Assembly (NCBI RefSeq): GCF_016595435.1
Contig: NZ_JAENIJ010000011.1
Span: 1 to 64,000 of the forward strand
Direction of reading: 5' to 3'
Source: Luteolibacter pohnpeiensis
GTDB lineage: Bacteria; Verrucomicrobiota; Verrucomicrobiia; Verrucomicrobiales; Akkermansiaceae
DNA: 64,000 nt
The position numbers and the translations under genes are program-made. Below, one piece after another: positions 1 through 64,000 of the stretch. The notes below the pieces were generated by a model that was not told where the DNA came from, did not search any database, and worked only from the letters and a program-made list of their open reading frames with translations. The number at the start of each line of letters is the position of its first letter. The stretch's first letter is position 1.

Positions 1-273
1 CCAGCCACGATGCGCCGCGACTTGTTAGAAGTCGGCATCGACCCTGAGCTATTCGACAGCAACGTGATCATTGCCAAGACCCCTTACGAAGCTGCTGAGA
101 AAGCTCACGCGCTCGCGACCCTCACCGAGTGGGACGAATTCCGGACCCTGGATTTGCCAAAAATCTACGATCTGATGCTCAAGCCCGCCTTCGTCTTCGA
201 CGGCCGCGCGGTGCTCCCCGCCGCCGCCCTCAAAGCCCACGGCTTCGACGCATTCGTCATCGGCAAGGGCTGA
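1..273 (+). CDS. ugd: UDP-glucose 6-dehydrogenase, C-terminal end (partial)
   Basis: The reading frame is open from base 1, so the gene begins upstream of the window; only about 90 residues are visible. They match the C-terminal UDP-binding domain of UDP-glucose/GDP-mannose dehydrogenases: an aspartate-rich start, the motif TEWDEFR in the middle, and VFDGR near the end, which in this family belong to the UDP-sugar binding half. The enzyme oxidises UDP-glucose to UDP-glucuronate with NAD, a precursor for acidic polysaccharides. It lies directly upstream of the large glycan locus, which fits precursor supply. Family assignment is firm for the domain; the exact substrate (UDP-Glc versus another UDP-sugar) cannot be told from this fragment. 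Confidence 0.85.
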   Translation, partial: PATMRRDLLEVGIDPELFDSNVIIAKTPYEAAEKAHALATLTEWDEFRTLDLPKIYDLMLKPAFVFDGRAVLPAAALKAHGFDAFVIGKG

Positions 274-290
274 GCTGTTGATTTATGAGG

Positions 291-315
291 TGGAACAGGA
301 CCCGTTCTTGTTCCA
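291..315 (+). repeat. 10-bp hairpin between ugd and cysC
   Basis: TGGAACAGGA and TCTTGTTCCA pair (one G-U) around a 5-base loop, CCCGT. It starts 18 bases after the ugd stop and ends 27 bases before the cysC ATG. No run of T follows, so it is not a classic intrinsic terminator; it could be a weak terminator, an mRNA-processing element or an operator. Function is inferred only. Confidence 0.35.
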
Positions 316-342
316 TCTTAGCTCCTTGAGCGAAGGTTTGCC

Positions 343-939
343 ATGTCCAACATCCATCCAGAGTTTCATCGGTTTCTGAACCGACACGATAAGGAATCAC
401 TCCTCGGCCAACGTGGCATCGTGATCTGGATGTGTGGCCTGTCCGGCTCCGGCAAATCAACGATCGCCAACGCAGCAGAGCGAGTTCTCCATCAACAAGG
501 CCGCTTTACGGTCATTCTTGATGGAGACAATCTCCGCACCGGGTTGAATTCCGACCTGGGTTTCTCGGATTCGGATCGCCTAGAAAACATCCGGCGTTTC
601 GCAGAAACCGCGAAACTCTTCGTTTCGCAAGGTGCGATCGTCTTTGTTTCCGCAATCACCCCGAAAGGTGAGCTGCGCGATCTCGCTCGCGGCATTCTCG
701 GCAAGGACCTCTTCGAAGTTTACATCAAGGCTTCCTACGAAGCCTGCGAACAACGCGACGTCAAAGGGCTCTATGCGAAGGCTGCCAAAGGCGAAATTGC
801 CAATTTCACCGGAAAAGACAGCGGATTCGAAGCGCCACAAGACCCTGATTTAACGATCGATACTGAAAATTCCAGCATCGAGGATTCCGCCTTTGAGTTA
901 CTGGAGAAAATCCGTCATCGGATCACCCCACCGCAGTGA
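343..939 (+). CDS. cysC: Adenylylsulfate kinase (APS kinase)
   Basis: A 198-residue cytoplasmic enzyme that phosphorylates APS with ATP to make PAPS. The P-loop GLSGSGKST lies at residues 32-40, the LDGDNLR substrate segment near 58-64, and the KGLYAKA and TGKDSGFEAP segments typical of CysC follow in the second half. Length equals the usual 190-210 residues, so it is a stand-alone kinase rather than a CysNC fusion. It is followed by cysD and cysN in the same direction. PAPS feeds either sulfate reduction or sulfotransferases; no PAPS reductase or sulfotransferase is visible here, so the destination is open. Its place at the head of a polysaccharide locus hints at sulfated glycans. Confidence 0.95.
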   Translation: MSNIHPEFHRFLNRHDKESLLGQRGIVIWMCGLSGSGKSTIANAAERVLHQQGRFTVILDGDNLRTGLNSDLGFSDSDRLENIRRFAETAKLFVSQGAIVFVSAITPKGELRDLARGILGKDLFEVYIKASYEACEQRDVKGLYAKAAKGEIANFTGKDSGFEAPQDPDLTIDTENSSIEDSAFELLEKIRHRITPPQ

Positions 940-1005
940 TCGACGGAAAGATTCAATCCTTACCAAATTACCCATCTTACTAATAATTCCTTGACCGGGT
1001 GTCAT

Positions 1006-1038
1006 GGAGGCCTTACCTCCCGTAGCTCTCCCAGCTAC
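1006..1038 (+). promoter_or_regulatory. Tandem small hairpins in the cysD leader
   Basis: Two adjacent perfect hairpins sit just before cysD: GGAGG/CCTCC (1006-1010 and 1016-1020, loop CCTTA) and GTAGCT/AGCTAC (1022-1027 and 1033-1038, loop CTCCC). The ATG of cysD is only 14 bases further on. A TTGACC hexamer lies at 991-996. This may be a structured leader controlling cysDN, or a coincidence in a 113-base spacer; I recognise no known riboswitch family. Confidence 0.35.
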
Positions 1039-1052
1039 AGAACCATCCGCTC

Positions 1053-1958
1053 ATGCCGAATTATCAGCTTTCCCACCTCGACCAGCTCGAAGCAGAGGCC
1101 ATTTTCATCTTCCGCGAGACTGCTGCGCAGTTTCAAAACCCCGCATTACTTTTCTCCGGCGGTAAGGATTCGATCGTGATGGCTTGGATCGCCCGCAAGG
1201 CTTTCTGGCCTGCCCGCATGCCATTCCCGCTGGTCCATATAGATACCGGCCACAATTTCCCGGAGACCATGGTTTACCGGGACGAATTTGTGGAAATGAT
1301 CCGTGCCAATCTGGTCGTTGGCTCGGTTCAGGAATCGATCGATACCGGCCGGGTCGTTGAGGAAACCGGAATCAATGCTTCGCGCAACAAACTGCAGACG
1401 GTCACCCTGCTCGACACCATCGAGAAGCACCAATACGACGCCGCTCTCGGCGGTGGTCGGCGCGACGAGGAAAAAGCACGTGCCAAAGAGCGCTTCTTCT
1501 CCCACCGCGATGACTTCGGCCAGTGGGATCCAAAAAATCAACGGCCGGAACTCTGGAATCTCTTTAACGGCAGAAAAAATCCAGGTGAGCACTTCCGGGT
1601 CTTCCCCCTGTCCAACTTCACCGAAATGGACATCTGGATGTACATCCAACGGGAAAACATCCCTCTGCCATCGATCTACTTTTCGCACGAACGTGAAGTT
1701 TTCGAACGCAACGGCACTCTCCTCGCCGTCACCGAATTTCTAAAACCGCAGGATAGCGAACCTGTCAGCAAACGCACCGTCCGCTTCCGCACCATCGGGG
1801 ATGCCACCTGCACAGGCGCAGTCGAATCCCCCGCCTCCAATCTTGACGAAGTCATCGCCGAAGTCGCCGCCGCAAGGCAAACCGAGCGCGGCACCCGATC
1901 CGATGACAAACGTTCCGAAACCGCCATGGAAGACAGAAAAAAGGAAGGATACTTCTAA
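1053..1958 (+). CDS. cysD: Sulfate adenylyltransferase subunit 2
   Basis: The 301-residue catalytic subunit of heterodimeric ATP sulfurylase, which makes APS from sulfate and ATP together with CysN. The PP-loop signature SGGKDS is at residues 35-40, with the family segment GGGRRDEEKARAKERFFS near 133-150 and RFRTIGDATCTGAVES towards the C-terminus. Length is standard. The last 20 or so residues are charged and variable. It lies 113 bases after cysC and 56 before cysN. No Shine-Dalgarno sequence precedes the ATG; start choice rests on alignment with the family N-terminus. Confidence 0.95.
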   Translation: MPNYQLSHLDQLEAEAIFIFRETAAQFQNPALLFSGGKDSIVMAWIARKAFWPARMPFPLVHIDTGHNFPETMVYRDEFVEMIRANLVVGSVQESIDTGRVVEETGINASRNKLQTVTLLDTIEKHQYDAALGGGRRDEEKARAKERFFSHRDDFGQWDPKNQRPELWNLFNGRKNPGEHFRVFPLSNFTEMDIWMYIQRENIPLPSIYFSHEREVFERNGTLLAVTEFLKPQDSEPVSKRTVRFRTIGDATCTGAVESPASNLDEVIAEVAAARQTERGTRSDDKRSETAMEDRKKEGYF

Positions 1959-2014
1959 AACCTGAAGCCCTCTTTTCCCGAAACTGAATTCTGAAATACC
2001 ACCCACTTTCTTCC

Positions 2015-3259
2015 ATGGACCTTCTTCGCTTTACCACCGCCGGCTCTGTAGATGACGGCAAATCCACCCTGATCGGCCGCCTGCTTTATGATTCCAAATC
2101 CATCTTCGAAGACCAACTCGAAGCCATGGAGGAATCCTCCAAACGTCGCGGCGACGAGCACGTCAACCTCGCCCTTCTAACCGACGGCCTCAAAGCCGAA
2201 CGCGAGCAAGGCATCACCATCGACGTCGCCTACCGCTATTTCGCCACGCCGAAACGCAAATTCATCATCGCCGATACCCCGGGCCACATCCAATACACCC
2301 GGAACATGGTCACCGGCGCCTCCACCGCCAACCTGGCCATCATCCTGATCGACGCGCGCAAAGGCGTGATCGAGCAAACAAAACGGCATGCATTCATCGC
2401 CAATTTGTTGCGAATCCAGCATTTGGTCGTCGCGGTGAACAAGATGGACCTCGTCGATTACTCGGAAGAGGTCTACGAGAGCATCATCAAGGACTTCCGC
2501 AGCTTTGCCTCACGCCTCGACAACATCGTTGGCATCACCGCGATCCCAATTTCCGCACTGAATGGCGACAACGTCGTCGATAAATCAGAAAGCATGCCGT
2601 GGTACGAAGGGCCATCGCTCCTTTATCACCTCGAAAATGTGTATGTCGGCGGCGATGAAAACCATGTCGACGCTCGCTTCCCGGTTCAGTGGGTGATCCG
2701 TCCGATGTCCGATGAGTGGCACGATTTCCGTGGCTACGCAGGCCGGGTAGCAGGTGGAGTTTTCAAGCCAGGAGATGAAGTCACTGTTCTTCCATCTGGA
2801 TTTAACACCCGGGTCAAAGCAATCCACAGTCCGGAAGGCGAACGCAGCGAGGCATTCGCCCCACAATCCGTCTGCCTCACTCTCACCGACGAAATCGACC
2901 TTTCCCGCGGTGACATGCTGGTCAAAGCCAACAACCCGCCGAAAGTCAGTCAGGACATCGAAGCCATGGTCTGCTGGTTCTCGAATAAACCGATGGCCAA
3001 CCGGGCAAAACTGATTCTCCGCCATACCACCAAGGAAACCAAAGCCATCGTTCAAGAGGTCAAATACCACGTCGACATCAACACCCTCCACAAAATCGAG
3101 GGCGTCGACAGTTTCACCATGAACGATATCGGCCGCATTTCCCTGAGAACGGCTGAACCTTTGCTGCACGACTCCTACCGCCGCAATCGATCCACCGGAT
3201 CATTCATTCTCATCGATCCAGGCACGAATGAAACCGTGGCTGCGGGGATGATTGTTTGA
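2015..3259 (+). CDS. cysN: Sulfate adenylyltransferase subunit 1 (GTPase)
   Basis: A 414-residue EF-Tu-like GTPase that drives the CysD reaction by GTP hydrolysis. G1 is GSVDDGKST (residues 10-18), G3 DTPGH (87-91) and G4 NKMD (142-145); beta-barrel domains follow. It ends where stand-alone CysN proteins end, without a fused CysC kinase, in agreement with the separate cysC upstream. It is the last of the three sulfate-activation genes; the next gene, a nucleotide-sugar dehydratase, starts 46 bases later on the same strand, so sulfate activation and glycan synthesis may share transcripts. Confidence 0.95.
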   Translation: MDLLRFTTAGSVDDGKSTLIGRLLYDSKSIFEDQLEAMEESSKRRGDEHVNLALLTDGLKAEREQGITIDVAYRYFATPKRKFIIADTPGHIQYTRNMVTGASTANLAIILIDARKGVIEQTKRHAFIANLLRIQHLVVAVNKMDLVDYSEEVYESIIKDFRSFASRLDNIVGITAIPISALNGDNVVDKSESMPWYEGPSLLYHLENVYVGGDENHVDARFPVQWVIRPMSDEWHDFRGYAGRVAGGVFKPGDEVTVLPSGFNTRVKAIHSPEGERSEAFAPQSVCLTLTDEIDLSRGDMLVKANNPPKVSQDIEAMVCWFSNKPMANRAKLILRHTTKETKAIVQEVKYHVDINTLHKIEGVDSFTMNDIGRISLRTAEPLLHDSYRRNRSTGSFILIDPGTNETVAAGMIV

Positions 3260-3305
3260 CTTTCATCCTTGGAATAGGGGGCGGTTTCCCTGTTTGTTAT
3301 CATTC

Positions 3306-4313
3306 ATGTCGAAACGCGCCCTCATTTCAGGAATCACCGGCCAAGACGGCTCTTACTTGGCCGAGCTTTTACTTGAAAAAGGCTACGAAGTTCATGGCTT
3401 GGTCAGACGCTCCAGCCAGTTCAACCGGGCACGGATCGAGCACCTTCGAAGCGAGGGCAAAAAGCTGGAACTCCACTATGCTGACCTCGGTGACCAAACA
3501 ACGCTGAGGCGGATCTTTAACAAAATCGAGCCCGACGAATTTTACCACCTTGCGGGGCAATCCCACGTCGGGTTGAGTTTTGAAATCCCGGAATCGACCG
3601 TCGCGGAGACCGCCATTGCAACGTTGGGATTGTTGGAAATTTGCCGAGATTTAAAAAATCCACCGAGATTTTTTCACGCAGCATCGTCGGAGGTTTTCGG
3701 TGTGCCCGCCGACTCACCTCAAACAGAGGAAACTCCATTCAGACCAGTCAACCCATACGGCTGCGCCAAAGCCTTTGCTGCCAATCTTTGTAAAGTCTAT
3801 CGGCAAGCCCATGGCATGTTCATCGTCAATGGCATCTTGTATAACCACGAATCTCCACGCCGCGGCGAAAACTTCGTCACCAAAAAAATTGTTTCTACGG
3901 TAGCGAGAATTTCTAGAGGTTCTGATGAGATTCTTGAACTTGGAAATTTGGATTCTGAGCGGGACTGGGGCTATGCTCCAGAATTTGTGGATGCAATTTG
4001 GCGAACTCTCCAACACAATAAAGCCGACGATTACATCATCGCCACAGGAACATCTACAACCGTTCGAAATTTTGCCATTTCAGCCTTTAGCCGCGCTGGA
4101 ATAACACTTGAGTTCAGTGGTAGTGGTGAAAATGAAAAAGCTGTAGACTCGAAATCAAAGAGAGTGCTTTTACGGGTAAATCCCAAATTTTTTAGACCAG
4201 TCGACAGCCATTTATTGATGGGAGATGCAAGCCGTATAAGGCAAACCTTAGGGTGGAAGCCATCGGTCACGGGAATTCTGGTTGCTAAAGAAATGCTTAA
4301 CGAGCTGGAATAG
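3306..4313 (+). CDS. gmd: GDP-mannose 4,6-dehydratase
   Basis: A 335-residue extended short-chain dehydrogenase. It has TGQDGSYLAELLLEKGY at the NAD(P)-binding N-terminus, the catalytic YxxxK as YGCAK, the family motif SPRRGENFVTKKI, and RPVDSHLLMGD near the end, all typical of Gmd. It converts GDP-mannose to GDP-4-keto-6-deoxymannose, the precursor of GDP-fucose, GDP-rhamnose and related sugars. The frame extends upstream to 3252, but the ATG at 3306 gives the family N-terminus (MSKRALISG) and avoids overlap with cysN. No GDP-fucose synthase or Rmd reductase is recognisable next to it. The last third is more A+T-rich than the first. Confidence 0.88.
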   Translation: MSKRALISGITGQDGSYLAELLLEKGYEVHGLVRRSSQFNRARIEHLRSEGKKLELHYADLGDQTTLRRIFNKIEPDEFYHLAGQSHVGLSFEIPESTVAETAIATLGLLEICRDLKNPPRFFHAASSEVFGVPADSPQTEETPFRPVNPYGCAKAFAANLCKVYRQAHGMFIVNGILYNHESPRRGENFVTKKIVSTVARISRGSDEILELGNLDSERDWGYAPEFVDAIWRTLQHNKADDYIIATGTSTTVRNFAISAFSRAGITLEFSGSGENEKAVDSKSKRVLLRVNPKFFRPVDSHLLMGDASRIRQTLGWKPSVTGILVAKEMLNELE

Positions 4314-4393
4314 GCTCGACAATTTCACCCCTAATCGGAAAAAACTTCGCTTATTCGAAAACTTTTATACCGAATCAAATCAATTTGGAATAA

Positions 4394-4420
4394 ATAAGAG
4401 GTCATACCCACTCCTCTTAT
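4394..4420 (+). repeat. 8-bp hairpin upstream of the methyltransferase gene
   Basis: ATAAGAGG (4394-4401) pairs perfectly with CCTCTTAT (4413-4420) around an 11-base loop. It lies in the 127-base spacer between gmd and the FkbM-type gene, 20 bases before the latter's ATG. No T tract follows, so an attenuator or processing hairpin is as likely as a terminator. Confidence 0.35.
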
Positions 4421-4440
4421 AACTATTCAAACCCAGCCAA

Positions 4441-5250
4441 ATGAACTATTTTAGCAGAAAAGTCCACCTCCTAAAAAGAAGCATCCAGTTGGGAGCCGAT
4501 ACCCGAACAAAATTTCAATTGATAAAAGCTCAATTTAATTGGCTTCGGGCAGCTAACGAAAATTGTCAATCTGCTAGAATCCATTACAATTTGAAGGGCA
4601 AAGGAGGTAACTTTTCCGCAATCGTCCGAGATCTACCTACAGATTGGATTATATTTCGTGAAATTTTCTATTTCGACGACTATATCGACTTAACCCAGTT
4701 AGATTGGGAACCAAATACCATTTACGACATCGGTGCGAATGCCGGTTTAGCAGCTCTCTATATGCATTCCATTTTCCCAAAAGCTAAAATATATGGCTTT
4801 GAACCAGGGAAAGCAGAATTTGAGAACGCAAAATTAAATTACACACAGAATAATCTGGGTGTAATTTACCCTATCGGTGCAGGAGACGAAAATGGTTCAG
4901 CCGTGTTTTATGCTTCAGAAGCTCGTTCTGGCGGACAAGGCTTTGCGCCAAGCGAAGAGTTCAAAAAAGACGCCACAACATACACCGTGCAGCTTTGGAG
5001 GCTCGATGACTATATCGTTGATGGGAATTTACCACTTCCGGATCTCATCAAAATGGATATTGAGGGTTTCGAGGTAAAAGCCCTGACTGGTATGGATAAA
5101 GCACTTTCCCACGCGAAGGCAATTATCTTAGAAACCCATGGTGAGGAGCTCCATGCTGGTGTCATTAAAAAACTTTCCGAATTCGGCTATAAAACAATCA
5201 CTGACAGCCATCGCTTCTCAAAGTTCCGTATTTTATTTTCCGCGAAGTGA
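4441..5250 (+). CDS. FkbM-family SAM-dependent methyltransferase
   Basis: A 269-residue protein with a class I methyltransferase core of the FkbM type. The SAM-binding motif YDIGANAGLAALY is near residues 97-109, then an acidic end of strand 2 in YGFEPG, and the family hallmark KMDIEGFEV near 204-212. FkbM enzymes usually O-methylate sugars or natural products. Inside a glycan locus it probably methylates a hydroxyl of the repeat unit or of a nucleotide-linked sugar. The first 60 residues show no domain I recognise. The gene is A+T-rich and lies between gmd and rfbF; its substrate cannot be read from the sequence. Confidence 0.8.
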   Translation: MNYFSRKVHLLKRSIQLGADTRTKFQLIKAQFNWLRAANENCQSARIHYNLKGKGGNFSAIVRDLPTDWIIFREIFYFDDYIDLTQLDWEPNTIYDIGANAGLAALYMHSIFPKAKIYGFEPGKAEFENAKLNYTQNNLGVIYPIGAGDENGSAVFYASEARSGGQGFAPSEEFKKDATTYTVQLWRLDDYIVDGNLPLPDLIKMDIEGFEVKALTGMDKALSHAKAIILETHGEELHAGVIKKLSEFGYKTITDSHRFSKFRILFSAK

Positions 5251-5288
5251 TAACATCGCGGCTCTAGACTCTAATTTCCCCTCCAGTC

Positions 5289-6053
5289 ATGAAAGCAGTT
5301 ATTTTAGCCGGCGGACTTGGCACCCGATTGAGCGAAGAAACATCCGTAAAACCCAAGCCGATGGTTGAAATCGGCGGCCGCCCCATTCTTTGGCATATTC
5401 TGAAAATATATAGTTCCTGCGGCATCAATGATTTCATTATCTGCGCTGGCTATAAAGGATATATTATCAAGGAGTATTTTGCTAACTACTTCCTTCACAT
5501 GTCCGATGTTACCTTCGACATGGCGAATAACTCGATGGAAGTACACCAGAAGAACGCCGAACCATGGCGCGTCACTATCGTGGATACCGGCGATGAAACG
5601 ATGACCGGCGGGCGCATCAAACGAATCGCTCCCTATTTGGACGGCCCGTTTTGCTGCACATACGGCGATGGAGTGGGAAATATCGACATTCCCGCCTCAA
5701 TCGAGTTCCATCGAAAATCCGGGCTTCTCGCGACTTTGACCGGTGTGCAGCCGCCAGGTCGATTTGGTTCATTTCAATTGGAAGGAGATAAGATCAGTTC
5801 CTTCATTGAAAAGCCTAAGGGAGACGGCTCATGGATCAATGGTGGGTTCTTTGTATTGGATCCAAAGGTCATTGACTACATCGACGACGACAGCACGATT
5901 TGGGAACGCAAACCGCTCGAATCTTTAGCTGCAGAGGGTCAGCTCGGAATCTTCCGCCATCATGGATTCTGGCGCCCGATGGATACGCTGCGCGACAAGC
6001 ACGAACTTGAGGAGCTTTGGGAAAACCGCAAGGCTCCATGGAAAACGTGGTGA
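5289..6053 (+). CDS. rfbF: Glucose-1-phosphate cytidylyltransferase
   Basis: A 254-residue nucleotidyltransferase with the signature [17 protein letters not shown] at the N-terminus followed by [17 protein letters not shown], the pattern of RfbF/AscA rather than the TTP-using RmlA. It makes CDP-glucose from CTP and glucose-1-phosphate, the entry to CDP-linked 6-deoxy and 3,6-dideoxy sugars. The length matches the family (about 257). It is followed by rfbG with an overlapping or very close start, and by rfbH, so the three first steps are in pathway order. Confidence 0.95.
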
Positions 6054-6079
6054 CCACGGACTCGCTGAATTCCACAATC

Positions 6080-7198
6080 ATGCTCAGCAATTTAACCAGC
6101 GCCTATCGAGGCAAGCGGGTTTTTGTGACCGGTCACACCGGTTTCAAGGGATCTTGGCTTTGCGAGTGGCTACTTTCACTCGGTGCGGAAGTTGTCGGCT
6201 ACGCGCTCGATCCGCAGCCCCATGAAATCCTTTTCGATCAACTCAAACTCTCCGAACGGCTTGTCGCTGATCACCGTGGGGATCTCTGCGATCGTGAACG
6301 GCTTGTAAAAATCATATCCGATTTCCAGCCAGAGATCGTGCTGCATTTGGCCGCACAACCCTTGGTCCGGCTGTCCTATGATATCCCAGTAGAAACATTT
6401 GCGACCAATGTCATGGGCACCGCTCATGTGCTCGATGCAGTGCGTTTAGCTGGTATTTCGTGTCGGATTGTCGCCGTCACTACCGACAAATGCTACGAAA
6501 ATCGTGAATGGTTGCATGCCTATCGCGAAGAAGACCCGATGGGAGGTCACGACCCCTACAGTGCAAGCAAAGGCGCCGCAGAGATTGTCATCGCATCCTA
6601 TCGGTCGTCGTTTTTCCCAGGAAATGGCGCGGTTAAGCTTGCGTCCGCACGCGCTGGAAATGTCATCGGCGGCGGTGATTGGGCCTTGGATCGCATCATT
6701 CCCGACTGCATCCGCGCGCTCAGAAAAAACGAGGCAATTCCTGTTCGTAATAAAATCGCAACCCGCCCTTGGCAACACGTCCTCGAGCCCCTTTCCGGAT
6801 ACCTTTGGCTTGCCGCTTCCCTCGCCACTCCTGCCGAACCAGGACGCGAACTAACCTCTGCCTTCAACTTCGGCCCGAACCTCACCAGCAACCGAACTGT
6901 CTCCGAATTGGTAGAAGAGTTGCTCCGCCACGTGGATGGTGGCTGGATTGACGCATCGGACCCGAATGCGCGACATGAAGCTTCAAAGCTGAACCTCGCA
7001 ACTGACAAGGCCTTTCACCTCCTTCAATGGCAACCAGTTTGGAATTTCGAACAAACCATCGCCCAAACGGCTGATTGGTACCAAGCTGAGGCAAATGGCG
7101 CAGATCCAGCCGAATTCACGCGAAAGCAAATTTCCGAATATCAATCTGCAGCAGCAAAAAAGGCCCTCGTTTGGGCACTACCAGCCAACAACCCCTAA
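6080..7198 (+). CDS. rfbG: CDP-glucose 4,6-dehydratase
   Basis: A 372-residue short-chain dehydrogenase that converts CDP-glucose to CDP-4-keto-6-deoxyglucose. The N-terminal motif GKRVFVTGHTGFKGSWL is diagnostic for RfbG; TTDKCYENREW and the catalytic tyrosine in DPYSASKGAAE follow, then SARAGNVIGGGDWA. Two starts are possible: 6038, overlapping rfbF by 16 bases, or 6080. The latter places the Rossmann motif about ten residues from the N-terminus, as in homologues, and was chosen. Product goes to RfbH next door. Confidence 0.93.
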   Translation: MLSNLTSAYRGKRVFVTGHTGFKGSWLCEWLLSLGAEVVGYALDPQPHEILFDQLKLSERLVADHRGDLCDRERLVKIISDFQPEIVLHLAAQPLVRLSYDIPVETFATNVMGTAHVLDAVRLAGISCRIVAVTTDKCYENREWLHAYREEDPMGGHDPYSASKGAAEIVIASYRSSFFPGNGAVKLASARAGNVIGGGDWALDRIIPDCIRALRKNEAIPVRNKIATRPWQHVLEPLSGYLWLAASLATPAEPGRELTSAFNFGPNLTSNRTVSELVEELLRHVDGGWIDASDPNARHEASKLNLATDKAFHLLQWQPVWNFEQTIAQTADWYQAEANGADPAEFTRKQISEYQSAAAKKALVWALPANNP

Positions 7199-7225
7199 TT
7201 TTCACCTTACTGTCTTTTCCCTCCC

Positions 7226-8773
7226 ATGTCTTCTGCCGCAGAAATTAAAGCCGAAATTCTTCGCCTCACCCGCGAGTTCTCCAAACTCGCCCACGCTGCC
7301 AACCGCCCCGGGATCGATCCGGCCCACGCGCCTTTCATCCCCGGGCAAACCACCGTTCCCTATGCCGGCCGCGTTTTCGATGAAGACGAAGTCGAAGCAG
7401 CCGTATCCTCGACCCTAGATTTCTGGCTCACGCTCGGCCCGGAGGGTGAAGCCATGGAAAAAGAATTGGCAGCATTCATGGGCGTAAAACACTGCCTGCT
7501 CGTGAATTCCGGTTCATCCGCGAACCTAGTCGCTTTCTCGGCGCTGACCACGCACAAACTTCCCGACCACAAGCGCATCCGCCCCGGCGACGAAGTCATC
7601 ACCGTTGCCGCAGGCTTCCCTACAACCGTCGCTCCCATCATCCAGGCAGGAGCGGTGCCGGTGTTTATCGATGCGAAAACCTTCACCGGAAACGCCGACT
7701 GCTCACTACTGGAAGCCGCATTCAGCGAAGGCAAAACGAAAGCCGTGATGATGGCCCACGCTTTAGGCAATCCATTCGAGCTCTCAACCGTTCTCGAGTT
7801 CTGCAAAAAACACGACCTCTGGTTGGTCGAGGACAATTGCGACGCGCTCGGGTGCACCTACTCGCTCCCCGTTGGGAAAGCCAAAGAGCTGGGTCTCGAT
7901 CACTTGCTCAAAATCGCGGATAAAGGTGAACACGCTATCATCCGCATCGAGGACGGAATTCTCACCGCACCGACCGGATCATTCGGCGACATTTCCACCC
8001 AATCTTTCTACCCTCCCCACCACCTCACGATGGGCGAAGGTGGAGCCGTGAACATCATTCGCCGCGCGCCACTCAAAACCTATGCCGAATCGTTCCGCGA
8101 CTGGGGCCGTGACTGCTGGTGTGCCTCCGGCAAGGACGATACCTGCGGCAAACGATTCCAGTGGCAGCTCGGCGAACTACCGCAGGGCTACGATCACAAA
8201 TACATCTACTCCCACCTCGGCTTCAACCTGAAGCCACTCGATCCACAAGCAGCGATCGGCCGTGTTCAAATCAAGCGACTTCCGGAATTCATCGAAGCAC
8301 GCAAAATCAACTGGGAGCTGCTTCGCCGCGGCCTCCACGGTTTGGAAAAATACATCGATTTCGCGCTGCCGACCCACGCAACGGCCTGGAATCCTCCTGC
8401 AGATCCAGCCAGTGAGCCGATTTCCGATTTCACTTGGGATGACAGTGGTTGCCAGACCTCCTGCTCCTGGTTCGGTTTCAAAATCACGATCAAGGAGGAC
8501 GCTCCGTTCACCCGCACCGAACTCGCAGCGCACCTCGATGCCAACAAAATCGGCAACCGCATGCTCTTCGGCGGTAACCTGGTCCGCCAACCTGCCTTTG
8601 TGCAACTCCGCCGTGACAATCCTGCAGCCATGCGCGTCGCTGGCGAGCTAACAGGCGCCGATCGCATCATGAACCAAACCATGTTCCTCGGAACCTACCC
8701 CGGCCTCACCCGCGAGATGATCGATTACATGGTGAAGGTGATTTGCGATTTTACTGAATCGAAAGCTGCTTAA
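7226..8773 (+). CDS. rfbH: CDP-4-keto-6-deoxyglucose 3-dehydrase (E1), PMP and [2Fe-2S] enzyme
   Basis: A 515-residue member of the aminotransferase-fold DegT family. The usual PLP-binding lysine is replaced by histidine in FYPPHHLTMGEGG (His 265/266), the hallmark of the PMP-dependent E1. The iron-sulfur ligands of E1 are all present: Cys205 in EDNCDALG and Cys297, Cys299 and Cys307 in CWCASGKDDTCGKR. The enzyme removes the C3 hydroxyl to give a 3,6-dideoxy sugar. Homologues have about 437 residues. Roughly 34 of the extra residues lie between Cys205 and the PMP-site histidines (about 211-250), with the remainder in N-terminal and other extensions. E1 normally receives electrons from a ferredoxin-reductase-type E3, which is not seen in this window. 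Confidence 0.95.
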   Translation: MSSAAEIKAEILRLTREFSKLAHAANRPGIDPAHAPFIPGQTTVPYAGRVFDEDEVEAAVSSTLDFWLTLGPEGEAMEKELAAFMGVKHCLLVNSGSSANLVAFSALTTHKLPDHKRIRPGDEVITVAAGFPTTVAPIIQAGAVPVFIDAKTFTGNADCSLLEAAFSEGKTKAVMMAHALGNPFELSTVLEFCKKHDLWLVEDNCDALGCTYSLPVGKAKELGLDHLLKIADKGEHAIIRIEDGILTAPTGSFGDISTQSFYPPHHLTMGEGGAVNIIRRAPLKTYAESFRDWGRDCWCASGKDDTCGKRFQWQLGELPQGYDHKYIYSHLGFNLKPLDPQAAIGRVQIKRLPEFIEARKINWELLRRGLHGLEKYIDFALPTHATAWNPPADPASEPISDFTWDDSGCQTSCSWFGFKITIKEDAPFTRTELAAHLDANKIGNRMLFGGNLVRQPAFVQLRRDNPAAMRVAGELTGADRIMNQTMFLGTYPGLTREMIDYMVKVICDFTESKAA

Positions 8774-8776
8774 TCC

Positions 8777-9322
8777 ATGGAATTGATCGCCGAGCCACTA
8801 CCAGGGGTCAAAATCCTTAAACCTTTCGTGTTTGAGGATGCCCGTGGAAATTTCGTAAAGCCGTTTCACGAAGACCAGCTCGCAGCCCACGGTATCCACC
8901 TTATGTTGCGAGAGGAATTTTTCTCGACGTCATCCCGCGGTGTCATTCGCGGCATGCATTTCCAAATTCCACCACACGCCCATCAAAAAATCGTTTACTG
9001 CATCACCGGCAAAGTCTTGGATGTATTGCTCGATTTACGAAAAAGTTCACCGACTTATGGGCAGAGCGTCGCCTTCGATCTATCCGCCGAAAATCGGCAT
9101 ATTGTCCATATCCCGGTCGGCTTTGCTCACGGCTTCGTCGCTTTGCAGGAGCAATCCTGCCTCGTTTACAAAACAGATGCCGTCCATGCATCCGAAAGTG
9201 ATCGCGGCATTCGCTGGGACAGTTTCGGCTATTCCTGGCCTAATCTAACAGATTCAGTTCAGGAAATAAGTACTCGCGACTTAGACCATCCACCGTTTGC
9301 GGACTTTATAAGCCCTTTTTGA
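8777..9322 (+). CDS. RmlC-like nucleotide-sugar epimerase (AscE/RfbC type)
   Basis: A 181-residue cupin of the dTDP-4-dehydrorhamnose 3,5-epimerase family. The catalytic His is at 61 (VIRGMHFQ) and the Tyr at 131 (LVYKT), with DVLLDLRKSSPTYG between. The second aromatic pair usual after the catalytic Tyr (TxxYY) is replaced by DAVH, which may point to an altered or single-carbon epimerisation. Beginning 3 bases after rfbH, it most likely acts on the CDP-3,6-dideoxy-4-ketohexose, as AscE does in ascarylose synthesis, rather than on a dTDP sugar: no rmlA or rmlB is present in the window. Substrate is inferred from context. Confidence 0.85.
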   Translation: MELIAEPLPGVKILKPFVFEDARGNFVKPFHEDQLAAHGIHLMLREEFFSTSSRGVIRGMHFQIPPHAHQKIVYCITGKVLDVLLDLRKSSPTYGQSVAFDLSAENRHIVHIPVGFAHGFVALQEQSCLVYKTDAVHASESDRGIRWDSFGYSWPNLTDSVQEISTRDLDHPPFADFISPF

Positions 9323-9333
9323 TTTAGCTGGCT

Positions 9334-10164
9334 ATGAAGATATTCCTTACTGGCGGCACTGGCTTCATTGGCTCCCATTTTATCAACCAGGCTCACGCTG
9401 TCGGCCATGAGATCATCGCCCTCAGACGTAGTCCAGCATCAGTTCCAAGAGTTCCATTAGGGAAAGCACCCGTCTGGCTCGACAAGGCAATGCCTGATCT
9501 CCAGCCAGCAGACTTCATAGGATCCGACACACTGGTGCACTTGGCCGCTCATTCAGCAAACGTCCCTTATGACACACTTGAGGCCTGTATTCAGCACAAT
9601 GTCATTGAGCCTATTCAGATGATACGGACCGCCTCCGTGGCGGGAATCCAAAAATATGTCATTGCTGGAAGTTGCTTTGAATACGGTCGATCCGGAGAAC
9701 GTTACGACAAAATCCCACCAAATGCCCCGCTGGAACCCACACTGAGCTACCCCGCCTCGAAAGCTGCGGCCTCGGTTGCATTCCACTCGCTGGCACAAGA
9801 ACTTTCAATCAAACTTTCCATTCACCGAATCTTTCAGGTCTTTGGAGAAGGTGAAGACCCAGGGCGCCTCTGGCCATCACTTCGCAAGGCAGCCTTGGCC
9901 GGCGAATCTCTCGAAATGACTCCGGCAGAACAGGTACGAGACTTCATCAACGTCACCGAAGTTGCGGCACAACTTCTGGCGGCGATTGATCTTGAACCAC
10001 TGCCTGGCATTCCGTTGGTGATGAACCTGGGCACCGGCGAAGAAATGACACTCCGAAACTTCGCCGAGCATTGGTGGAAAACCTGGAATGCGAGCGGCAC
10101 TCTTCATTTTGGTGCAAAGCCATACCGCGACGGAGAAATCATGCGCTACATCCCCTTAGTCTGA
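9334..10164 (+). CDS. NAD(P)-dependent epimerase/reductase, probable CDP-sugar 4-reductase
   Basis: A 276-residue extended SDR with TGGTGFIGSHF at the N-terminus and the YPASKAA catalytic motif. Segments such as EQVRDFINVTEV and FGAKPYRDGEIMRY recall CDP-abequose/paratose/ascarylose synthases (RfbJ, RfbS, AscF), which reduce the 4-keto group of CDP-3,6-dideoxyhexuloses. It would complete the CDP-sugar module directly upstream. The protein stops right after RDGEIMRYIPLV, where relatives I recall continue for about 25-30 residues with a GWxP segment, so it may be C-terminally truncated. Which dideoxyhexose is made cannot be told. Confidence 0.75.
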   Translation: MKIFLTGGTGFIGSHFINQAHAVGHEIIALRRSPASVPRVPLGKAPVWLDKAMPDLQPADFIGSDTLVHLAAHSANVPYDTLEACIQHNVIEPIQMIRTASVAGIQKYVIAGSCFEYGRSGERYDKIPPNAPLEPTLSYPASKAAASVAFHSLAQELSIKLSIHRIFQVFGEGEDPGRLWPSLRKAALAGESLEMTPAEQVRDFINVTEVAAQLLAAIDLEPLPGIPLVMNLGTGEEMTLRNFAEHWWKTWNASGTLHFGAKPYRDGEIMRYIPLV

Positions 10165-10541
10165 TCAGTGTCGCAAGTCTTATTAGATAGAATCTCAAAT
10201 CGCTCAAAAGGACTATTCTGAAATTTATCGAGAGAGCAGACGACTTAAGGTATACCATTATATAATCCCCCCGGCTTATAGCCTCATATCAACATATGAT
10301 GCCATTTTCAAATAATCAAACATAATGGGCTCAAATACCATCGACTCCGACGAAACACGAGGGATCAGGACTTTCACGTCGCAAACGTCGAAAAGGCAAA
10401 AAACCTTTCAAAGTGGAATCCCATTGCCAGCGTGAATAAAGATATCGACCAGATGGTTAAATAGCCGAATAAAAACTTCCAACATCAATTAGTCACTCGT
10501 GCGATTTATTTTAGCTTCAACCGAGTTCGTCTCACAGAGGT
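10165..10541 (+). other. 377-bp A+T-rich gap without a supported gene
   Basis: No open frame of convincing length and no family match was found on either strand. A perfect TATAAT occurs at 10261-10266, but without a good -35 at the right distance. A short AGAGG stands just upstream of the next ATG. It follows a possibly shortened reductase gene and marks the switch to A+T-rich glycosyltransferase genes, so it may be a recombination scar or a decayed 3' end. Confidence 0.5.
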
Positions 10542-11675
10542 ATGAAAACTAAAAGTCCCGTCAAGATCCTAATTATCGGCAGATTGCAAGGCGCTAATCG
10601 AGGAGAATGGGTATCTCATTTTTTGGCTAAGGGTGACCCAAACATCAAATTCAATGTCAAGTTTTCACCGCTAGCAACACGACCTCGCCAAAATGCACTA
10701 GGCTACATAGCAGACTTCCTATTAAAGACTGCGAGCTTTGTTGTAGATTACATTCAAGGCAGGGGCACAACCATCATCTATGTCCCACCAATGAACTACT
10801 CAATCATCAACTATGCTTGGGCTTTAAATAGCTTGCTCAGATCGAAACTGATAGTTGATTATTACGTTTGTGCACTTCCCACCTTAGAGGAAGACGGCGG
10901 TTCAAGTTGCTGGATTGGAAATGATATCAATTGCATCAAATTCGATCGCGCAGCATTGAGCAAAGCCGACATTTTAATTCATCCGGTCATATCAGAACTT
11001 AAACTGACCGCATCCATGGCAGGGGTGGAATTGAAAAACTCGAAAATCAGGGTTCTGCCATTGACTATGGATAGATTAGCTCATCCTAAGAAAAAGTTAA
11101 TTACCCGGAAGCTTCGGATCGCATGGTGGGCATTATTCTCTCCACTGCACGGGCTCGATCAATTCTTACGGGGAATGGAGCAATTGAGCGACGCGGATCT
11201 AGAACTCATTGAGCTCACACTTATCGGCAGTAATACAGCAACTCCTTACGTGAAGGGCCTGCTCGAAGCACACCCAAGAGCAGGAACTAAGATCAAATAC
11301 AGAACCGACTTGTCATTTTCCAATGGAACTTTGCCATCCCACTTGGTTGACCATTGTGATCTTGCACTGGGCCATTTTGGCTTGTCACGCAAATCACAAG
11401 CTGTGATATCTAACAAAATTGTAGAAGCGCTGGCAATCGGCTTGCCAGTTTTCACTGGCGAAAGCTCTGGAGTTCGAGAGTTCTTGAATGATGACCAAAT
11501 AATCTTTGTTGACCTGAACCCTGAAGCAATTGCCGCCAAGCTTAGAGCCATTGTTAGGCAGGAAATTTGTTTGGACGAAATAGCTGAAAATGGAAGTAGC
11601 GCATTTGATGTACATTTCTCCAGGGAAACCTTCGTCTCTAATTTCCGAGAACTCATTCTTAGTGATAGAAATTAG
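10542..11675 (+). CDS. Glycosyltransferase, GT-B fold (GT4-like)
   Basis: A 377-residue protein with the layout of a GT-B enzyme: an N-terminal Rossmann-like half and a C-terminal half ending with the donor-site region SNKIVEALAIGLPVFTGES, close to the GT4 pattern but without the textbook E-x7-E. GLDQFLRGMEQL in the middle is also GT4-like. It probably adds one sugar to the lipid-linked repeat on the cytoplasmic membrane face. An AGAGG ribosome-binding site precedes the ATG, which is unusual for this window. It is followed after 2 bases by the flippase gene. Donor and acceptor are unknown. Confidence 0.75.
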   Translation: MKTKSPVKILIIGRLQGANRGEWVSHFLAKGDPNIKFNVKFSPLATRPRQNALGYIADFLLKTASFVVDYIQGRGTTIIYVPPMNYSIINYAWALNSLLRSKLIVDYYVCALPTLEEDGGSSCWIGNDINCIKFDRAALSKADILIHPVISELKLTASMAGVELKNSKIRVLPLTMDRLAHPKKKLITRKLRIAWWALFSPLHGLDQFLRGMEQLSDADLELIELTLIGSNTATPYVKGLLEAHPRAGTKIKYRTDLSFSNGTLPSHLVDHCDLALGHFGLSRKSQAVISNKIVEALAIGLPVFTGESSGVREFLNDDQIIFVDLNPEAIAAKLRAIVRQEICLDEIAENGSSAFDVHFSRETFVSNFRELILSDRN

Positions 11676-11677
11676 CC

Positions 11678-13102
11678 TTGAGTAAATTCAAAGATACAAC
11701 TTGGCTTCTACTTGGACGATTTATCGGTCTCAGTAGTCCACTCTTCGTAACCCCGTACGTCGCACGTGCTCTAACCAAAGAAGAAATCGGCACATGGGCT
11801 TTAATCCAGGTCGTCGTCGGCTTTGTTGCGATTTTTCAGGATGGGGGTTTAAGCCCATACGTCATCCGCCACAAAAACTATGAGCAAGCCACTCGCTCGA
11901 TGGTCAGTAGCTGTGGTGGCCTACTCGGCGTGGCGGTAGGCCTCATCCTACTGGTGGGAAGCATTCCTGTTTGTCGGCTACTTGGAATATCGGAACAATG
12001 GAAACTTTTTCTGCCGCTGACGATCGTGTATGGTCTAGGCGGACTCGCAAGTGTCTGGAATGCGGAGCTTCGGCGCAACGGTTCATTTAAACAACTGTTT
12101 CTCGCTGGATCGATCCCTCAGCTATTATCAGTTCCCTTTTCTGTTCTGTTGCTGGCAAATGGATTTGGCCTATGGACGTTTCCCCTTGCGGCACTTTTCG
12201 GAGCAATCACTCAAGTCTTATTTTTAATCCCATTCTGCAGACCGATTCGATTCGCTTGGTCTCAGGCGCTTTTGCCCGAAATGGCGCAGTATACACGTGG
12301 ATTACTCGGTTTTTCCTTAATCAATTACTGGGCACGGAGGCTCGATGATCTCTTAATCGGCCGCTACCTCGGGACAGCACCACTCGCAATTTACTCAAAT
12401 GCATATCGCTTGATGCTTCTACCTATCTCCCAAGTGATCTCACTTTTTAATCCACTCATACTTCCTTACATGTCCAAACATCAGGATGATCTTGAGGCTT
12501 GTCGCACTGAACTTTATGGCTTTCTCTCTACTATAGGTCTCATCGTGTTTGCTGGAATGAGTTTTCTTTGGATTGAAAGAAATCAACTCATCAATTGGTA
12601 CCTTGGAAATGGATGGAATGAGGTTTCAGATATTCTATTCTGGTTTGCTCCATTAGGGATGCTGCAGTGTTTAATCAATCCACTCGGCAATTGTTATATG
12701 ATCAGCAGTCGGAATGACCGATTTTTCTGGATAGGCGTCATCAATACAGCGGTAGTAATTTGCGGTTTTATTGCAGGCCTCAAATTTGGAGTTAAGGGAG
12801 TCGCACTTGGATATTTTATAGCAAATCTTATCATGATTTATCCTAATGTTCGACTATCTATTTCAACAATTGGTGGATCGTTCCGGGAGTGGTTGTTTAA
12901 TACTTCAATACTCTGGGTAATCCCAATTGGAGGGATCATATTCTCACAATTCAATACTCTAGCGAATCCTTACCTTTCCGTAGCAATTTCCGCAATTTTT
13001 GTGGGATTGATCACCCTGAGCGTGGCAGTGATCATTTTTCGCAGCAAGATACCAACTGTTTGTCAATTCTTGAGGCTACGACGCAAAAAAACACTCTCGT
13101 AA
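11678..13102 (+). CDS. Wzx-type polysaccharide flippase (MOP superfamily)
   Basis: A 474-residue polytopic membrane protein. The N-terminal LLGRFIGLSSPLFVTPYVARALTKEEIG region is the classic start of the polysaccharide biosynthesis/Wzx family; about 12-14 hydrophobic helices follow, and the tail is basic (RLRRKK). It would move the undecaprenyl-diphosphate-linked repeat unit from the inner to the outer leaflet. The start is TTG at 11678, 2 bases after the previous stop. Together with the Wzy-like gene at 15520 it indicates the Wzx/Wzy-dependent route. Confidence 0.88.
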   Translation: MSKFKDTTWLLLGRFIGLSSPLFVTPYVARALTKEEIGTWALIQVVVGFVAIFQDGGLSPYVIRHKNYEQATRSMVSSCGGLLGVAVGLILLVGSIPVCRLLGISEQWKLFLPLTIVYGLGGLASVWNAELRRNGSFKQLFLAGSIPQLLSVPFSVLLLANGFGLWTFPLAALFGAITQVLFLIPFCRPIRFAWSQALLPEMAQYTRGLLGFSLINYWARRLDDLLIGRYLGTAPLAIYSNAYRLMLLPISQVISLFNPLILPYMSKHQDDLEACRTELYGFLSTIGLIVFAGMSFLWIERNQLINWYLGNGWNEVSDILFWFAPLGMLQCLINPLGNCYMISSRNDRFFWIGVINTAVVICGFIAGLKFGVKGVALGYFIANLIMIYPNVRLSISTIGGSFREWLFNTSILWVIPIGGIIFSQFNTLANPYLSVAISAIFVGLITLSVAVIIFRSKIPTVCQFLRLRRKKTLS

Positions 13103-13107
13103 AATTC

Positions 13108-14100
13108 ATGCACACACCAATGGTTTCAATAATCATTCCTTGTTACAATGCAGAGAAGCATCTAAAGGAGGCAATACAGTGTGCACTGGACCAAACATGG
13201 GGGAACAAGGAGATCATTGTCATAGACGATGGCTCGATTGATAGCAGCCTCAGAATAATCCAATCTTTTGGAGATCGAGTGATTTATCGATCCGGAGCAA
13301 ATCAAGGAGGCAACCATGCCCGAAATTTAGGGGCAAAAATCTCGAAAGGTGACTATCTCCAATTTCTCGACGCCGACGATTTTATGGATGCCGAGAAAAT
13401 CGAGAAGCAAATGATCGCTTTATCTAATGCGCCACCCGGAACTATCGCTGGCTGCGCATGGCAATATCATTTTTGTGAAAAACCACCAGTCATCCCAGTC
13501 GCAAAATTCTGGAAAAACTATACCAGCAGCCGCGAAATGATACTAGATCAATGGCTGGGACAAGGCTTTCTCGCTCCTCATTGTTGGCTGATACCTAAAG
13601 AAATATGGCATAAGATCGGTGGATGGGATGAAACTCTCAAAGCGGATCAGGATGGGAACTTTTTTGGCAAAGTGTTACTCGCAGATCAAGAAGTCTGCTT
13701 CATCAATGAAGTTCTTGCCTCCTATCGGATGACTGGTGCCTCAAGTGTGAGCCGTCAAAATTCGAAAGAAGCAGCAGAAAGTCGATTCCGATCGTGGAAG
13801 GCACTATCCGCAATGATACTATCTAATGATTCGACATCTAAAGCAAAACAAGCCGTATGCTGTTGGGGAAGTGCTGTTGCAAGAGGTATCATCCTCAGGG
13901 GAGGATTTCATAAAAGTGGCGGTGCAATGATCGGCTATCAGATGCTTAATTATGTTTTTCGACATTATCCGAGTGATGTAAGAAATTTTTTCCACAATTC
14001 ATGGATGGATATGTTTTCGAAAATTTTTGGTCTAAAACTGGCAATTCATTTTTCGATATTAATTCGCAGGACAAGGGGTTTCCTTGGAGGCGAACGCTGA
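13108..14100 (+). CDS. Glycosyltransferase family 2
   Basis: A 330-residue GT-A enzyme. VSIIIPCYNAEKHL opens the domain, EIIVIDDGS gives the nucleotide-binding aspartates, and FLDADDF is the metal-binding DxD region. GGWDETLKADQDG matches the acceptor-side aspartates of family 2. The frame can be extended to a TTG at 13060, overlapping wzx; the ATG at 13108 is preferred since it puts the GT2 motif within a few residues of the start. It acts in the cytoplasm on the growing repeat; linkage unknown. Confidence 0.88.
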   Translation: MHTPMVSIIIPCYNAEKHLKEAIQCALDQTWGNKEIIVIDDGSIDSSLRIIQSFGDRVIYRSGANQGGNHARNLGAKISKGDYLQFLDADDFMDAEKIEKQMIALSNAPPGTIAGCAWQYHFCEKPPVIPVAKFWKNYTSSREMILDQWLGQGFLAPHCWLIPKEIWHKIGGWDETLKADQDGNFFGKVLLADQEVCFINEVLASYRMTGASSVSRQNSKEAAESRFRSWKALSAMILSNDSTSKAKQAVCCWGSAVARGIILRGGFHKSGGAMIGYQMLNYVFRHYPSDVRNFFHNSWMDMFSKIFGLKLAIHFSILIRRTRGFLGGER

Positions 14101-14112
14101 TAGATGTAGCAT

Positions 14113-15387
14113 ATGTTCCAAGCGGTAGATATTTCATACTGGGCCGGAATGTGGCATGCTCCTCCAGAAACACTTTTCGGCTTGGGAAGGGTCGAAAGAA
14201 GTCTAGGAATAGCTCTTCAAAAACTTCTTCCGCAAACTGTCCGCTATACCTCGTTTAATTTCGGTATCGAGTGTTCCGCGATGTTTGCTAGGGAAGGTAT
14301 TGATTTGAGTCTATCACTTGAAAAGCAGCCATCTAATTCTGAAATTCTAATATTGAATCAGCTTAAAATTGGAGACTCATACGGAGGCTATAAACAGGAT
14401 ACTTTTTCCAAAATCAAGCTCAATTTATGGCGCAGGTATAATTGTCATCGAGCTCGAAATTCTTGGATTAAAAATCCTAATCGAGACAAAATCAGTCTGA
14501 TTCAATTCGATTACAATATTCGTGCCGAACAGTTTATACCGAACAAGCTCAAATTTGCCTTAGTTCACGACATCATCCCCATTACTCACCCTCAATTCTC
14601 AACACCTAGCAACACCGAGTCAGCATCTTTACGCTTGAGATTACTCTCAAAAGAAGGTGCACATTTCATCTGTGTATCCAAATACACCGCAGATGAACTC
14701 ATGAATTTTCTTAAATTAGACAAAGAGCGAGTTCATTGGTTTCAGAATGGTTTAGACAATGCATTCAAACCAAATCCCAATCTTGGCGATGCCTCAAAAT
14801 GGCGGAAGAAGCTCGCAATTCAATCCGATCAACGGTACTTCATCGCTCAAGCAGGAGATTTAAAGCGAAAAAATCTCATTTCCATTATGAGAGCAATGAA
14901 AATCTTCCGCAAGTTGTGTAATGAAGACATCATTTTAGTCATAGTTGGACAAATACGGAATTTACCTTCCGAATTCGACTTGAATCTAGGAGAGAGTGAG
15001 TGGAGAAGTTATGTCAGATTCACTGGCACTGTTCAGGATTCAGATTTCTCCGCGTTATATTCTTCGGCAATTTCTCTTATTTTTTTAAGTCTCGCCGAAG
15101 GCTTCGGCTTCCCTCCACTTGAGGCAATGGCGTGTGGCTTACCGGTCATAGCATCAAACCTTACTTCGGTTCCTGAAGTCGTAGGCGATTCAGGGATCCT
15201 TGTCGATCCCACTGATTGCGACGAAATTACCAATGCAATGCTAAAAGTCGCTCTAAATGAGCCATTCCGAATCTCGTTGAGAAATTCAGCTCTCAGCAGA
15301 TGCCAATCTTTTACATGGGAGAAGGCAGCTCAAAGAACTGTGGATGCATGGAGAAAATCAGGACTCGATATTTCGGCTGGTTTTTAG
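14113..15387 (+). CDS. Glycosyltransferase family 4
   Basis: A 424-residue GT-B protein. The donor-site E-x7-E motif is clear in EGFGFPPLEAMACGLPVIASN, followed by SVPEVVGDSGILVDPTD. FALVHDIIPITHP in the first half is a pattern shared with WbpY-like mannosyl/rhamnosyltransferases, also seen in the gene at 20259. It lies 12 bases after the GT2 gene. Likely role: one glycosidic bond in the repeat unit; the sugar cannot be assigned. Confidence 0.88.
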   Translation: MFQAVDISYWAGMWHAPPETLFGLGRVERSLGIALQKLLPQTVRYTSFNFGIECSAMFAREGIDLSLSLEKQPSNSEILILNQLKIGDSYGGYKQDTFSKIKLNLWRRYNCHRARNSWIKNPNRDKISLIQFDYNIRAEQFIPNKLKFALVHDIIPITHPQFSTPSNTESASLRLRLLSKEGAHFICVSKYTADELMNFLKLDKERVHWFQNGLDNAFKPNPNLGDASKWRKKLAIQSDQRYFIAQAGDLKRKNLISIMRAMKIFRKLCNEDIILVIVGQIRNLPSEFDLNLGESEWRSYVRFTGTVQDSDFSALYSSAISLIFLSLAEGFGFPPLEAMACGLPVIASNLTSVPEVVGDSGILVDPTDCDEITNAMLKVALNEPFRISLRNSALSRCQSFTWEKAAQRTVDAWRKSGLDISAGF

Positions 15388-15519
15388 AATTCATTTTCGG
15401 ATAAACTCTTTTTCATTAATAACAAAGTCTAATGGTTCCAGTATTTCCAAGAAAATCTTATATATCTGAAAATCCTGTACAGATTCTGAGAGCAAGAAAC
15501 TTATCAAACAGTTAATAAC

Positions 15520-17049
15520 GTGAATAGCCGTTCTCTTACAACAATATTTTTTGGGATAATAGGTATTATTATCGCACTTTGGTCAGGTATTTCCATATTG
15601 ATGAATCCCACAGGCGGTATAGCCGGCCTCAGTAAACTTATTACTATTGTTGCAATTTTAGTCAGCATAGTTAATCCAAAGGCTGGCCTTTTTGCATTAG
15701 CAGCACAGGCCATTTATACCGATCAAATCAAAAGAATAGGAGTCTATTATGGCGCTGTCTCTATGACGACTGTTCAAGAAATTCTCATTGGTCCTATTTT
15801 GACTATATGTGCTCTTAATTTCGGATTGATTATTCAACTTCTTTTCGGAAAAATTCGCATGACATGGCTAGGCTGGTCTCTTTACGGTATCGGATTTGCT
15901 TTGAGTATTTACTATCTTTCTGGTGGAGCTATTGGTGGGGGAAGTTCATTCGCAAAAAAGGCATATAATGCTGCAGTAGCAGGTGCCTACACAACTGTCG
16001 TCCCATTATGCTATGCTTTATTTAAAGATGTTAAGGACTGGATTAAATTTTTGTCATTCCAGGTAATTATTGTCGTTCCAAGTGCAGCCTGGGCGATTTG
16101 GCAATACTTCCACGGATTCAATAATATCGAGTGGACATATGCTATGTCAGGACTCTCACCCGTGCATACGAGTCAAATGCTAATGTTTGAGAATCCCAGA
16201 GTATTCGGTTTTTTTGGTTCCGCTAGCGCATTAGGCTGTTTGTGCATTTACGTAACTTTTGCTGTTTGGAGAGCGATCAAAATTAAAGAATCGAGGTGTG
16301 TATTTGCTATTATTTCAGTTATATTATTTATAGCATTAGTATTTTCCACCCAACGCTCAGCGCTTTTGTCACCATTTATCTTTGGATTGTTTATATTCTT
16401 CTACAGAACCCCAAGAAGAACTTTTCTGATTTATTCGTTGATTGGCATTACATTCATTATTGCAATTTACAAATCTAATTGGTTACTCAATGAGGGTATA
16501 GGTAAGGTAAACTCAATTATTGCGAATAATTCAACAAAATGGGGTAGTGAAGTTTTAAAGGTCAGCACCTTTTCCGACCGGTTGAGAGGGTGGGAAAGAC
16601 TTGGACGAGCTGACAGCTGGACCCTATTTGGAACGAATGACGAGGGAGGATTTGAAGCAACAGGTGTAGCATCAAAAGATTATAGCCACGACATGATCAA
16701 CCGAATTCTCATACGCGTAGGTGCTGTGGGACTCGGTGCAGTGATATTGGTAGGTGGTGCCATTGCTTTGAATTTACATCGATTGGTTTGGAGACTACCA
16801 AAGGGCTGGCATCAGTCGATCGGTGTTTTATCGTTAGGTATTACGGTTCCTATTTGTTTGATGTCGGCCGCGGGAGGCGACAATTTTACAACAACACCAT
16901 ATAATTTGGCGATTTGGTCTGCATTTGCTGGAGCATTTGTGGTCAGAAAGATGACTTTCAGCACTTCTACTTCAGATGAAATTCAAATAAGTGCACAAAA
17001 TACTCAAGATGGTTCACTTGAGACTACAAAACAAACTTATCGCGCGTAA
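15520..17049 (+). CDS. O-antigen polymerase/ligase-like membrane protein (probable Wzy)
   Basis: A 509-residue integral membrane protein with 10-12 hydrophobic segments and a long central soluble loop between about residues 330 and 400, which is the Wzy/WaaL topology. FSTQRSALLSPFIFGL resembles the conserved region of the O-antigen ligase family (PF04932). A second, more ligase-like family member lies at 25808, so this one is the better candidate for the repeat-unit polymerase. Start codon is GTG. Base composition is strikingly A+T-rich compared with the flanking housekeeping genes, as is common for wzy. Confidence 0.75.
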   Translation: MNSRSLTTIFFGIIGIIIALWSGISILMNPTGGIAGLSKLITIVAILVSIVNPKAGLFALAAQAIYTDQIKRIGVYYGAVSMTTVQEILIGPILTICALNFGLIIQLLFGKIRMTWLGWSLYGIGFALSIYYLSGGAIGGGSSFAKKAYNAAVAGAYTTVVPLCYALFKDVKDWIKFLSFQVIIVVPSAAWAIWQYFHGFNNIEWTYAMSGLSPVHTSQMLMFENPRVFGFFGSASALGCLCIYVTFAVWRAIKIKESRCVFAIISVILFIALVFSTQRSALLSPFIFGLFIFFYRTPRRTFLIYSLIGITFIIAIYKSNWLLNEGIGKVNSIIANNSTKWGSEVLKVSTFSDRLRGWERLGRADSWTLFGTNDEGGFEATGVASKDYSHDMINRILIRVGAVGLGAVILVGGAIALNLHRLVWRLPKGWHQSIGVLSLGITVPICLMSAAGGDNFTTTPYNLAIWSAFAGAFVVRKMTFSTSTSDEIQISAQNTQDGSLETTKQTYRA

Positions 17050-17130
17050 TCTACAATCGTTGAATTAAATCAACTTAGAATAACCACCAGAATATCTCAA
17101 GTTGATGCAACATTAATAATAGCAGACAAT

Positions 17131-17973
17131 GTGCAAGACAAATTGAAATCACACTATCAATTCATGAAAAAATTAAAGAATTTGATCAGAGTTTCCTTTC
17201 CAAGTCTATTCGCAGTGATGTCTAGCGTGCGATTTTTTATAGCTTGCAAAAAAAGATTAGGTGACACACAAAATCTGGTATCAAATACATTGTTCAACAA
17301 TGAAAATATTACGGTTTTGAGTGGTCCATTCGAAGGGTTAAAATATTATAATAAAACTATTTGGGGCACTATTACATCAAAATGGATTGGATGCTATGAA
17401 TTGGAAATTCGATCAGTAATTGAGGAAATCATCGATTCAAAATACGATCTTATTGTAGATATCGGCGCCGCTGAAGGCTATTACGCCGTAGGCCTTGCCT
17501 ATAGACTTTCCGAATCAAAAATTATTACTTATGACACTGACCCAATCGCTAGATTCCGGCAGCGTCAACTCGCTAAACTCAACAATATCACGAATCTAGA
17601 GATCAAGAAGTATTGCTCTCATTCTGAATTAGAAGCACTCACAGCAATTAATTCGGTAATAATTTGCGATACAGAAGGCTATGAAATTCAACTTCTCAAT
17701 CCTAAGCTCGCACCTAAATTAAAGATAATAAACATTTTAGTTGAATGTCATAAATTCGATAATTTCAGTGTGCGTGATGTTGTTATGGAGCTGAAATCTA
17801 GATTTGGCGACACACATTATATTGAAGAATTTGAATCTAAAACTCGGGATATTGAATTGTATAGATCAACCATCCAAAAATTTGACAGATTAAGTGACAG
17901 ACAAGCTGAAATTGCTCTAGATGAAGGGCGATACCCTGGTCAAATCTGGCTTTGGATGAAAGTTAAAGACTAG
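17131..17973 (+). CDS. FkbM-like SAM-dependent methyltransferase
   Basis: A 280-residue protein with a class I methyltransferase motif I, LIVDIGAAEGYYAVGLA (about residues 109-125), an acidic YDTDP at the end of strand 2 and ICDTEGYE at the position of the FkbM hallmark. It is shorter and more divergent than typical FkbM proteins. The GTG at 17131 is used here; an ATG at 17164 is an alternative. A role in O-methylating the polysaccharide is inferred from context. It is one of the most A+T-rich genes of the window. Confidence 0.65.
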   Translation: MQDKLKSHYQFMKKLKNLIRVSFPSLFAVMSSVRFFIACKKRLGDTQNLVSNTLFNNENITVLSGPFEGLKYYNKTIWGTITSKWIGCYELEIRSVIEEIIDSKYDLIVDIGAAEGYYAVGLAYRLSESKIITYDTDPIARFRQRQLAKLNNITNLEIKKYCSHSELEALTAINSVIICDTEGYEIQLLNPKLAPKLKIINILVECHKFDNFSVRDVVMELKSRFGDTHYIEEFESKTRDIELYRSTIQKFDRLSDRQAEIALDEGRYPGQIWLWMKVKD

Positions 17974-17996
17974 TATAAACTTATTTCTCTATTTAT

Positions 17997-19043
17997 ATGT
18001 CACGCAAGACAAGAGTTTTGATGGTTGCCCCTACTTGCGGCGTTTACGGGGGGATCGAAGCGTTTACTTCTGCTATCGCCTCTGAAGTTGTAAGTGATAG
18101 CAACTTCGAGGTCAGTGTAGTTTTCCGATTACGGCCTGGCTATACCCTTGATGAGCGACTGACCACAGAATTGTCATCGAGCCCATTTCAATGGAGAATC
18201 ATGGGAAAACCGGATCTTTCTTTTATCCGGAGTTTGTTGTGGGCAGACATCGTTAATTGTCATTTCCCCCTTCTCTATGCAACATTCCCAGCCCGTTTCT
18301 TCAGAAAGAAATTGGCGATTACAATCGAAAACCAAAGATGGCCTGAACATAAGGATATTTATCTGCGGGCACTCATGTTAGCAGATGCTAGATGGTATAT
18401 TTCTCGATTCGTTGCGGAAACTTGGGAAGGAAATCAGCTATCCTCAGATAGTAAAATCGTGCCTGCCGTCTCGCAACTTCCCGATGAGTGGATTGATCCA
18501 AAACTGCGAAAAGGGTTTTTCTTCATCGCTCGTTGGGTTCCGAAAAAAGGTATTGAAGAATTAGTTCAGGCCTACGCCACTGCGCGAATTGATCATTCCA
18601 CACATCCGCTCACTCTGATGGGAGCAGGTCCCCTGAAAGAAGAAGTTTCTATCTTGATTAAGAACTCAGGAGTGGCCGACTATATTGAAACTCCCGGATT
18701 TGTTGACCATTCAGAGAAAATACAGAGGATGGCTCATGCCCGGTGGAATGTCGCACCCGCTGCGTTCGCAGAGGACCTTGGTCTTTCACCGATTGAAGCA
18801 CGAGCTTGTGGAGTGCCATCGATTGTGAGTGATATCGGCGGGTTACCTGAAGCAGCCGGGAGCACTGCTCTAAAATGTCTTCCTTCAGATATTCCAAGTT
18901 TGGCTACCGCGCTGGAAACAGCGGCGAATATGAGCAGTGAAGATTACATTAGTCGATGCGAGTCGAGTAAAGCCAGCTTGGCTGACTACTTGCCGCGCCC
19001 GGGATTTTACATTGATTCCTTTCGCGAGTTGATGACGAAATGA
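17997..19043 (+). CDS. Glycosyltransferase family 4
   Basis: A 348-residue GT-B protein. VLMVAPTCGVYGGIEAFTSA has the glycine-rich acceptor-side loop of GT4, and EDLGLSPIEARACGVPSIVSDIGG supplies the E-x7-E donor motif. FIARWVPKKGIEELVQAY is the usual start of the second Rossmann domain. A pyrimidine-rich stretch, not a Shine-Dalgarno, precedes the ATG. It is expected to add one sugar to the repeat unit. Confidence 0.88.
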   Translation: MSRKTRVLMVAPTCGVYGGIEAFTSAIASEVVSDSNFEVSVVFRLRPGYTLDERLTTELSSSPFQWRIMGKPDLSFIRSLLWADIVNCHFPLLYATFPARFFRKKLAITIENQRWPEHKDIYLRALMLADARWYISRFVAETWEGNQLSSDSKIVPAVSQLPDEWIDPKLRKGFFFIARWVPKKGIEELVQAYATARIDHSTHPLTLMGAGPLKEEVSILIKNSGVADYIETPGFVDHSEKIQRMAHARWNVAPAAFAEDLGLSPIEARACGVPSIVSDIGGLPEAAGSTALKCLPSDIPSLATALETAANMSSEDYISRCESSKASLADYLPRPGFYIDSFRELMTK

Positions 19044-19083
19044 TCGTTTGGAAAGATTATAAATTCCGAATTTATTCTACTCC

Positions 19084-20262
19084 ATGGGCCAAATTGACCG
19101 CCTTCTAATTGTAGACCCTCTTTGCCACAGCAGAGCGCCGAGCATGCGAGCTTGGCTCCAAGCCGCAGAGCAGATTTTGCCACAGCATTTCCACGAGGTT
19201 GAAATTTGGTCGATGGAATGCGAATTGAATTTTCCTTGGGTCAAATGGCGGAAGTTTCCCAAGGTTACAAAATTCTGGCCGATTCAGTGCGCAATGTTCC
19301 GAACGATGGCCTGGCGTGCCTACCGTAAGCTGCCACCTGACTACCTCTCTGGCACTTTCACACAATGTACTGGAGAACATCTCCCCGTAGCTGACAGCCG
19401 CTATATCCATTTCTGGAATTTAGCCTATAAGGAAGCTATCAATCATCACCCTGATGAGATGCAGGTTCCCGCTAAACAGCGGCTGTTCATCAATTTGGCA
19501 ATACGCGGGGAACGACAAGCACTACGACCTGGCTCTACAGGTGAATGGTGGTGCGTAAGCCGTGGAATTGCCGACCCAATTGAAAAAGCGGTAGGACTCG
19601 GCCAGACATTCAGATTCCTGCCAAACTCGTTCAACCCTGAAAGATTCAATACAAAGAAACGATCGTCTTTTCGCGCTGCGATGCGAAAACACTATGGATT
19701 TTCGGAAGACGAGACCATCCTTGCATTCTGTTCCTTCGGCCACTTCGTCCGCAAAGGATTGCTAAATGCCATTGAAGCCGTAGACAAACTCCGGTCCTCC
19801 GGTAGATCCATCAGACTTTTGGTTTTAGGTGGAAACGAATCGACCATTTCCGATATCAGGAGCCGCATGGCCAGCAAACGAATGAATGGAGAAGGGGTCG
19901 TGTTTGCAGGCTTGGTCAGTGCGACTGAAGAGCATCTTTCTGCGGCGGACGCGTTAATATTTCCATCATTTTTTGAGGCTTTCTCACTGGTCGAGATCGA
20001 AGCCGCAGCTCTGGGAATCCGGCTATATCTCACCCCGCATCCAGGCAGCGAGATGATTCTTCGGGAACCCGAGAACGGGCGACTCTTGCCATGGAACTTG
20101 GATCGCATGGTTGATGTTCTGGCGGATGATTTTGATTCTGGAATGATGCAGAAGCCCCATCAGGAGATCGGTGAAGCGCTGACACCCGACTCTTACGCTC
20201 AAACTCTGAGCAATTTTTATTCACAAGCAATCGCCCGCAAGCAATCAGAGAGTATACCATGA
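19084..20262 (+). CDS. Glycosyltransferase, GT4-like
   Basis: A 392-residue protein whose second half is GT4-like: LAFCSFGHFVRKGLLNAIEAV, a GLVSATEEHLSAADALIFPS segment and the donor motif FEAFSLVEIEAAALG (E-x7-E). The first half is less typical and lacks an obvious GG acceptor loop. It overlaps the next gene by 4 bases (ATGA), which indicates translational coupling with the downstream glycosyltransferase. Substrate unknown. Confidence 0.8.
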   Translation: MGQIDRLLIVDPLCHSRAPSMRAWLQAAEQILPQHFHEVEIWSMECELNFPWVKWRKFPKVTKFWPIQCAMFRTMAWRAYRKLPPDYLSGTFTQCTGEHLPVADSRYIHFWNLAYKEAINHHPDEMQVPAKQRLFINLAIRGERQALRPGSTGEWWCVSRGIADPIEKAVGLGQTFRFLPNSFNPERFNTKKRSSFRAAMRKHYGFSEDETILAFCSFGHFVRKGLLNAIEAVDKLRSSGRSIRLLVLGGNESTISDIRSRMASKRMNGEGVVFAGLVSATEEHLSAADALIFPSFFEAFSLVEIEAAALGIRLYLTPHPGSEMILREPENGRLLPWNLDRMVDVLADDFDSGMMQKPHQEIGEALTPDSYAQTLSNFYSQAIARKQSESIP

Positions 20263-21392
20263 TCACACCGGAGTCACAGCCCAACAAGACTGACATCGGT
20301 TGGATACCAGCTCACCCGTCATACGGCGGCGTTTCAATGCGCCGCTTTTGGCAGGCACTTCACGATTGCCAAAAATCTGACGACCGCTACCGAATCCATT
20401 CCGTTATCACACCGTCAGATATCACACTCCCGCGAGGACTTCGCGGCAGCGCCCTGCGCTATTGGCATCGAAACTATGGCTATCCTGCCATAATCAAACG
20501 TAAGTTTAAGGGAACCATTGCCCATGTTCTAGATCATAGCTGGGCTGATATGTTAGCCAGCATTCCAAAAGACATCCCGAAAGTAGTTACTGTCCACGAC
20601 CTCATCCCGCTGCGTTATCCGGATCAACTTGGCCCAGCCCAAATCGAAAGATTCAGGTCGTGGGTTCTAGCGGCTAAGCTTGCGGATTTTCTCATTGCAG
20701 TCTCTGCTTATACTAAGTCCGAGATCGAAACCTTACTAGGCATACCGCCGGAAAAAATCATCATCGTCCACGGAGGCGTTGAGATGCCTTTGAATTGTTG
20801 TGAGAAAATCCATCTGCCACAAATCGTCGAAAAACCTAATCCTTTCATAATAGGCAGCATCGGAAGTATCCTCGGTCGTAAAAACCTTACAATTTTCCCT
20901 GCTGCGCTCGCCCATCTAAAAGCTAGAATTAAGCGGCCTATCGTTCTTCTTCGTGCCGGTTCTCCCCTACCGCCTTCTCTCGCAAATGAGATTCGACACG
21001 AAATAGGTGCGAACAACCTGATCGAACTTGGCCGGATCTCGGACGCCGATATTCTCAGGTTTTACGCGACCTTGGACGTGTTGGTCATCCCTTCGCTGTA
21101 TGAAGGATTTGGCCTACCTGTTTTGGAAGGCATGGCTGCAAAAGTTCCTGTTGTATCGAGTCATGCGACCAGCCTTCCAGAAGTCGGAGGTGATTTGGCA
21201 TTTTACTTTGATCCAGCTTCACCTGAAGAGTTAGCCACTGTTCTTGCAAGGCTTTCAACCGAAGGGGTTCCCGAGCGACAAATCGATGCCGCCCACGAGC
21301 GCGCGGAACAATTTTCGTGGAGAAACTCACTTGAAGGAATTTTTCGGGTTTATGATAACGCTCTATTTAAGAACGGTGCAGTCAAACGATAA
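20259..21392 (+). CDS. Glycosyltransferase family 4
   Basis: A 377-residue GT-B enzyme with VVTVHDLIPLRYP in the N-terminal half, GSILGRKNL at the start of the donor domain and EGFGLPVLEGMAAKVPVVSS as the E-x7-E motif. Architecture and motifs parallel the gene at 14113, so the two may be paralogues adding the same kind of sugar. It starts within the stop of the previous gene. Cytoplasmic, membrane-associated. Confidence 0.88.
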   Translation: MITPESQPNKTDIGWIPAHPSYGGVSMRRFWQALHDCQKSDDRYRIHSVITPSDITLPRGLRGSALRYWHRNYGYPAIIKRKFKGTIAHVLDHSWADMLASIPKDIPKVVTVHDLIPLRYPDQLGPAQIERFRSWVLAAKLADFLIAVSAYTKSEIETLLGIPPEKIIIVHGGVEMPLNCCEKIHLPQIVEKPNPFIIGSIGSILGRKNLTIFPAALAHLKARIKRPIVLLRAGSPLPPSLANEIRHEIGANNLIELGRISDADILRFYATLDVLVIPSLYEGFGLPVLEGMAAKVPVVSSHATSLPEVGGDLAFYFDPASPEELATVLARLSTEGVPERQIDAAHERAEQFSWRNSLEGIFRVYDNALFKNGAVKR

Positions 21393-21426
21393 TACCTCAT
21401 TGATCTCAATCGAATACTGAGCATTC

Positions 21427-22617
21427 ATGACTCGCCTAAACGTACTCCAAATCTTCAGCCGCTACCTCCATTATGGTGGTGAGGAAGGTAGTGTGTTTCG
21501 CATTGGTGACGCCTTACAAGCTCGTCATAATCTGGAATACTTCATCAATTCGTCCGAGGAGTTAACACGTGGTAATCTGCTACGTAAATTTACGGTTCCA
21601 CTTCGCGCTTTTTATAATTATCCTATCCTAAAAACTCTCGATAAATACCAAAAGATTGGCCGTTTCGATTGTTGGCAAATCCATAATGTTTTTCCGTCGA
21701 TTTCTCCAGGAGCCTACTCTTTAGCCTTTAAATTGGGCATTCCGATTATTCACTACCTTCATAACTACAAATTAGGTTGCGCCAACGGATTCATGTTCCA
21801 CCATGGCAAGGAAAATCGTGACTGCATCCATGGCAATTTCTGGCCCGCCATTCGTGACAGGACATGGCATGACAGCTTCGCCCATACTGCGGTGATGGGA
21901 GGAATTCTTGCCTATTCGCGATCAAGACTAAAAGTTTTAGATAGGATTACCCGCTGGATTGCCATCAGCCAAGCACAGAAGGATATTCATGTACAGATGG
22001 GAATCCCCTCCGATCGAATCGACGTGGTTCCCCATTTTCTAAAGACTACCCCTGGCGTTTCTCCTCCTCCATTTCCAGCAAACGGGCATGGTCTTTTCGT
22101 GGGCAGACTTTCTCCCGAAAAAGGTGTGGACCGATTGCTGCACGCATGGACAAAGATCTCACCAGACCGCAAATTGGTTATCATGGGTGATGGCCCCGAA
22201 ATGGAGCCACTCAAGGCGCTGACTATCAAACTTAATCTCAAGAACGTTGTTTTCACCGGATTTCTCGCTCGAAATGCTCAAGCCGAAGTTTGGAAAGAAA
22301 CTGCCTTTTCAATTGTTCCATCAATTTGGCAGGAGCCCTTTGGAATGGTCGTTCTGGAGGCTTGGGCAAAAGCACGGCCTGTTGTTGCCCATTCGATCGG
22401 GGCTCTACCCGAAATCATTCGTGATGGAGAGGACGGCTTCCTAGCGGACCCTAACGCCCCTGAAGCCCTTTCTACCGCACTAGAGCGGGCTTTCTCAAAT
22501 ACAACGGACCTCCGCCAAATGGGTTTGACAGGACTCAATCGCCTCAACAGCGATTACAATAAACTAACATGGCTCGACCGGATCGATGATGTTTACCGAA
22601 AAGCAGGACTCCTTTGA
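21427..22617 (+). CDS. Glycosyltransferase family 4
   Basis: A 396-residue GT-B protein. The N-terminus has YLHYGGEEGSVFR as acceptor loop; GLFVGRLSPEKGVDRLLHAW opens the donor domain, and QEPFGMVVLEAWAKARPVVA is the E-x7-E motif. Cys-rich pieces in the middle (LGCANGF, NRDCIHG) recur in a subgroup of GT4 enzymes. Its 3' end overlaps the start of the membrane-PAS gene by 32 bases. Confidence 0.87.
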   Translation: MTRLNVLQIFSRYLHYGGEEGSVFRIGDALQARHNLEYFINSSEELTRGNLLRKFTVPLRAFYNYPILKTLDKYQKIGRFDCWQIHNVFPSISPGAYSLAFKLGIPIIHYLHNYKLGCANGFMFHHGKENRDCIHGNFWPAIRDRTWHDSFAHTAVMGGILAYSRSRLKVLDRITRWIAISQAQKDIHVQMGIPSDRIDVVPHFLKTTPGVSPPPFPANGHGLFVGRLSPEKGVDRLLHAWTKISPDRKLVIMGDGPEMEPLKALTIKLNLKNVVFTGFLARNAQAEVWKETAFSIVPSIWQEPFGMVVLEAWAKARPVVAHSIGALPEIIRDGEDGFLADPNAPEALSTALERAFSNTTDLRQMGLTGLNRLNSDYNKLTWLDRIDDVYRKAGLL

Positions 22618-23347
22618 TCGGAATAGCCCAAAGCGCCGGAGTGGTTACCCACAGTGGATCTGGAATCAATTCATTCCGGCCGCGTGGTTGATTTTCGTCC
22701 TATGGGCGGATCGTCGAGTTTTCAGCGGCTTCAGTGTCGTGCCCATGACATCAATCCTGACTTTGTTCATATTCGCTATTTTGGTTGATCGGAGATGGAT
22801 GGTTTTTTGGACCACCATTTATATAGGATGTGTCATCGCTAGCTTGTGGCTAGGCATGGGGCGCTGGACAAATGCTCAAGGCAACGCCGTTGCGATGCTG
22901 GCCACGCGCACCGTCAGTTCGATCACCGCAGGAACAATGGCATGCATGCTGTCACGCTTTAAAAAAAATCAAGATATCACGCGTCGGGAAACAAGCCGAT
23001 TCATAAATCACTTGAGCATCCCCACGATCACGTCTGATGAAAATGGCTGGATTCTTGGGATCAACAACGCAGCTCTAGCTCTCTTTGACGACGCGGATAT
23101 TCTAGGAAAGCCCTATTTTTCATTCTTCCACTCAGCATCAGAAAAGGGTCGTTCAATCCAACGTTATCTTGACCTCGTTTCTGGTGCGACACCAGGCCCA
23201 ATTTCAATTGATCTAGTGGACGACAAAAACAGAAAACATGTATTCCCGTCGACTCTGAGTCGTCTAACGATCGACGGGAAAGACATCATCATCACCATGA
23301 TTTATCCAACGATGGATGAACGCGACAAAGGATTTGAAGGAGAATGA
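22586..23347 (+). CDS. Membrane-anchored PAS-domain protein without output domain
   Basis: A 253-residue protein. About residues 23-115 form three or four hydrophobic segments; then about 130-240 read as a PAS fold: SIPTITSDENGWILGINNAALALF is the typical PAS opening, followed by LGKPYFSFF. No histidine kinase, GGDEF, EAL or phosphatase domain follows. The start overlaps the preceding glycosyltransferase by 32 bases and the end overlaps the next by 4, so it is translated as part of the glycan operon. It may sense membrane or redox state and act on a partner; this is inference, and I know of no described function. Confidence 0.6.
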   Translation: MMFTEKQDSFDRNSPKRRSGYPQWIWNQFIPAAWLIFVLWADRRVFSGFSVVPMTSILTLFIFAILVDRRWMVFWTTIYIGCVIASLWLGMGRWTNAQGNAVAMLATRTVSSITAGTMACMLSRFKKNQDITRRETSRFINHLSIPTITSDENGWILGINNAALALFDDADILGKPYFSFFHSASEKGRSIQRYLDLVSGATPGPISIDLVDDKNRKHVFPSTLSRLTIDGKDIIITMIYPTMDERDKGFEGE

Positions 23348-24273
23348 TATCATCGGATTCACCTAAGGAAGCATCAATCGCTGCAATTTTCGCAACCATG
23401 TCCCGGCCGGAAACCGCACTCCGGTGCGTGGAATCCCTAGCCCAACAGACACATCCTCCCGACCTAGTCGTGGTTGCGATTAATGATCCAACTGACGGAA
23501 CCATAGAAGCTCTAACAAAAATCACAGACCTCCCATTCAGATTGAACCTTCACCACATGGCTTCAAACCGAGGAAATGCTGGAGGAATTGAAGAGGCCAT
23601 GGAGATTGCCTTTCACTCTGGAGTCGATGCCGCCTGGATTTTGGATGACGACTCATGGCCGCAAAAAGGTGCCTTACAAGCCATCCATGAATCCGGTTTT
23701 CAACCTGAAATTGTAAAGCACGCTCAGCAACTGGATCCCGCAACAAGTCGCCTAACTTGGCCACTTCCCTTTTTTGATGAGAATCGAAATTGGAAGCTGG
23801 CATGGAAGCCGGAAGATTTACCGAATCAATTGGTATGCAATACCACCGCCGCTTGGACCGGTGCAGTCATTACCAGGAAAATCTATGAAGATGTTGGACC
23901 TGTAAACGGTGAACTATTCATTCGGGGTGAAGATGAGGAATACCCGTGGCGCATCGGAAAGGCTGGATATCGATTCCAATTGGTGAAAAACGCCATCATG
24001 GATCATCCAGGTCCAAAAAACCTCCTGAAGTGGTCATTTCTTGGAAAAAATCTGTTCTTTGAAAAAAAACTCCCGGACTGGAAACTCCATTACAAAGTTC
24101 GCAACATGGTCTGGCTAAAGAAAAAGCAATCAGGCAATCTGAAAGCACTCATGATGGCTTTGAGCTACTTGGGAGTTGCCATATTGATCGACGGCCCAGG
24201 CAGGATTCCCCTGCTCATACGCGCCATTTCAGACGGCTGGAAAGGAAAACTGGGAAAAATTCCCACCACCTGA
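23344..24273 (+). CDS. Glycosyltransferase family 2 (GlfT2/rhamnosyltransferase-like)
   Basis: A 309-residue GT-A enzyme. IFATMSRPETALRCVESLA and VVAINDPTDGT start the domain; AAWILDDDSWP is the metal-binding DDD motif, and GEDEEYPWRIGKAGY lies where GlfT2-like enzymes carry the catalytic aspartate. This subgroup transfers galactofuranose or rhamnose. Unlike most neighbours it has a good ribosome-binding site (AAGGAG) before the ATG, inside the end of the PAS gene. Confidence 0.85.
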   Translation: MISSDSPKEASIAAIFATMSRPETALRCVESLAQQTHPPDLVVVAINDPTDGTIEALTKITDLPFRLNLHHMASNRGNAGGIEEAMEIAFHSGVDAAWILDDDSWPQKGALQAIHESGFQPEIVKHAQQLDPATSRLTWPLPFFDENRNWKLAWKPEDLPNQLVCNTTAAWTGAVITRKIYEDVGPVNGELFIRGEDEEYPWRIGKAGYRFQLVKNAIMDHPGPKNLLKWSFLGKNLFFEKKLPDWKLHYKVRNMVWLKKKQSGNLKALMMALSYLGVAILIDGPGRIPLLIRAISDGWKGKLGKIPTT

Positions 24274-24366
24274 GAAGGCAAATTCTGTCAGCACTCCTGC
24301 ATTGATCCGTTAGGAATTTGATCCATGATCCCGCTGCACTAACTATATTGAACCATTTCATTTCGC

Positions 24367-25773
24367 ATGGCTCTTAGCCGAAAAGAATCATTTGTAACCC
24401 AAGTTCTCCAGCTCCTCGATGCATTTCTCGTTTGGCTTGCATTTTGGATCGGAGGAGAAATACGGGATGTAATCCGTGGCTACATGGGCCTCGGTGTCGA
24501 GGATGAAGCAGTTTGGGAGTCAATGCGTTGGGTCCTGCTTATCGCAGTGCCATTTACACCGCTCGTCCTTGAAAGATTCCGGTTCTATAACCGTCTCCGC
24601 TTGAAAACCACGCGAGCCGCGGTTTGGCAATTAATTCAAGCCCTTTTAGTCATTGGGCTTTTGATCAGCATGATTGCAGTATTTGCCAAATTGATCGATG
24701 CACGCCGATTGATTTTAGGAACTGGACTCATAGCCGTTTTCCTTCTCCTCCTAGCAAGAGATCGCCTAACCAAAGTCTGGCTGAATAGCAAATCTTTGAG
24801 GGAATCAGACAAAGAGCGCATCTTACTTGCTGGCTCTGAGGAAGGAGTTGAAGAATTTTTGGATCAAGTGGACCCGGAGGTTTTGTCCAGTTGGAACATT
24901 GTGGATCGATTTGATCTAACAAGCAGATCGGTCGACGACCTCTTCCAGCTCTTAAAGGGAGAATCCGTAGGGCGAGTGATTTTTTCTGCAAAACACACCG
25001 AGTTCGACAAGGTCGCCCAAGCTGTAGAAGCATGCGAGCTCCAAGGCGTCGAAGCATGGATTTCAGCTTCATTTATCCGGTCTCAGATTGCTAGACCTGT
25101 CTTCGATGCTGTCGGCTCCAAGCCGATGCTCGTTCTCCGGTCAACCCCGGAGCTCTCCTGGGAATTGATGTTCAAAGGGCTCATCGATATCGTAGGAGCA
25201 GCCGCTTTGCTTACTCTCGCCCTCCCCTTTTGCATTGTCGCCGCCATCGGAATCAAGATCACCAGTCCAGGCGCTCCTGTGCTATTTTCCCAGATGCGAG
25301 CAGGTTCTTACGGAAAACCATTCCGTATGTGGAAATTCCGCACCATGGTTGCCAATGCCGAGGAGCTGCTCCAAAAAATCAAGGAAGACCACGGAAATCA
25401 AATGGATGGCCCGGTGTTCAAACTTGATCGGGATCCGCGAATTTTTCCATTCGGTGCGTTCCTGAGAAAACTCAGTATCGATGAAATCCCGCAGCTTTTG
25501 AATGTTCTGTTAGGAGATATGAGTTTGGTTGGACCTCGACCACTTCCTCTTTATGAAGTCGATGCCTTTTGCGAGATTTCGCACCGTCGGAGACTTAGCA
25601 TGAAGCCTGGAATCACTTGTGTTTGGCAAGCCGGGGGACGTAACAAAATCACGAATTTCGATGAATGGGTTAAAATGGACCTCGATTATATCGATAACTG
25701 GTCCCTATGGTTGGATTTCAAAATTCTAGTCAAAACCATTCCTGCCGTCCTTTTAGGAAAAGGTGCAAAATAA
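24367..25773 (+). CDS. Undecaprenyl-phosphate sugar phosphotransferase (WbaP/WcaJ type)
   Basis: A 468-residue polyprenyl glycosylphosphotransferase. Four N-terminal membrane helices and a CoA-binding-like middle domain are followed by a re-entrant hydrophobic segment and the catalytic bacterial sugar transferase domain from about residue 260. [36 protein letters not shown] and CVWQAGGR are family signatures. It transfers a hexose-1-phosphate to undecaprenyl phosphate and so starts the repeat unit. Its location after all the glycosyltransferases and before the ligase is common in exosortase-linked exopolysaccharide clusters. Confidence 0.93.
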
Positions 25774-25807
25774 CCACCACTGCTGAAGAAACCTGGTTGG
25801 ATACCCG

Positions 25808-28012
25808 ATGAATATCATACCTACCGTGCTGCTGGGGATTTCTTTAATCCTGGCAGTCGTAATTGGCCCTCAAATGCGGAGCTGGACCTGGGGTCCAGCT
25901 CTTTTTGTTCTGGGACTTGCGATCTTATCTGCTTTACCTGCTGTTTGGAAGAAACAGGAACGTCTGTCACTTCCAGGTTTACTTGGATTCGGGATAATGA
26001 TGGTGGCCTGGTTTACTTGGCGCGCTTTCGCTTCCCCCGTGCATGAATTCGCGATCGCAGACCTCATGTTGTTAGGCGGTGCGGCGGGGTCTTTCATCGT
26101 AACTCGAACGATTTCGAATTCCGTGATGGCGGAAAGGATTCTCGTTTGGACGATCGCGGGCCTTCTACTTGCCAGTGTCGGCATTATCATCAAACAGGTT
26201 GGTGACCCGAGCTATAATCCGGTTTTTCCAACGCGCAGCACAGATTTGCCAGCTGGCTTCTTTCGTCATTATAATGATGGGGCCAATTTCCTAGTAGGCT
26301 CCTCACTAGTTCTTGCAGGCGCAGCTCTCTTCGGTCGCCAGGGGGCTATTACGAAATCCATTTGGGGATTAATCGCGCTGGCCGGATTATTTGCCGTTTA
26401 CTGGACAAGATCCCGGGGTGGAATTTTAGCAGCTGGCCTAGGTGCAGGGAGCTTTGTAGGAATGGCCCTAATCGTCGGTAAACGGCGGAATAGCTCTTGG
26501 TTCATTCCGATCGCACTCTCCTTTCCCGTAATTCTCTTAGCACTTGGTTATTTTGCCTATCGTGGACTGTCCGACGCTCAGGAAAAACGATTTTCATCCA
26601 AAGTTGAGGCCGTCGTTGATAACCCAATCCGTCTTTACTTGTTAAGCACTGCAGTAACCTGCATCTCAGAACATCCGATCCAAGGAGGGGGAAGCAGAAG
26701 CTTCAGTTGGGAATGCTTCCGCGCCTGGGACCATGAAGCTTATGGATATTCGGACAGAAGGCCCGAACAGGTCCATAATGAGATCATGCAAGCTGCAACC
26801 GACTATGGTCTTGTAGGAGTTTTGCTTTTGATCGGATTCATCGGGACCATTTTAGTTGGAGCGATTCTTCGCTGTTTATTCAGTGACCTGTCTTCTGTTT
26901 ACCCAGTTTCTACAGAAGCACTTTGGGTGGGGGGATTCGCCGGATTCAGCGGGATGTTTGTCCAGTCATGCTTCTCCTTCGTTTTTCATCTCCTGCCAGG
27001 TGCAATGTTGCTAGGAATCTGTCTCGCGCGCGCCTCGCACTTACCGCCTGCTGATATTAAAAAAAGTGCTGCGATTTCGAAATCGATCATCACCGTGCTA
27101 TCGTTGGGCATCGCGGCATTCCTGATTCCTATATCTTGGAAAGCCACCCAGGTTTTGACGGTGATGTGGCCGACATTTACCGCCCCACCAGATTCGGTTC
27201 CAGCTGACCAGAAACTTAAAGCGTTGAAGGAGGCTGCCACGATTCAACCCGAGGCCGTATTTTACCGGGAAATGGGAATGCTGCATCAAAGCGAAATGGA
27301 AAAATCCCCAGGTTCCGCCGCTTCGCGAGAATCGCTGACCGAGGCGTTGGCAGATTACACCAAGGCAGAAAATCTTCATCCATTCGATCCACTTACAACA
27401 GTCAATCGAGCCAATCTACTAAGCTTCAAAGGTGACGACCACGCTGCCGAGGACGAATTCAAGCGGGCGGCTTTTCTGCAAGGCGGAATGGAATCGAGCT
27501 TCCGATCCTACTACTATTACGCACAACATTTGATTCAAAAAGCAGAGCGGCAACTTTCGAATGGCAACCCCGATGCCGCGTTTGCTTCCGCGTCTGATGC
27601 TTCTCAACAGGTCAGCATGGTTGCAAAAGAGATGGGATGGTTCATGCGACATTATGAAGGTATGAAAATCAAGCTGGATGCATTGCTGGCCCAAGGCTCT
27701 AGCAGTGAAGCGGCGAATCGCCCTCAAGATGCTCTTTCCTACTACAAAGCAGCTGCGGAAATCCCGATTCCATCAGATGCAAAATGGAAAGCTGGTGTGC
27801 TCCTGATGAATGAGGGCAAGACCGCTTATTCGAAACGAAATCCAGAAATTGCACTACGTGATTACCTGGAAGCTTTGAATTATCTTAAGGCTGCCCCGAT
27901 ACCCAACAAGGTTCCAAGGGATTTAAAAGGCGAATATGTCTCTTATCTCAATCGATCGATCGAGTTCTTGAGAGGGGCAAAAATCGAACCCGCTAAAGCA
28001 GACGCTAAATAG
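25808..28012 (+). CDS. O-antigen ligase-like membrane protein with C-terminal TPR domain
   Basis: A 734-residue protein. Residues 1 to about 440 are polytopic with the O-antigen ligase (PF04932) pattern: YWTRSRGGILAAGLG, and the periplasmic loop with HPIQGGGSRSF followed by VHNEIMQAATDYGLVG, where the conserved His is found. From about 460 to the end come helical repeats of TPR type (for example ALADYTKAENLHPFDP and AEDEFKRAAFLQ), predicted outside the membrane. It could join polymerised glycan to lipid or protein. Convergent with the exosortase operon. Confidence 0.82.
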   Translation: MNIIPTVLLGISLILAVVIGPQMRSWTWGPALFVLGLAILSALPAVWKKQERLSLPGLLGFGIMMVAWFTWRAFASPVHEFAIADLMLLGGAAGSFIVTRTISNSVMAERILVWTIAGLLLASVGIIIKQVGDPSYNPVFPTRSTDLPAGFFRHYNDGANFLVGSSLVLAGAALFGRQGAITKSIWGLIALAGLFAVYWTRSRGGILAAGLGAGSFVGMALIVGKRRNSSWFIPIALSFPVILLALGYFAYRGLSDAQEKRFSSKVEAVVDNPIRLYLLSTAVTCISEHPIQGGGSRSFSWECFRAWDHEAYGYSDRRPEQVHNEIMQAATDYGLVGVLLLIGFIGTILVGAILRCLFSDLSSVYPVSTEALWVGGFAGFSGMFVQSCFSFVFHLLPGAMLLGICLARASHLPPADIKKSAAISKSIITVLSLGIAAFLIPISWKATQVLTVMWPTFTAPPDSVPADQKLKALKEAATIQPEAVFYREMGMLHQSEMEKSPGSAASRESLTEALADYTKAENLHPFDPLTTVNRANLLSFKGDDHAAEDEFKRAAFLQGGMESSFRSYYYYAQHLIQKAERQLSNGNPDAAFASASDASQQVSMVAKEMGWFMRHYEGMKIKLDALLAQGSSSEAANRPQDALSYYKAAAEIPIPSDAKWKAGVLLMNEGKTAYSKRNPEIALRDYLEALNYLKAAPIPNKVPRDLKGEYVSYLNRSIEFLRGAKIEPAKADAK

Positions 28013-28025
28013 TCATTTCTGCCAG

Positions 28026-28056
28026 TGGTGTTAGACCGCGACCCTGGGTAACACCA
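28026..28056. terminator. Hairpin between convergent genes
   Basis: TGGTGTTA (28026-28033) and TAACACCA (28049-28056) form a perfect 8-bp stem with a 15-base loop in the 54-base space between the ligase gene and the epsI-like gene on the opposite strand. It lacks a T run on either side, so as a shared terminator it is only a candidate. Confidence 0.35.
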
Positions 28057-28066
28057 GGCACACCAA

Positions 28067-28801
28067 TCAGGATTTGATCTGATCCCAGTCGATCTGCTCT
28101 TCCAGTAAGTCTGTTAGGAAGGACTGCAGTTTTTGATCTGCCTCGGCTTCCGTAACAGTCAAATCAGCACCGGCATAAGGAATTTTTCCAAACCACATGG
28201 AACTTGAGACGTAAGCCCAACGTTGATCCATCCCCCTGACCAGCCGATCTTTCATATCGACAAAAGTCCGAGTCAAATGGTCATAAACCAGCTGATCATG
28301 GCCGACGAAGAAGTAGTAGGTTACGCAATTTAAATCAAAACCCTGCTTCCGGTCATCCGATGTGGTTACCCTTTGGACGGATAAGAGTCGGCGCATGGTA
28401 ACTTCTTTACCATCTTTCAAGTTCACTTTTACGTCTGAGGAAGAGAGAATCGTATGTCCTTGGGCAGGCATGCAACGCTCAGGACGGTGAATTGAATTGT
28501 TCAGATCGTATCCGGATAATACAATCGATAAATCGACGCGATCACACACTGGATTGCCGTCCGATGTCCATTCGCCAGGCCTTGGCTTCAGGCAAATCGC
28601 TTTCGCAAATTGAGTATCTTTGGCTAAAACTTCCAGCTCCTTTTGACTCGGCGGAATACGTTTTAATACCCACTTCCCAGAAAAATTGGGGAGAGACATG
28701 CTAATTGCAGATTGGGCAATTGCACCAGCTTGAGGCAGTAAGTATACAGCCGATAATGTTCCGGCTAAAAATAAGGGAAGGATCAATAGCCTGAATTTCA
28801 T
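28067..28801 (-). CDS. EpsI-domain exosortase-associated protein
   Basis: A 244-residue exported protein with an N-terminal hydrophobic segment (LLILPLFLAGTLSAVYLL) and an EpsI-like domain. HRPERCMPAQGH is the family's conserved Cys/His segment, and CVTYYFFVGH, MDQRWAYVSSSMW follow. EpsI domains occur fused to or beside exosortases in exopolysaccharide loci; their biochemistry is undefined. The start overlaps the exosortase stop by 4 bases, so the two are translationally coupled. Confidence 0.82.
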   Translation of the reverse strand: MKFRLLILPLFLAGTLSAVYLLPQAGAIAQSAISMSLPNFSGKWVLKRIPPSQKELEVLAKDTQFAKAICLKPRPGEWTSDGNPVCDRVDLSIVLSGYDLNNSIHRPERCMPAQGHTILSSSDVKVNLKDGKEVTMRRLLSVQRVTTSDDRKQGFDLNCVTYYFFVGHDQLVYDHLTRTFVDMKDRLVRGMDQRWAYVSSSMWFGKIPYAGADLTVTEAEADQKLQSFLTDLLEEQIDWDQIKS

Positions 28802-29817
28802 GCCTCTGTTAGATTTGAATTTGGGGCTTGCTCATTTTTGATCACTACACGTCTGAGCACTTTCTTGCCACCCTTTTGCTTCCATGGGAGCCCTCCTTCC
28901 AAAAGGGAATGGACAGCAAATAATGACAATAGCGAAAACGGATAAAACAGCAGCAACCCAGACCAGTCATGCCATGTTGTCCGGGCCCATTGCGCATCAC
29001 CATACTCCGCAATCACGAATATCGAGATCACTCTCAGTGCGTTCCCGATGATTGCCAATGGGAACGCCATAAAAAACAACACCCCACGCTTCCAAAAAGC
29101 CATCTTCGCCACATAGGCCCATGCAGCGGAAACCATAATCAACGCCATGAGTGAGCGAATCCCACTACAGCCACCCGCTATATCCAGTGGCTCCCAATTC
29201 CCTTTCACAGGCAAAACCTTCGAGCCCTCAGTATAAGTTTCTACTCCGAACAAACTCGACCCATGATGGGCAAGTGAAGTCGCCAGCATCTGAAGCTGAG
29301 TCGTCGCTTGCTGGAATGATGGCAAAGGCACAGCCAGCCAAAGGAAGAACAGCGGAAAAAGGAGCAATCGTGATGTTCTCCATCCCCAGAAGTAAAGGCC
29401 ACATCCCCAAAGCACGAAGGGCAAGGCACCACCTGCTATCCGCGGCTGTAAGGTCCGATAAGCCACCGTGTAGAGGAGAGCGCCGATGAATACTGAGGCC
29501 AAGCCCCAGTTACTCCCCTTCCCGACAGATGCACGAAGCGCCTTGAAATTAAAAATGATCAGCCCGATCGCAACGAGTGGCACCAATGGGCCGTGTTCAT
29601 AACCGGTTTCCGAGTTCCAAGCGCCTTTGAGCCAAACGAAAAGGGATTGATCGCGATTGGCGTTGTAGCGAGGCGTCACTCCGAAAAACCAGAGGACAAT
29701 CAGAGCAGATGCGACCAATACACCCCACTCAAACAGCCCCCAGCTGAGCTGAGACTTAGAATTGGCATGCTGGGCGTCCTGAGAGGGCGCCCTATTTGTT
29801 GAAGGAGAGTCAGACAA
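28798..29817 (-). CDS. Exosortase (membrane cysteine transpeptidase)
   Basis: A 339-residue polytopic protein of the exosortase/archaeosortase family. The catalytic triad is intact: Cys217 in AGGCSGIRSL, Arg262 in NALRVISI and His283 in TTWHDWSGLLLF. EHGPLVPLV near residue 75 is the other family landmark. Exosortases cleave PEP-CTERM-type C-terminal signals and attach the proteins to a surface glycan or lipid. It is the first gene of a two-gene - strand operon converging on the polysaccharide locus. No PEP-CTERM tail was found among the complete proteins of the window. Confidence 0.92.
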   Translation of the reverse strand: MSDSPSTNRAPSQDAQHANSKSQLSWGLFEWGVLVASALIVLWFFGVTPRYNANRDQSLFVWLKGAWNSETGYEHGPLVPLVAIGLIIFNFKALRASVGKGSNWGLASVFIGALLYTVAYRTLQPRIAGGALPFVLWGCGLYFWGWRTSRLLLFPLFFLWLAVPLPSFQQATTQLQMLATSLAHHGSSLFGVETYTEGSKVLPVKGNWEPLDIAGGCSGIRSLMALIMVSAAWAYVAKMAFWKRGVLFFMAFPLAIIGNALRVISIFVIAEYGDAQWARTTWHDWSGLLLFYPFSLLSLFAVHSLLEGGLPWKQKGGKKVLRRVVIKNEQAPNSNLTEA

Positions 29818-29916
29818 AATCGCCCATGGGTTGAGTTCTCGGAAAGGAAATCGCGCAAAGTATTGCCGACCGGCTCAGCCGTGTCAACAATCCCTCCCGC
29901 CCCGCCCGACTTGCTC

Positions 29917-30843
29917 ATGAAACTTATCAGTGGAACCGCTCATCGCTCGCTCGCAGAACGCATCGCCGAAAACCTTGGACAACCGCTTGCGGACGTCCAT
30001 GTGACGGCCTTTCCGGATGGCGAAACATTCGTCAAAATCAACGAAAACATCCGCGGGGCTGACGTGTTCATCATCCAGCCATCCTGCCCTCCTACCAACC
30101 ACAATATCATGGAGTTACTGATCATGGTGGATGCCGCACGCCGCGCCAGCGCGGAGCGGATCACCGCCGTGATGCCGTTCTTCGGCTATGCCCGCCAGGA
30201 TCGGAAAGATCAACCGCGTGTGCCGATCACCGCCAAGCTCGTAGCCAACCTGCTCACCTCCGCCGGCGTGAACCGGGTCCTCACCATGGATCTCCACGCT
30301 CCGCAAATTCAGGGATTTTTTGATATTCCCGTCGATCATCTCTACGCAAAATCCGCACTCATTTCCCATCTTAGAGAGCGTCACCCGGACGCTTCGAACC
30401 TGACCGTGGTCTCGCCCGATGTCGGCGGTGTCAAAATGGCCCGCGCCTACGCGGACGCGCTCGGCGCCGAGCTCGCCATTGTCGCGAAACACCGCATTTC
30501 TGCGACTCGAGTGGAAGCGATGAACGTCATCGGCGAGGTCGAAGGTCGCGATGTCCTGTTGGTCGACGACATGACCGAAACTGCCGGAACGCTCACAGCG
30601 GCAGCGGATATCCTTCATAAACACGGTGCCCGACGGGTATTTGCGGGCGTTTCGCATGCAATTCTCGGCGATATCGGCCACGAGCGGTTGAAAAATTCCT
30701 CCATTGAGGAACTGATCACGACCGATTCCGTTCCGCAGGCAAGCGGGCCAAAAGTCGTGACTGTTGGCATCGCTCCCCTGCTGGCCGAGGCCATCAGCCG
30801 GATCGGCGGCGGTCAGTCGATTACCTCCCTCTTTAGCGTCTAA
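29917..30843 (+). CDS. prs: Ribose-phosphate pyrophosphokinase (PRPP synthetase)
   Basis: A 308-residue class I PRPP synthetase. FPDGETFVKI at the N-terminus, FFGYARQDRK in the flexible catalytic region, VVSPDVGGVKMARAYA and the PRPP loop VDDMTETAGTL are all in place. It forms PRPP from ATP and ribose-5-phosphate for purine, pyrimidine, NAD and histidine synthesis. The frame opens further upstream at 29863, but the ATG at 29917 gives the conserved N-terminus. It is divergent from the exosortase operon. Confidence 0.95.
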   Translation: MKLISGTAHRSLAERIAENLGQPLADVHVTAFPDGETFVKINENIRGADVFIIQPSCPPTNHNIMELLIMVDAARRASAERITAVMPFFGYARQDRKDQPRVPITAKLVANLLTSAGVNRVLTMDLHAPQIQGFFDIPVDHLYAKSALISHLRERHPDASNLTVVSPDVGGVKMARAYADALGAELAIVAKHRISATRVEAMNVIGEVEGRDVLLVDDMTETAGTLTAAADILHKHGARRVFAGVSHAILGDIGHERLKNSSIEELITTDSVPQASGPKVVTVGIAPLLAEAISRIGGGQSITSLFSV

Positions 30844-30877
30844 TCAGAAATTTTAAAAAATCGCCGCGAACAAATTT

Positions 30878-30906
30878 TTGACAAGCGCGCGGTCACCCGC
30901 TACACA
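30878..30906 (+). promoter_or_regulatory. Candidate promoter for rplY
   Basis: A perfect -35 hexamer TTGACA (30878-30883), a 17-base spacer and TACACA (30901-30906) as a weak -10 lie 60 bases before the rplY ATG. The spacing is ideal and the region is otherwise non-coding. It would drive rplY and perhaps the following genes. Confidence 0.5.
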
Positions 30907-30965
30907 CCGCGCCCCGTCCGGTTTCCAAACTCCGGCATCAGCTCAACACCAACGCCCTTTCCGTC

Positions 30966-31565
30966 ATGGCCAAGAAGACATCACTTAAAGCAGCTCCCCG
31001 CGCACGCAGCGGCTCCGGACGCCTCAAACAAATGCGCCGCGAAGGTTGGCTCCCATCCGTCATTTACGGACGTGGCACTGAGCCAAAGAACCTGAAAGTC
31101 GACTTCAAGACTTTCAACGAACTGTTGGCTCACAGCAGCTCGGAGAACATTCTCATCAACCTGAACGTCGAAGGTGAAGGCACACTGCTCGCCTTCCTCA
31201 AAACCGTTCAGCACGACCCCATCACCAGTGCTCCTCTGCATGCTGACTTCCTGGCGATCGACGAAAAGACCGAGATCACCGCGCACATTCCTGCTCACCT
31301 CAACGGTGAAGCGCCTGGCGTGAAAGCCGGCGGCATCCTTGAGCAATACGTGCACTCGATCGAAATCACCTGCTTGCCAAACGATCTCCCTGAAACCATC
31401 GAGATCGACGTGACCGGCATGGGCGAAGGCGCTTCCCTGCACATCAGCGAAGTCAGCTTCCCGAAAGGTGTCACTCCGACTCACGCTGGTGACGTTGTCG
31501 TGGCTCACATCGGCAAGACCGGTGCTGCGATTTCCGAAGAAGCTTCGGAAGCTGCTGCCGTCTAA
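30966..31565 (+). CDS. rplY: Ribosomal protein bL25 (CTC/TL5 form)
   Basis: A 199-residue protein of the long L25 type. The N-terminal domain (about 1-95) contains LKQMRREGWLPSVIYGRG and binds 5S rRNA; the C-terminal TL5-like domain carries HADFLAIDEKTEI and CLPNDLPETIEIDVTGM. The extra alanine/glutamate-rich tail is usual. It has its own promoter candidate and a strong terminator. It is followed by pth, a very common gene order. Confidence 0.95.
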   Translation: MAKKTSLKAAPRARSGSGRLKQMRREGWLPSVIYGRGTEPKNLKVDFKTFNELLAHSSSENILINLNVEGEGTLLAFLKTVQHDPITSAPLHADFLAIDEKTEITAHIPAHLNGEAPGVKAGGILEQYVHSIEITCLPNDLPETIEIDVTGMGEGASLHISEVSFPKGVTPTHAGDVVVAHIGKTGAAISEEASEAAAV

Positions 31566-31584
31566 TTCGACGATTTTTTTTCAA

Positions 31585-31628
31585 AACGCCCGGGCCGCCA
31601 ACTGTGCGACCCGGGCGTTTTTTGTTTT
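31585..31628 (+). terminator. Intrinsic terminator after rplY
   Basis: AACGCCCGGG (31585-31594) pairs with CCCGGGCGTT (31610-31619) across a 15-base loop, followed directly by a T-rich tract (TTTTTGTTTTTT). This is a textbook rho-independent terminator, so the pth gene that starts at 31676 needs readthrough or its own promoter. Confidence 0.9.
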
Positions 31629-31675
31629 TTCTTTCCACCCTTGATCCGCGGATTCAACGCATCACAAGCTCCCCC

Positions 31676-32272
31676 ATGTTCAATCTCATCGTCGGATTGG
31701 GAAATCCCGGCCGCCAGTACGAAGAAACCCGGCACAATGTTGGCTTCATGCTGCTGGACCAGCTCGCCTCCGGTTCCGGCGCGGTTTTTCAGTCGGTGCC
31801 GAAATGGCAAAGTCATCTCGCCAAAATCCCCGGCGACGGCGCCATTTTACTCAAACCGCAGACATTCATGAACTTGAGCGGCCGCGCCATTCATCAAATC
31901 CTGTCATTTTACAAATGGCAGCCGGATCAAATGCTGGTGGTTTACGACGATGTGTCACTGCCACTCGGGACGCTGAGGTTTCGCGAAAAAGGGTCAGCCG
32001 GCGGACACAATGGCATCAAGTCCATCATCCAGCATCTGCACACCGATCAATTCCCGCGATTGAAAATCGGCATCGGAGCCAGCCAGCCGGGGGAAATGGT
32101 GGGGCACGTTCTGGGCAAGTTCGCGCCCGATGAGCGGCCGTTGCTCGAAAACACGCTTGCCACCGCGCTTTCTGCCGTTCAGGTTGCGCGTTCCCAAGGC
32201 ATCGCCATCGCGGCGAACCGCTTTCACACCCGAGCCAAACCAACCATCACTCCGAATCCTGATGAGCCGTAA
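31676..32272 (+). CDS. pth: Peptidyl-tRNA hydrolase
   Basis: A 198-residue Pth. It starts LIVGLGNPGRQYEETRHNVGF with the substrate-binding Asn10 and catalytic His20; TFMNLSGRA and VYDDVSLPLGTLR (catalytic Asp) and GGHNGIKSI follow in the usual order. It recycles peptidyl-tRNA released from stalled ribosomes. The frame extends upstream through the rplY terminator, but the ATG at 31676 gives the conserved N-terminus. Its end overlaps the rpsF start by 11 bases. Confidence 0.96.
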   Translation: MFNLIVGLGNPGRQYEETRHNVGFMLLDQLASGSGAVFQSVPKWQSHLAKIPGDGAILLKPQTFMNLSGRAIHQILSFYKWQPDQMLVVYDDVSLPLGTLRFREKGSAGGHNGIKSIIQHLHTDQFPRLKIGIGASQPGEMVGHVLGKFAPDERPLLENTLATALSAVQVARSQGIAIAANRFHTRAKPTITPNPDEP

Positions 32273-32549
32273 ATATCAAGGTCTGATCATTCTCAACGCC
32301 AAGGCCATCGATGGCACTGTTGAAGACACCATCACCTCCATTTCGAAAGATCTCGAAACCGAAGGCGCAAAAATCGAAAACGTGAACGCCATGGGTCGCC
32401 GCGAATTCGCTTACCCTTCCAACCACCTTGAAGCCGGTCACTACGTTGATTTCACTTTCTCCGTGGAGCCTGCATCGATCGCCAAGATCAAAAGCCGCCT
32501 CAGCTTGAACGAAACCGTTCACCTTCAGCAATATCAGCGTATCGCTTGA
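32262..32549 (+). CDS. rpsF: Ribosomal protein bS6
   Basis: A 95-residue S6. KYQGLIILNAKAID, the GRREFAYP segment and GHYVDFTFSVEP match the family strand order; S6 binds S18 and 16S rRNA in the small subunit platform. The longer frame from 32130 lies inside pth; the ATG at 32262, overlapping the pth stop, restores the normal length. It is followed by ssb, as in many bacteria, although rpsR and rplI are not here. Confidence 0.93.
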   Translation: MSRKYQGLIILNAKAIDGTVEDTITSISKDLETEGAKIENVNAMGRREFAYPSNHLEAGHYVDFTFSVEPASIAKIKSRLSLNETVHLQQYQRIA

Positions 32550-32624
32550 TGCTAGGGACGGGCGGGATGGTTAATGCCTCCCGCTCCCCAACTGCTGTAA
32601 AAACCCCCAAAGCAATCCTTCGTC

Positions 32625-33089
32625 ATGGCCAATTTGAATAAAGTCATGCTCATCGGGAATCTGACCCGAGATCCCGAACTGCGCTACACGCCCAAGGGCA
32701 CTGCGGTGGCGGACATCGCCCTCGCCATCAACCGGGTCTGGAACAACGAGCAGAACCAGAGACAGGAGGAAACCACCTTCGTGGACATCACCCTTTGGGG
32801 TCGGCAAGCCGAGCTGGCGCAGCAATATCTCACGAAAGGCCGCGGAGCCTATGTCGAGGGTCGTCTGCAAATGGACACCTGGGATGACAAGCAAACCGGG
32901 CAAAAGCGCAGCAAACTGAAAGTCGTCGCGGAATCGCTCCAGTTTTTACCCGATGGCGGAGCCAGAACTGGCAACGCTCCTGCAGGCGGAATGATGGGCG
33001 GAACAGCCCGTCCACCTCAGCAACGCCCACAAGGCGCATCAGCTGCGCCGCCGGACGATTTCACCGAGGACGACGACATTCCTTTCTAA
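32625..33089 (+). CDS. ssb: Single-stranded DNA-binding protein
   Basis: A 154-residue SSB. The OB fold occupies about residues 1-110 (NKVMLIGNLTRDPELRYTP, FVDITLWGRQAE, GRLQMDTWDDK), followed by a glycine/proline-rich linker and the acidic tip DDDIPF that recruits repair and replication proteins. The tip is intact, so it is probably the main housekeeping SSB. It sits downstream of rpsF and ends before a clear terminator. Confidence 0.96.
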   Translation: MANLNKVMLIGNLTRDPELRYTPKGTAVADIALAINRVWNNEQNQRQEETTFVDITLWGRQAELAQQYLTKGRGAYVEGRLQMDTWDDKQTGQKRSKLKVVAESLQFLPDGGARTGNAPAGGMMGGTARPPQQRPQGASAAPPDDFTEDDDIPF

Positions 33090-33118
33090 AGCGAACCCGC
33101 GATACTCGCCATTTTTCC

Positions 33119-33160
33119 AAGCCCAGGAGCGCGTCCCATGATGCAGCCCTGGGCTTTTTT
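33119..33160 (+). terminator. Intrinsic terminator after ssb
   Basis: GCCCAGG (33121-33127) pairs with CCTGGGC (33148-33154), extended by AA/TT at the base, and is followed by a run of six T. It lies 30 bases after the ssb stop and 19 before the 3' end of the convergent TPR gene. Confidence 0.85.
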
Positions 33161-33172
33161 GTCAGGATTTGC

Positions 33173-34738
33173 TCACTGATCACCCGGCATGGTTTCAGGA
33201 GTGCGAATCTCCTGCATCAGCTCATTTGCAACCGTTGCCACGTTGCTTTGGGGATAATCGCGACCGATTTTTTCAAGCGCTGCCAACGCCGCCTGATCTT
33301 CGCGCTCCGCGTGATGCACCACCGCGCGTTCATACAGCGCAAAGGGCAGAAGCGGATTCGCGGAAAAATCCGGGTATGCCTTCACGAAGGAATCCAGCAA
33401 TCCCCCAGCTCGCTGCCATTCGCGCAATGCAGCAGCCGTCACGGCCTGCAAAAACCGGGTCGGCCTGGCATAACGACTCTGCGGGTATTTTTTAACATGC
33501 TCATCCAGAATCGGTTCCGCCAGATCGTAATTCCCTTTGTAGTAGTAGGAAGCGCCGAGCACATGGGTGCAGAAGTCCATCCGCTCGCCATCTGCGGGCA
33601 AGCTTTGGATTAACGGTGGAACCAGCTCGATGCAGGCGGTGTAGTCACCTTGGTCGAACAAGGCCGCCACCAAATTCTGCTTCACGGCAGGCACTTGATC
33701 GGAATCCGGAAATTCGGCGAGAAATTGCCGACATACCTTCGCCCGTTCTTCCAAAGGCTGCTCGGCCACAGCTCCCAAGCGGATCAAATTGAGCAAGTTC
33801 GACTCTCGATTCTGCACCTTCGGAAACTCCGACACCATTTCGGCGTAGTCGGCACAGGCTGCTTTCAAATCCTGCGACTTTTCGTGAATCAAGGCGGAAA
33901 CGCTCAAACGCGCCAAGCGCATGGATTCATCAGCAGAACCATCGGCTGCAGGTAACAAGCTGATCAGGATCGCAGCAGACTCCACGAAATTTGCCTCTGC
34001 CGCATCAGCCGAAAGCTTGATGAAAATTTGCTGCGATTCCACCGGCCTAACGAGGTCACCTGCCAGGTCCGTGCGGTTTTTACGGAGAAAATCCAGCAAA
34101 GCAGGTTCGTTGCCGCCTTTGATGGCAGCCGATACCAATAAATCGACGCCAGTGATGATTCCCGCGCTCGGAGTGGGAAATACCTGTCGGTTCCGCAGCG
34201 CGACCTCCAGGTTGCCGTTCCCTTCCGGGATTTGTCCGAGGTGGTAATGGCAGACGGCCTGATTGATGAAAAATGCGCCGCGCGGGTAATCGTCGCGATT
34301 CGCCACCCGTTCTTCGCTGAATTTGGTGAATTGCTGGAGAGCCAGATTCCATTCACCCGCACCCATTTCCGCCTCACCACATTTCAGCAAGGCGAGCTTT
34401 TCATAGGGATTATCAGTCCCATTCCGGTTCGGAAAGTCCTTGTAGCAGGTGCTGAACGAGGCAACCGCATCCTGCCAGCGCTCCATTTTGATCTCACACA
34501 GCCCTTTGCGGTAGTAGATCACGCCAAATTGAGGCCCGAAGCGGCTCAACGCTTCTTTTTTGGGAAACTGATCTGTCGCCCGTTTCAGCAAGGCATGAGC
34601 CTCCTGCCACTGACCTCCTTGCATAGCCGTCAACGATTCCGTCGCCAAAACGGCCAAATCCGGGTCAGCTGCGGCTGCGACAGCGGTAGTCGCCATCAGC
34701 GCACCTGAACTCAGGGCGTATGATCGATGAAACTGCAT
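33173..34738 (-). CDS. Exported tetratricopeptide-repeat protein
   Basis: A 521-residue protein with an N-terminal signal sequence (SSGALMATTAVAAAAD, cleavage near residue 24) and TPR-like helical repeats throughout. Examples are EAHALLKRATDQFPKK, ALQQFTKFSEERV, QVPAVKQNLVAALFDQGDY and YDLAEPILDEHVKKYPQSRYARP. It has no catalytic domain. Such proteins act as periplasmic or outer-membrane scaffolds, often in envelope assembly; the partner is unknown. It is divergent from the membrane-protein gene at 34894. Confidence 0.75.
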   Translation of the reverse strand: MQFHRSYALSSGALMATTAVAAAADPDLAVLATESLTAMQGGQWQEAHALLKRATDQFPKKEALSRFGPQFGVIYYRKGLCEIKMERWQDAVASFSTCYKDFPNRNGTDNPYEKLALLKCGEAEMGAGEWNLALQQFTKFSEERVANRDDYPRGAFFINQAVCHYHLGQIPEGNGNLEVALRNRQVFPTPSAGIITGVDLLVSAAIKGGNEPALLDFLRKNRTDLAGDLVRPVESQQIFIKLSADAAEANFVESAAILISLLPAADGSADESMRLARLSVSALIHEKSQDLKAACADYAEMVSEFPKVQNRESNLLNLIRLGAVAEQPLEERAKVCRQFLAEFPDSDQVPAVKQNLVAALFDQGDYTACIELVPPLIQSLPADGERMDFCTHVLGASYYYKGNYDLAEPILDEHVKKYPQSRYARPTRFLQAVTAAALREWQRAGGLLDSFVKAYPDFSANPLLPFALYERAVVHHAEREDQAALAALEKIGRDYPQSNVATVANELMQEIRTPETMPGDQ

Positions 34739-34768
34739 GGGTGGGAGCGAAAACCAAACCGATTTCCT

Positions 34769-34780
34769 GCTTCATGAAGC
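34769..34780. promoter_or_regulatory. 12-bp palindrome in a divergent spacer
   Basis: GCTTCATGAAGC is a perfect palindrome 30 bases upstream of the - strand TPR gene and 114 bases upstream of the + strand membrane-protein gene. Its placement between divergent genes suits an operator, but no repeat of it was noticed elsewhere. Confidence 0.3.
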
Positions 34781-34893
34781 CTGGTTGCGGTTCGGAATGC
34801 AAGACGGAATCCTTCTGCCACGGATCGGTCTGAACCTGTGATCTGCGCCACCAGCCTTGCCAATCGGGCAGCCAGCGCTTAGCAAATCCCACC

Positions 34894-35532
34894 ATGGCCG
34901 ACGCAAACATGATCAATCCGCTGAAGCCTTCATGGCGGCGAACTCTCGGGCGGGTGATCCTGATCTGTGCGGGGTCTGTGGCGATTTTGTTTCCGGCCTG
35001 GCTGCCGAATCAAAAAAACGAACCGATCGAGCGCGGCACCGTCGAATTGTTGCAGGCGGCGCTTTTGGCTGCTTCTGCAGCGGTTTTGCTCGGTGCGCTT
35101 CCTCATGCTGGGAGCAACCGCGCGGTCTGCCGCATGCTTTCGTTTTTCCTGCTCGCAGCCTTTGTTGGCGAGATTGAGGACTTTGTTTCCGGCATTCTGG
35201 GTTGGAAATTTCCGGAAGTCTGGGTCATCGGAATCCTGCTGCTGTGTGCGTTGATCACCGCCATGCGACACCGAAAGGTAGTGGTCCGATTCTTTGGCAG
35301 CATGGGAAATCACGCCGCATCCGGCTTGGTCGGCGCCGCACTTTTGATCATCTACGTCTTCGATCGGGTCATTGGCAGCCGCCGGTTTTGGAAAGCCGCT
35401 CTGGGAGATGCCTTTTCGCCATCGGTGCCGACGATTTGCGTGAGCTACCTCGAATTGCTCGCCTGTTACCTGATTTTCATCGGTTCCATCGGCTTTGCCA
35501 TCACCCTGGCGCGCAGATCGGAGGGGGAGTAG
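34894..35532 (+). CDS. Polytopic membrane protein of unknown function
   Basis: A 212-residue protein with about six hydrophobic helices (near residues 20-38, 50-68, 80-100, 110-127, 143-163 and 182-206). Acidic residues lie within or at the edge of helices: EIEDF near 93-97, FDRVIG near 157 and YLELLACYL near 184. I do not recognise a family. Its gene precedes a lipid A acyltransferase-like gene by 52 bases on the same strand and is probably cotranscribed with it, suggesting a part in outer-membrane lipid or glycan assembly. Confidence 0.65.
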   Translation: MADANMINPLKPSWRRTLGRVILICAGSVAILFPAWLPNQKNEPIERGTVELLQAALLAASAAVLLGALPHAGSNRAVCRMLSFFLLAAFVGEIEDFVSGILGWKFPEVWVIGILLLCALITAMRHRKVVVRFFGSMGNHAASGLVGAALLIIYVFDRVIGSRRFWKAALGDAFSPSVPTICVSYLELLACYLIFIGSIGFAITLARRSEGE

Positions 35533-35584
35533 GTCGCAACAAGGCCTTGCCAGCCACCGGCAGTGGAACTACCAAACATCCGAA

Positions 35585-36841
35585 GTGCCCCGCAAAACAC
35601 CGGTAAATCGTTCGAAAATCCTGAAGTGGCGGCTGGAATGGCTGGCCCAGCTGGCATTCGAGCGGCTCGCTTCACTTTTGTCCGGTCCCGCCGTTTTTCG
35701 GGTAGGAGAAACGCTGGGAGATCTGGCGTGGCGGCTGATGCGATCCCGCCGCCAGATTGTGCTACGGAATCTGCGAATCGCGTTTTACGGCGAGCATGAG
35801 CTGCCTGCCTTGGAAAGCATGGTCCGGCAGATTTTTCGCCGCACCGGCGCAAATCTGTTTTCCGCGCTGCACACGGCAAAACTCAATGTCGACCAAGTCG
35901 ATCGCATCGTCTCGGTGGATAATCCAGAAGTGGCCCAAGAAGCATTTCAGCAAAGCCGAGGCCTCATCACCCTGCCGTCCCACATGGGAAACTGGGAAGT
36001 TCTGACGCGGATCAAACGCAAATTTCCCCCAGGCCATCAAATCGGCGCGTTTTACCGCCCCCTGAACAACCCGTATTTGAACCAGCGGATCGTTGCCCAG
36101 CGGGAGGCGGAAGGGTCGAGATTGTTTTCGAAATTCGAGAGTTTTCACCAGGCCACCACTTTCGTCAAAGAAGGCGGAGTCCTCGGTATTTTGGCCGATC
36201 AACGCACCGGCCTCAGTGGCAAGCCAATCCCATTTTTCGGCCGCCTCACCCGTGTCAGCCCGCTGCCCTCTCTGCTGGCACGGCGCAGCAAAACCGAGGT
36301 TCTGGCCATGTCACTCACTACGGATTCACCCGGAAAATGGCGACTGCGCTATCATCCCGTAGAGGATCGCGCCAGCACGGCGAGCTGCATGAAAAGCATC
36401 GAGGAAGCCATGAAAGTGAGCCCCATCGATGTCTTCTGGATGCAGGAACGCTGGCGGGTGATGGTTCGCCCCAGACGCACGATCCGTGAATGGCTGGGGG
36501 AGGATTCGCCCTGCGGCGAAAAACCACACCGTGCGCTTCTCTGGCTCGCTGGTGCTCCGGAATCCTGGAAATTATCGGAAAACTGGACCCATCCGGATGT
36601 GAACTACGAGTTCGTGCTCGCACCCGGCCAACCGTCACCCGATTGGCTGCCGGCCGATGCTGTCATTCATCACACTCCGACAGGTGGCACGATGAAGTCC
36701 TTCGCTCGCGAAATTTTCCGCATCGACCGGGCGCACCCGCTTCCAATCGACTACATCCTGACATCGCGCGCGCCGGAGCCACTGGTGAAGGCCGCCAAGT
36801 CGCAAAGCATTTCCATCGTTTCGCTTCGATCCAAGACCTGA
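35585..36841 (+). CDS. LpxL/HtrB-like lipid A acyltransferase with C-terminal extension
   Basis: A 418-residue inner-membrane protein. A short hydrophobic N-terminal stretch is followed by the lysophospholipid acyltransferase domain: LPSHMGNWEVL contains the catalytic His of the family's HxxxxE motif, FYRPLNNPYLN, LADQRTG and FFGRLTRVSPLPSLLARRS follow. It would transfer a secondary acyl chain to a lipid A-like acceptor. The GTG at 35585 is preferred; an ATG at 35495 would overlap the previous gene. About 110 residues after the acyltransferase domain (from about 300) have no counterpart in LpxL proteins. Confidence 0.82.
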   Translation: MPRKTPVNRSKILKWRLEWLAQLAFERLASLLSGPAVFRVGETLGDLAWRLMRSRRQIVLRNLRIAFYGEHELPALESMVRQIFRRTGANLFSALHTAKLNVDQVDRIVSVDNPEVAQEAFQQSRGLITLPSHMGNWEVLTRIKRKFPPGHQIGAFYRPLNNPYLNQRIVAQREAEGSRLFSKFESFHQATTFVKEGGVLGILADQRTGLSGKPIPFFGRLTRVSPLPSLLARRSKTEVLAMSLTTDSPGKWRLRYHPVEDRASTASCMKSIEEAMKVSPIDVFWMQERWRVMVRPRRTIREWLGEDSPCGEKPHRALLWLAGAPESWKLSENWTHPDVNYEFVLAPGQPSPDWLPADAVIHHTPTGGTMKSFAREIFRIDRAHPLPIDYILTSRAPEPLVKAAKSQSISIVSLRSKT

Positions 36842-36926
36842 GATCAAGCTGAGATATCCACCTTGCAATCAGCCCCGAACTCGAAAAGGGTGGCCCATCC
36901 CGGCCATTGCGGTAAGGGATTTCCGC

Positions 36927-37748
36927 ATGAAGCAATCCGTAATCATCAGCACCTACAACCAGCCCCGATGGCTGGAGAAAGTGATGCATGGTTATCTGCA
37001 GCAGACGTTCCGCGATTTTGAATTGGTCATCGCCGATGACGGCTCCGGGCCGGAAACGCGCGAGTTGATCGAGCATTTCCGCAAGCGAGCATCGTTCCCG
37101 ATCCAGCACGTTTGGCAGGAGGACGATGGCTTCCAGAAAAGCCGGATTTTGAACAAGGCCACGGTCGCGGCCACCGGGGACTATCTGGTGTATTCCGATG
37201 GCGACTGCATCCCGCGCCCGGATTTCCTGCAAATTCACGATCGTTGCGCCGCGCCGGGTCGATTTCTTTCCGGCGGTTACTGCAAATTGCCCATGTCACT
37301 CAGCCAGGAGCTGAGCACCGAAGACATCGATTCAGGAAAGGCGTTTGACGTCTCATTCCTGAAATCGCGCGGGTTGGATGACTTCTCGCCCATTTTCAAA
37401 ATCGGCCTGCCAAAAGGGCTCGGATCGCTCATGGATCGATTGATCCCCGTGAATGCGACCTGGAACGGGCACAATGCCTCTGGTTGGAAAACTGATATTC
37501 TGGCTGTGAACGGCTACAATGAGGAAATGCAATACGGAGGGCAGGATCGGGAATTGGGCGAACGGCTGGTGAACTCAGGCATTCACGGCCATCGCATTCG
37601 CCACCGGGCCATCGTACTCCACCTCGATCACAAACGCGGCTACAACACCCCGGAATCCATCGCGAAGAACCGCGCGATCCGCGATGAGGTCGTGAAAACC
37701 CGCCGGACTTGGTGTCCTCACGGAATCCAAAAACAAACCCATCCATGA
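36927..37748 (+). CDS. Glycosyltransferase family 2 with galactosyltransferase-like C-terminus
   Basis: A 273-residue GT-A enzyme. SVIISTYNQPRWLEKV and LVIADDGSG form the nucleotide-binding half, YSDGDCIPR is the DxD motif, and ASGWKTDILAVNGYNEEMQYGGQDRELGERL is split here as NGYNEEM and GGQDREL, the signature of chondroitin-synthase-like and WaaE-like GT2 proteins. It acts in the cytoplasm, perhaps on the lipid A-core. The next gene starts within its stop region (ATGA). Confidence 0.87.
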   Translation: MKQSVIISTYNQPRWLEKVMHGYLQQTFRDFELVIADDGSGPETRELIEHFRKRASFPIQHVWQEDDGFQKSRILNKATVAATGDYLVYSDGDCIPRPDFLQIHDRCAAPGRFLSGGYCKLPMSLSQELSTEDIDSGKAFDVSFLKSRGLDDFSPIFKIGLPKGLGSLMDRLIPVNATWNGHNASGWKTDILAVNGYNEEMQYGGQDRELGERLVNSGIHGHRIRHRAIVLHLDHKRGYNTPESIAKNRAIRDEVVKTRRTWCPHGIQKQTHP

Positions 37749-38860
37749 GTTCCAATTTCGGAAAATCCCTCGAAGCTTCATTCCGCCGCATTCGCCCCTT
37801 TCTTGCTCCATCCTACCGCCGCGCTTTCGGGCAAATGCTGAAGCGCGGGATGAAAGAGCACCGCGAGGGCGAGCCGATCGTGGTTTGCGACTTCGCCAAT
37901 CCGGCGATCGATTCCGTGGGTGGGCGCTATTACGCGAGCATGGTCCTGGATTTGATCGAAGCCGGGTACTTCCCCGTATTCACCGCCCATCGCCCCACCC
38001 TATCCAGCTTTGTCATCAGCCGGAAAAAATCCCTGCTGCTGCATCACCGCATGGGTGTGATCCGATCGCTGGATGAGTTGAAGCAGCCTTACTTCCTGAT
38101 TACCGATTCCTGCGGGCCAGTCCCCGAGCTCGCGGAAAAAGTCGTGCGCGTGACCTACGATCACCGCCTGAAGCAAAGCGAGAGCGAGATCGAGCTGCCA
38201 TTTTTCGTCCATCCTCAAATCGGCACCAAGGTTGCGCTGCCCCATCCTTACCAAGTCGCCACACCACGCAGTGCCCGGATCTTTTTCGGCGGAAACACCA
38301 TGGAACATCGCTACGACAAGGATGTCCTCGGAGATTTTTATGGCCTGTTAACCCGTCGGGAAATGCTGGCCACTGCTTCTTCAGCTGCCGGCGACACGGT
38401 CTATCGCCCAACCGATGCGGAAACATGGCTTGCCGCAGATGATTTTCACCCGTTCGTTTTATTCGAGACCCAAAACGTGAAAATCCCGCAGAAGCGTTGG
38501 ATCGATGCGTTGGCCAAAGCCGATTTCTTCCTCGCCTGCCCCGGTGTCGGCATGCCGCTGTGCCACAATTTGATCGAAGCAATCGCTGGCGGTGCCATTC
38601 CGATTTTGCAATACGCCGCCTATTTGCCCAAACCGCTGCAGCACGGGAAAAACTGCATTTCCTTCAGCGATGTGAAATCTCTGGAAAGCGCGATCCGATC
38701 CGTCCTCGAAATGCCGGGCGAGCAAATCATCGAGATGCGCCAAAACGTGAAGGACTACTACGACGAGTTCATGGCACCGGGCCAATTTAGCAGGCGGCTT
38801 TTCGCCGATGGGTTCCCGAATCGGACTTTGCTGATCAATGCTTATCGCGTGCCTCGATGA
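37745..38860 (+). CDS. GT-B-like glycosyltransferase (exostosin/GT47-like C-terminal region)
   Basis: A 371-residue protein with no firm family. Residues 1-25 are basic; the central part has VVCDFANPAID and DSVGGRYYASMVLDLIEAGY, and the last third reads like a GT-B donor site: ADFFLACPGVGMPLCHNLIEAIAGGAIPIL, quoted here in pieces ADFFLACPG, MPLCHNLIEAI, AGGAIPIL, followed by ALRSVLEMPGE-like helices. The overlap of 4 bases at both ends shows tight coupling with the GT2 and ELM1-like genes. A sugar-transfer role is inferred. Confidence 0.55.
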   Translation: MSSNFGKSLEASFRRIRPFLAPSYRRAFGQMLKRGMKEHREGEPIVVCDFANPAIDSVGGRYYASMVLDLIEAGYFPVFTAHRPTLSSFVISRKKSLLLHHRMGVIRSLDELKQPYFLITDSCGPVPELAEKVVRVTYDHRLKQSESEIELPFFVHPQIGTKVALPHPYQVATPRSARIFFGGNTMEHRYDKDVLGDFYGLLTRREMLATASSAAGDTVYRPTDAETWLAADDFHPFVLFETQNVKIPQKRWIDALAKADFFLACPGVGMPLCHNLIEAIAGGAIPILQYAAYLPKPLQHGKNCISFSDVKSLESAIRSVLEMPGEQIIEMRQNVKDYYDEFMAPGQFSRRLFADGFPNRTLLINAYRVPR

Positions 38861-39879
38861 AACGAGTCTGGATCCTCGATGAAGGCAGCCAGGGGCATGT
38901 GGTGCAGTCCCGTGGCTTGGTGCGGGAATTGGCCAAATTCGTCCCAATCGAAGTCACGGAAGTGCCCATTCAATGTTCGGTTCCGCGACGATTCCGGCGC
39001 TCCCTGGTGAAGCGATTGCTGCGCATGCAGCGGAAAATGTGGATGTTTCGCCTACTTCACCCGCGCATGGAACTGCCGGATGAAACGCCCGAGCTGATCA
39101 TTTCCAGCGGCCCACATTCGTTTGCCGCATTGGCGTTTTTATCCAAGTTCTACCAATGCCCATCGGTTTTCGTGCAGGGCACCATCCGGGTTCCGCAAGG
39201 CTCCGTCACTTGCACGCTTCGCCCGGACTCCGATGGCTCGCGTGCGGACATCATTCGCATCCCTCTCCTTTTCAACGAAATCACTCCGGAGGTCATTGCG
39301 AATGGCAAAATCGCCTACGAAACCCGCACCGGGCGGGAAAAATCGGCGCCGTTGAAAGCGCTGTTCATCGGAGAATCCTCCGGAAAAATCGAATTCTCGG
39401 CATCGGACTGGGACCATCTCATCGATTACATCAATCAAAGTTGGCGACGGGACGGCATTCAGTGGCTCGTCAGCACGTCCTACCGCACGCGCCTGGAGCT
39501 TGAGGACAAACTGCGGGAAAACATCGAGCCAGCGGCACTCTTCGATGCAGTTTGGTATTCGCGTGAGCCTCGCAAAATCACCCGGGAATTTCTCGGCATG
39601 GCGGATCAGGTGTTGGTCACCATGGACAGCCTGACCATGATGACGGAAGCCATCGCCAGTGGCAGACCCGTTCAGGTTGTCAGCCCGGCAGATCACCAGT
39701 TTGATCCTGCGGACAGCCACCACCGCTACATTCAGGGATTGATCGATTCCGGGCTGGTCCATCTGCTCATTCCCGGCAAACCCGAATCGGAATCAGTTGC
39801 CGTTTCTGAAATCCGCGATATCGACTACGCTCCATGCATTCGCGCCATGCTGAAACAGATTTCCTGGTCCCATGAGTGA
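38857..39879 (+). CDS. ELM1-like (DUF1022) GT-B-fold protein
   Basis: A 340-residue protein. The start VWILDEGSQGHVVQSRGLV is characteristic of the mitochondrial-fission ELM1 family (formerly DUF1022); LIISSGPHSFAAL, PSVFVQGTIR and MADQVLVTMDSLTMMTEAIASGRPVQVV follow in the GT-B-like order. Bacterial members lie in LPS loci and are suspected glycosyltransferases, but activity has not, to my knowledge, been firmly shown. It overlaps both neighbours, by 4 and 8 bases. Confidence 0.72.
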   Translation: MKRVWILDEGSQGHVVQSRGLVRELAKFVPIEVTEVPIQCSVPRRFRRSLVKRLLRMQRKMWMFRLLHPRMELPDETPELIISSGPHSFAALAFLSKFYQCPSVFVQGTIRVPQGSVTCTLRPDSDGSRADIIRIPLLFNEITPEVIANGKIAYETRTGREKSAPLKALFIGESSGKIEFSASDWDHLIDYINQSWRRDGIQWLVSTSYRTRLELEDKLRENIEPAALFDAVWYSREPRKITREFLGMADQVLVTMDSLTMMTEAIASGRPVQVVSPADHQFDPADSHHRYIQGLIDSGLVHLLIPGKPESESVAVSEIRDIDYAPCIRAMLKQISWSHE

Positions 39880-40888
39880 CCCGCAACTTCATCATCTCTG
39901 CCTCACCCATTCGCCATTGGTCACGCTGGTTTTCCAGACTGCGATGGACCAACAAGGGATTCCGGCTACAAACATCAGCTCGATTTCCCGCAGATCGGTC
40001 CGCCCAGCTGGCCGGGGCATCTGCCTTGATGATCTGTCTGATGGACTTGAAGCCTGCTTCAAAGCCATGAACCGCGCCGGCTACCAGCAGCGGAAAAAAG
40101 CACTCCGCGAAAAAGTTTCGGAACTCACGAACCACCAACCGTTCATCGCCTACCTGCCGCATTTGCGGAAGCCGCTCTATCAGGAAGTCATCAGCCACCC
40201 CGCGTGTGTCGGCTACCAATTCGTCGAAGAAGGATTCAGCTCGATGGCTTGGAAAAATTGGCAGAAATCAGAAACACGCCTCGGGAAGCGGCTTCAGAAC
40301 AAACTCCGCACTCTCATCAGCGGTGCCGCGTATCAATCCGAGCGCGCGATGTTCGACACCGATGACGCCAAATTTTCCGGGGCGATCCGCCTTTCCTCCC
40401 ATGCTTTCGCTGGCATGCCAAAGGTCACGGATGTGGCGGCTGCGATTCCCCCACTCAAAACGGGAAGCACCGAAAAACATCTCTACGCGATTCTGGATAC
40501 CAGCTACTTGCATCGAAAAATCCGTTGGGCGGACTACGAAGCCGCGCTCGTGGATGCGATTCTCGAAGCCGCGGAAGGGATGACATCGATCCGCATCAAG
40601 TTCCACTTCGCTGACAGCGCCGCTCCGTGCCATTTTCAATCGGCCGAATCGAGAATCACTGCCGCCATCGGCAAAAAGTTGATTCTGTTAGATCGGGATT
40701 TTTCCGTCGAAGAAAATCTAACAGGCGACGACTGCCTGCTGTTTGCCGTGACTTCCCTCGGCTATTACTCAGCACTTTTCGGGGCACGCGTGAAATGTTT
40801 TGCACCGGCGGTTCAAGGGCTCAATCTGGATCGATGGATCGAAGATTGCTTGTTGCCGGACGATTTTCGCGCTGTGGTCAAACTCTGA
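39872..40888 (+). CDS. Unknown protein, possibly sialyltransferase-superfamily GT-B enzyme
   Basis: A 338-residue soluble protein without a firm family match. It opens LHHLCLTHSPL; FIAYLPH lies near 91-97, EEG at 119-121, KFH at 243-245 and TSLGYYSALFGARV from 294. This order resembles the D/E-D/E-G, HP and Ser/Thr motifs of the bacterial sialyltransferase/polysialyltransferase families (GT38, GT52), although the HP proline is absent. These enzymes use CMP-sugars. No neu genes are in the window, so CMP-Kdo or another CMP-sugar would be the donor. Overlaps the ELM1-like gene by 8 bases. Confidence 0.45.
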   Translation: MSDPQLHHLCLTHSPLVTLVFQTAMDQQGIPATNISSISRRSVRPAGRGICLDDLSDGLEACFKAMNRAGYQQRKKALREKVSELTNHQPFIAYLPHLRKPLYQEVISHPACVGYQFVEEGFSSMAWKNWQKSETRLGKRLQNKLRTLISGAAYQSERAMFDTDDAKFSGAIRLSSHAFAGMPKVTDVAAAIPPLKTGSTEKHLYAILDTSYLHRKIRWADYEAALVDAILEAAEGMTSIRIKFHFADSAAPCHFQSAESRITAAIGKKLILLDRDFSVEENLTGDDCLLFAVTSLGYYSALFGARVKCFAPAVQGLNLDRWIEDCLLPDDFRAVVKL

Positions 40889-40913
40889 AGCGAGTCCAAA
40901 ACTGACCTCTGCC

Positions 40914-41873
40914 GTGAATCCTCTGAGCCATCATTTAACCCAGCGCAATCTCGCGAGTGTCTCGATGAGACAACGCTGGGTGGACCGGACGGCTTCGCTT
41001 CCCTGCCCGATCGCGCGCTGGGTGGAACATCGCCTTTTCCCATTCCGGCTCAGGCACATGCGGCCGCTTGCCTACGGAGTGTCCGCTGAAATCGACGATC
41101 AGAATATCTGGCAGCTCCAAGTCGGTGAAAAAACGGTGGCGACCAGCGTGCCGCTGGCTCAGCTGCTGGGCACCCCAATCCAACCGGCCACGATCGTTGC
41201 CACCGGGCCTAGCGCAAAATCTCACGAATGGCAGTCCGGCCGGATGATGGTCGCGGTCAATGGCGCGCCGACTTTTCTCAAAGATCGCGGCATCCGGCCA
41301 GACCTGTTGGTTGTCACCGATCCCCAATTCACCAAGTGCTGCTTCGAGCACTTTAAAAATGCGCCCGGCGTTCCTCTCATTACCACCTTCCGCGCCGCTT
41401 CCATGCTGGCAAAGAATGCGCCTGAGGAGCTGGCGAACCGGCCGTTCACGATCATTGAACGCGTCAATTCCTGGTATGGCATTCCCGCCTTGCCACTGGA
41501 GGATTTGCTGATCCTGAATCGCAATGCCGGTAGCCCATTTCACTTTCCTGAATGCACCAAAACCCAATTGAAGGTCGGTTGGAGTGAAAATCCGGAGCTC
41601 GGTTTCTTCTCGGGCTGCAATGTGGTGTTTGCCGCTTTGCAGGTGATGATCGGCTTGGGCGCGCGGGATCTGGAAATCGTCGGCATGGACCTCTGTGGCT
41701 CATCCCGGGTTTATCAGGAGTGCAATCCACAGCCGAGCCTGCTCAAAGAGCAGTATGACCGTTACATTCTGCCATCGTTCGCGATCATGAGTGAGGCTTT
41801 GAAGAGCACCGACATCCGGGTGCGGAACGCCTCACCGGTTTGCCCTTTGCCAACGGAGTTCTTCGCCTCTTAG
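40914..41873 (+). CDS. DUF115/MptE-like Rossmann-fold protein
   Basis: A 319-residue protein. ATIVATGPSAKSHEW (GPS at residues 98-100), MMVAVNGAPTFL and IRPDLLVVTDP form the pattern of DUF115 (MAF/MptE-like) proteins and of GT42-type transferases. FFSGCNVVFAALQVMIGLGARDLEIVGMDL (pieces SGCNVVFAALQ and LEIVGMDL) closes the domain. The start could be GTG 40914 (chosen, 25 bases after the previous stop) or ATG 40965. It may be a sugar transferase or a nucleotide-binding accessory protein of glycolipid synthesis. Confidence 0.5.
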   Translation: MNPLSHHLTQRNLASVSMRQRWVDRTASLPCPIARWVEHRLFPFRLRHMRPLAYGVSAEIDDQNIWQLQVGEKTVATSVPLAQLLGTPIQPATIVATGPSAKSHEWQSGRMMVAVNGAPTFLKDRGIRPDLLVVTDPQFTKCCFEHFKNAPGVPLITTFRAASMLAKNAPEELANRPFTIIERVNSWYGIPALPLEDLLILNRNAGSPFHFPECTKTQLKVGWSENPELGFFSGCNVVFAALQVMIGLGARDLEIVGMDLCGSSRVYQECNPQPSLLKEQYDRYILPSFAIMSEALKSTDIRVRNASPVCPLPTEFFAS

Positions 41874-41934
41874 GCTGCCCCGCGACCGAGAATCGACTTG
41901 TGGGAATATCCGAAGATCGGTAGGTAAGGCCACG

Positions 41935-41940
41935 TATAAT
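41935..41940 (+). promoter_or_regulatory. Perfect -10 hexamer in the spacer before 41992
   Basis: TATAAT occurs 52 bases before the GTG of the next gene, in a 118-base spacer that breaks an otherwise tightly packed gene run. The bases 17 upstream (GAAGAT) are a poor -35. A 5-bp hairpin (CTGGA/TCCAG) follows at about 41947-41961. A separate promoter is plausible but unproven. Confidence 0.3.
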
Positions 41941-41991
41941 GTCTTGCTGGACCGGTTCCAGACCAAGTTTCCAAACCTTAATTAAGCAAGA

Positions 41992-42912
41992 GTGAAGCCG
42001 ACCGTTTTCATACACACCAATCATAAGCAAATCGCAGGAGCGATCGTCAGCCAGCATTCGCTGAAGCGCGCCTCGAAAACCCCGGATGCCTTCGAGGTGA
42101 AAATCCTGGATATCAACGAGTATCCATATTTCTCAGAAATGGACGGCAAATCCTACCTGCGCGGGGGAAAAATGCGGCCATGGCAGTTTGAGGATCTTCA
42201 GTCCTTCACACCATCGCGCTTCATGCCGCCGGAACTCATGGGTTACCAAGGCAAGGCCATCGTGATCGACCCCGATATTTTCGCTGTGGCTGACATCATG
42301 GATCTTTTCAACATGGACATGGAGGGCAAGGCCGTTCGCCTGATCCACAAGCCACGCAAAGATGGCAACGGCTTCGATCGCAAGACCAGCGTGATGCTGA
42401 TGGATTGCGAAAAGCTCAAGCACTGGAAAGTCGAAGAAAGCTTCCGTAGCATGTTCCGCGGCGAGCTTGACTACGTCGATTGGTTATCGATGACCCAAGA
42501 GGACGATTCCACCGTGGGCGATCTCGATGAAGTCTGGAACAGTCTGGATGTGCTGACTCCAGAAACCAAAATGCTGCACACCACACGCCGCGAAACACAG
42601 CCGTGGAAAACCGGATTGCCGGTCGATTTCAGCCGGGGCGCGGACTCGAATTTGAAAATCCGCTTCATGGCCTTGCAGCGCAAACTGTTCGGCAAGGAAG
42701 TCTTCGGTAAAAAATACAAAGCCAACCCCGACCCGCGCCAGGAGCGCCTGTTCTTCGCGTTGTTGAAGGAATGCCTCGACAACGGCATGATGTCCGAGGA
42801 GCTGCTCCGCTCGGAAATGAAAAAAAATCACGTCCGGCACGATGCCTTCAAAGTGATGGCACGCACCAAACCCCTGCCTCCAGCGGACAAGATGGAGGAG
42901 TTTTTCAACTGA
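41992..42912 (+). CDS. GT-A-like (GT8-like) putative glycosyltransferase
   Basis: A 306-residue protein. VFIHTNHKQIAGAIVSQHSLKRA is a typical opening of GT8-like enzymes; AIVIDPDIFAVADI has a D-x-D (Asp93, Asp95) at the site where GT8 binds metal and the nucleotide sugar. SVMLMDCEKLKHW and MLHTTRRETQPW are also in GT8-like positions. A basic, lysine-rich C-terminus suggests membrane association. It starts at GTG. It lies at the end of the overlapping transferase run, convergent with the DUF4254 gene. Donor unknown. Confidence 0.6.
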   Translation: MKPTVFIHTNHKQIAGAIVSQHSLKRASKTPDAFEVKILDINEYPYFSEMDGKSYLRGGKMRPWQFEDLQSFTPSRFMPPELMGYQGKAIVIDPDIFAVADIMDLFNMDMEGKAVRLIHKPRKDGNGFDRKTSVMLMDCEKLKHWKVEESFRSMFRGELDYVDWLSMTQEDDSTVGDLDEVWNSLDVLTPETKMLHTTRRETQPWKTGLPVDFSRGADSNLKIRFMALQRKLFGKEVFGKKYKANPDPRQERLFFALLKECLDNGMMSEELLRSEMKKNHVRHDAFKVMARTKPLPPADKMEEFFN

Positions 42913-42941
42913 TCACACCGAGAGCGGTCAGCGGATTTCCA

Positions 42942-43529
42942 TCACGATTTGGCACCGCCGTAGAGCTGCGGATTCAGTGCCGGATCGTTGTACATCTTGA
43001 ACTGATAATAGACACCGAAGGTTCTGCGACCTTCGGTGACTTCCTGTAACAGTTCGCCCAGGCACTGGGTCAAATCGGAACGTTGGTGAAGAATTCGGGC
43101 CAGCTTCGCGCCGCAATTTTCGCGATGTTCCGCGCTTGCATCTTCGCGGACGGTTTCTTCAGCCATGTGGAACTCCTTGAGTGCCAGGATGGAAAGACGA
43201 TCGATGATCATCCCTGGCGTTTCCGAATTTTTGGGAACACCGGATTCGGCAGGCTTCAATTCCGCCACCATGAGCTTGTCCATTTCCTCAATGAAGTTGT
43301 TGCGCTCCTGGTTGTAGCGATCGATCGCACGCTTCGCCTGGTGCACTCGCTCAGAGCCGAGATCATCTCGACGCGCGACATCTTCTTCATGCCAGAGCTG
43401 GAAATTCCGTAGGTGATTCTCTTGCACAAGCTTGAGGAAATCTTCACCTCCAGCTGCGGGTTCCACCTCGTGCCAGTGGCGGGTGAGTTCAGTCTGAAGG
43501 GTCGTGATAGCGGTGGGGTCAAAAGTCAT
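42942..43529 (-). CDS. DUF4254 protein
   Basis: A 195-residue, mostly helical protein with NHLRNFQLWHEEDVARR, AKRAIDRYNQERNNFIEEMD and GMIIDRLSILALKEFH, the conserved segments of DUF4254. Family members are commonly found next to heptosyltransferases and LPS genes, here the GT9 gene divergent from it at a distance of 59 bases. No catalytic function is known to me; charged helices suggest protein-protein or nucleotide binding. Confidence 0.82.
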   Translation of the reverse strand: MTFDPTAITTLQTELTRHWHEVEPAAGGEDFLKLVQENHLRNFQLWHEEDVARRDDLGSERVHQAKRAIDRYNQERNNFIEEMDKLMVAELKPAESGVPKNSETPGMIIDRLSILALKEFHMAEETVREDASAEHRENCGAKLARILHQRSDLTQCLGELLQEVTEGRRTFGVYYQFKMYNDPALNPQLYGGAKS

Positions 43530-43588
43530 CTGATGATCGGCGGGCGTTTACGATTGCAGCCCGGTGAAGCGGAAGCAAGCCTGCGTCC

Positions 43589-44563
43589 ATGTCCGGAACT
43601 GAGGTACACCCATTGCCCAAAACCCTACTGGTCGTAAAACCGTCCTCGCTTGGGGACATCGTGCATGCTTTGCAAGTTCTTCAATCCGTTTCGCGCCAAT
43701 TGCCGGATTGTAAGATCACCTGGATCGCCCGGGATCGATTCGCACCATTGGTGGAATCGGCTCCATTTATCCATGAGGTGATCCATTATCGACGCAAGCT
43801 CGGCTGGAGAGGAATTCGTGAAATCGTCAAAATCCTGCGCACCCGCCAATTCGACATGGTCTGGGACATGCAGGGCCTGCTCCGATCCGGACTGATGACT
43901 GCCGCAGCAGGATCTCCGCAAAAATGGGGCCGGTCCGATTCCCGTGAAGGCGCCGGCATGTTTTATGGCAGGCAAGTTCCATTACCCGCCACTCCTGCTC
44001 CCCATCATGCAGTCACGATTTTGCAGGAATTTCCCACCGCACTCGGGCTGAGTTCCGACATCGAATTTCCGTTAAATCTCTCGGAAGTTGGATCATACGA
44101 CTGGTCCTCATTTTTTTCCGGTGATCCTCGTAAAACCTTTGTGATTTTCACCGATAGCCGTGGCGCGGAAAAAGAGTGGAAAGGGTTCCACGAACTCACC
44201 CGCTTGATTTTCGAAACGATTCCAGGCGGCCGGATCGCGTGGTGCGCCGGTGCTCCTGAGAGCCCTGATTTCGATGTGCCAGAGGATCGATTTCTCAATC
44301 TCACTGGATGCCCCTTCGATGAAATGCTCGCCCTAGCTCGGCAAAAGTCCGTTTTCATCGGCAATGACAGCGGCCCCATGCACCTGTCATCCGCAGTGGG
44401 GAATCTCGTGCTTGCGATCTTCGGCCCGACCTCGCCGCAACGTTTCGGACCTTGGCCGATCGATTCCCCAGTCCACGAATCCGTGACTGCTGCGGGCGGC
44501 AATCTGGCCAATCTTTCGCCCGAAGCGGTCATGCATTCACTGCGCTCACTTTTGGACCGGTAA
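43589..44563 (+). CDS. Glycosyltransferase family 9 (heptosyltransferase-like)
   Basis: A 324-residue GT-B enzyme. LLVVKPSSLGDIVHALQVL is the ADP-heptose-binding family start, WDMQGLLRSGLM follows the acceptor side, and the donor site includes SVFIGNDSGPMHLSSAVG and IFGPTSPQRFGPW. It resembles WaaC/WaaF and would add heptose to the LPS inner core. DUF4254 is divergently encoded; together they support the view that this region builds a lipid A-core glycolipid. Confidence 0.92.
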   Translation: MSGTEVHPLPKTLLVVKPSSLGDIVHALQVLQSVSRQLPDCKITWIARDRFAPLVESAPFIHEVIHYRRKLGWRGIREIVKILRTRQFDMVWDMQGLLRSGLMTAAAGSPQKWGRSDSREGAGMFYGRQVPLPATPAPHHAVTILQEFPTALGLSSDIEFPLNLSEVGSYDWSSFFSGDPRKTFVIFTDSRGAEKEWKGFHELTRLIFETIPGGRIAWCAGAPESPDFDVPEDRFLNLTGCPFDEMLALARQKSVFIGNDSGPMHLSSAVGNLVLAIFGPTSPQRFGPWPIDSPVHESVTAAGGNLANLSPEAVMHSLRSLLDR

Positions 44564-44602
44564 GCAAGCAGTTGCACCCACCCAATTTTTAAGCTATGTT
44601 GG

Positions 44603-45343
44603 GTGATGCGATTTTGTCCAACGATCCCCATTTTGGCTGCCATACTGGCCAGTCCGGTCGTGGCATGGTCCCAAGCGGAAAAAACCCAGGTGGAACAGAA
44701 AGAACACGGTCGCCCTGCCCTGGTGAGCACCGCAGATCTGGCTGAATATGAGCAGCTTTCGGAGGAACGCCAAAAGCTGATTCGCATCGCCATTGAGGTT
44801 GCCAAAAACTCCCCATGGCTGCCTTACAAATATGGAGGTTCCACTCCTGAAGACGGCGGATTCGATTGTTCGGGAGCGATGTTTTTCGTGATGGGAAAAT
44901 TCGGGCTAGAACCACCACGCACTTCTGCCGCTCAGTTCCTTTGGCTCCAAAAACATGAACGCCTTCATACCGTCCCGGAATCGGCCACGGAATTGAGCGA
45001 TCCAAGTTTGAAAGAGCTCAAACCCGGCGACCTGCTTTTTTGGTCCGGGACCTACGAGCCGACGGATGGTCGCGCAGTCAACATCACCCACGTTGCCATG
45101 TATCTGGGCACGGAAAAGACGGACGGTCGCGCGATCATGATCAACGCGACAGATGGAAGAAGCTATCGTGGCAAACAAGCGAATGGCTATGGGGTGTATG
45201 ACTTCAGGCTGCCACGCAAGACATCGCGCTCAAAATTCGTTGGCTACGGCACACCTCCGGGCATTTCCGCTTCGAAAGCTGAAGCAGAAAAAACACAGGA
45301 TCCGGAAGCTGGAAGTGCTCCATCCTCCGAGGATCAAAAATAG
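44603..45343 (+). CDS. NlpC/P60 (C40) cell-wall hydrolase
   Basis: A 246-residue exported protein with a signal peptide (IPILAAILASPVVAWSQA). The NlpC/P60 domain has PYKYGGSTPEDGGFDCSG with the catalytic Cys89, and ITHVAMYLG with catalytic His163. Such enzymes cleave D-Glu-meso-DAP-type bonds in peptidoglycan. The charged C-terminal tail (KAEAEKTQDPEAG) appears disordered. Start could be the first or second of two adjacent ATG codons. Confidence 0.9.
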   Translation: MMRFCPTIPILAAILASPVVAWSQAEKTQVEQKEHGRPALVSTADLAEYEQLSEERQKLIRIAIEVAKNSPWLPYKYGGSTPEDGGFDCSGAMFFVMGKFGLEPPRTSAAQFLWLQKHERLHTVPESATELSDPSLKELKPGDLLFWSGTYEPTDGRAVNITHVAMYLGTEKTDGRAIMINATDGRSYRGKQANGYGVYDFRLPRKTSRSKFVGYGTPPGISASKAEAEKTQDPEAGSAPSSEDQK

Positions 45344-45349
45344 CGGTGG

Positions 45350-45817
45350 TTACCCGTCGCTGATTCCGCCAATATCGCCACTGCGGCGCATTTGCTCCAG
45401 GGTAGGGGTCATGTCTTTGAGGCCATCCCAGACTTTTCTAACGACGAAAAGCGGAGCACCGCAGCGCACGGCAAGCGCGATACAGTCGGAGGGACGTGCG
45501 TCCAACTCCACGATCTTGCGCTCCATGATTTCATTTTCCGCTTCCAGAATCAGGCGCGCGTAAAACACCTCATTTTCGTAGCGCATGATGATGGCCCGGG
45601 AAATTTTACCGCCGAAGATTTCGACGACTTGCAAAAACAGGTCATGCGTCAGCGGACGTTGGGGGATTTGACCACTGAGGGAAGTATTGATCGAAATGCC
45701 AATGGCAGGATCAATGTAAAAGACGATCGACTTTTGGCCGTCGCCTAAAAAGACAGCGCAGCCTGCTGGTGTTGGCAGCAAGGCTATGGGTTCGACTCTT
45801 ACTAAATCTGGCATCAT
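45350..45817 (-). CDS. Bifunctional nuclease family protein (DUF151)
   Basis: A 155-residue protein. VFLGDGQKSIVFYIDPAIG, RPLTHDLFLQVVE and KIVELDARPSDCIALAVRCGAPLFV match DUF151, a family with nuclease activity described in plants and bacteria. Length is normal for bacterial members. It converges on the NlpC/P60 gene with only 6 bases between them. Its biological role in bacteria is uncertain; cytoplasmic. Confidence 0.88.
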   Translation of the reverse strand: MMPDLVRVEPIALLPTPAGCAVFLGDGQKSIVFYIDPAIGISINTSLSGQIPQRPLTHDLFLQVVEIFGGKISRAIIMRYENEVFYARLILEAENEIMERKIVELDARPSDCIALAVRCGAPLFVVRKVWDGLKDMTPTLEQMRRSGDIGGISDG

Positions 45818-45852
45818 GTATCAAATGTTACGCAAACGTCGCAATTTAACCA

Positions 45853-46362
45853 TTACCTGTTCGCGTAGATGCGGGAGCCGTTGATGTATTTTTCTGCCCA
45901 GAGTTTCACATTGCATTGTTCATCTTCTGACAAAGTTCTCACCACTCTTGCGGGTGAGCCGAGGACCAGCGAGCCGGGTGGAATTTGAGTCCCGCCAGTC
46001 ACCAAAGCACCTGCCCCGATGATGGAACGACGCCCGATGACCGCACCATCCAAAATGATAGCCCCCATGCCGACTAACACTTCATCTTCGATCGTGCAGG
46101 CGTGTAAGATTGCAGAATGCCCGACTGTGACTTTCTCACCAACATAACAACCGTAGTCATCGGCCAAATGAATGACGGCATTGTCCTGAACATTTGATCC
46201 AGCACCAATGACGATCTCGTTAATATCGCCGCGCAAAGTCGCGTGATACCAAACACTCGCCATCTCATGGATCGTCACCCGCCCAATGATATCAGCGCTG
46301 GAGGCAATAAACGCTGTCTCGTGGATGGAAGGTGTAAACCCAGCTATGGATTCGATGGCCAT
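45853..46362 (-). CDS. Gamma-class carbonic anhydrase-like protein
   Basis: A 169-residue left-handed beta-helix protein. It begins FTPSIHETAFIASSADIIGRVTI, and the three zinc-ligand histidines of the family are recognisable in NAVIHLADD, TVGHSAILHACTI (GHSAILH). Isoleucine-rich hexapeptide repeats run through the middle. It resembles YrdA/PaaY/CaiE proteins, many of which show weak or no carbonic anhydrase activity. The start at 46362 (MAIESI) fits the family better than the one 33 bases upstream. Confidence 0.88.
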   Translation of the reverse strand: MAIESIAGFTPSIHETAFIASSADIIGRVTIHEMASVWYHATLRGDINEIVIGAGSNVQDNAVIHLADDYGCYVGEKVTVGHSAILHACTIEDEVLVGMGAIILDGAVIGRRSIIGAGALVTGGTQIPPGSLVLGSPARVVRTLSEDEQCNVKLWAEKYINGSRIYANR

Positions 46363-46539
46363 GCGCGATTCTAGCGACGAACCAACCGCCTGCAAAATTC
46401 TAAAATGCAGTTTTGTTATATTTGCCCATTGTTTAACAAATGCTTCGATGAAGCGTTGGTATGATCACGTCATTTGTCATTTCGCACATCCGCGCCATTG
46501 GAGTTTGTTAGATGATATCCCAATCCTGCTAGGGCCAGA

Positions 46540-47316
46540 CTAAGAAGTCATTTTGCGATCCATCCGATGAAATGAACACAGCGCGAGCACCACGGCAAAA
46601 GCCATGAGCGCGGAGCTATGGATCAGGATTTCACCTAACGGAAAATGTCCCCATACTGTGAACTGCAACAATTTCACTCCATGATAAAAGGGGGATAATT
46701 GCACGATTGCAGCGAGCCATGATTTTTCCGGAACTGGAAAAAAGACTCCCGAGAGATAGAAGATGGGAGCGATCAAAAACGAATACACCGTTTGGAATTG
46801 ATTGATATTCCTGACCCAGGATGCGGCCAGCAAGCCAATCGCAGCACATGGCAAGGCAAGAGTCCCTGCCACAAATGGCGCAACAATCAGTGCCCATAGA
46901 TTTGGCAACAGTCCAAGCAGCAGGAGAACCATCGCAACGCCCAATGCCATCAGGGCGGCCCGGATGAAAACCCACATGAACTCCCCGAGCACCACTTCAC
47001 TTACGCCAATTGGCGTAGTTAGCATCGCCTTGAAAACCGACTCGAATGTCATCCTAACAAAAAAGCCGTAGCTGCTTTCGAAGAACGCGGTGAAAAGCGC
47101 GGTGGTGGCGATCATCCCGGGAGCGAGATACTGGGCATAGCTGTGGCCCTGGATCTGCCCGACAAAGGGCGAAAGCCCCAGGCCCAATGAACCCAGAATC
47201 AGTGCCGGATCCGCCAAAGTCGGCGATATGTTCGCCAGGAAATCTTTGCGATACACCATCCAGTTCCGGACGACGACGTGCCAGCCTAGCCGAAGAGTGA
47301 CGAGCGGTTCAGTCAT
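46540..47316 (-). CDS. ABC-2 type transporter permease (NodJ-like)
   Basis: A 258-residue protein with six hydrophobic segments and the ABC-2 pattern: YLAPGMIATTALFTAFFESSYG near the middle and FLIAPIFYLSGVFFPV towards the end, the NodJ/DrrB signature. It forms the membrane part of an exporter with the ATPase encoded just upstream, whose end overlaps its start by 8 bases. The substrate could be a lipid, glycolipid or drug; nothing in the sequence decides it. Confidence 0.9.
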   Translation of the reverse strand: MTEPLVTLRLGWHVVVRNWMVYRKDFLANISPTLADPALILGSLGLGLSPFVGQIQGHSYAQYLAPGMIATTALFTAFFESSYGFFVRMTFESVFKAMLTTPIGVSEVVLGEFMWVFIRAALMALGVAMVLLLLGLLPNLWALIVAPFVAGTLALPCAAIGLLAASWVRNINQFQTVYSFLIAPIFYLSGVFFPVPEKSWLAAIVQLSPFYHGVKLLQFTVWGHFPLGEILIHSSALMAFAVVLALCSFHRMDRKMTS

Positions 47317-48229
47317 GTTGTTTCAATTCGCTGCCTGTGAGTTTCAGATACACGTCTTCCAAGTTCGCGGGCCGGAGCTGCAGGGCATCGACCCCAGCAC
47401 TTTTTTGGAGCTCTAACAAATCATCGAAGGCAGGAGCCCGAACACAACATTGATGGCCTTGATGAAAAAATTCCCAATCTGCCTTCAAGTGCGGGCGGAT
47501 ATCCTCTTGGGCATCGCCAGAGAAAATTCCGACATATCCTGGGGTTTCCTGAGCGATCAGCTCGCGTGGCGCGCCTGCAGCCACTACCTTCCCCTGGTCC
47601 AGAATCACGATACGATCGCACAACACCTCGGCTTCGTGCATGTAATGGGTGGTTACCAATATCGTTTTCCCTTGGCTCCGAAGGCTGGTCACCGTTTCCC
47701 ACAACAAATGACGCACCGATGGGTCCAGCCCCGTCGTGGGTTCATCCAGGATCAGCAATTCGGGATCCGCCAGAAGTGCGCGCACAAAGGTGAGGCGGCG
47801 CTTCATCCCGCCGGATAAGGTATTGATGGTCGCATCCCGCTTGGTTTCCAGCGACATGCGCTCCAGCAACTGGAGAATCCGTTCATCTGCGCTGGCCTTT
47901 TTCAAACCGCTGAAACGGGCGTAAATTCGCATGTTTTCGAGCACGGTCAGCCCTTCATCCAAGGCATTTTCCTGGGGCACGACTCCGATCCGGCGTTTAA
48001 TCGCCCGAGCTTGACCAGCTGGGTCCATGCCAAATACCTCCAGCTCGCCACCGGTCCGTTGGACCACCCCGTAGAGGCAGCCGATGAAAGTCGATTTGCC
48101 TGCTCCATTCGGGCCGAGAAGGCCCACGCATTCCCCGGTTTTCACTTCCAGATCCAGCGCGCAGAGTGCTTCAAAATCACCAAATCGTTTGGCGACACTG
48201 CGAGCGGATAGGACGAGCGGGGCTGACAT
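47309..48229 (-). CDS. ABC transporter ATP-binding protein (NodI-like)
   Basis: A 306-residue ATPase. Walker A is GPNGAGKST, the Q-loop VVPQENALDEGLT, the ABC signature LSGGMKRRL, and Walker B LLILDEPTTGLDP; the H-loop His is in LVTTHYMHEAE. The C-terminal 70 residues are the NodI/DrrA extension. It is first in a two-gene operon with the permease. No Shine-Dalgarno sequence precedes the ATG. Confidence 0.93.
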   Translation of the reverse strand: MSAPLVLSARSVAKRFGDFEALCALDLEVKTGECVGLLGPNGAGKSTFIGCLYGVVQRTGGELEVFGMDPAGQARAIKRRIGVVPQENALDEGLTVLENMRIYARFSGLKKASADERILQLLERMSLETKRDATINTLSGGMKRRLTFVRALLADPELLILDEPTTGLDPSVRHLLWETVTSLRSQGKTILVTTHYMHEAEVLCDRIVILDQGKVVAAGAPRELIAQETPGYVGIFSGDAQEDIRPHLKADWEFFHQGHQCCVRAPAFDDLLELQKSAGVDALQLRPANLEDVYLKLTGSELKQHD

Positions 48230-48315
48230 GGGAATTGGAGGTCACCAAGGAACCGGATCGAGCTTTCGTCAAGATCTCGTTGCTCCGGTGTAGCAGGAGT
48301 AAGCTCTCCCGCGCC

Positions 48316-49140
48316 TCAATTCCGCATGAAGGTTTCCTCATACGGTGGCTCGGCTGACTCAGCGTGATCCACCTGAAGCACTGGCTGGGAGGCCCCGTTT
48401 TCAACTGGGAAATGAATGGTCCCGTCCACTTTGACCCAATCTTCCTCAGTGAGATCAGGTGGTGCTCCTTCGAATTCCAGCACAATCGGCACAGCCCTGC
48501 TATCGGCGATGCAACAGGTCATGAAAAGACGGTAAAGTCGTGCCCGGTTTCCGTTTTCATTGCGAACTTTCTCAAGCGCCCAGCGCCCTTCGGTTTCGAT
48601 CTTCATGCCTTCAAGCGCAGACTGCAATTCCCGGTCTCCTGCGGAAAAAAACAATTCCATCAGGCTGAATTGGTAATAGCCGTCCGGATTCATCTGATGG
48701 CCTTTTTGCATCGTTTCCGGAGTGATCGGGCCGGATAGACTTTCAAGAAATGGGGTCGATGAAATCCGTGATGGAGCATCGTACAGCCCCTTCCGGCTCA
48801 GCGCCTGGCCGGTGAAATCATCCTTGGTCCACGCCACGCATAATCCGAGCGGCACCACCATCAGGACGAATGCCAGCAAGGGATGGATGTCACCTTTCTC
48901 GTGATCCCCCTCGCAGTCGCCACAACCATGGTCATGGCACGATTCAGCGGGTTGGCCGCAGGTGAGCAGGTTGAACAGCCCAACGACAGCCAGCCCCAAG
49001 CCGCCCAACAGCGCAATGGTGCGGAATTCTTCCGCCAGATACTTGGATATCCGCCCGCTCGCGTAGAAGTAGAGCATCACCCCGCTCCAAATGAGCATGG
49101 CCAACGAAAACAAAATGCGGCGGTTTTTGGCCTTCATCAT
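48316..49140 (-). CDS. TIGR03943-family permease partner protein (DUF1980-like)
   Basis: A 274-residue protein with two N-terminal helices and two more near 65-120, separated by a Cys/His loop (SCHDHGCGDCEGDHEKGD). The C-terminal half is soluble: MELFFSAGDRELQ, MTCCIADSRAVPIVLE, and EDWVKVDGTIHF, as in the TIGR03943 family that accompanies SO_0444-type permeases. The longer upstream frame overlaps the permease gene in another frame; the ATG at 49140 overlaps that gene's stop by 4 bases and was chosen. Metal specificity is not known. Confidence 0.8.
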   Translation of the reverse strand: MMKAKNRRILFSLAMLIWSGVMLYFYASGRISKYLAEEFRTIALLGGLGLAVVGLFNLLTCGQPAESCHDHGCGDCEGDHEKGDIHPLLAFVLMVVPLGLCVAWTKDDFTGQALSRKGLYDAPSRISSTPFLESLSGPITPETMQKGHQMNPDGYYQFSLMELFFSAGDRELQSALEGMKIETEGRWALEKVRNENGNRARLYRLFMTCCIADSRAVPIVLEFEGAPPDLTEEDWVKVDGTIHFPVENGASQPVLQVDHAESAEPPYEETFMRN

Positions 49141-50255
49141 TTCATGGTTGAGATTGCGTGGCTGGAAAATCGATGCGGCACCAATTCCTGCCAGCCGATG
49201 CAGATGGCTCCGATGATCAGCAGGAGTCCGAGCGCGAGGAGGACGATGGTCCGCCTTTTCAAGACCGTCTGATAGAGGAACAACAATTTCACATCCATCA
49301 TCGGCCCGAATGTCAGGAAAGCGAGCTTCGCCCCCCAGGTGAATTTGTCCAATGAGGCGGCAATGAACGCATCCGAGGTGCTGCAAAGACTGAGCACAAA
49401 CGCCAAAACCATCAACGCGAATGGCGCGCCGACCTGATGATTGGCCAAGCGATCAAGCCACTCCGCGCCAGGAGCGATGCCCGTATTGAAAAGTGCCGTG
49501 ATCGTCACGCCAACCGTGAAATACACGGCGACATCGATGAAATCCTTCATCGCAGATCGGAATGCCGCCACAATTCGCCTCTCGGATCGGTCACCGTGAT
49601 CATGGTCGTCGGAGCAACTGCTGCCGCACCCGCACGCATGGCTATCTTCGTGATCATGGTCACAGCAGGCCGCCTCCGTGCATGTGTCCTCTTCGACTTG
49701 ATCCACCAAGCCTGGCCGGAGAATCGAGCGCATCGAAAACCGGGAAATGATCAGACCGATCAAAACCGCGACACCATACCCAATCAGCAAGCGCGATCCA
49801 ACGATGAGAAGTGCATTCTGTCCCTCAAATGCCTTCCATGTACTGAGGGCCGTGATCGGATTCACGATTGGCGCAGCCAGCATGTAAGTCAGTCCACACG
49901 AAACCGGCAGGCCTTTTTTGACCAGTCGCCGAATCACAGGAACGACCGCGCACTCACAAACTGGAAAAACGATCCCTAACAACCCGGACACGAGAATCGC
50001 CAACACCCGGTTTTTCGGCAGAAAGCGATCCATCGTTCCGGCCGGCAAGTAAACATCGATCACGCCACTGATCAGCGTGCCCAACAAAATGAACGGCGCT
50101 CCTTCGAAAAGGATGCTCAAAAACGCCAAAGCGAAATTCTGCTGCGAGTCTGGCGACATCCGGTCCAAGAAAGCCATCCAAGCCCGATCTGTCAATCGGT
50201 GGCCCAAACTCGGCTCGCTTCTCAGATTTCGAAAAGAGCCGACGTTTTCAAACAT
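49137..50255 (-). CDS. SO_0444-type metal permease (DUF318/ArsP-like)
   Basis: A 372-residue polytopic protein with eight or more helices. FPVCECAVVPVIRRLVKKGLP and AAPIVNPITALS are DUF318/ArsP-like motifs containing the conserved cysteines; LSLCSTSDAFIAASL is the matching second-half motif. A central cytoplasmic loop (about residues 190-225) is very rich in Cys, His and Asp (CCDHDHEDSHACGCG) and probably binds Cu, Zn or another soft metal. It is translationally coupled to its TIGR03943 partner. Start may instead be the ATG at 50177. Confidence 0.85.
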   Translation of the reverse strand: MFENVGSFRNLRSEPSLGHRLTDRAWMAFLDRMSPDSQQNFALAFLSILFEGAPFILLGTLISGVIDVYLPAGTMDRFLPKNRVLAILVSGLLGIVFPVCECAVVPVIRRLVKKGLPVSCGLTYMLAAPIVNPITALSTWKAFEGQNALLIVGSRLLIGYGVAVLIGLIISRFSMRSILRPGLVDQVEEDTCTEAACCDHDHEDSHACGCGSSCSDDHDHGDRSERRIVAAFRSAMKDFIDVAVYFTVGVTITALFNTGIAPGAEWLDRLANHQVGAPFALMVLAFVLSLCSTSDAFIAASLDKFTWGAKLAFLTFGPMMDVKLLFLYQTVLKRRTIVLLALGLLLIIGAICIGWQELVPHRFSSHAISTMK

Positions 50256-51053
50256 GCAGACTTCAAGCGGTGAAGCTCAAGCGTTCGAGACGCGGTTGAT
50301 TCCAACAAACAGATAGTTAATCAAACCTCTATTTTTGATCAAATCCCTAGTGAATAGGCATTAAAAGCTCATTAAGACGTTAATCATTACTGATTCAATC
50401 GATTCTTTTTACGGGAAATATGGTTTTCTCGATGCATTCCATCGCAAATTAAAATGATCCAGAACTCATAAATCAGTTTTATCATCTACAACACCAATCC
50501 AAATAATTATTTTTGATAAATTCATGAGCATTAACTGCAAAAACGGCACATTAATGCCTATTCCACACCTGGATTATCCAACAATTGATGAAATATTAAC
50601 CAAGATTAATGTCGAATAGCGGCAGGAACTGGTTCTCTGCGATAATCGCCTATTTTGGCAACCCGATTTTGGCCATGGATTTTGTAATGGCTTCGGCACA
50701 CGATTACGAAATCCTTCAACTCTCTAACGTTTAGTTATATAGGAAATCATCAAGCACAGAAAACATACGCTCCGCATGATCAATCTGCGCTAATTCATCA
50801 GCTATTTCAGGCGATGTTTATACAATTATCTAGTTTTTCTGCATAACCAAACACATCAAGTTAAAAAAAATTTACACCCTCCATCCGAAAAAATAAATAT
50901 CCATGATTCACTGAATTTACACGACTTACCCATTAACAAAAATACATCCATAGGCACTTTAGGCAGAGATAATCTGCGCATGATTGATTACCGACCTTCA
51001 ATTAAATTTGACCCGCTCACGCAATAAATCACTATCAGACACCGAACAGCATT
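50256..51053 (+). other. 798-bp A+T-rich intergenic region
   Basis: No supported gene on either strand. It separates the divergent metal-permease operon and the large surface-protein gene, so it must hold both promoters and possibly a long 5' leader. Seen in it: a 13-bp inverted repeat (50352-50364 and 50551-50563), a short hairpin GGCAGA/TCTGC near 50962-50978, two copies of AATCTGCGC, and a TTGACC at 51008-51013 that could be a -35 for the surface-protein gene. The composition is far more A+T-rich than the genes around it. Confidence 0.6.
50352..50563. repeat. 13-bp perfect inverted repeat, 186 bp apart
   Basis: GAATAGGCATTAA (50352-50364) has its exact reverse complement TTAATGCCTATTC at 50551-50563, and similarity continues by a few bases outside the arms. 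The arms lie in the A+T-rich spacer. They could be two binding sites for one regulator in opposite orientation or the ends of a lost element; no target-site duplication was noticed. Confidence 0.4.
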
Positions 51054-54000
51054 ATGAAGATAAAACCGTCCTCCTTATTGCGTGGCAGATTCTTCGCACC
51101 TAGCGTTGCCGCCACTGTCTTAAGCACCTTATTGTTATCCTCCGCCGCCCAAGCGAGGGAAGCCGCCTATAAAATCTATCGTTGGACTCCAACTGCCGTA
51201 AACACCACCTCATCGACGGCAGTTCAATTATCCGAGTTCAATTTTTCCTATAAGGGACAGCCGCTCAATATGAATGGCAATCTCCCTGTCGGGGACGCGG
51301 TCAACGTGACCGTCACCGATGGTTCGGAACGGACCACCGGAGAATGGCCGGGCAATCTGGTGGATGATAATACCAAAACCAAGTGGTACAGCTCCACGCT
51401 GGCCCCTCTCGTTTTCACTTTCGACGAAGCGACACCGATCGATTCCTACAATTTTGCCACCGCCAATGACTATGATTCCCGGACTCCTACGGCATGGAAA
51501 TTGGAAGGCAGTAACGACGGCATCCTTTTCGAAACCTTGGACTCCCGCAGCAGCTATGCCGCCTTGTCGAAATACGCTTATTTCACCTGGCAAAATGGGT
51601 TCGCTCTAACCAGCCCAACGACCCTTCCTGCAATCCAATCGATTTCCGCGACGACGCCTACGACCATCGCCAGCGGCGGGTCCGTCACGCTCTCCTACAC
51701 GATCACTTCGTCTACCGCCCTCACCAGTGTTGTCCTGAATCCCGGCAATATCTCATTGGGAACGGATCTGAGCAGTGCTTACACCGTCAAACCAACGGAG
51801 ACCACCACCTACACTTTGACCGCGACGAATGCCTCGGGCTGGGTGAGTCAGAATGTCGAAGTTCGCGTCACCCCGACGAAAACCCAGCAATACCGCTATG
51901 TTAGGTTCACCCCACTCGCATTCCGTGGCGTGGTTCCAAACTCGGTCCAAATTGGTGAGTTCGAGTTCTTCATGGACGGGACACAAGTCCCCGTCGCCTC
52001 AATTGAAAACCGCGGCGGTCGTTTCTCCAATTCTGGCCCGTTGGTCCACCTGACCGACGGCGATGTTTACACCAAATGGTTGGATTTCAACCGTGGTGGC
52101 ATCATCTTCGACTTCGGCTCCAGTGTGCAGTTCAACAGCTACCAGATGACCACGGCAAACGACGAACAGAGTCGTGACCCTGTCGAATGGTTGATGGAGG
52201 GAAGTGATGATTACAACACATGGGTCATCATCGATCACCTTGGTCAAAATGCGTATTATCCGTACCCATACGAACGGACCACTGAAGACGGTTCCATCAC
52301 AACGACCGGAAAAATCCCGTTCCCGACCTTGCCGACACCGCTCGTTTGGTCCGGAACCACCTCAAATTCCGAATGGAACGGCACCAATACCAATTTCAGC
52401 GGCACCACCTTCGCCGATGGAGATTCGGTCTTGTTCGATGACACCGCGCAGTCCGGTGATGTGAATGTCACCTCCGTCGTCACCCCCGGTCAGTTGATCT
52501 TCAACAATAGCACCTTGGATTACACCCTCGGTGGAACCGGTGTTATCTCGGGCTCTGCGGACCTGACCAAATCCGGCACCGGCACCCTTACCATCGATTC
52601 ACCCAACTATCTGGATGGCGTGGTTACAATCGAAGGCGGCACTTTGGTGACCAACGTAGCCGGTGCATTCGGTCGAGCAGACTACAACCGTCCGCTGATG
52701 CTGGATAACGCCACTCTGGAAGTGAACGCACCTGTTGAAGAAGTCGATGGCGTGACCACAGTGGTTCCGGTTTACAACCACAAGCCGTTGTTGATGTCGA
52801 ACAGCACGATTGACGTTGCTTCAAATGTCGACTTCACCCACTCAGGCAAATTCCATTGGGACCAAACCATTACCAAGACGGGTGCGGGAACCCTGAAGCT
52901 CTACGGCTATCAGGACTCCAGCGCGACGACGGACAACAACAAGCTCGTGGTTGAAGAAGGTGCCGTTGAATTTGGTGACTACCACTTCAACACCTTCTCC
53001 ATTGCGAATAGCTACTACATCGACGTCATGCCAGGCGCCCGCATCACCGGAACCAAGGCCAACGCCTTCGGTGGTAACTACATCAACGGCTATTCAACCA
53101 TCGGCCAGATCCGCCTGGATGAAACGGCGATCATGTCGATTGCTTCCACTCAATATCTGACCACCGGAGTTCTCGATGTGGACGGTGTCACACAAGGACG
53201 CCTGCTCCTCAAGGGCGCTTACCTGAGCGGTGCAGGCCAATTGGTCGACAACCGGAATGACTCGACTTACCTCGACGGCTCGAACGCTTCCCGAAGTGTC
53301 ATCAGCACCGAGGCGAGCTCGCTTTCCTCCAAAATCAACTGCGCCAGCCTGTATGCTTATCGCCAACACTGGATCTTTGACGTGGTGGAAGGTGAAGCCA
53401 TCGAGGACCTCCTCGTGGACAGTACCATTATCGGTAGCTACGGCATCGTGAAGCAAGGCGGCGGTAACATGGTGCTTCTCCAAGACAGCACTTACTCCGG
53501 GATCAAGGCAACTTACATGTCCGCCTATGACACGGATTCCAGTAACCCGTCGCAGAAAGCATTCGACTACAGCTATGGAACAGTTGTGGAAGACGGCCGC
53601 CTGACCCTCATCAACCCGATGAGCACCACCACGGGCAGTGCCACCGGCGCTTCCGCGGTCTTGGTTGAGGAAGCTGGCATCCTTTCCGGAACCGGCTCCG
53701 CCCTTGGCGACGTCACCATCGACGGCACCGTCGATCCCGGCGACCTCGGATACGAGCTTCCAATCGCCAATCTGATCCTCGGCAACACGACGTTGAACGG
53801 CTCCTACAAATGGGAAGTCAACGGAGCATCCGTGGATACAGTGAATGGCGAAACCGGCACCGACCTTCTCGTGGTTCAAGGCAACCTGACCCTCGGTAGC
53901 GGCGCAGCACTCCAAGTTGCCCCGACCGGCAGTGGTTTCACCTCCTCCAGCTATGTGATTGCCACCTACACCGGCACCCGCACGGGAACGTTTGCTTCGG

Positions 54001-54470
54001 TGACTCCAGGTTATGAAGTGGTCTACAACGACACCGAAAAACAAATCGAAGTCCAAGCCACCGATGGCACCGGACTTACCGGATACGAAACCTTCATCGC
54101 AGGCACCAGCCTCACCGGTGACGATGCAGCTGAAGATGCGGACCCAGATGGCGACGGCATTGTGAACCTGTTGGAATTCATCTTCGCTTCCGATCCTGAA
54201 ACTTCGGGAACCAGCGAGGCTCCAACTGCGGAAACCAACGAAGCTGGAGACCTGGTCTTCTCCTTCCGCCGTGCTTCCACTGCCGCTTACCTCAACCCAG
54301 AAGTCGAATACAGCACCACGCTGGATGGCGACTGGACTGCAGCCAGCATCGCAGAGACAACGGTCGAAACAGACGGCTTCGCATCTGGAGTCGACAAAGT
54401 CACCGTGACGCTTCCGGCTTCGCTCGCAATTGATGGCAAGCTCTTCGCTCGCCTCAAAGCCAGCAACTAA
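51054..54470 (+). CDS. Autotransporter-associated beta-strand-repeat surface protein with two discoidin-like domains
   Basis: A 1138-residue secreted protein. Signal peptide 1-34 (ends SSAAQA). Two F5/8-type-C-like domains (about 35-180 and 275-400; each has a WKLEGSNDG- or WLMEGSDDY-like core) flank an Ig-like stretch. From about 425 to 1000 come right-handed beta-helix strands with the autotransporter-associated signature, for example ADLTKSGTGTLTI and VTIEGGTLVTN. At about 1030 is DPDGDGIVNLLEF, followed by a C-terminal domain ending FARLKAS. No beta-barrel translocator and no PEP-CTERM tail is present. It may bind or process glycans outside the cell. Confidence 0.85.
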   Translation: MKIKPSSLLRGRFFAPSVAATVLSTLLLSSAAQAREAAYKIYRWTPTAVNTTSSTAVQLSEFNFSYKGQPLNMNGNLPVGDAVNVTVTDGSERTTGEWPGNLVDDNTKTKWYSSTLAPLVFTFDEATPIDSYNFATANDYDSRTPTAWKLEGSNDGILFETLDSRSSYAALSKYAYFTWQNGFALTSPTTLPAIQSISATTPTTIASGGSVTLSYTITSSTALTSVVLNPGNISLGTDLSSAYTVKPTETTTYTLTATNASGWVSQNVEVRVTPTKTQQYRYVRFTPLAFRGVVPNSVQIGEFEFFMDGTQVPVASIENRGGRFSNSGPLVHLTDGDVYTKWLDFNRGGIIFDFGSSVQFNSYQMTTANDEQSRDPVEWLMEGSDDYNTWVIIDHLGQNAYYPYPYERTTEDGSITTTGKIPFPTLPTPLVWSGTTSNSEWNGTNTNFSGTTFADGDSVLFDDTAQSGDVNVTSVVTPGQLIFNNSTLDYTLGGTGVISGSADLTKSGTGTLTIDSPNYLDGVVTIEGGTLVTNVAGAFGRADYNRPLMLDNATLEVNAPVEEVDGVTTVVPVYNHKPLLMSNSTIDVASNVDFTHSGKFHWDQTITKTGAGTLKLYGYQDSSATTDNNKLVVEEGAVEFGDYHFNTFSIANSYYIDVMPGARITGTKANAFGGNYINGYSTIGQIRLDETAIMSIASTQYLTTGVLDVDGVTQGRLLLKGAYLSGAGQLVDNRNDSTYLDGSNASRSVISTEASSLSSKINCASLYAYRQHWIFDVVEGEAIEDLLVDSTIIGSYGIVKQGGGNMVLLQDSTYSGIKATYMSAYDTDSSNPSQKAFDYSYGTVVEDGRLTLINPMSTTTGSATGASAVLVEEAGILSGTGSALGDVTIDGTVDPGDLGYELPIANLILGNTTLNGSYKWEVNGASVDTVNGETGTDLLVVQGNLTLGSGAALQVAPTGSGFTSSSYVIATYTGTRTGTFASVTPGYEVVYNDTEKQIEVQATDGTGLTGYETFIAGTSLTGDDAAEDADPDGDGIVNLLEFIFASDPETSGTSEAPTAETNEAGDLVFSFRRASTAAYLNPEVEYSTTLDGDWTAASIAETTVETDGFASGVDKVTVTLPASLAIDGKLFARLKASN

Positions 54471-54483
54471 TCCCCAGCCCAAA

Positions 54484-54522
54484 AACCCCCGCCGTCGGCT
54501 CCGTGCCGGCGGCGGTTTTTTT
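54484..54522. terminator. Bidirectional intrinsic terminator
   Basis: A G+C-rich stem (CCGCCGTCGGC with GCCGGCGGCGG, loop TCCGT) is flanked by A runs on the left and seven T on the right, between the convergent surface-protein and oxidoreductase genes. It works in principle for both strands. Confidence 0.85.
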
Positions 54523-54531
54523 GTGCCGAGA

Positions 54532-55947
54532 TCAAACCGGTAGCTCGAAACCCGCGCGGTAATCCTCCTTCAACAAGGAATTCGGAACCTCCGCGCCTTC
54601 ACCGACAAACTTCTCCGCTGCTGGGTCGACCTTCAAATGCCGACCCACCAAAATCGGTTCGGCGACCGTATCGATCCCATTCGCCTCGAGATGGAGAATC
54701 ATGCGATTATAGGCATCTTCCGCAGCCGCCGTTTGATAAGGATTCGCTTCACCCGGTGAACCGGTGCGCCACGAAATGTTGCCGATGTGTGCCAACGCCG
54801 ACGACAAGTGCCCCGACTCAACGCCGCGGAAGCTGACAATTTTTCCGCCGTGGACCGAATCGATGAAATTCTGCATGTGGGATTTCCCCCCTTTGAATTC
54901 GCGAACTTTTTTGCCCTCTCGATCGTATGCGGCACAGCTGGGACCATGCCCGCCGGATAGCCAACCGCCTTCGCACTCAATGACGTTGCCAATGTCCTGC
55001 CCCTTGTAGCGGTCCATGCCTTTGCTGAAATCCATTCCTTCCTTCGGCAAGCCACGCACCTCAAACAGGATCGGCACCGGCTTGTAATCGAACCAAACCA
55101 TCTGCGTGTTCGCCCAATCGCCGTCATCATGAACGCCAAACCGTCCGCCCACGGAAAGCACCCCCTCCGGCAAAACCGGATCGCCGGCAAACCAGCGACA
55201 AACATCCAGCTGATGCGGCCCCTGATTGCCTAAATCACCGTTCCCGTAAGGAAACTGCCAGTGCCAGTCATAGTGAAACTGGCGGCGTCTCACCGGCAGC
55301 ATTTCACGGGGGCCAGACCACAGGTCATAATTCACACTCTTCGGTGGCGCGACAGGAGCCGGAACTTTGCCGATGCTTTTCCGGGGTTTGTAGCAGAACC
55401 CGCGAGCAAGGGTCATTTTGCCAAGCTCTCCGGATTGAATCCATGCCACCGCTTCTTCCCAAGCGGTTTCAGAGCGGCGCTGAAAGCCGTGTTGAACGAT
55501 CACTCCGAATTTTTTCGCGATATTCGTCAACTGACGCCCCTCCCACACATTGTGGGAAATTGGCTTTTCCACATAGACGTGTTTGCCATTCGCAGCCGCA
55601 GTGGCGGCAATCAGAGCATGCAGATGATTCGGCGTCGCGATCACCACGGCATCGATCTCCGGTGATTCGCAGAGCTTCCGGAAATCTTCAAATTTCGTTA
55701 CCTTGAGGTTCTTTTTGTCCAAGTCGGAAGCCATTCCGTCCAGCACGTCGGCATCAACGTCGCACAGCGCAACCAGCCTCGCTCCTTTGCAATTGAGCAC
55801 CTCGCGCAGGAGATCCTTCCCCCGGCTATGAAATCCGATGACGGCCATGCGGAGCTCATCATTTGCGCCAGCAGCACGGGCAAAGGTGGGCAATAAGGAC
55901 CAGGTTCCGGCCAGGGCTGATGCCGTGAGGAAATTTCTTCGATTCAT
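54532..55947 (-). CDS. Gfo/Idh/MocA-family oxidoreductase, Tat-exported
   Basis: A 471-residue protein. It begins with a Tat signal (NRRNFLTASALAG), then an NAD(P)-binding Rossmann domain (MAVIGFHSRGKDLL, LVALCDVDADVLD) and the EKPISHNVWEGRQL motif containing the family's catalytic lysine. The C-terminal alpha/beta domain includes NQGPHQLDVCRWF with its conserved His. Tat-exported members are frequent in Planctomycetes and Verrucomicrobia; substrates are usually sugars or derivatives. It is downstream of the DUF6807 gene on the same strand with a 15-base gap, so they likely act together. Confidence 0.92.
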   Translation of the reverse strand: MNRRNFLTASALAGTWSLLPTFARAAGANDELRMAVIGFHSRGKDLLREVLNCKGARLVALCDVDADVLDGMASDLDKKNLKVTKFEDFRKLCESPEIDAVVIATPNHLHALIAATAAANGKHVYVEKPISHNVWEGRQLTNIAKKFGVIVQHGFQRRSETAWEEAVAWIQSGELGKMTLARGFCYKPRKSIGKVPAPVAPPKSVNYDLWSGPREMLPVRRRQFHYDWHWQFPYGNGDLGNQGPHQLDVCRWFAGDPVLPEGVLSVGGRFGVHDDGDWANTQMVWFDYKPVPILFEVRGLPKEGMDFSKGMDRYKGQDIGNVIECEGGWLSGGHGPSCAAYDREGKKVREFKGGKSHMQNFIDSVHGGKIVSFRGVESGHLSSALAHIGNISWRTGSPGEANPYQTAAAEDAYNRMILHLEANGIDTVAEPILVGRHLKVDPAAEKFVGEGAEVPNSLLKEDYRAGFELPV

Positions 55948-55962
55948 GAGGTTGCGATGGGT

Positions 55963-56898
55963 TTAGAATTTTGAAAAAAGGGTCCAAACAGCTGGCAAAT
56001 CTGCGGATTGGAGGTCGCCATGATGGATGAACACCAGAAAACGGAACTTGAGGCTTTTCCCCTGCTTCAGGGTGTAATTCCCCACGGTCTTGTCGGGATT
56101 TCCCTCGAAGTCGTGCTTTCCAAATGGATTCGCCGCAAACAATCCGTAATCCCGGGCATGCCACCATGTCGGATGCCGAAGATTTGAGGGATGGTCAAAC
56201 ATAGCAATGACCGCCGGCTCGCCGCGCTCGTCCGGTCCGTATGCAGCCACCCAGTTTGCGCGTTTTCCCCACGCCTTTCCGTCCTCAATGCCCTCGCTGT
56301 TGATAATATGGGATTTCGCCAGTGGGCCGTTTAATCGGAGCGACCGATCCACCCGAAGTCCAAGCATTCCCTCCTTGGTATCGCCAAAAACAACATCCCC
56401 GTCCGCGGCGGTGAGCTCTGAATCGATCTGCAAAGCAAAGGTATCCTCTCCGATTTTCCAAAACCGGTGATCGCGCTTTTCTTTCAGCTGGGTTTTCCCA
56501 CCCGCTTGCCATGCCAGCTCCACCGAGCAGTAGGCCGCGCCTTGTTCATCAACGCCTTGCGCAATGAACTTCTGATGAACGATTTGCGCTCCCTTACCAT
56601 CTTCAAACGCCCAAAAATCGTAGCCATTCACCGAACCGTGCGACAACCAGAGCGACCGGTGATGCGGGTGATCATGCTCCTCGCCTTCCACTCCTGGATC
56701 GGTCGGCCAATGGCGGGTGACATTGGCCCCGGAGGGCGAAAGCAGCGGGTAAAGGTAAGGAACTTTCCAATCGGTCCGGTAAGCGGTGAGCAAGCTGCCA
56801 TCGTCAAAAATCTTCAGTGTTCCCTCTGATTTCTCCACCTTGAGCTCCGCACCAGCGAATCCCGAGGCCAATCCCCACAGCAAAATCATCCATTTCAT
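55963..56898 (-). CDS. PmoA-like (DUF6807) secreted protein
   Basis: A 311-residue protein with a signal sequence (MILLWGLASGFAGAE). The DUF6807 or 'methane oxygenase PmoA' domain is shown by GEEHDHPHHRSLWLSHG, and later WVAAYGP, IAMFDHPSNLRHPTWWHARDYGLFAANPFG (pieces) and KSLKFRFLVFIHHGD. Despite the name, this soluble family is unrelated in function to particulate methane monooxygenase and is usually found with Gfo/Idh oxidoreductases and glycoside hydrolases. A role in periplasmic carbohydrate breakdown is inferred from that. Confidence 0.85.
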   Translation of the reverse strand: MKWMILLWGLASGFAGAELKVEKSEGTLKIFDDGSLLTAYRTDWKVPYLYPLLSPSGANVTRHWPTDPGVEGEEHDHPHHRSLWLSHGSVNGYDFWAFEDGKGAQIVHQKFIAQGVDEQGAAYCSVELAWQAGGKTQLKEKRDHRFWKIGEDTFALQIDSELTAADGDVVFGDTKEGMLGLRVDRSLRLNGPLAKSHIINSEGIEDGKAWGKRANWVAAYGPDERGEPAVIAMFDHPSNLRHPTWWHARDYGLFAANPFGKHDFEGNPDKTVGNYTLKQGKSLKFRFLVFIHHGDLQSADLPAVWTLFSKF

Positions 56899-56986
56899 TC
56901 ACATTCAAACGGTCACCAATCGGAATTCCTGTCCATTTTTTCGATTTTAGGAATAAGCTCGCGCCCAACTGCTCCCAAAGAAACGG

Positions 56987-57532
56987 ATGAGTGAATTCGC
57001 AGATCTAGTTGATGCTTATTACCAAGCGTTGTTCCGATTCGGAATCTCGCTCACGCGCGATTCGGATCGTGCGGCAGATCTGGTGCAGGAAACCTTCTGC
57101 ATCTGGGCTGAAAAAGGCGATCAATTGCGGGATCGCTCCAAGGCCAAAACCTGGCTCTTTACCACGCTCCATCGCGAATTCCTCAGCCAGAGACGGCGTG
57201 CCGCGAAATTCTCCGACGAAGAATTGGACGAAAACGCCACGGCCAGCATCGCCGCCCCGGAGGACGATGCCGAACGCCAAATGGACGGTCAGCGCGCCCT
57301 GGATATTTTGAGCTCACTCGAAGAAACCTACCGCGCTCCGCTCGCCCTCTTTTACCTCCAACAGCATAGTTATAAAGAAATTGCAGCGATTCTCGATGTG
57401 CCGATTGGCACGGTCATGTCGCGGCTATCCAGGGGCAAGGAAATGCTCCGCAAGCAAATGACGGCGGAGCCATCCAGTGCTCCTAAAAATATCCTACAAC
57501 TCGAACCGGAGGCACTGAAACGACGTGGATAG
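56987..57532 (+). CDS. ECF-type RNA polymerase sigma factor
   Basis: A 181-residue sigma-70 family protein with only regions 2 and 4. Region 2 reads FRFGISLTRDSDRAADLVQETF, then WLFTTLHREFLSQRRR; region 4 is LALFYLQQHSYKEIAAILDVPIGTVMSRLSRGKEMLRK (split: HSYKEIAAILDVP, GTVMSRLSRG). The downstream gene overlaps it by 8 bases and encodes a single-pass membrane protein likely to be its anti-sigma partner. Its regulon is unknown. It is divergent from the DUF6807 gene. Confidence 0.92.
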   Translation: MSEFADLVDAYYQALFRFGISLTRDSDRAADLVQETFCIWAEKGDQLRDRSKAKTWLFTTLHREFLSQRRRAAKFSDEELDENATASIAAPEDDAERQMDGQRALDILSSLEETYRAPLALFYLQQHSYKEIAAILDVPIGTVMSRLSRGKEMLRKQMTAEPSSAPKNILQLEPEALKRRG

Positions 57533-58412
57533 AGAACAGGCGAAATTCATTCTCCGCAGCTTCCGCCCAGATGGCGCGGATGTGGCTGACGAAGATTTTG
57601 TAGAAGCGCTCCAATTCGCAAACGAAGATCGTGAGCTTGGCGATTGGTTCGCCAAGGAACGCGCTTTTGACAGCATGTTTGCGGAAGCGATGACCCAAAT
57701 CCAGATCCCGGACTCATTGCGGCAAGAAGTGCTTTCCGGCTTGGCCATGCATCCGGGAGATTTGCCACACCCGGAAGATCATTTCGATTCGGGAATGATC
57801 GGCTCCTTCGCATTTGTCCAACCACCACGCTCACTCCGCTCGGAAATTCTTGCCTCGATGGAACGCACCAACGCGGCGGTTACTCCTAAAAAATCATTTT
57901 GGCAACGCGCAACGCTGCCATTCGCAGCCGCGGCAGGCATCGCGCTCGCTTTCCTCCTCACCAGTCCCTCGAAACCCGGCATCATCGTTGCGGAAACGAC
58001 CGTCCCGGTGGAAGTGGTCCAATCGAGCTTCATTCACACGTTCGAATCACCGCAATTCAGCATCGAAGATCCTCCAGAGCAGGCCAGCCAGCTGATCGCG
58101 CACTTGCAGGATATGAAATTGCCAAGCCCTCATCATTTCCCCAAGGGCCTGCAGGAAATCAATCGCGCATCCTGCAGAGAACTGGAAATCAATGGAAAAC
58201 GAGGTTCTCTCGTGTGCTTCAGGCGCCTTGACGGCAGCAAAGTCCACTTGGTGATTTTCCGTCGCAAGGACGTTTGCGGGGAGCTACCGGGCCGGGATCA
58301 TCCGGAAATTTCCCAACAAGGAACATGGGCGGTCGCCCGCTGGCTGGATGAAAAGCAAGTCTATGTCCTGATCGGCTCCACCAGCGTCGAGCATCTGAAG
58401 GAACTGTTCTGA
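57525..58412 (+). CDS. Single-pass membrane protein, probable anti-sigma factor
   Basis: A 295-residue protein whose first 120 residues are acidic and cytoplasmic in prediction, followed by one membrane helix (LPFAAAAGIALAFLLTS, near 138-154) and a periplasmic domain of about 135 residues. The order suits a sigma-sequestering N-terminus and an outside sensor. It lacks the HxxxCxxC zinc motif of ZAS anti-sigma factors. Its start codon overlaps the sigma gene by 8 bases, which supports translational coupling. The periplasmic sensor shows no family I recognise. Confidence 0.62.
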   Translation: MDREQAKFILRSFRPDGADVADEDFVEALQFANEDRELGDWFAKERAFDSMFAEAMTQIQIPDSLRQEVLSGLAMHPGDLPHPEDHFDSGMIGSFAFVQPPRSLRSEILASMERTNAAVTPKKSFWQRATLPFAAAAGIALAFLLTSPSKPGIIVAETTVPVEVVQSSFIHTFESPQFSIEDPPEQASQLIAHLQDMKLPSPHHFPKGLQEINRASCRELEINGKRGSLVCFRRLDGSKVHLVIFRRKDVCGELPGRDHPEISQQGTWAVARWLDEKQVYVLIGSTSVEHLKELF

Positions 58413-58418
58413 GCCGGA

Positions 58419-59870
58419 TTACTTTTCCTCCGCCACTTCCTGAAGGGTTTCGAGAAGTGCTTCGAAGATTTCCGGTTCCAGCGCCCGGTTCGGACTGCCT
58501 TTCAGACAACCGCCGAACCATTTGGCGAGAACCGACCGCCGATCTGCCGGAAAATCCCGGGTAAATCCGGCTTCCTGGCCTTTCAGAACTTCCTCATCCC
58601 GCCGGCCATGCGACCGATTGACGATGCGCTGATAACGGGTCAGCACTCCATCCAGCAAAATCCACGGGAAGTTCGGATTCTTCGGCGGCCCCATCGAAAG
58701 CGCCTTGCCCTCGCCGGTCCCGAGTTTCACGCCACCGCGGAGATCGATTCGCAAATCAGGCAGGCTTCCGCCTTTCAGCCAGGCTGCCGCTCCCCCGCCG
58801 AGCGCGCCAAAAATCGTGCCCGCACCGTGGGATAGTCCGCCTGTCGCCACATCCACTGCCAATCCGGCCGCGCCACCGGCCAGCGCTGCCGCGACCGATA
58901 ACTGACCGCGCCCGAGTCCCCATTTGGTCCAAGTTTCCGCACTTTCCAGATCGATCCCTTGAAACGACTCCGCGCTCGAATCCGCCTTCAGCAAATGATG
59001 CCGGTGGATCTTCAACAGCTTCTCAAAGCACTTCCGCTCCAGCTTCGCCAAATCCCCGAAATACTCCTGCTGCAGTAGCTCTTCCTTGCGGTGACGGCGC
59101 GAGGGCAAAGTCAGGTCGCGCTCTTCGAGAGTAGCCGTAACTTTCAGAGAAAGAGACTCTTCCAAAAATCCAATGATCACCTCAACCGCTTCTTCGCGGC
59201 GGCGATCCCATTCCTCCTCCACCAAAGCGATCGTCTCCTCCAAGCGTCCGCGATGGCGCTCTTCAATTTCCAAAAGTGCCTTCAGCAATCGCAATCGCTC
59301 CTCATATCGGGCCTGATGGGCATCGAATGTCCGCACCAAATTGAACGCACCACCGAGGCGTTTCCGCCAAGCTTCCTCGTCGGTTCCGGCATTGGCTGCT
59401 CGGCGATTCAGCAAGGCCAGGCGCGGCACGCCGGTCCAGCGCAGGATTTCCATTTCCGCCAGGAAATCATCGCGCAGTGGTTTCGCCGGATCCACCACGT
59501 AGAGGACACCGGCTCCTTCCAACAGCGGCTCCAACAAGCGCTTTTCATCACCAAATTCCTCTCCGACCTTGGCGACAAATTCCTTGAGGGCTTCCACTCC
59601 AGGCGTGCCTTCGCCGTGCAGACGCTGGATTTCCCGCATGGCCTCCACCGGACGCGAAAAGCCGGGAGTGTCGATGAAACGGATGCAATCCCGATCGGAA
59701 AACACCACCCGGTGGGTCTGGCAATTGGTGGTTTCGCCAGGCGTGGCGCTCACGCGAATCAACTGATTATCATCGATTTCCAAAAGTGTCGCAAGCACCG
59801 AGGATTTCCCCATGTTCACCCTACCGACCACCGCAAAGGCCGGCACATCCTGCTGCACCCATTCACTCAT
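58419..59870 (-). CDS. GTPase with DUF3482-like domain
   Basis: A 483-residue Era-like GTPase. G1 is GRVNMGKSS (residues 16-24), a switch-I Thr in TPGETTNCQ, G3 DTPG (67-70) and ALLNRR in place of NKxD near 157. The middle is strongly helical and charged; around residues 340-390 a Gly/Ala-rich stretch (AAALAGGAAGLAVDVATGG, GTIFGALGGG) resembles the membrane-inserting hairpin of DUF3482 proteins. It may remodel or protect membranes. The frame opens upstream at 59969, but MSEWVQQDVPAF is a better start. Confidence 0.82.
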   Translation of the reverse strand: MSEWVQQDVPAFAVVGRVNMGKSSVLATLLEIDDNQLIRVSATPGETTNCQTHRVVFSDRDCIRFIDTPGFSRPVEAMREIQRLHGEGTPGVEALKEFVAKVGEEFGDEKRLLEPLLEGAGVLYVVDPAKPLRDDFLAEMEILRWTGVPRLALLNRRAANAGTDEEAWRKRLGGAFNLVRTFDAHQARYEERLRLLKALLEIEERHRGRLEETIALVEEEWDRRREEAVEVIIGFLEESLSLKVTATLEERDLTLPSRRHRKEELLQQEYFGDLAKLERKCFEKLLKIHRHHLLKADSSAESFQGIDLESAETWTKWGLGRGQLSVAAALAGGAAGLAVDVATGGLSHGAGTIFGALGGGAAAWLKGGSLPDLRIDLRGGVKLGTGEGKALSMGPPKNPNFPWILLDGVLTRYQRIVNRSHGRRDEEVLKGQEAGFTRDFPADRRSVLAKWFGGCLKGSPNRALEPEIFEALLETLQEVAEEK

Positions 59871-60042
59871 CGGCTTGATTTCACCTGATTTCCCCGCGTT
59901 TGCAATGGCTGGTTGGACAATTCTGGAGCATGCCGGTCTATTACCCACGCGCGATCGCTGATTTTTCAACCCTTCACTCCGCGCCGCTACCGAGTGTCAC
60001 CGAGTTTGCCAACTCGACCTTCAGCACTAGGATGTGGCTACC

Positions 60043-61266
60043 ATGCAAAAATTTCTGATTTCCCGGTCCATCTCCCATCCCCGCGCGAGGTGGGCGAAGC
60101 TTGCCTGCCATGTCATGCTCGGCGCTTCGATGCTCGTTGCAGGCACCGTAAATGCGCAACAGCCCGGCACGACCTACCGCCAGTATGAGGGGACGATCGG
60201 GAAAATACCGATTCACGCCACTTTGCGCACCAGCATGGATCTCAATTGGGCAGAGAAACTGGACGGCTCTTATTATTACGATTCCAGCGGTGAGCCAATC
60301 GGGCTCAGCTGGTCGAGCACCTCCAAGGGGATCACGTCGATGTATGAAAATTTGTCGGACAACTTGAGCCCGACCGGTAAGTGGCAGATCCAACTCAAAG
60401 ACCAGGATGTCAGCGGGACCTGGCTGTCTCCGAGTGATGATTTTTCGCCGACAGGAACCAAAACGCTGCAAATCCAACTGCACGAGATACACCCGAAAGG
60501 CGTTGCTGATCTGGAGGTTCTGAATTTCTCCAGCTCATGGGCCCGCTCTCGGGGTCACCAGCAGCTTGGAGTCACAAACATGCTCTCCCTGATCCAGTTG
60601 AAGGGCGAGGGAGAGGCGATTCAGAAGCTCAATCAAAACCTGCGGAATGAGGTTTTTGAGAAACAATTCCCGTTCAATCCAGAGGACGAAAAAAGCAATA
60701 AAGCCAAGCCAGCTACACCGCAGATCGCCGATCTGGAAAATGCCATGATCACCGTTCCGCCGGAAAAACTCGACTGGGATCTCGCTTACGTTGAGGAAGT
60801 TTCGAACCGGATGGATGTCGTCATGAATGAGTCGGACGTGCTTTGCATCGCGAATTTCTTCTACGCCTACACCGGCGGCGCGCACGGGAACTATTCTTTC
60901 CAACACTCGGCCTTCGACATCCAAACCGGTGAAAAAATCGATTTACACTCCATGGTAAAACCCGGTTACGAGCAAAAATGGACCGACTTGGCCGAGGGAA
61001 TCCTCAGAAAACGAGCCGGAGTGGCGGCAAATGCGCCCATGACGGATGTCGGCTTGTTTGACGACGATCTTCACCTGAGCAGCGACTGGTTTGTGGTCCC
61101 GGGAGGGATCGGCATCAGCTACAATCCCTACGAAATCGCCAGTTTCGCGGACGGACAAATCAAGCTCGTCCTGCCATGGAAGGACATTCAATCGGATTTG
61201 GTTCCCGGCACTCCGGTGGACCGGCTGGCCAAGCGTTTTCTCAGCCAGAGCGTGACGAAAGATTGA
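60043..61266 (+). CDS. DUF3298/RsiV-like exported protein
   Basis: A 407-residue protein with a signal peptide ending near LVAGTVNAQQ. The N-terminal part has a repeat-poor beta-rich domain. The C-terminal DUF4163/DUF3298 module is recognised by YAYTGGAHGNYSFQHSAFD, IDLHSMV, and YEIASFADGQIKLVLPW, which in RsiV binds lysozyme. Here no sigma factor gene lies beside it, so an inhibitor or wall-binding role is only possible. The start is taken as the second codon (ATG 60043), not the GTG at 60034. Confidence 0.78.
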   Translation: MQKFLISRSISHPRARWAKLACHVMLGASMLVAGTVNAQQPGTTYRQYEGTIGKIPIHATLRTSMDLNWAEKLDGSYYYDSSGEPIGLSWSSTSKGITSMYENLSDNLSPTGKWQIQLKDQDVSGTWLSPSDDFSPTGTKTLQIQLHEIHPKGVADLEVLNFSSSWARSRGHQQLGVTNMLSLIQLKGEGEAIQKLNQNLRNEVFEKQFPFNPEDEKSNKAKPATPQIADLENAMITVPPEKLDWDLAYVEEVSNRMDVVMNESDVLCIANFFYAYTGGAHGNYSFQHSAFDIQTGEKIDLHSMVKPGYEQKWTDLAEGILRKRAGVAANAPMTDVGLFDDDLHLSSDWFVVPGGIGISYNPYEIASFADGQIKLVLPWKDIQSDLVPGTPVDRLAKRFLSQSVTKD

Positions 61267-61278
61267 TTTCGTGCGGAC

Positions 61279-62151
61279 TCACCGCCACACCGCCAGGAAG
61301 TGGAACAGCCCGGCAAATGCGATCAATTGGAGGCCCCCGAGGGCGAGGTATCGGTTATAAGCCGGTCCAGGCGGGGTTGTCATCACTCCGAGCACGATTC
61401 TCAATCCCAGAAGCAGTGCCGGAGCGCCTGCGATCGCCAGGGGAAGCAATCCAAAAGAATACCAAACAAGCCCTAAAAACATGGCCAGGTGGGTTTCCGC
61501 CCAAATGATCGCAATGCCATATTTCCGGCCCAACCGCACCGCCATCGTGCGTTTGCCGGTTTGCATGTCTTCATCCCGGTCCCGCAAATTGTTGATGGAA
61601 ATCATCACTGCGGAAAGCAGGCCAATTTGCGCGCCCAGCAGCAGTGCTTCCGGCAGCCAAAGCCCGGTTTGGATGAAGACCGTGCCGCAAACCGCGACGA
61701 ATCCGAAGAACAGCACTACGAAAATTTCTCCCATCCCGCGATACGCCAGCGGAAACGGTCCACCTGTGTACCCGTAGGAAAGAAACAGCGACGGGATGCC
61801 GATCGCAATGATCGGCCAGCCGCGCGCGTGATACAGGACCGCGCCACAAGCCACGGCGATCGCCAGAAATCCCAACGCCCAGCGGATCACCGCAGCCGGA
61901 GTCATCATACCGGATGCGGTCATCCGCTTCGGCCCGAGCCGTTTTTCCGTGTCAGCTCCTTTATGGGAATCGATCGCGTCATTGAAAAAATTCGTCGCAA
62001 TCTGGATCGCAATGGAGCCGAGCACTGTGCAAAGCGCCAGAATCAGGTCGAATTTCCCGGTGACTTTCCAGGCAAGCACACACCCCGCCCAGACCGGCAC
62101 AATCGCCGCAGGCAGGGTCTTGGGTCGGGCCGCCAAAAAGCAGGCCTTCAT
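61279..62151 (-). CDS. menA: 1,4-dihydroxy-2-naphthoate polyprenyltransferase
   Basis: A 290-residue UbiA-family prenyltransferase with eight or nine helices. Two Asp-rich motifs bind Mg-prenyl diphosphate: NFFNDAIDSHKGAD and NNLRDRDEDMQTGKRT; GPFPLAYRGMGE is conserved in MenA. It attaches the prenyl chain in menaquinone synthesis. The start at 62151 (MKACFLAARPKTLPAA) matches the usual N-terminus, whereas an ATG at 62166 is also available. No other men genes lie in the window. Confidence 0.88.
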   Translation of the reverse strand: MKACFLAARPKTLPAAIVPVWAGCVLAWKVTGKFDLILALCTVLGSIAIQIATNFFNDAIDSHKGADTEKRLGPKRMTASGMMTPAAVIRWALGFLAIAVACGAVLYHARGWPIIAIGIPSLFLSYGYTGGPFPLAYRGMGEIFVVLFFGFVAVCGTVFIQTGLWLPEALLLGAQIGLLSAVMISINNLRDRDEDMQTGKRTMAVRLGRKYGIAIIWAETHLAMFLGLVWYSFGLLPLAIAGAPALLLGLRIVLGVMTTPPGPAYNRYLALGGLQLIAFAGLFHFLAVWR

Positions 62152-62227
62152 GGATGAGTTAGGCACGGCGGTAGTGAAGACCGGTTTTGCCAGAGAATCG
62201 ACACCAATTCATCACCTCTTCTAGCCA

Positions 62228-62243
62228 TCCCCTTTTAAGGGGA
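62228..62243. promoter_or_regulatory. 7-bp inverted repeat between menA and the LamG gene
   Basis: TCCCCTT and AAGGGGA flank two T in a 162-base divergent spacer, 77 bases before menA's ATG and 71 before that of the secreted protein. It may be an operator. No second copy was noticed. Confidence 0.3.
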
Positions 62244-62313
62244 GAAAGCCAAAGATGTTTGCACCGCTTCCTTCGATGCAACTGGAATGGGGATCCATCT
62301 AAACCTCATTTCC

Positions 62314-64000
62314 ATGAAAAACAAAACCCGTATCTTTATCGCACTTCTTGCGGCATGTGGAAGTGCCGGAGCCGAAGTCACAGTCATCGACGACTTTTCG
62401 GGAGAACTTTCCGGCTATACCGCGACCGTGATCCTGGACGCCAATGGCGGCGCGAGCAATGTGAGCACCTGGCAAACGTATGAAGAGCAACTCGAAGTGC
62501 AAACAACAAGCTTCGATGGCATTGAACAATGGGCCTACATCCGCGACGGTCTCACTCTCCCAGTAGGAAAGGAAGTCCGGGCTCAGATCGATCATTACGG
62601 AAACTTGGATATGGGGTTGTATGTCGGAGGAAATGCACCCGTCGCCGGAGTCCGCGAAAATTACATTACCGTATATGCCCGAAACACCGGCCAAGTTTCT
62701 TCCCGAGGCTTTGACGGAACCTCAGAATTCGGCGTTGCCGCTACTGGCGCTAATATCGGCTACGACACTCTGTTCATTGCCCGAACCGATACGAACACGT
62801 ATGAAGCCGGCTATTACTCAGGCACCAATCGGATTGTGATCGCGACCCGCACTCCGGCCACCCCGAACTCAGCGAACGCGGTCGGGATTTATGCCGACGT
62901 CCGGGATGGAACGGAGTATCTGGGGTCCGTTGACAACCTCACCATTGCCGACATTTCTCCTGGCTACGATTCTGATGGCGACGGTCTGATCGATACGTTT
63001 GAGACGACCTATTTTGGCGATCTCAACGAAGCCGCAGATGGTGACCCTGATGGAGACGGCTTCAGTAACCTTGAAGAAATGAACGCCGGTTCCGATCCGA
63101 CGATTGCCTCTTCGGTCCCAGCGGATCTCGATGGCAATGGCACCCTAGACGCAAACGAGCACTTCCAACCTTACACGGTCGATGCCAACACGCTCCACCT
63201 GTGGCATTTTGATGAAACCTTACCGCCAACAACTGACTTAGGGAGCGACCCGGTCCCGCTGCAATCGCTCGAAGGTGATGCCTACCTCTGGGCACCCTCG
63301 CACGCCGGATTCGGCACGGGATTGAATCCAAACCGGTCCGACACCAACGGCACAGGCGGTTATTTGTCAGCGCTGCCCCTCGCAGACGGGGATGCTGACA
63401 ATACCAATATCACCCTAGCCGGAGAAAACGGAGCTTTCACGTTTGAGGCCATCGTCAAACTTGGATTCGATCCCACCACCGCTCCTTACAGCGTGAATCC
63501 CATGCAAATTCTCTCAGGGGACGGTGAGGAAACGGCGCTCGAACGTGGATTCCAGTTCCGCATTCTTCCCGTTTTCAATAGCGAACATGGCGGCGGTCCC
63601 GTGGCCGAACTCGAATTTCTCGGTCTAAACTACAATGGAACCGGAACGGATGTTTCACGGGTAAAAGCCCCACTTCCCACTGGAGACGATCCAGATGCGG
63701 CAGTGGAAGGGCGCTGGTATCACGTTGCCGTCTCATACAACGGAAATCCCGCCACACCGGACAATCTCACGCTCTACTGGACCTTGCTTGATCCAGAAAG
63801 AACATCGGCCCGCGTTCTTGCCACCGGGCAGCTGGAGCAATCGCTCAACCCGGATCTCACTCCAGACTTTGTCATTGGCAATGAAGGAAAAAGCAATGGC
63901 GGTGCATCCGACGCGTTCCTGGGCGTCATCGACGAAGTTCGCATCAGCAACATCGCCCGCGATGCGGATGATTTCCTCTTTTCGCAAGTAAGTGAACCGA
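62314..64000 (+). CDS. Secreted LamG-domain protein with calcium-repeat motifs (partial, runs off the window)
   Basis: The frame is open from the ATG at 62314 to base 64000, 562 codons without a stop, so the 3' end is outside the window. A signal peptide (FIALLAACGSAGAE) comes first. Residues near 215-290 carry DSDGDGLIDTFE, DPDGDGFSNLEEM and DLDGNGTLDANE, thrombospondin-3/dockerin-like calcium loops. From about 370 follows a LamG/concanavalin-type domain: TFEAIVKLGF, GRWYHVAVSYNG, FLGVIDEVRISNIARD. Such proteins are exported glycan-binding or adhesive factors of Verrucomicrobia. Whether a C-terminal sorting signal exists cannot be seen. Confidence 0.85.
   Translation, partial: MKNKTRIFIALLAACGSAGAEVTVIDDFSGELSGYTATVILDANGGASNVSTWQTYEEQLEVQTTSFDGIEQWAYIRDGLTLPVGKEVRAQIDHYGNLDMGLYVGGNAPVAGVRENYITVYARNTGQVSSRGFDGTSEFGVAATGANIGYDTLFIARTDTNTYEAGYYSGTNRIVIATRTPATPNSANAVGIYADVRDGTEYLGSVDNLTIADISPGYDSDGDGLIDTFETTYFGDLNEAADGDPDGDGFSNLEEMNAGSDPTIASSVPADLDGNGTLDANEHFQPYTVDANTLHLWHFDETLPPTTDLGSDPVPLQSLEGDAYLWAPSHAGFGTGLNPNRSDTNGTGGYLSALPLADGDADNTNITLAGENGAFTFEAIVKLGFDPTTAPYSVNPMQILSGDGEETALERGFQFRILPVFNSEHGGGPVAELEFLGLNYNGTGTDVSRVKAPLPTGDDPDAAVEGRWYHVAVSYNGNPATPDNLTLYWTLLDPERTSARVLATGQLEQSLNPDLTPDFVIGNEGKSNGGASDAFLGVIDEVRISNIARDADDFLFSQVSEP

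Follow-up and report, generated by a model that had tools for sequence, protein, structure and literature searches.

Gene content and layout of the locus

The window, a stretch of 64,000 nucleotides from Luteolibacter pohnpeiensis, was checked for open reading frames (ORFs). Six of them, all on the + strand, lie inside positions 36927 to 42912, as the initial annotation had claimed. These genes (g1 to g6) and their neighbors are as follows.

35495 to 36841, + strand: LpxL/HtrB-like lipid A acyltransferase (PF03279, 2.4e-34), the upstream anchor of the locus
36927 to 37748, + strand: g1, glycosyltransferase of the GT2 type that includes a Glyco_transf_7C segment (PF00535, 5.2e-19; PF02709, 4.8e-6)
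37745 to 38860, + strand: g2, glycosyltransferase of the GT-B type, its fold perhaps resembling exostosin (GT47) (AlphaFold model; no Pfam family above cut-off)
38857 to 39879, + strand: g3, ELM1/PF06258 (KdoT-type) glycosyltransferase, predicted CMP-Kdo transferase (PF06258, 6.6e-30)
39872 to 40888, + strand: g4, sialyl/polysialyltransferase-like GT-B protein, predicted CMP-Kdo (CMP-ulosonate) transferase (fold match to 5wcn_A)
40914 to 41873, + strand: g5, DUF115/MptE- and WaaZ-like protein, predicted Kdo transferase (PF01973, 9e-11; GTG start)
41992 to 42912, + strand: g6, weakly GT8-like GT-A protein, detached neighbor (PF01501, 0.0015, below cut-off)
42942 to 43529, - strand: DUF4254 protein between g6 and GT9 (PF14063, 1.8e-52)
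43589 to 44563, + strand: GT9, heptosyltransferase-I-like (PF01075, 2.1e-22)

The flanks were as described before, and the previously proposed classes (GT2, GT-B-like, ELM1, sialyltransferase-like, and DUF115-like) were confirmed for g1 to g5; the weak GT8 match of g6 (18.6 bits against a gathering cut-off of 24.3) agrees with its GT-A-like call. The GT9 protein scored 117.5 bits (6.8e-34) with TIGR02193, under the cut-off of 185.3. The LpxL-like ORF is listed from a TTG, and its true start may be further in. For g2 and g5, the start is most likely ATG 37745 and GTG 40914, respectively, instead of the earlier TTG codons of the ORF list, because the proteins of relatives begin with MxPLE or similar residues. 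The products of g1 to g5 comprise 273 to 371 aa. With the revised starts, the junctions measure -4, -4, -8, +25, and +118 bp: g1 to g4 are tightly coupled, g5 starts 25 bp after g4, and g6 follows 118 bp after g5. The earlier statement that the genes mostly overlap by 4 to 8 bases is thus correct for three of the five junctions and incorrect for two. Promoter and terminator scans were no richer than those of shuffles. An ABC transporter pair is located at window positions 46540 to 48229.

Since g6 is set apart by 118 bp and has no match in the loci of relatives, the layout is that of a five-gene block and a neighbor. On the same grounds a six-gene unit was ruled out, and g6 is probably outside the conserved block. 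Among 117 other genomes, partial matches to g6 were found in only 4 (33 to 35% identity, best E value of 2e-14).

Recurrence of the block in relatives

Homologous loci were found in the same genus and in one sister genus. The block represents more than a chance arrangement, because homologues of g1 to g5 with 41 to 65% identity keep the same order in other species. A g1 homologue (58 to 65% identity) adjoins g2 in 10 of the 15 other g2 loci examined, and in 4 of 10 other loci an LpxL-like gene precedes g1-g2 by at most 3 kb (G016; G062, where the homologue is partial at a contig end; G083; and G347, where two glycosyltransferase genes intervene). In 6 of the 10 other g2 loci, no acyltransferase was seen directly upstream. 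The g4 query of the genome contigs returned one locus.

While the lead genes g1-g2 are kept between species, the middle genes are exchanged; a GT8 gene occupies the place of g3-g4 in G064, G065, G083, G010, and G347. A kept lead pair with a swapped middle is reminiscent of an LPS core locus. The scattering in relatives, which the initial annotation had named as evidence against its proposal, therefore occurs in part. The proposed assembly line is supported as a co-directional, recurring glycosyltransferase cassette, but not as a unit of six genes. With an LpxL-like gene linked in several species, the suggested lipid-A-linked oligosaccharide is plausible.

Relation of g2 to g5 to known glycosyltransferases

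With 104.7 bits for PF06258 (gathering cut-off of 27), g3 is a member of the ELM1 family. The "ELM1-like" KdoT of A. baumannii is reported to use CMP-Kdo in vitro and to add KdoIII to both Kdo2-lipid IVA and Kdo2-lipid A; within its SRRT motif, R180 matters and R179 does not (PMC12856342). All eight aligned g3 homologues share an S-x-R-(T/S) motif with R210, the position before R210 being variable, and g3 of the window reads SYRT. We presume R210 to be the counterpart of KdoT R180, an equivalence assumed from the motif, with the KdoT sequence outside the alignment. As in our putative core block, the ELM1-family gene of the KdoT-GnaT locus lies inside an LPS core glycosyltransferase cluster, where KdoT is described to add KdoIII from CMP-Kdo after WaaA (PMC10936431, PMC12856342). 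Unlike that locus, the block lacks a GnaT-like GT4, continues with two more CMP-ulosonate-type genes after g3, and belongs to another phylum, with its activities being predictions.

The structural model of g4 (pLDDT of 86.5) gave polysialyltransferase 5wcn_A as the top match in both fold searches (Z score of 16.4, 308 aligned residues, rmsd of 6.1; Foldseek TM score of 0.47). In the search scored by Z, ranks 1 to 22 were occupied exclusively by sialyl- and polysialyltransferases (Z scores of 16.4 to 11.0), and the first non-sialyltransferase row scored 10.9; the best GT80 match was 2zwi (13.0). UDP-GlcNAc 2-epimerases ranked second in Foldseek. Like GT38, GT52, and GT80 enzymes, g4 combines the GT-B fold with a (D/E)(D/E)G motif (EEG at positions 119 to 121) and a conserved His (H245), both present in 6/6 homologues. 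The spacing of 125 from E120 to H245 equals that reported from E153 to H278 of the Neisseria meningitidis polysialyltransferase NmB-polyST; for MhPST, an EEG-His spacing of 138 is given. Unlike in those families, the proline of the HP motif is present in one of six homologues and replaced by F in five. The P279A variant of NmB-polyST is described as keeping residual activity, and according to the MhPST paper, the HP motif is also found in beta-Kdo transferases. A further difference is that g4 has no match at the sequence level. Sialyltransferase Pfam models matched none of the six homologues (E value of ≤10, although the HMMER filters remove the majority of matches beyond about 0.1). Against PDB sequences, the g2, g3, and g4 profiles gave nothing above chance level, and single-sequence searches with g4 and g5 gave no match. 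Membership of g4 in GT38 by sequence was thus unsupported.

The third gene of this group, g5, belongs to the DUF115/MptE-like superfamily (PF01973, 42.3 bits against a gathering cut-off of 34.6). It also matched TIGR04437, the model of the KdoIII transferase WaaZ (1.8e-12); however, the score of 47.2 bits was below the 200 needed, by which g5 was ruled out as WaaZ proper, and the alignment covered only about 90 C-terminal residues. Profile matches comprised Maf (5mu5, 2.4e-4), MptE (8sd5, 3.3e-4), and Cst-II (0.1). The g5 tree is compatible with a place of the window g5 closer to either g5 or g5b of relatives. A gene of the same superfamily in a Klebsiella waa cluster matches WaaZ better than g5 does; judging by gene order, it may be WabO. 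A review assigns WabO a role related to galacturonic acid, and if the two genes are the same, the case for Kdo as the g5 substrate is weakened.

For g2, RXYLT1_C was the sole Pfam match (0.019; 14.8 bits against a cut-off of 27). Its AlphaFold model (pLDDT of 81.8) matched GT-B enzymes. The best VIA match was EXT2 (7sch_B; Z score of 14.9, 240 aligned residues, rmsd of 7.3), which likens g2 to the exostosin/GT47 and RXYLT1-type enzymes; however, other GT-B chains scored 11 to 14 (further VIA rows, 14.0 and 13.1), and one of them, 9v0w, led the Foldseek search (6.3e-5, TM score of 0.39). The earlier description of the enzymes as not yet assigned was too strong: it is appropriate for g2 and g4, whereas KdoT activity has been demonstrated for an ELM1 protein (PMC12856342) and g5 resembles WaaZ. 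Likewise, the claim of an undescribed system is partly supported: the block is of a known kind but includes g2 and g4, for which no curated Pfam model scored over its cut-off.

Candidate donor sugars

A NeuB match was found in none of the 10 g2-carrier genomes searched (G010 is 84% complete; G347 was outside the search), while the same search was positive for G009 and for 9 of the 14 control genomes. A sialic, legionaminic, or pseudaminic acid donor is therefore disfavored, and sialic acid is an unlikely donor for g4. KdsA and WaaA had one match each in 12/12 genomes. A second CMP-Kdo synthetase (a second KdsB, KdsB2) is paired with a HAD phosphatase at five loci of four genomes, directly beside a g5-type gene at four loci and about 6 kb away at the fifth. 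KdsB2 occurred in four of the five g2 carriers with g3, compared to none of the five without g3 (Fisher test, 0.048, kinship ignored); in the g2 tree, the carriers of g3 do not form one group. KdsB2 is 36 to 38% identical to the four housekeeping KdsB proteins compared; it scored above the cut-off of the KdsB subfamily model NF003952 in 3/3 cases tested and below the KdsB equivalog models (TIGR00466, 133.6 to 137.5 versus 155.2). A DegT aminotransferase is encoded near KdsB2 in G067, and G016 and G083 gave weaker DegT matches. The genome of the window has a single CTP_transf_3 match and no KdsB2. For three adjacent genes, g3 to g5, the combined observations suggest donors of the CMP-Kdo type.

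A putative Kdo-rich inner-core cassette

Layout, homology, fold class, recurrence, linkage, the lack of NeuB matches, and KdsB2 co-occurrence can be combined in a model with putative substrates, linkages, order of action, and product location on lipid A. We hypothesize, at about even chances, that the block from 36927 to 41873 is a Kdo-rich LPS/LOS inner-core cassette in which g3, g4, and g5 are each CMP-Kdo-type transferases. A single WaaA, encoded elsewhere, would first make the canonical part of Kdo-lipid A, and g1 (GT2) and g2 (GT-B) would attach the constant sugars of the core, one or two in number. Each of g3 (KdoT/ELM1 type), g4 (polysialyltransferase-type GT-B), and g5 (DUF115/WaaZ type) would use a CMP donor to attach a Kdo-type ulosonic acid to the oligosaccharide as it grows on Kdo-lipid A. 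CMP-Kdo would be supplied by the one KdsB in the window genome and, in four relatives, by a second KdsB with the HAD phosphatase at the locus. A more far-reaching version, which we consider possible but tentative, holds that lipid A carries a Kdo oligomer built by three CMP-Kdo transferases that are encoded next to each other but evolved from three unrelated sources. In this version, g4 would be a new family whose sialyltransferase-type fold was turned to Kdo, and a dedicated KdsB2 would supply the donor in several species.

If the cassette reading is correct, the locus would provide assignable inner-core genes for the genus, show the mechanism of KdoT (ELM1) at work in a further phylum, serve as a test case for unrelated CMP-sugar transferases converging on Kdo, and offer a substrate hypothesis for the protein families of g2 and g4. 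Among the papers found on Verrucomicrobia together with lipopolysaccharide, Kdo, and glycosyltransferases, titles and the beginnings of abstracts gave no apparent account of LPS core building in this phylum.

The locus could instead be a variable LPS/LOS core locus of the ordinary type. In that case a single one of g3 to g5, with g3 the likeliest, would take CMP-Kdo, and the other two would depend on UDP, GDP, or ADP sugars. This is rather unlikely in our judgment, yet g1, g2, g6, and GT9 look like enzymes with ordinary donors, GT8 genes replace g3-g4 in the five genomes named above, and the WaaZ-like gene of Klebsiella may not encode a Kdo enzyme. On the other hand, CMP-sialic-acid enzymes fill the top 22 places of the Z-scored fold search with g4, its catalytic Glu and His are kept, and g3 tracks KdsB2. 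Another CMP-ulosonate donor (sialic, legionaminic, or pseudaminic acid, or Kdo in a modified form, e.g., 8-amino-Kdo activated by KdsB2) would suit the fold of g4, the divergence of KdsB2, and the DegT genes, but it is improbable given the missing NeuB, the NF003952 scores, the single KdsA, and the window genome without KdsB2.

Similarly improbable is a Kdo-based capsule, or a free Kdo oligomer on another lipid, resembling the K antigen of S. meliloti rather than a lipid-A-linked product. No capsule exporter was noted among the block genes and the neighbors that were Pfam scanned (many neighbors were outside the scan), and the LpxL-like and GT9 neighbors point to lipid A. The capsule alternative draws on a rhizobial locus of the type described below that lies on pSymB, and on S. 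meliloti 1021, which is reported to make poly-Kdo (PMC5539429); the capsule of this species is known as a Kdo homopolymer. In Ensifer, Sinorhizobium, and Pararhizobium, KdsB, a weakly WaaZ-like transferase (26 to 41 bits with the WaaZ model), and an ELM1 protein of PF06258 are encoded within about 5 kb, together with a GT92 protein. We counted 73 KdsB-like places on 73 plasmid records; S. meliloti 1021 was not among the 40 matches listed. Near an ELM1 gene of Pseudomonas, KdsB was absent, which speaks against the Kdo-rich reading. The rhizobial loci resemble the verrucomicrobial ones in combining ELM1, a weakly WaaZ-matching transferase, and KdsB, but no homologue of g2, g3, or g4 was found on any plasmid record (tblastn, 1e-2); g3 (24% identity to rhizobial ELM1) is therefore tied to the rhizobial protein at the family level. 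That rhizobial loci combine an ELM1 gene, a weakly WaaZ-like gene, and KdsB independently of the verrucomicrobial block also counts in favor of the Kdo-rich cassette.

Organization and recurrence of the transferase gene cluster

The initial annotation had placed six transferase-like genes in a packed run between an LpxL-like acyltransferase gene and a DUF4254/GT9 pair, and this layout was borne out, with all six ORFs on the + strand. The source genome comprises 4.67 Mb in 254 contigs and is 98.8% complete; the window is its contig C22.

35495-36841: LpxL-like acyltransferase, upstream flank of the six ORFs
36927-42912, + strand: the six transferase-like genes, g1 to g6
42942-44563: DUF4254/GT9 pair, downstream flank of the six ORFs

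Comparison with relatives set the start of g2 at ATG 37745 and that of g5 at GTG 40914. Overlaps of 4 to 8 bases, claimed for most junctions, were present at the first three (-4, -4 and -8 bp), but the last two proved to be gaps (+25 and +118 bp). Promoter- and terminator-like sites were not enriched over shuffled sequences. Within the downstream flank, the DUF4254 gene (42942-43529) and the GT9 gene (43589-44563) lie head to head; a DUF4254 piece of 80% identity is located about 9 kb from g2 in the related genome G065.

Genome comparisons showed that g1 to g5 form a real, recurring and modular LPS-core-type cassette of five genes. Among the 118 genomes searched, g2 was found in 10 (the window genome included, all of one genus) and g5 likewise in 10; the two occurred together in nine (Fisher P = 1e-11, relatedness uncorrected). 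Homologues of g3 were detected in 32 of the 118 genomes but reached E < 1e-99 in only five (the window, G016, G067, G036 and G072), and g4 was matched in three of 59 genomes searched, including the window; two more cases come from the loci extracted from G067 and G072. As for the six genes forming one set, the first five held together in the same order, being contiguous in G036 (contig C128) and G067 and, in G072, separated only at the g4-g5 junction, by about 2.3 kb, but a GT8 gene occupies the g3-g4 position in G083, G064, G065 and G010. G016 carries g1-g2 on one contig and g3-g4-g5 on another, and g5 gave no match in G065. Gene g1 adjoined g2 in 10 of the 15 other g2 loci examined; it was absent beside g2 in G036 (contig C315) and in the distant loci of G469, G433 and G475, and G064 contained only a short fragment. 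The locus of G347, from a second genus of the family, comprised, in order, a homologue of unknown-34894, LpxL, GT4, GT90, g1 and g2, followed further on by GT8 and g5. In phylum-wide samples totaling 387 genomes, seven matched the g2 profile, two of them at no better than 2.6e-5 and 8.4e-6. The g4 profile matched only the window; the list of matches did not include the known carriers of g4.

An LpxL-like gene lay at most 3 kb upstream of g2 in 4 of the 10 other near loci with at least 1 kb of upstream sequence (G016, G062, G083 and G347) and not in G072, G067, G036 (C315), G064, G065 and G010; none was seen near g2 in the distant loci. Relatives of g3 were located 1 to 3.3 kb from an LpxL-like gene in G009, G013 and G073, and the g3 loci extracted from G016, G036, G067, G072, G031 and G051 showed no such gene.

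Several loci had features of their own. G036 (loci L008, L009 and L076) carries two variant copies, on C128 and C199, both with a HAD phosphatase gene and a second KdsB-like (CMP-Kdo synthetase) gene, KdsB2; its third g2, on C315, has no g1 beside it. In G010 (L081, 9700-11833), g2 and the GT8 gene are both split over reading frames, reflecting decay or assembly error. A 337-amino-acid protein without a Pfam match follows g5 in G062 (L077, 3417-4430) and in G036 C199 (L009, 3012-4019), the two being 88% identical.

Predicted families and folds

Gene g1 encodes a GT2 enzyme, and g6 is weakly GT8-like. For g2, nothing scored above the Pfam cut-off; its model (pLDDT 81.8) resembles GT-B enzymes. 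Foldseek ranked a tetrahydrobiopterin glucosyltransferase first (6.3e-5, TM 0.39), and a second structure comparison ranked exostosin EXT2 first (Z 14.9, 240 aligned, rmsd 7.3), with other proteins near at 14.0 and 13.1. Because the top matches differ between the searches and score close together, only the GT-B fold class can safely be assigned from the model. The g5 protein is DUF115/MptE-like, with a WaaZ (Kdo transferase) match in its C-terminal part; its profile reached Maf and MptE, and also the sialyltransferase Cst-II, though only at chance level (0.1).

Gene g3 belongs to the ELM1 family (PF06258). The only ELM1 protein with demonstrated activity that we found is Acinetobacter baumannii KdoT, which in vitro uses CMP-Kdo to add KdoIII to Kdo2-lipid IVA and Kdo2-lipid A (PMC12856342; an earlier genetic study is PMC10936431). 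In its SRRT motif, R180 was described there as important and R179 as not (PMC12856342). An S-x-R-(T/S) motif was present in g3 and its relatives, with the R, R210 in g3, kept in 8/8 and the preceding position variable; this Arg, matched by motif and not by alignment, would be equivalent to R180.

No sialyltransferase match was obtained for g4 at the sequence level. With its model (pLDDT 86.5), Foldseek ranked the bacterial polysialyltransferase 5wcn first (1.5e-9, TM 0.47) and UDP-GlcNAc 2-epimerases second (9e-6). The second comparison also placed 5wcn first (Z 16.4, 308 aligned, rmsd 6.1), followed by GT80 sialyltransferases (13.0 to 10.8) and general GT-B proteins (10.9 downward). Both the EEG loop between strand and helix, with E120, and the His, H245, are kept, features described for polysialyltransferases in PMC5517516 and PMC2169525; by the same sources, the Glu-His spacing of 125 in g4 equals that of NmB-polyST, whereas it is 138 in MhPST. 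The proline of the HP motif is gone in 5/6 g4 homologues, which counts against simple membership in the polysialyltransferases. A diverged g4 paralogue (26% identical) with a classical KFHP motif lies in G036 C199 (L009, 5208-6224), about 3 kb from the KdsB2-HAD pair and a YrbL-like gene.

Donor sugar and second CMP-Kdo synthetase

Inferring the substrates, we conclude that the g1-g5 cassette most likely adds Kdo-type residues. Three observations point this way: the ELM1 family of g3, shared with KdoT, the polysialyltransferase-like features kept in g4, and the result for NeuB. Sialic-type donors are unlikely, since NeuB gave no match in any of the 10 g2 carriers searched. KdsA and WaaA each gave a single match in 12/12 genomes (WaaA of G083 as a fragment at 3e-5), WaaA of the window genome lying on a separate contig, C232. 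HAD and KdsB2 genes were found at the locus in four relatives (G016, G036 twice, G067 and G072), directly adjoining a g5-type gene in four loci and about 6 kb away in G036 C199. The three KdsB2 proteins tested scored above the cut-off of the KdsB subfamily model NF003952 (235.7 to 237.7 versus 193) and below those of the equivalog models (TIGR00466, 133.6 to 137.5 versus 155.2); identity to four housekeeping KdsB proteins was 36 to 38%. KdsB2 was present in 4/5 g2 carriers with g3 and in 0/5 without it (Fisher P = 0.048, relatedness uncorrected), G083 and G064 having second KdsB-type matches only below the cut-off and elsewhere in the genome. In the g2 tree, the g3 carriers do not group together, which suggests that g3 and KdsB2 were co-gained or co-lost. 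The window genome is the exception: it has g3 and a single CTP_transf_3 match, and without KdsB2 its transferases would rely on the general supply of CMP-Kdo in the cell. The boldest reading, possible but rather doubtful, is that g3, g4 and g5 are CMP-Kdo transferases of three unrelated kinds acting alongside one another, and that g4 is the first member of a new glycosyltransferase family.

Related loci outside the phylum

A tblastn search with g5 matched 16 plasmid records, 10 of which were listed at 24 to 27% identity; g3 of the window gave no match in the plasmid records. In Ensifer canadensis, KdsB and ELM1 (PF06258) genes are found no more than about 5 kb from the g5 match, and in Sinorhizobium medicae the match is about 1 kb from a KdsB-GT92-ELM1 segment; S. 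meliloti and Pararhizobium show the same order, with genes 68% and 52% identical. These rhizobial loci are an independent parallel to the cassette. Their g5-matching genes matched the WaaZ model weakly (26 to 41 bits) and the MptE-like model below the cut-off. S. meliloti 1021 reportedly produces a Kdo-homopolymer K antigen, which is affected by kdsB2, smb20804 and smb20805 (PMC5539429). As 73 KdsB-like places were counted in 73 plasmid records, this kdsB2 is likely the KdsB of the rhizobial ELM1/WaaZ-like locus.

Two other neighborhoods bear on the Kdo assignment. A Klebsiella record contains a WaaZ-like gene, possibly WabO, between waaC and an O-antigen ligase gene. If it is WabO, the galacturonic acid incorporation ascribed to WabO in a review (PMC6358824) counts against a general Kdo role. 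A Pseudomonas ELM1 homologue likewise counts against it: its neighbors are lptF/lptG and genes of the phosphocholine type, and the stretch seen contains no KdsB. The Klebsiella "plasmid" record CP052389.1 (L123) contains tdh and kbl besides waa genes; it may be a fragment of the chromosome, or else a plasmid that acquired the waa cluster.

Elsewhere in the window, an exosortase-linked polysaccharide locus (11678-29817) comprises a flippase, several GT4s, a bacterial sugar transferase and a Wzy_C protein, then an EpsH exosortase with DUF3485; GC falls to 0.37-0.50 across most of it. A 1,138-amino-acid protein (51054-54470) combines an F5/8 type C domain with a passenger-associated repeat.
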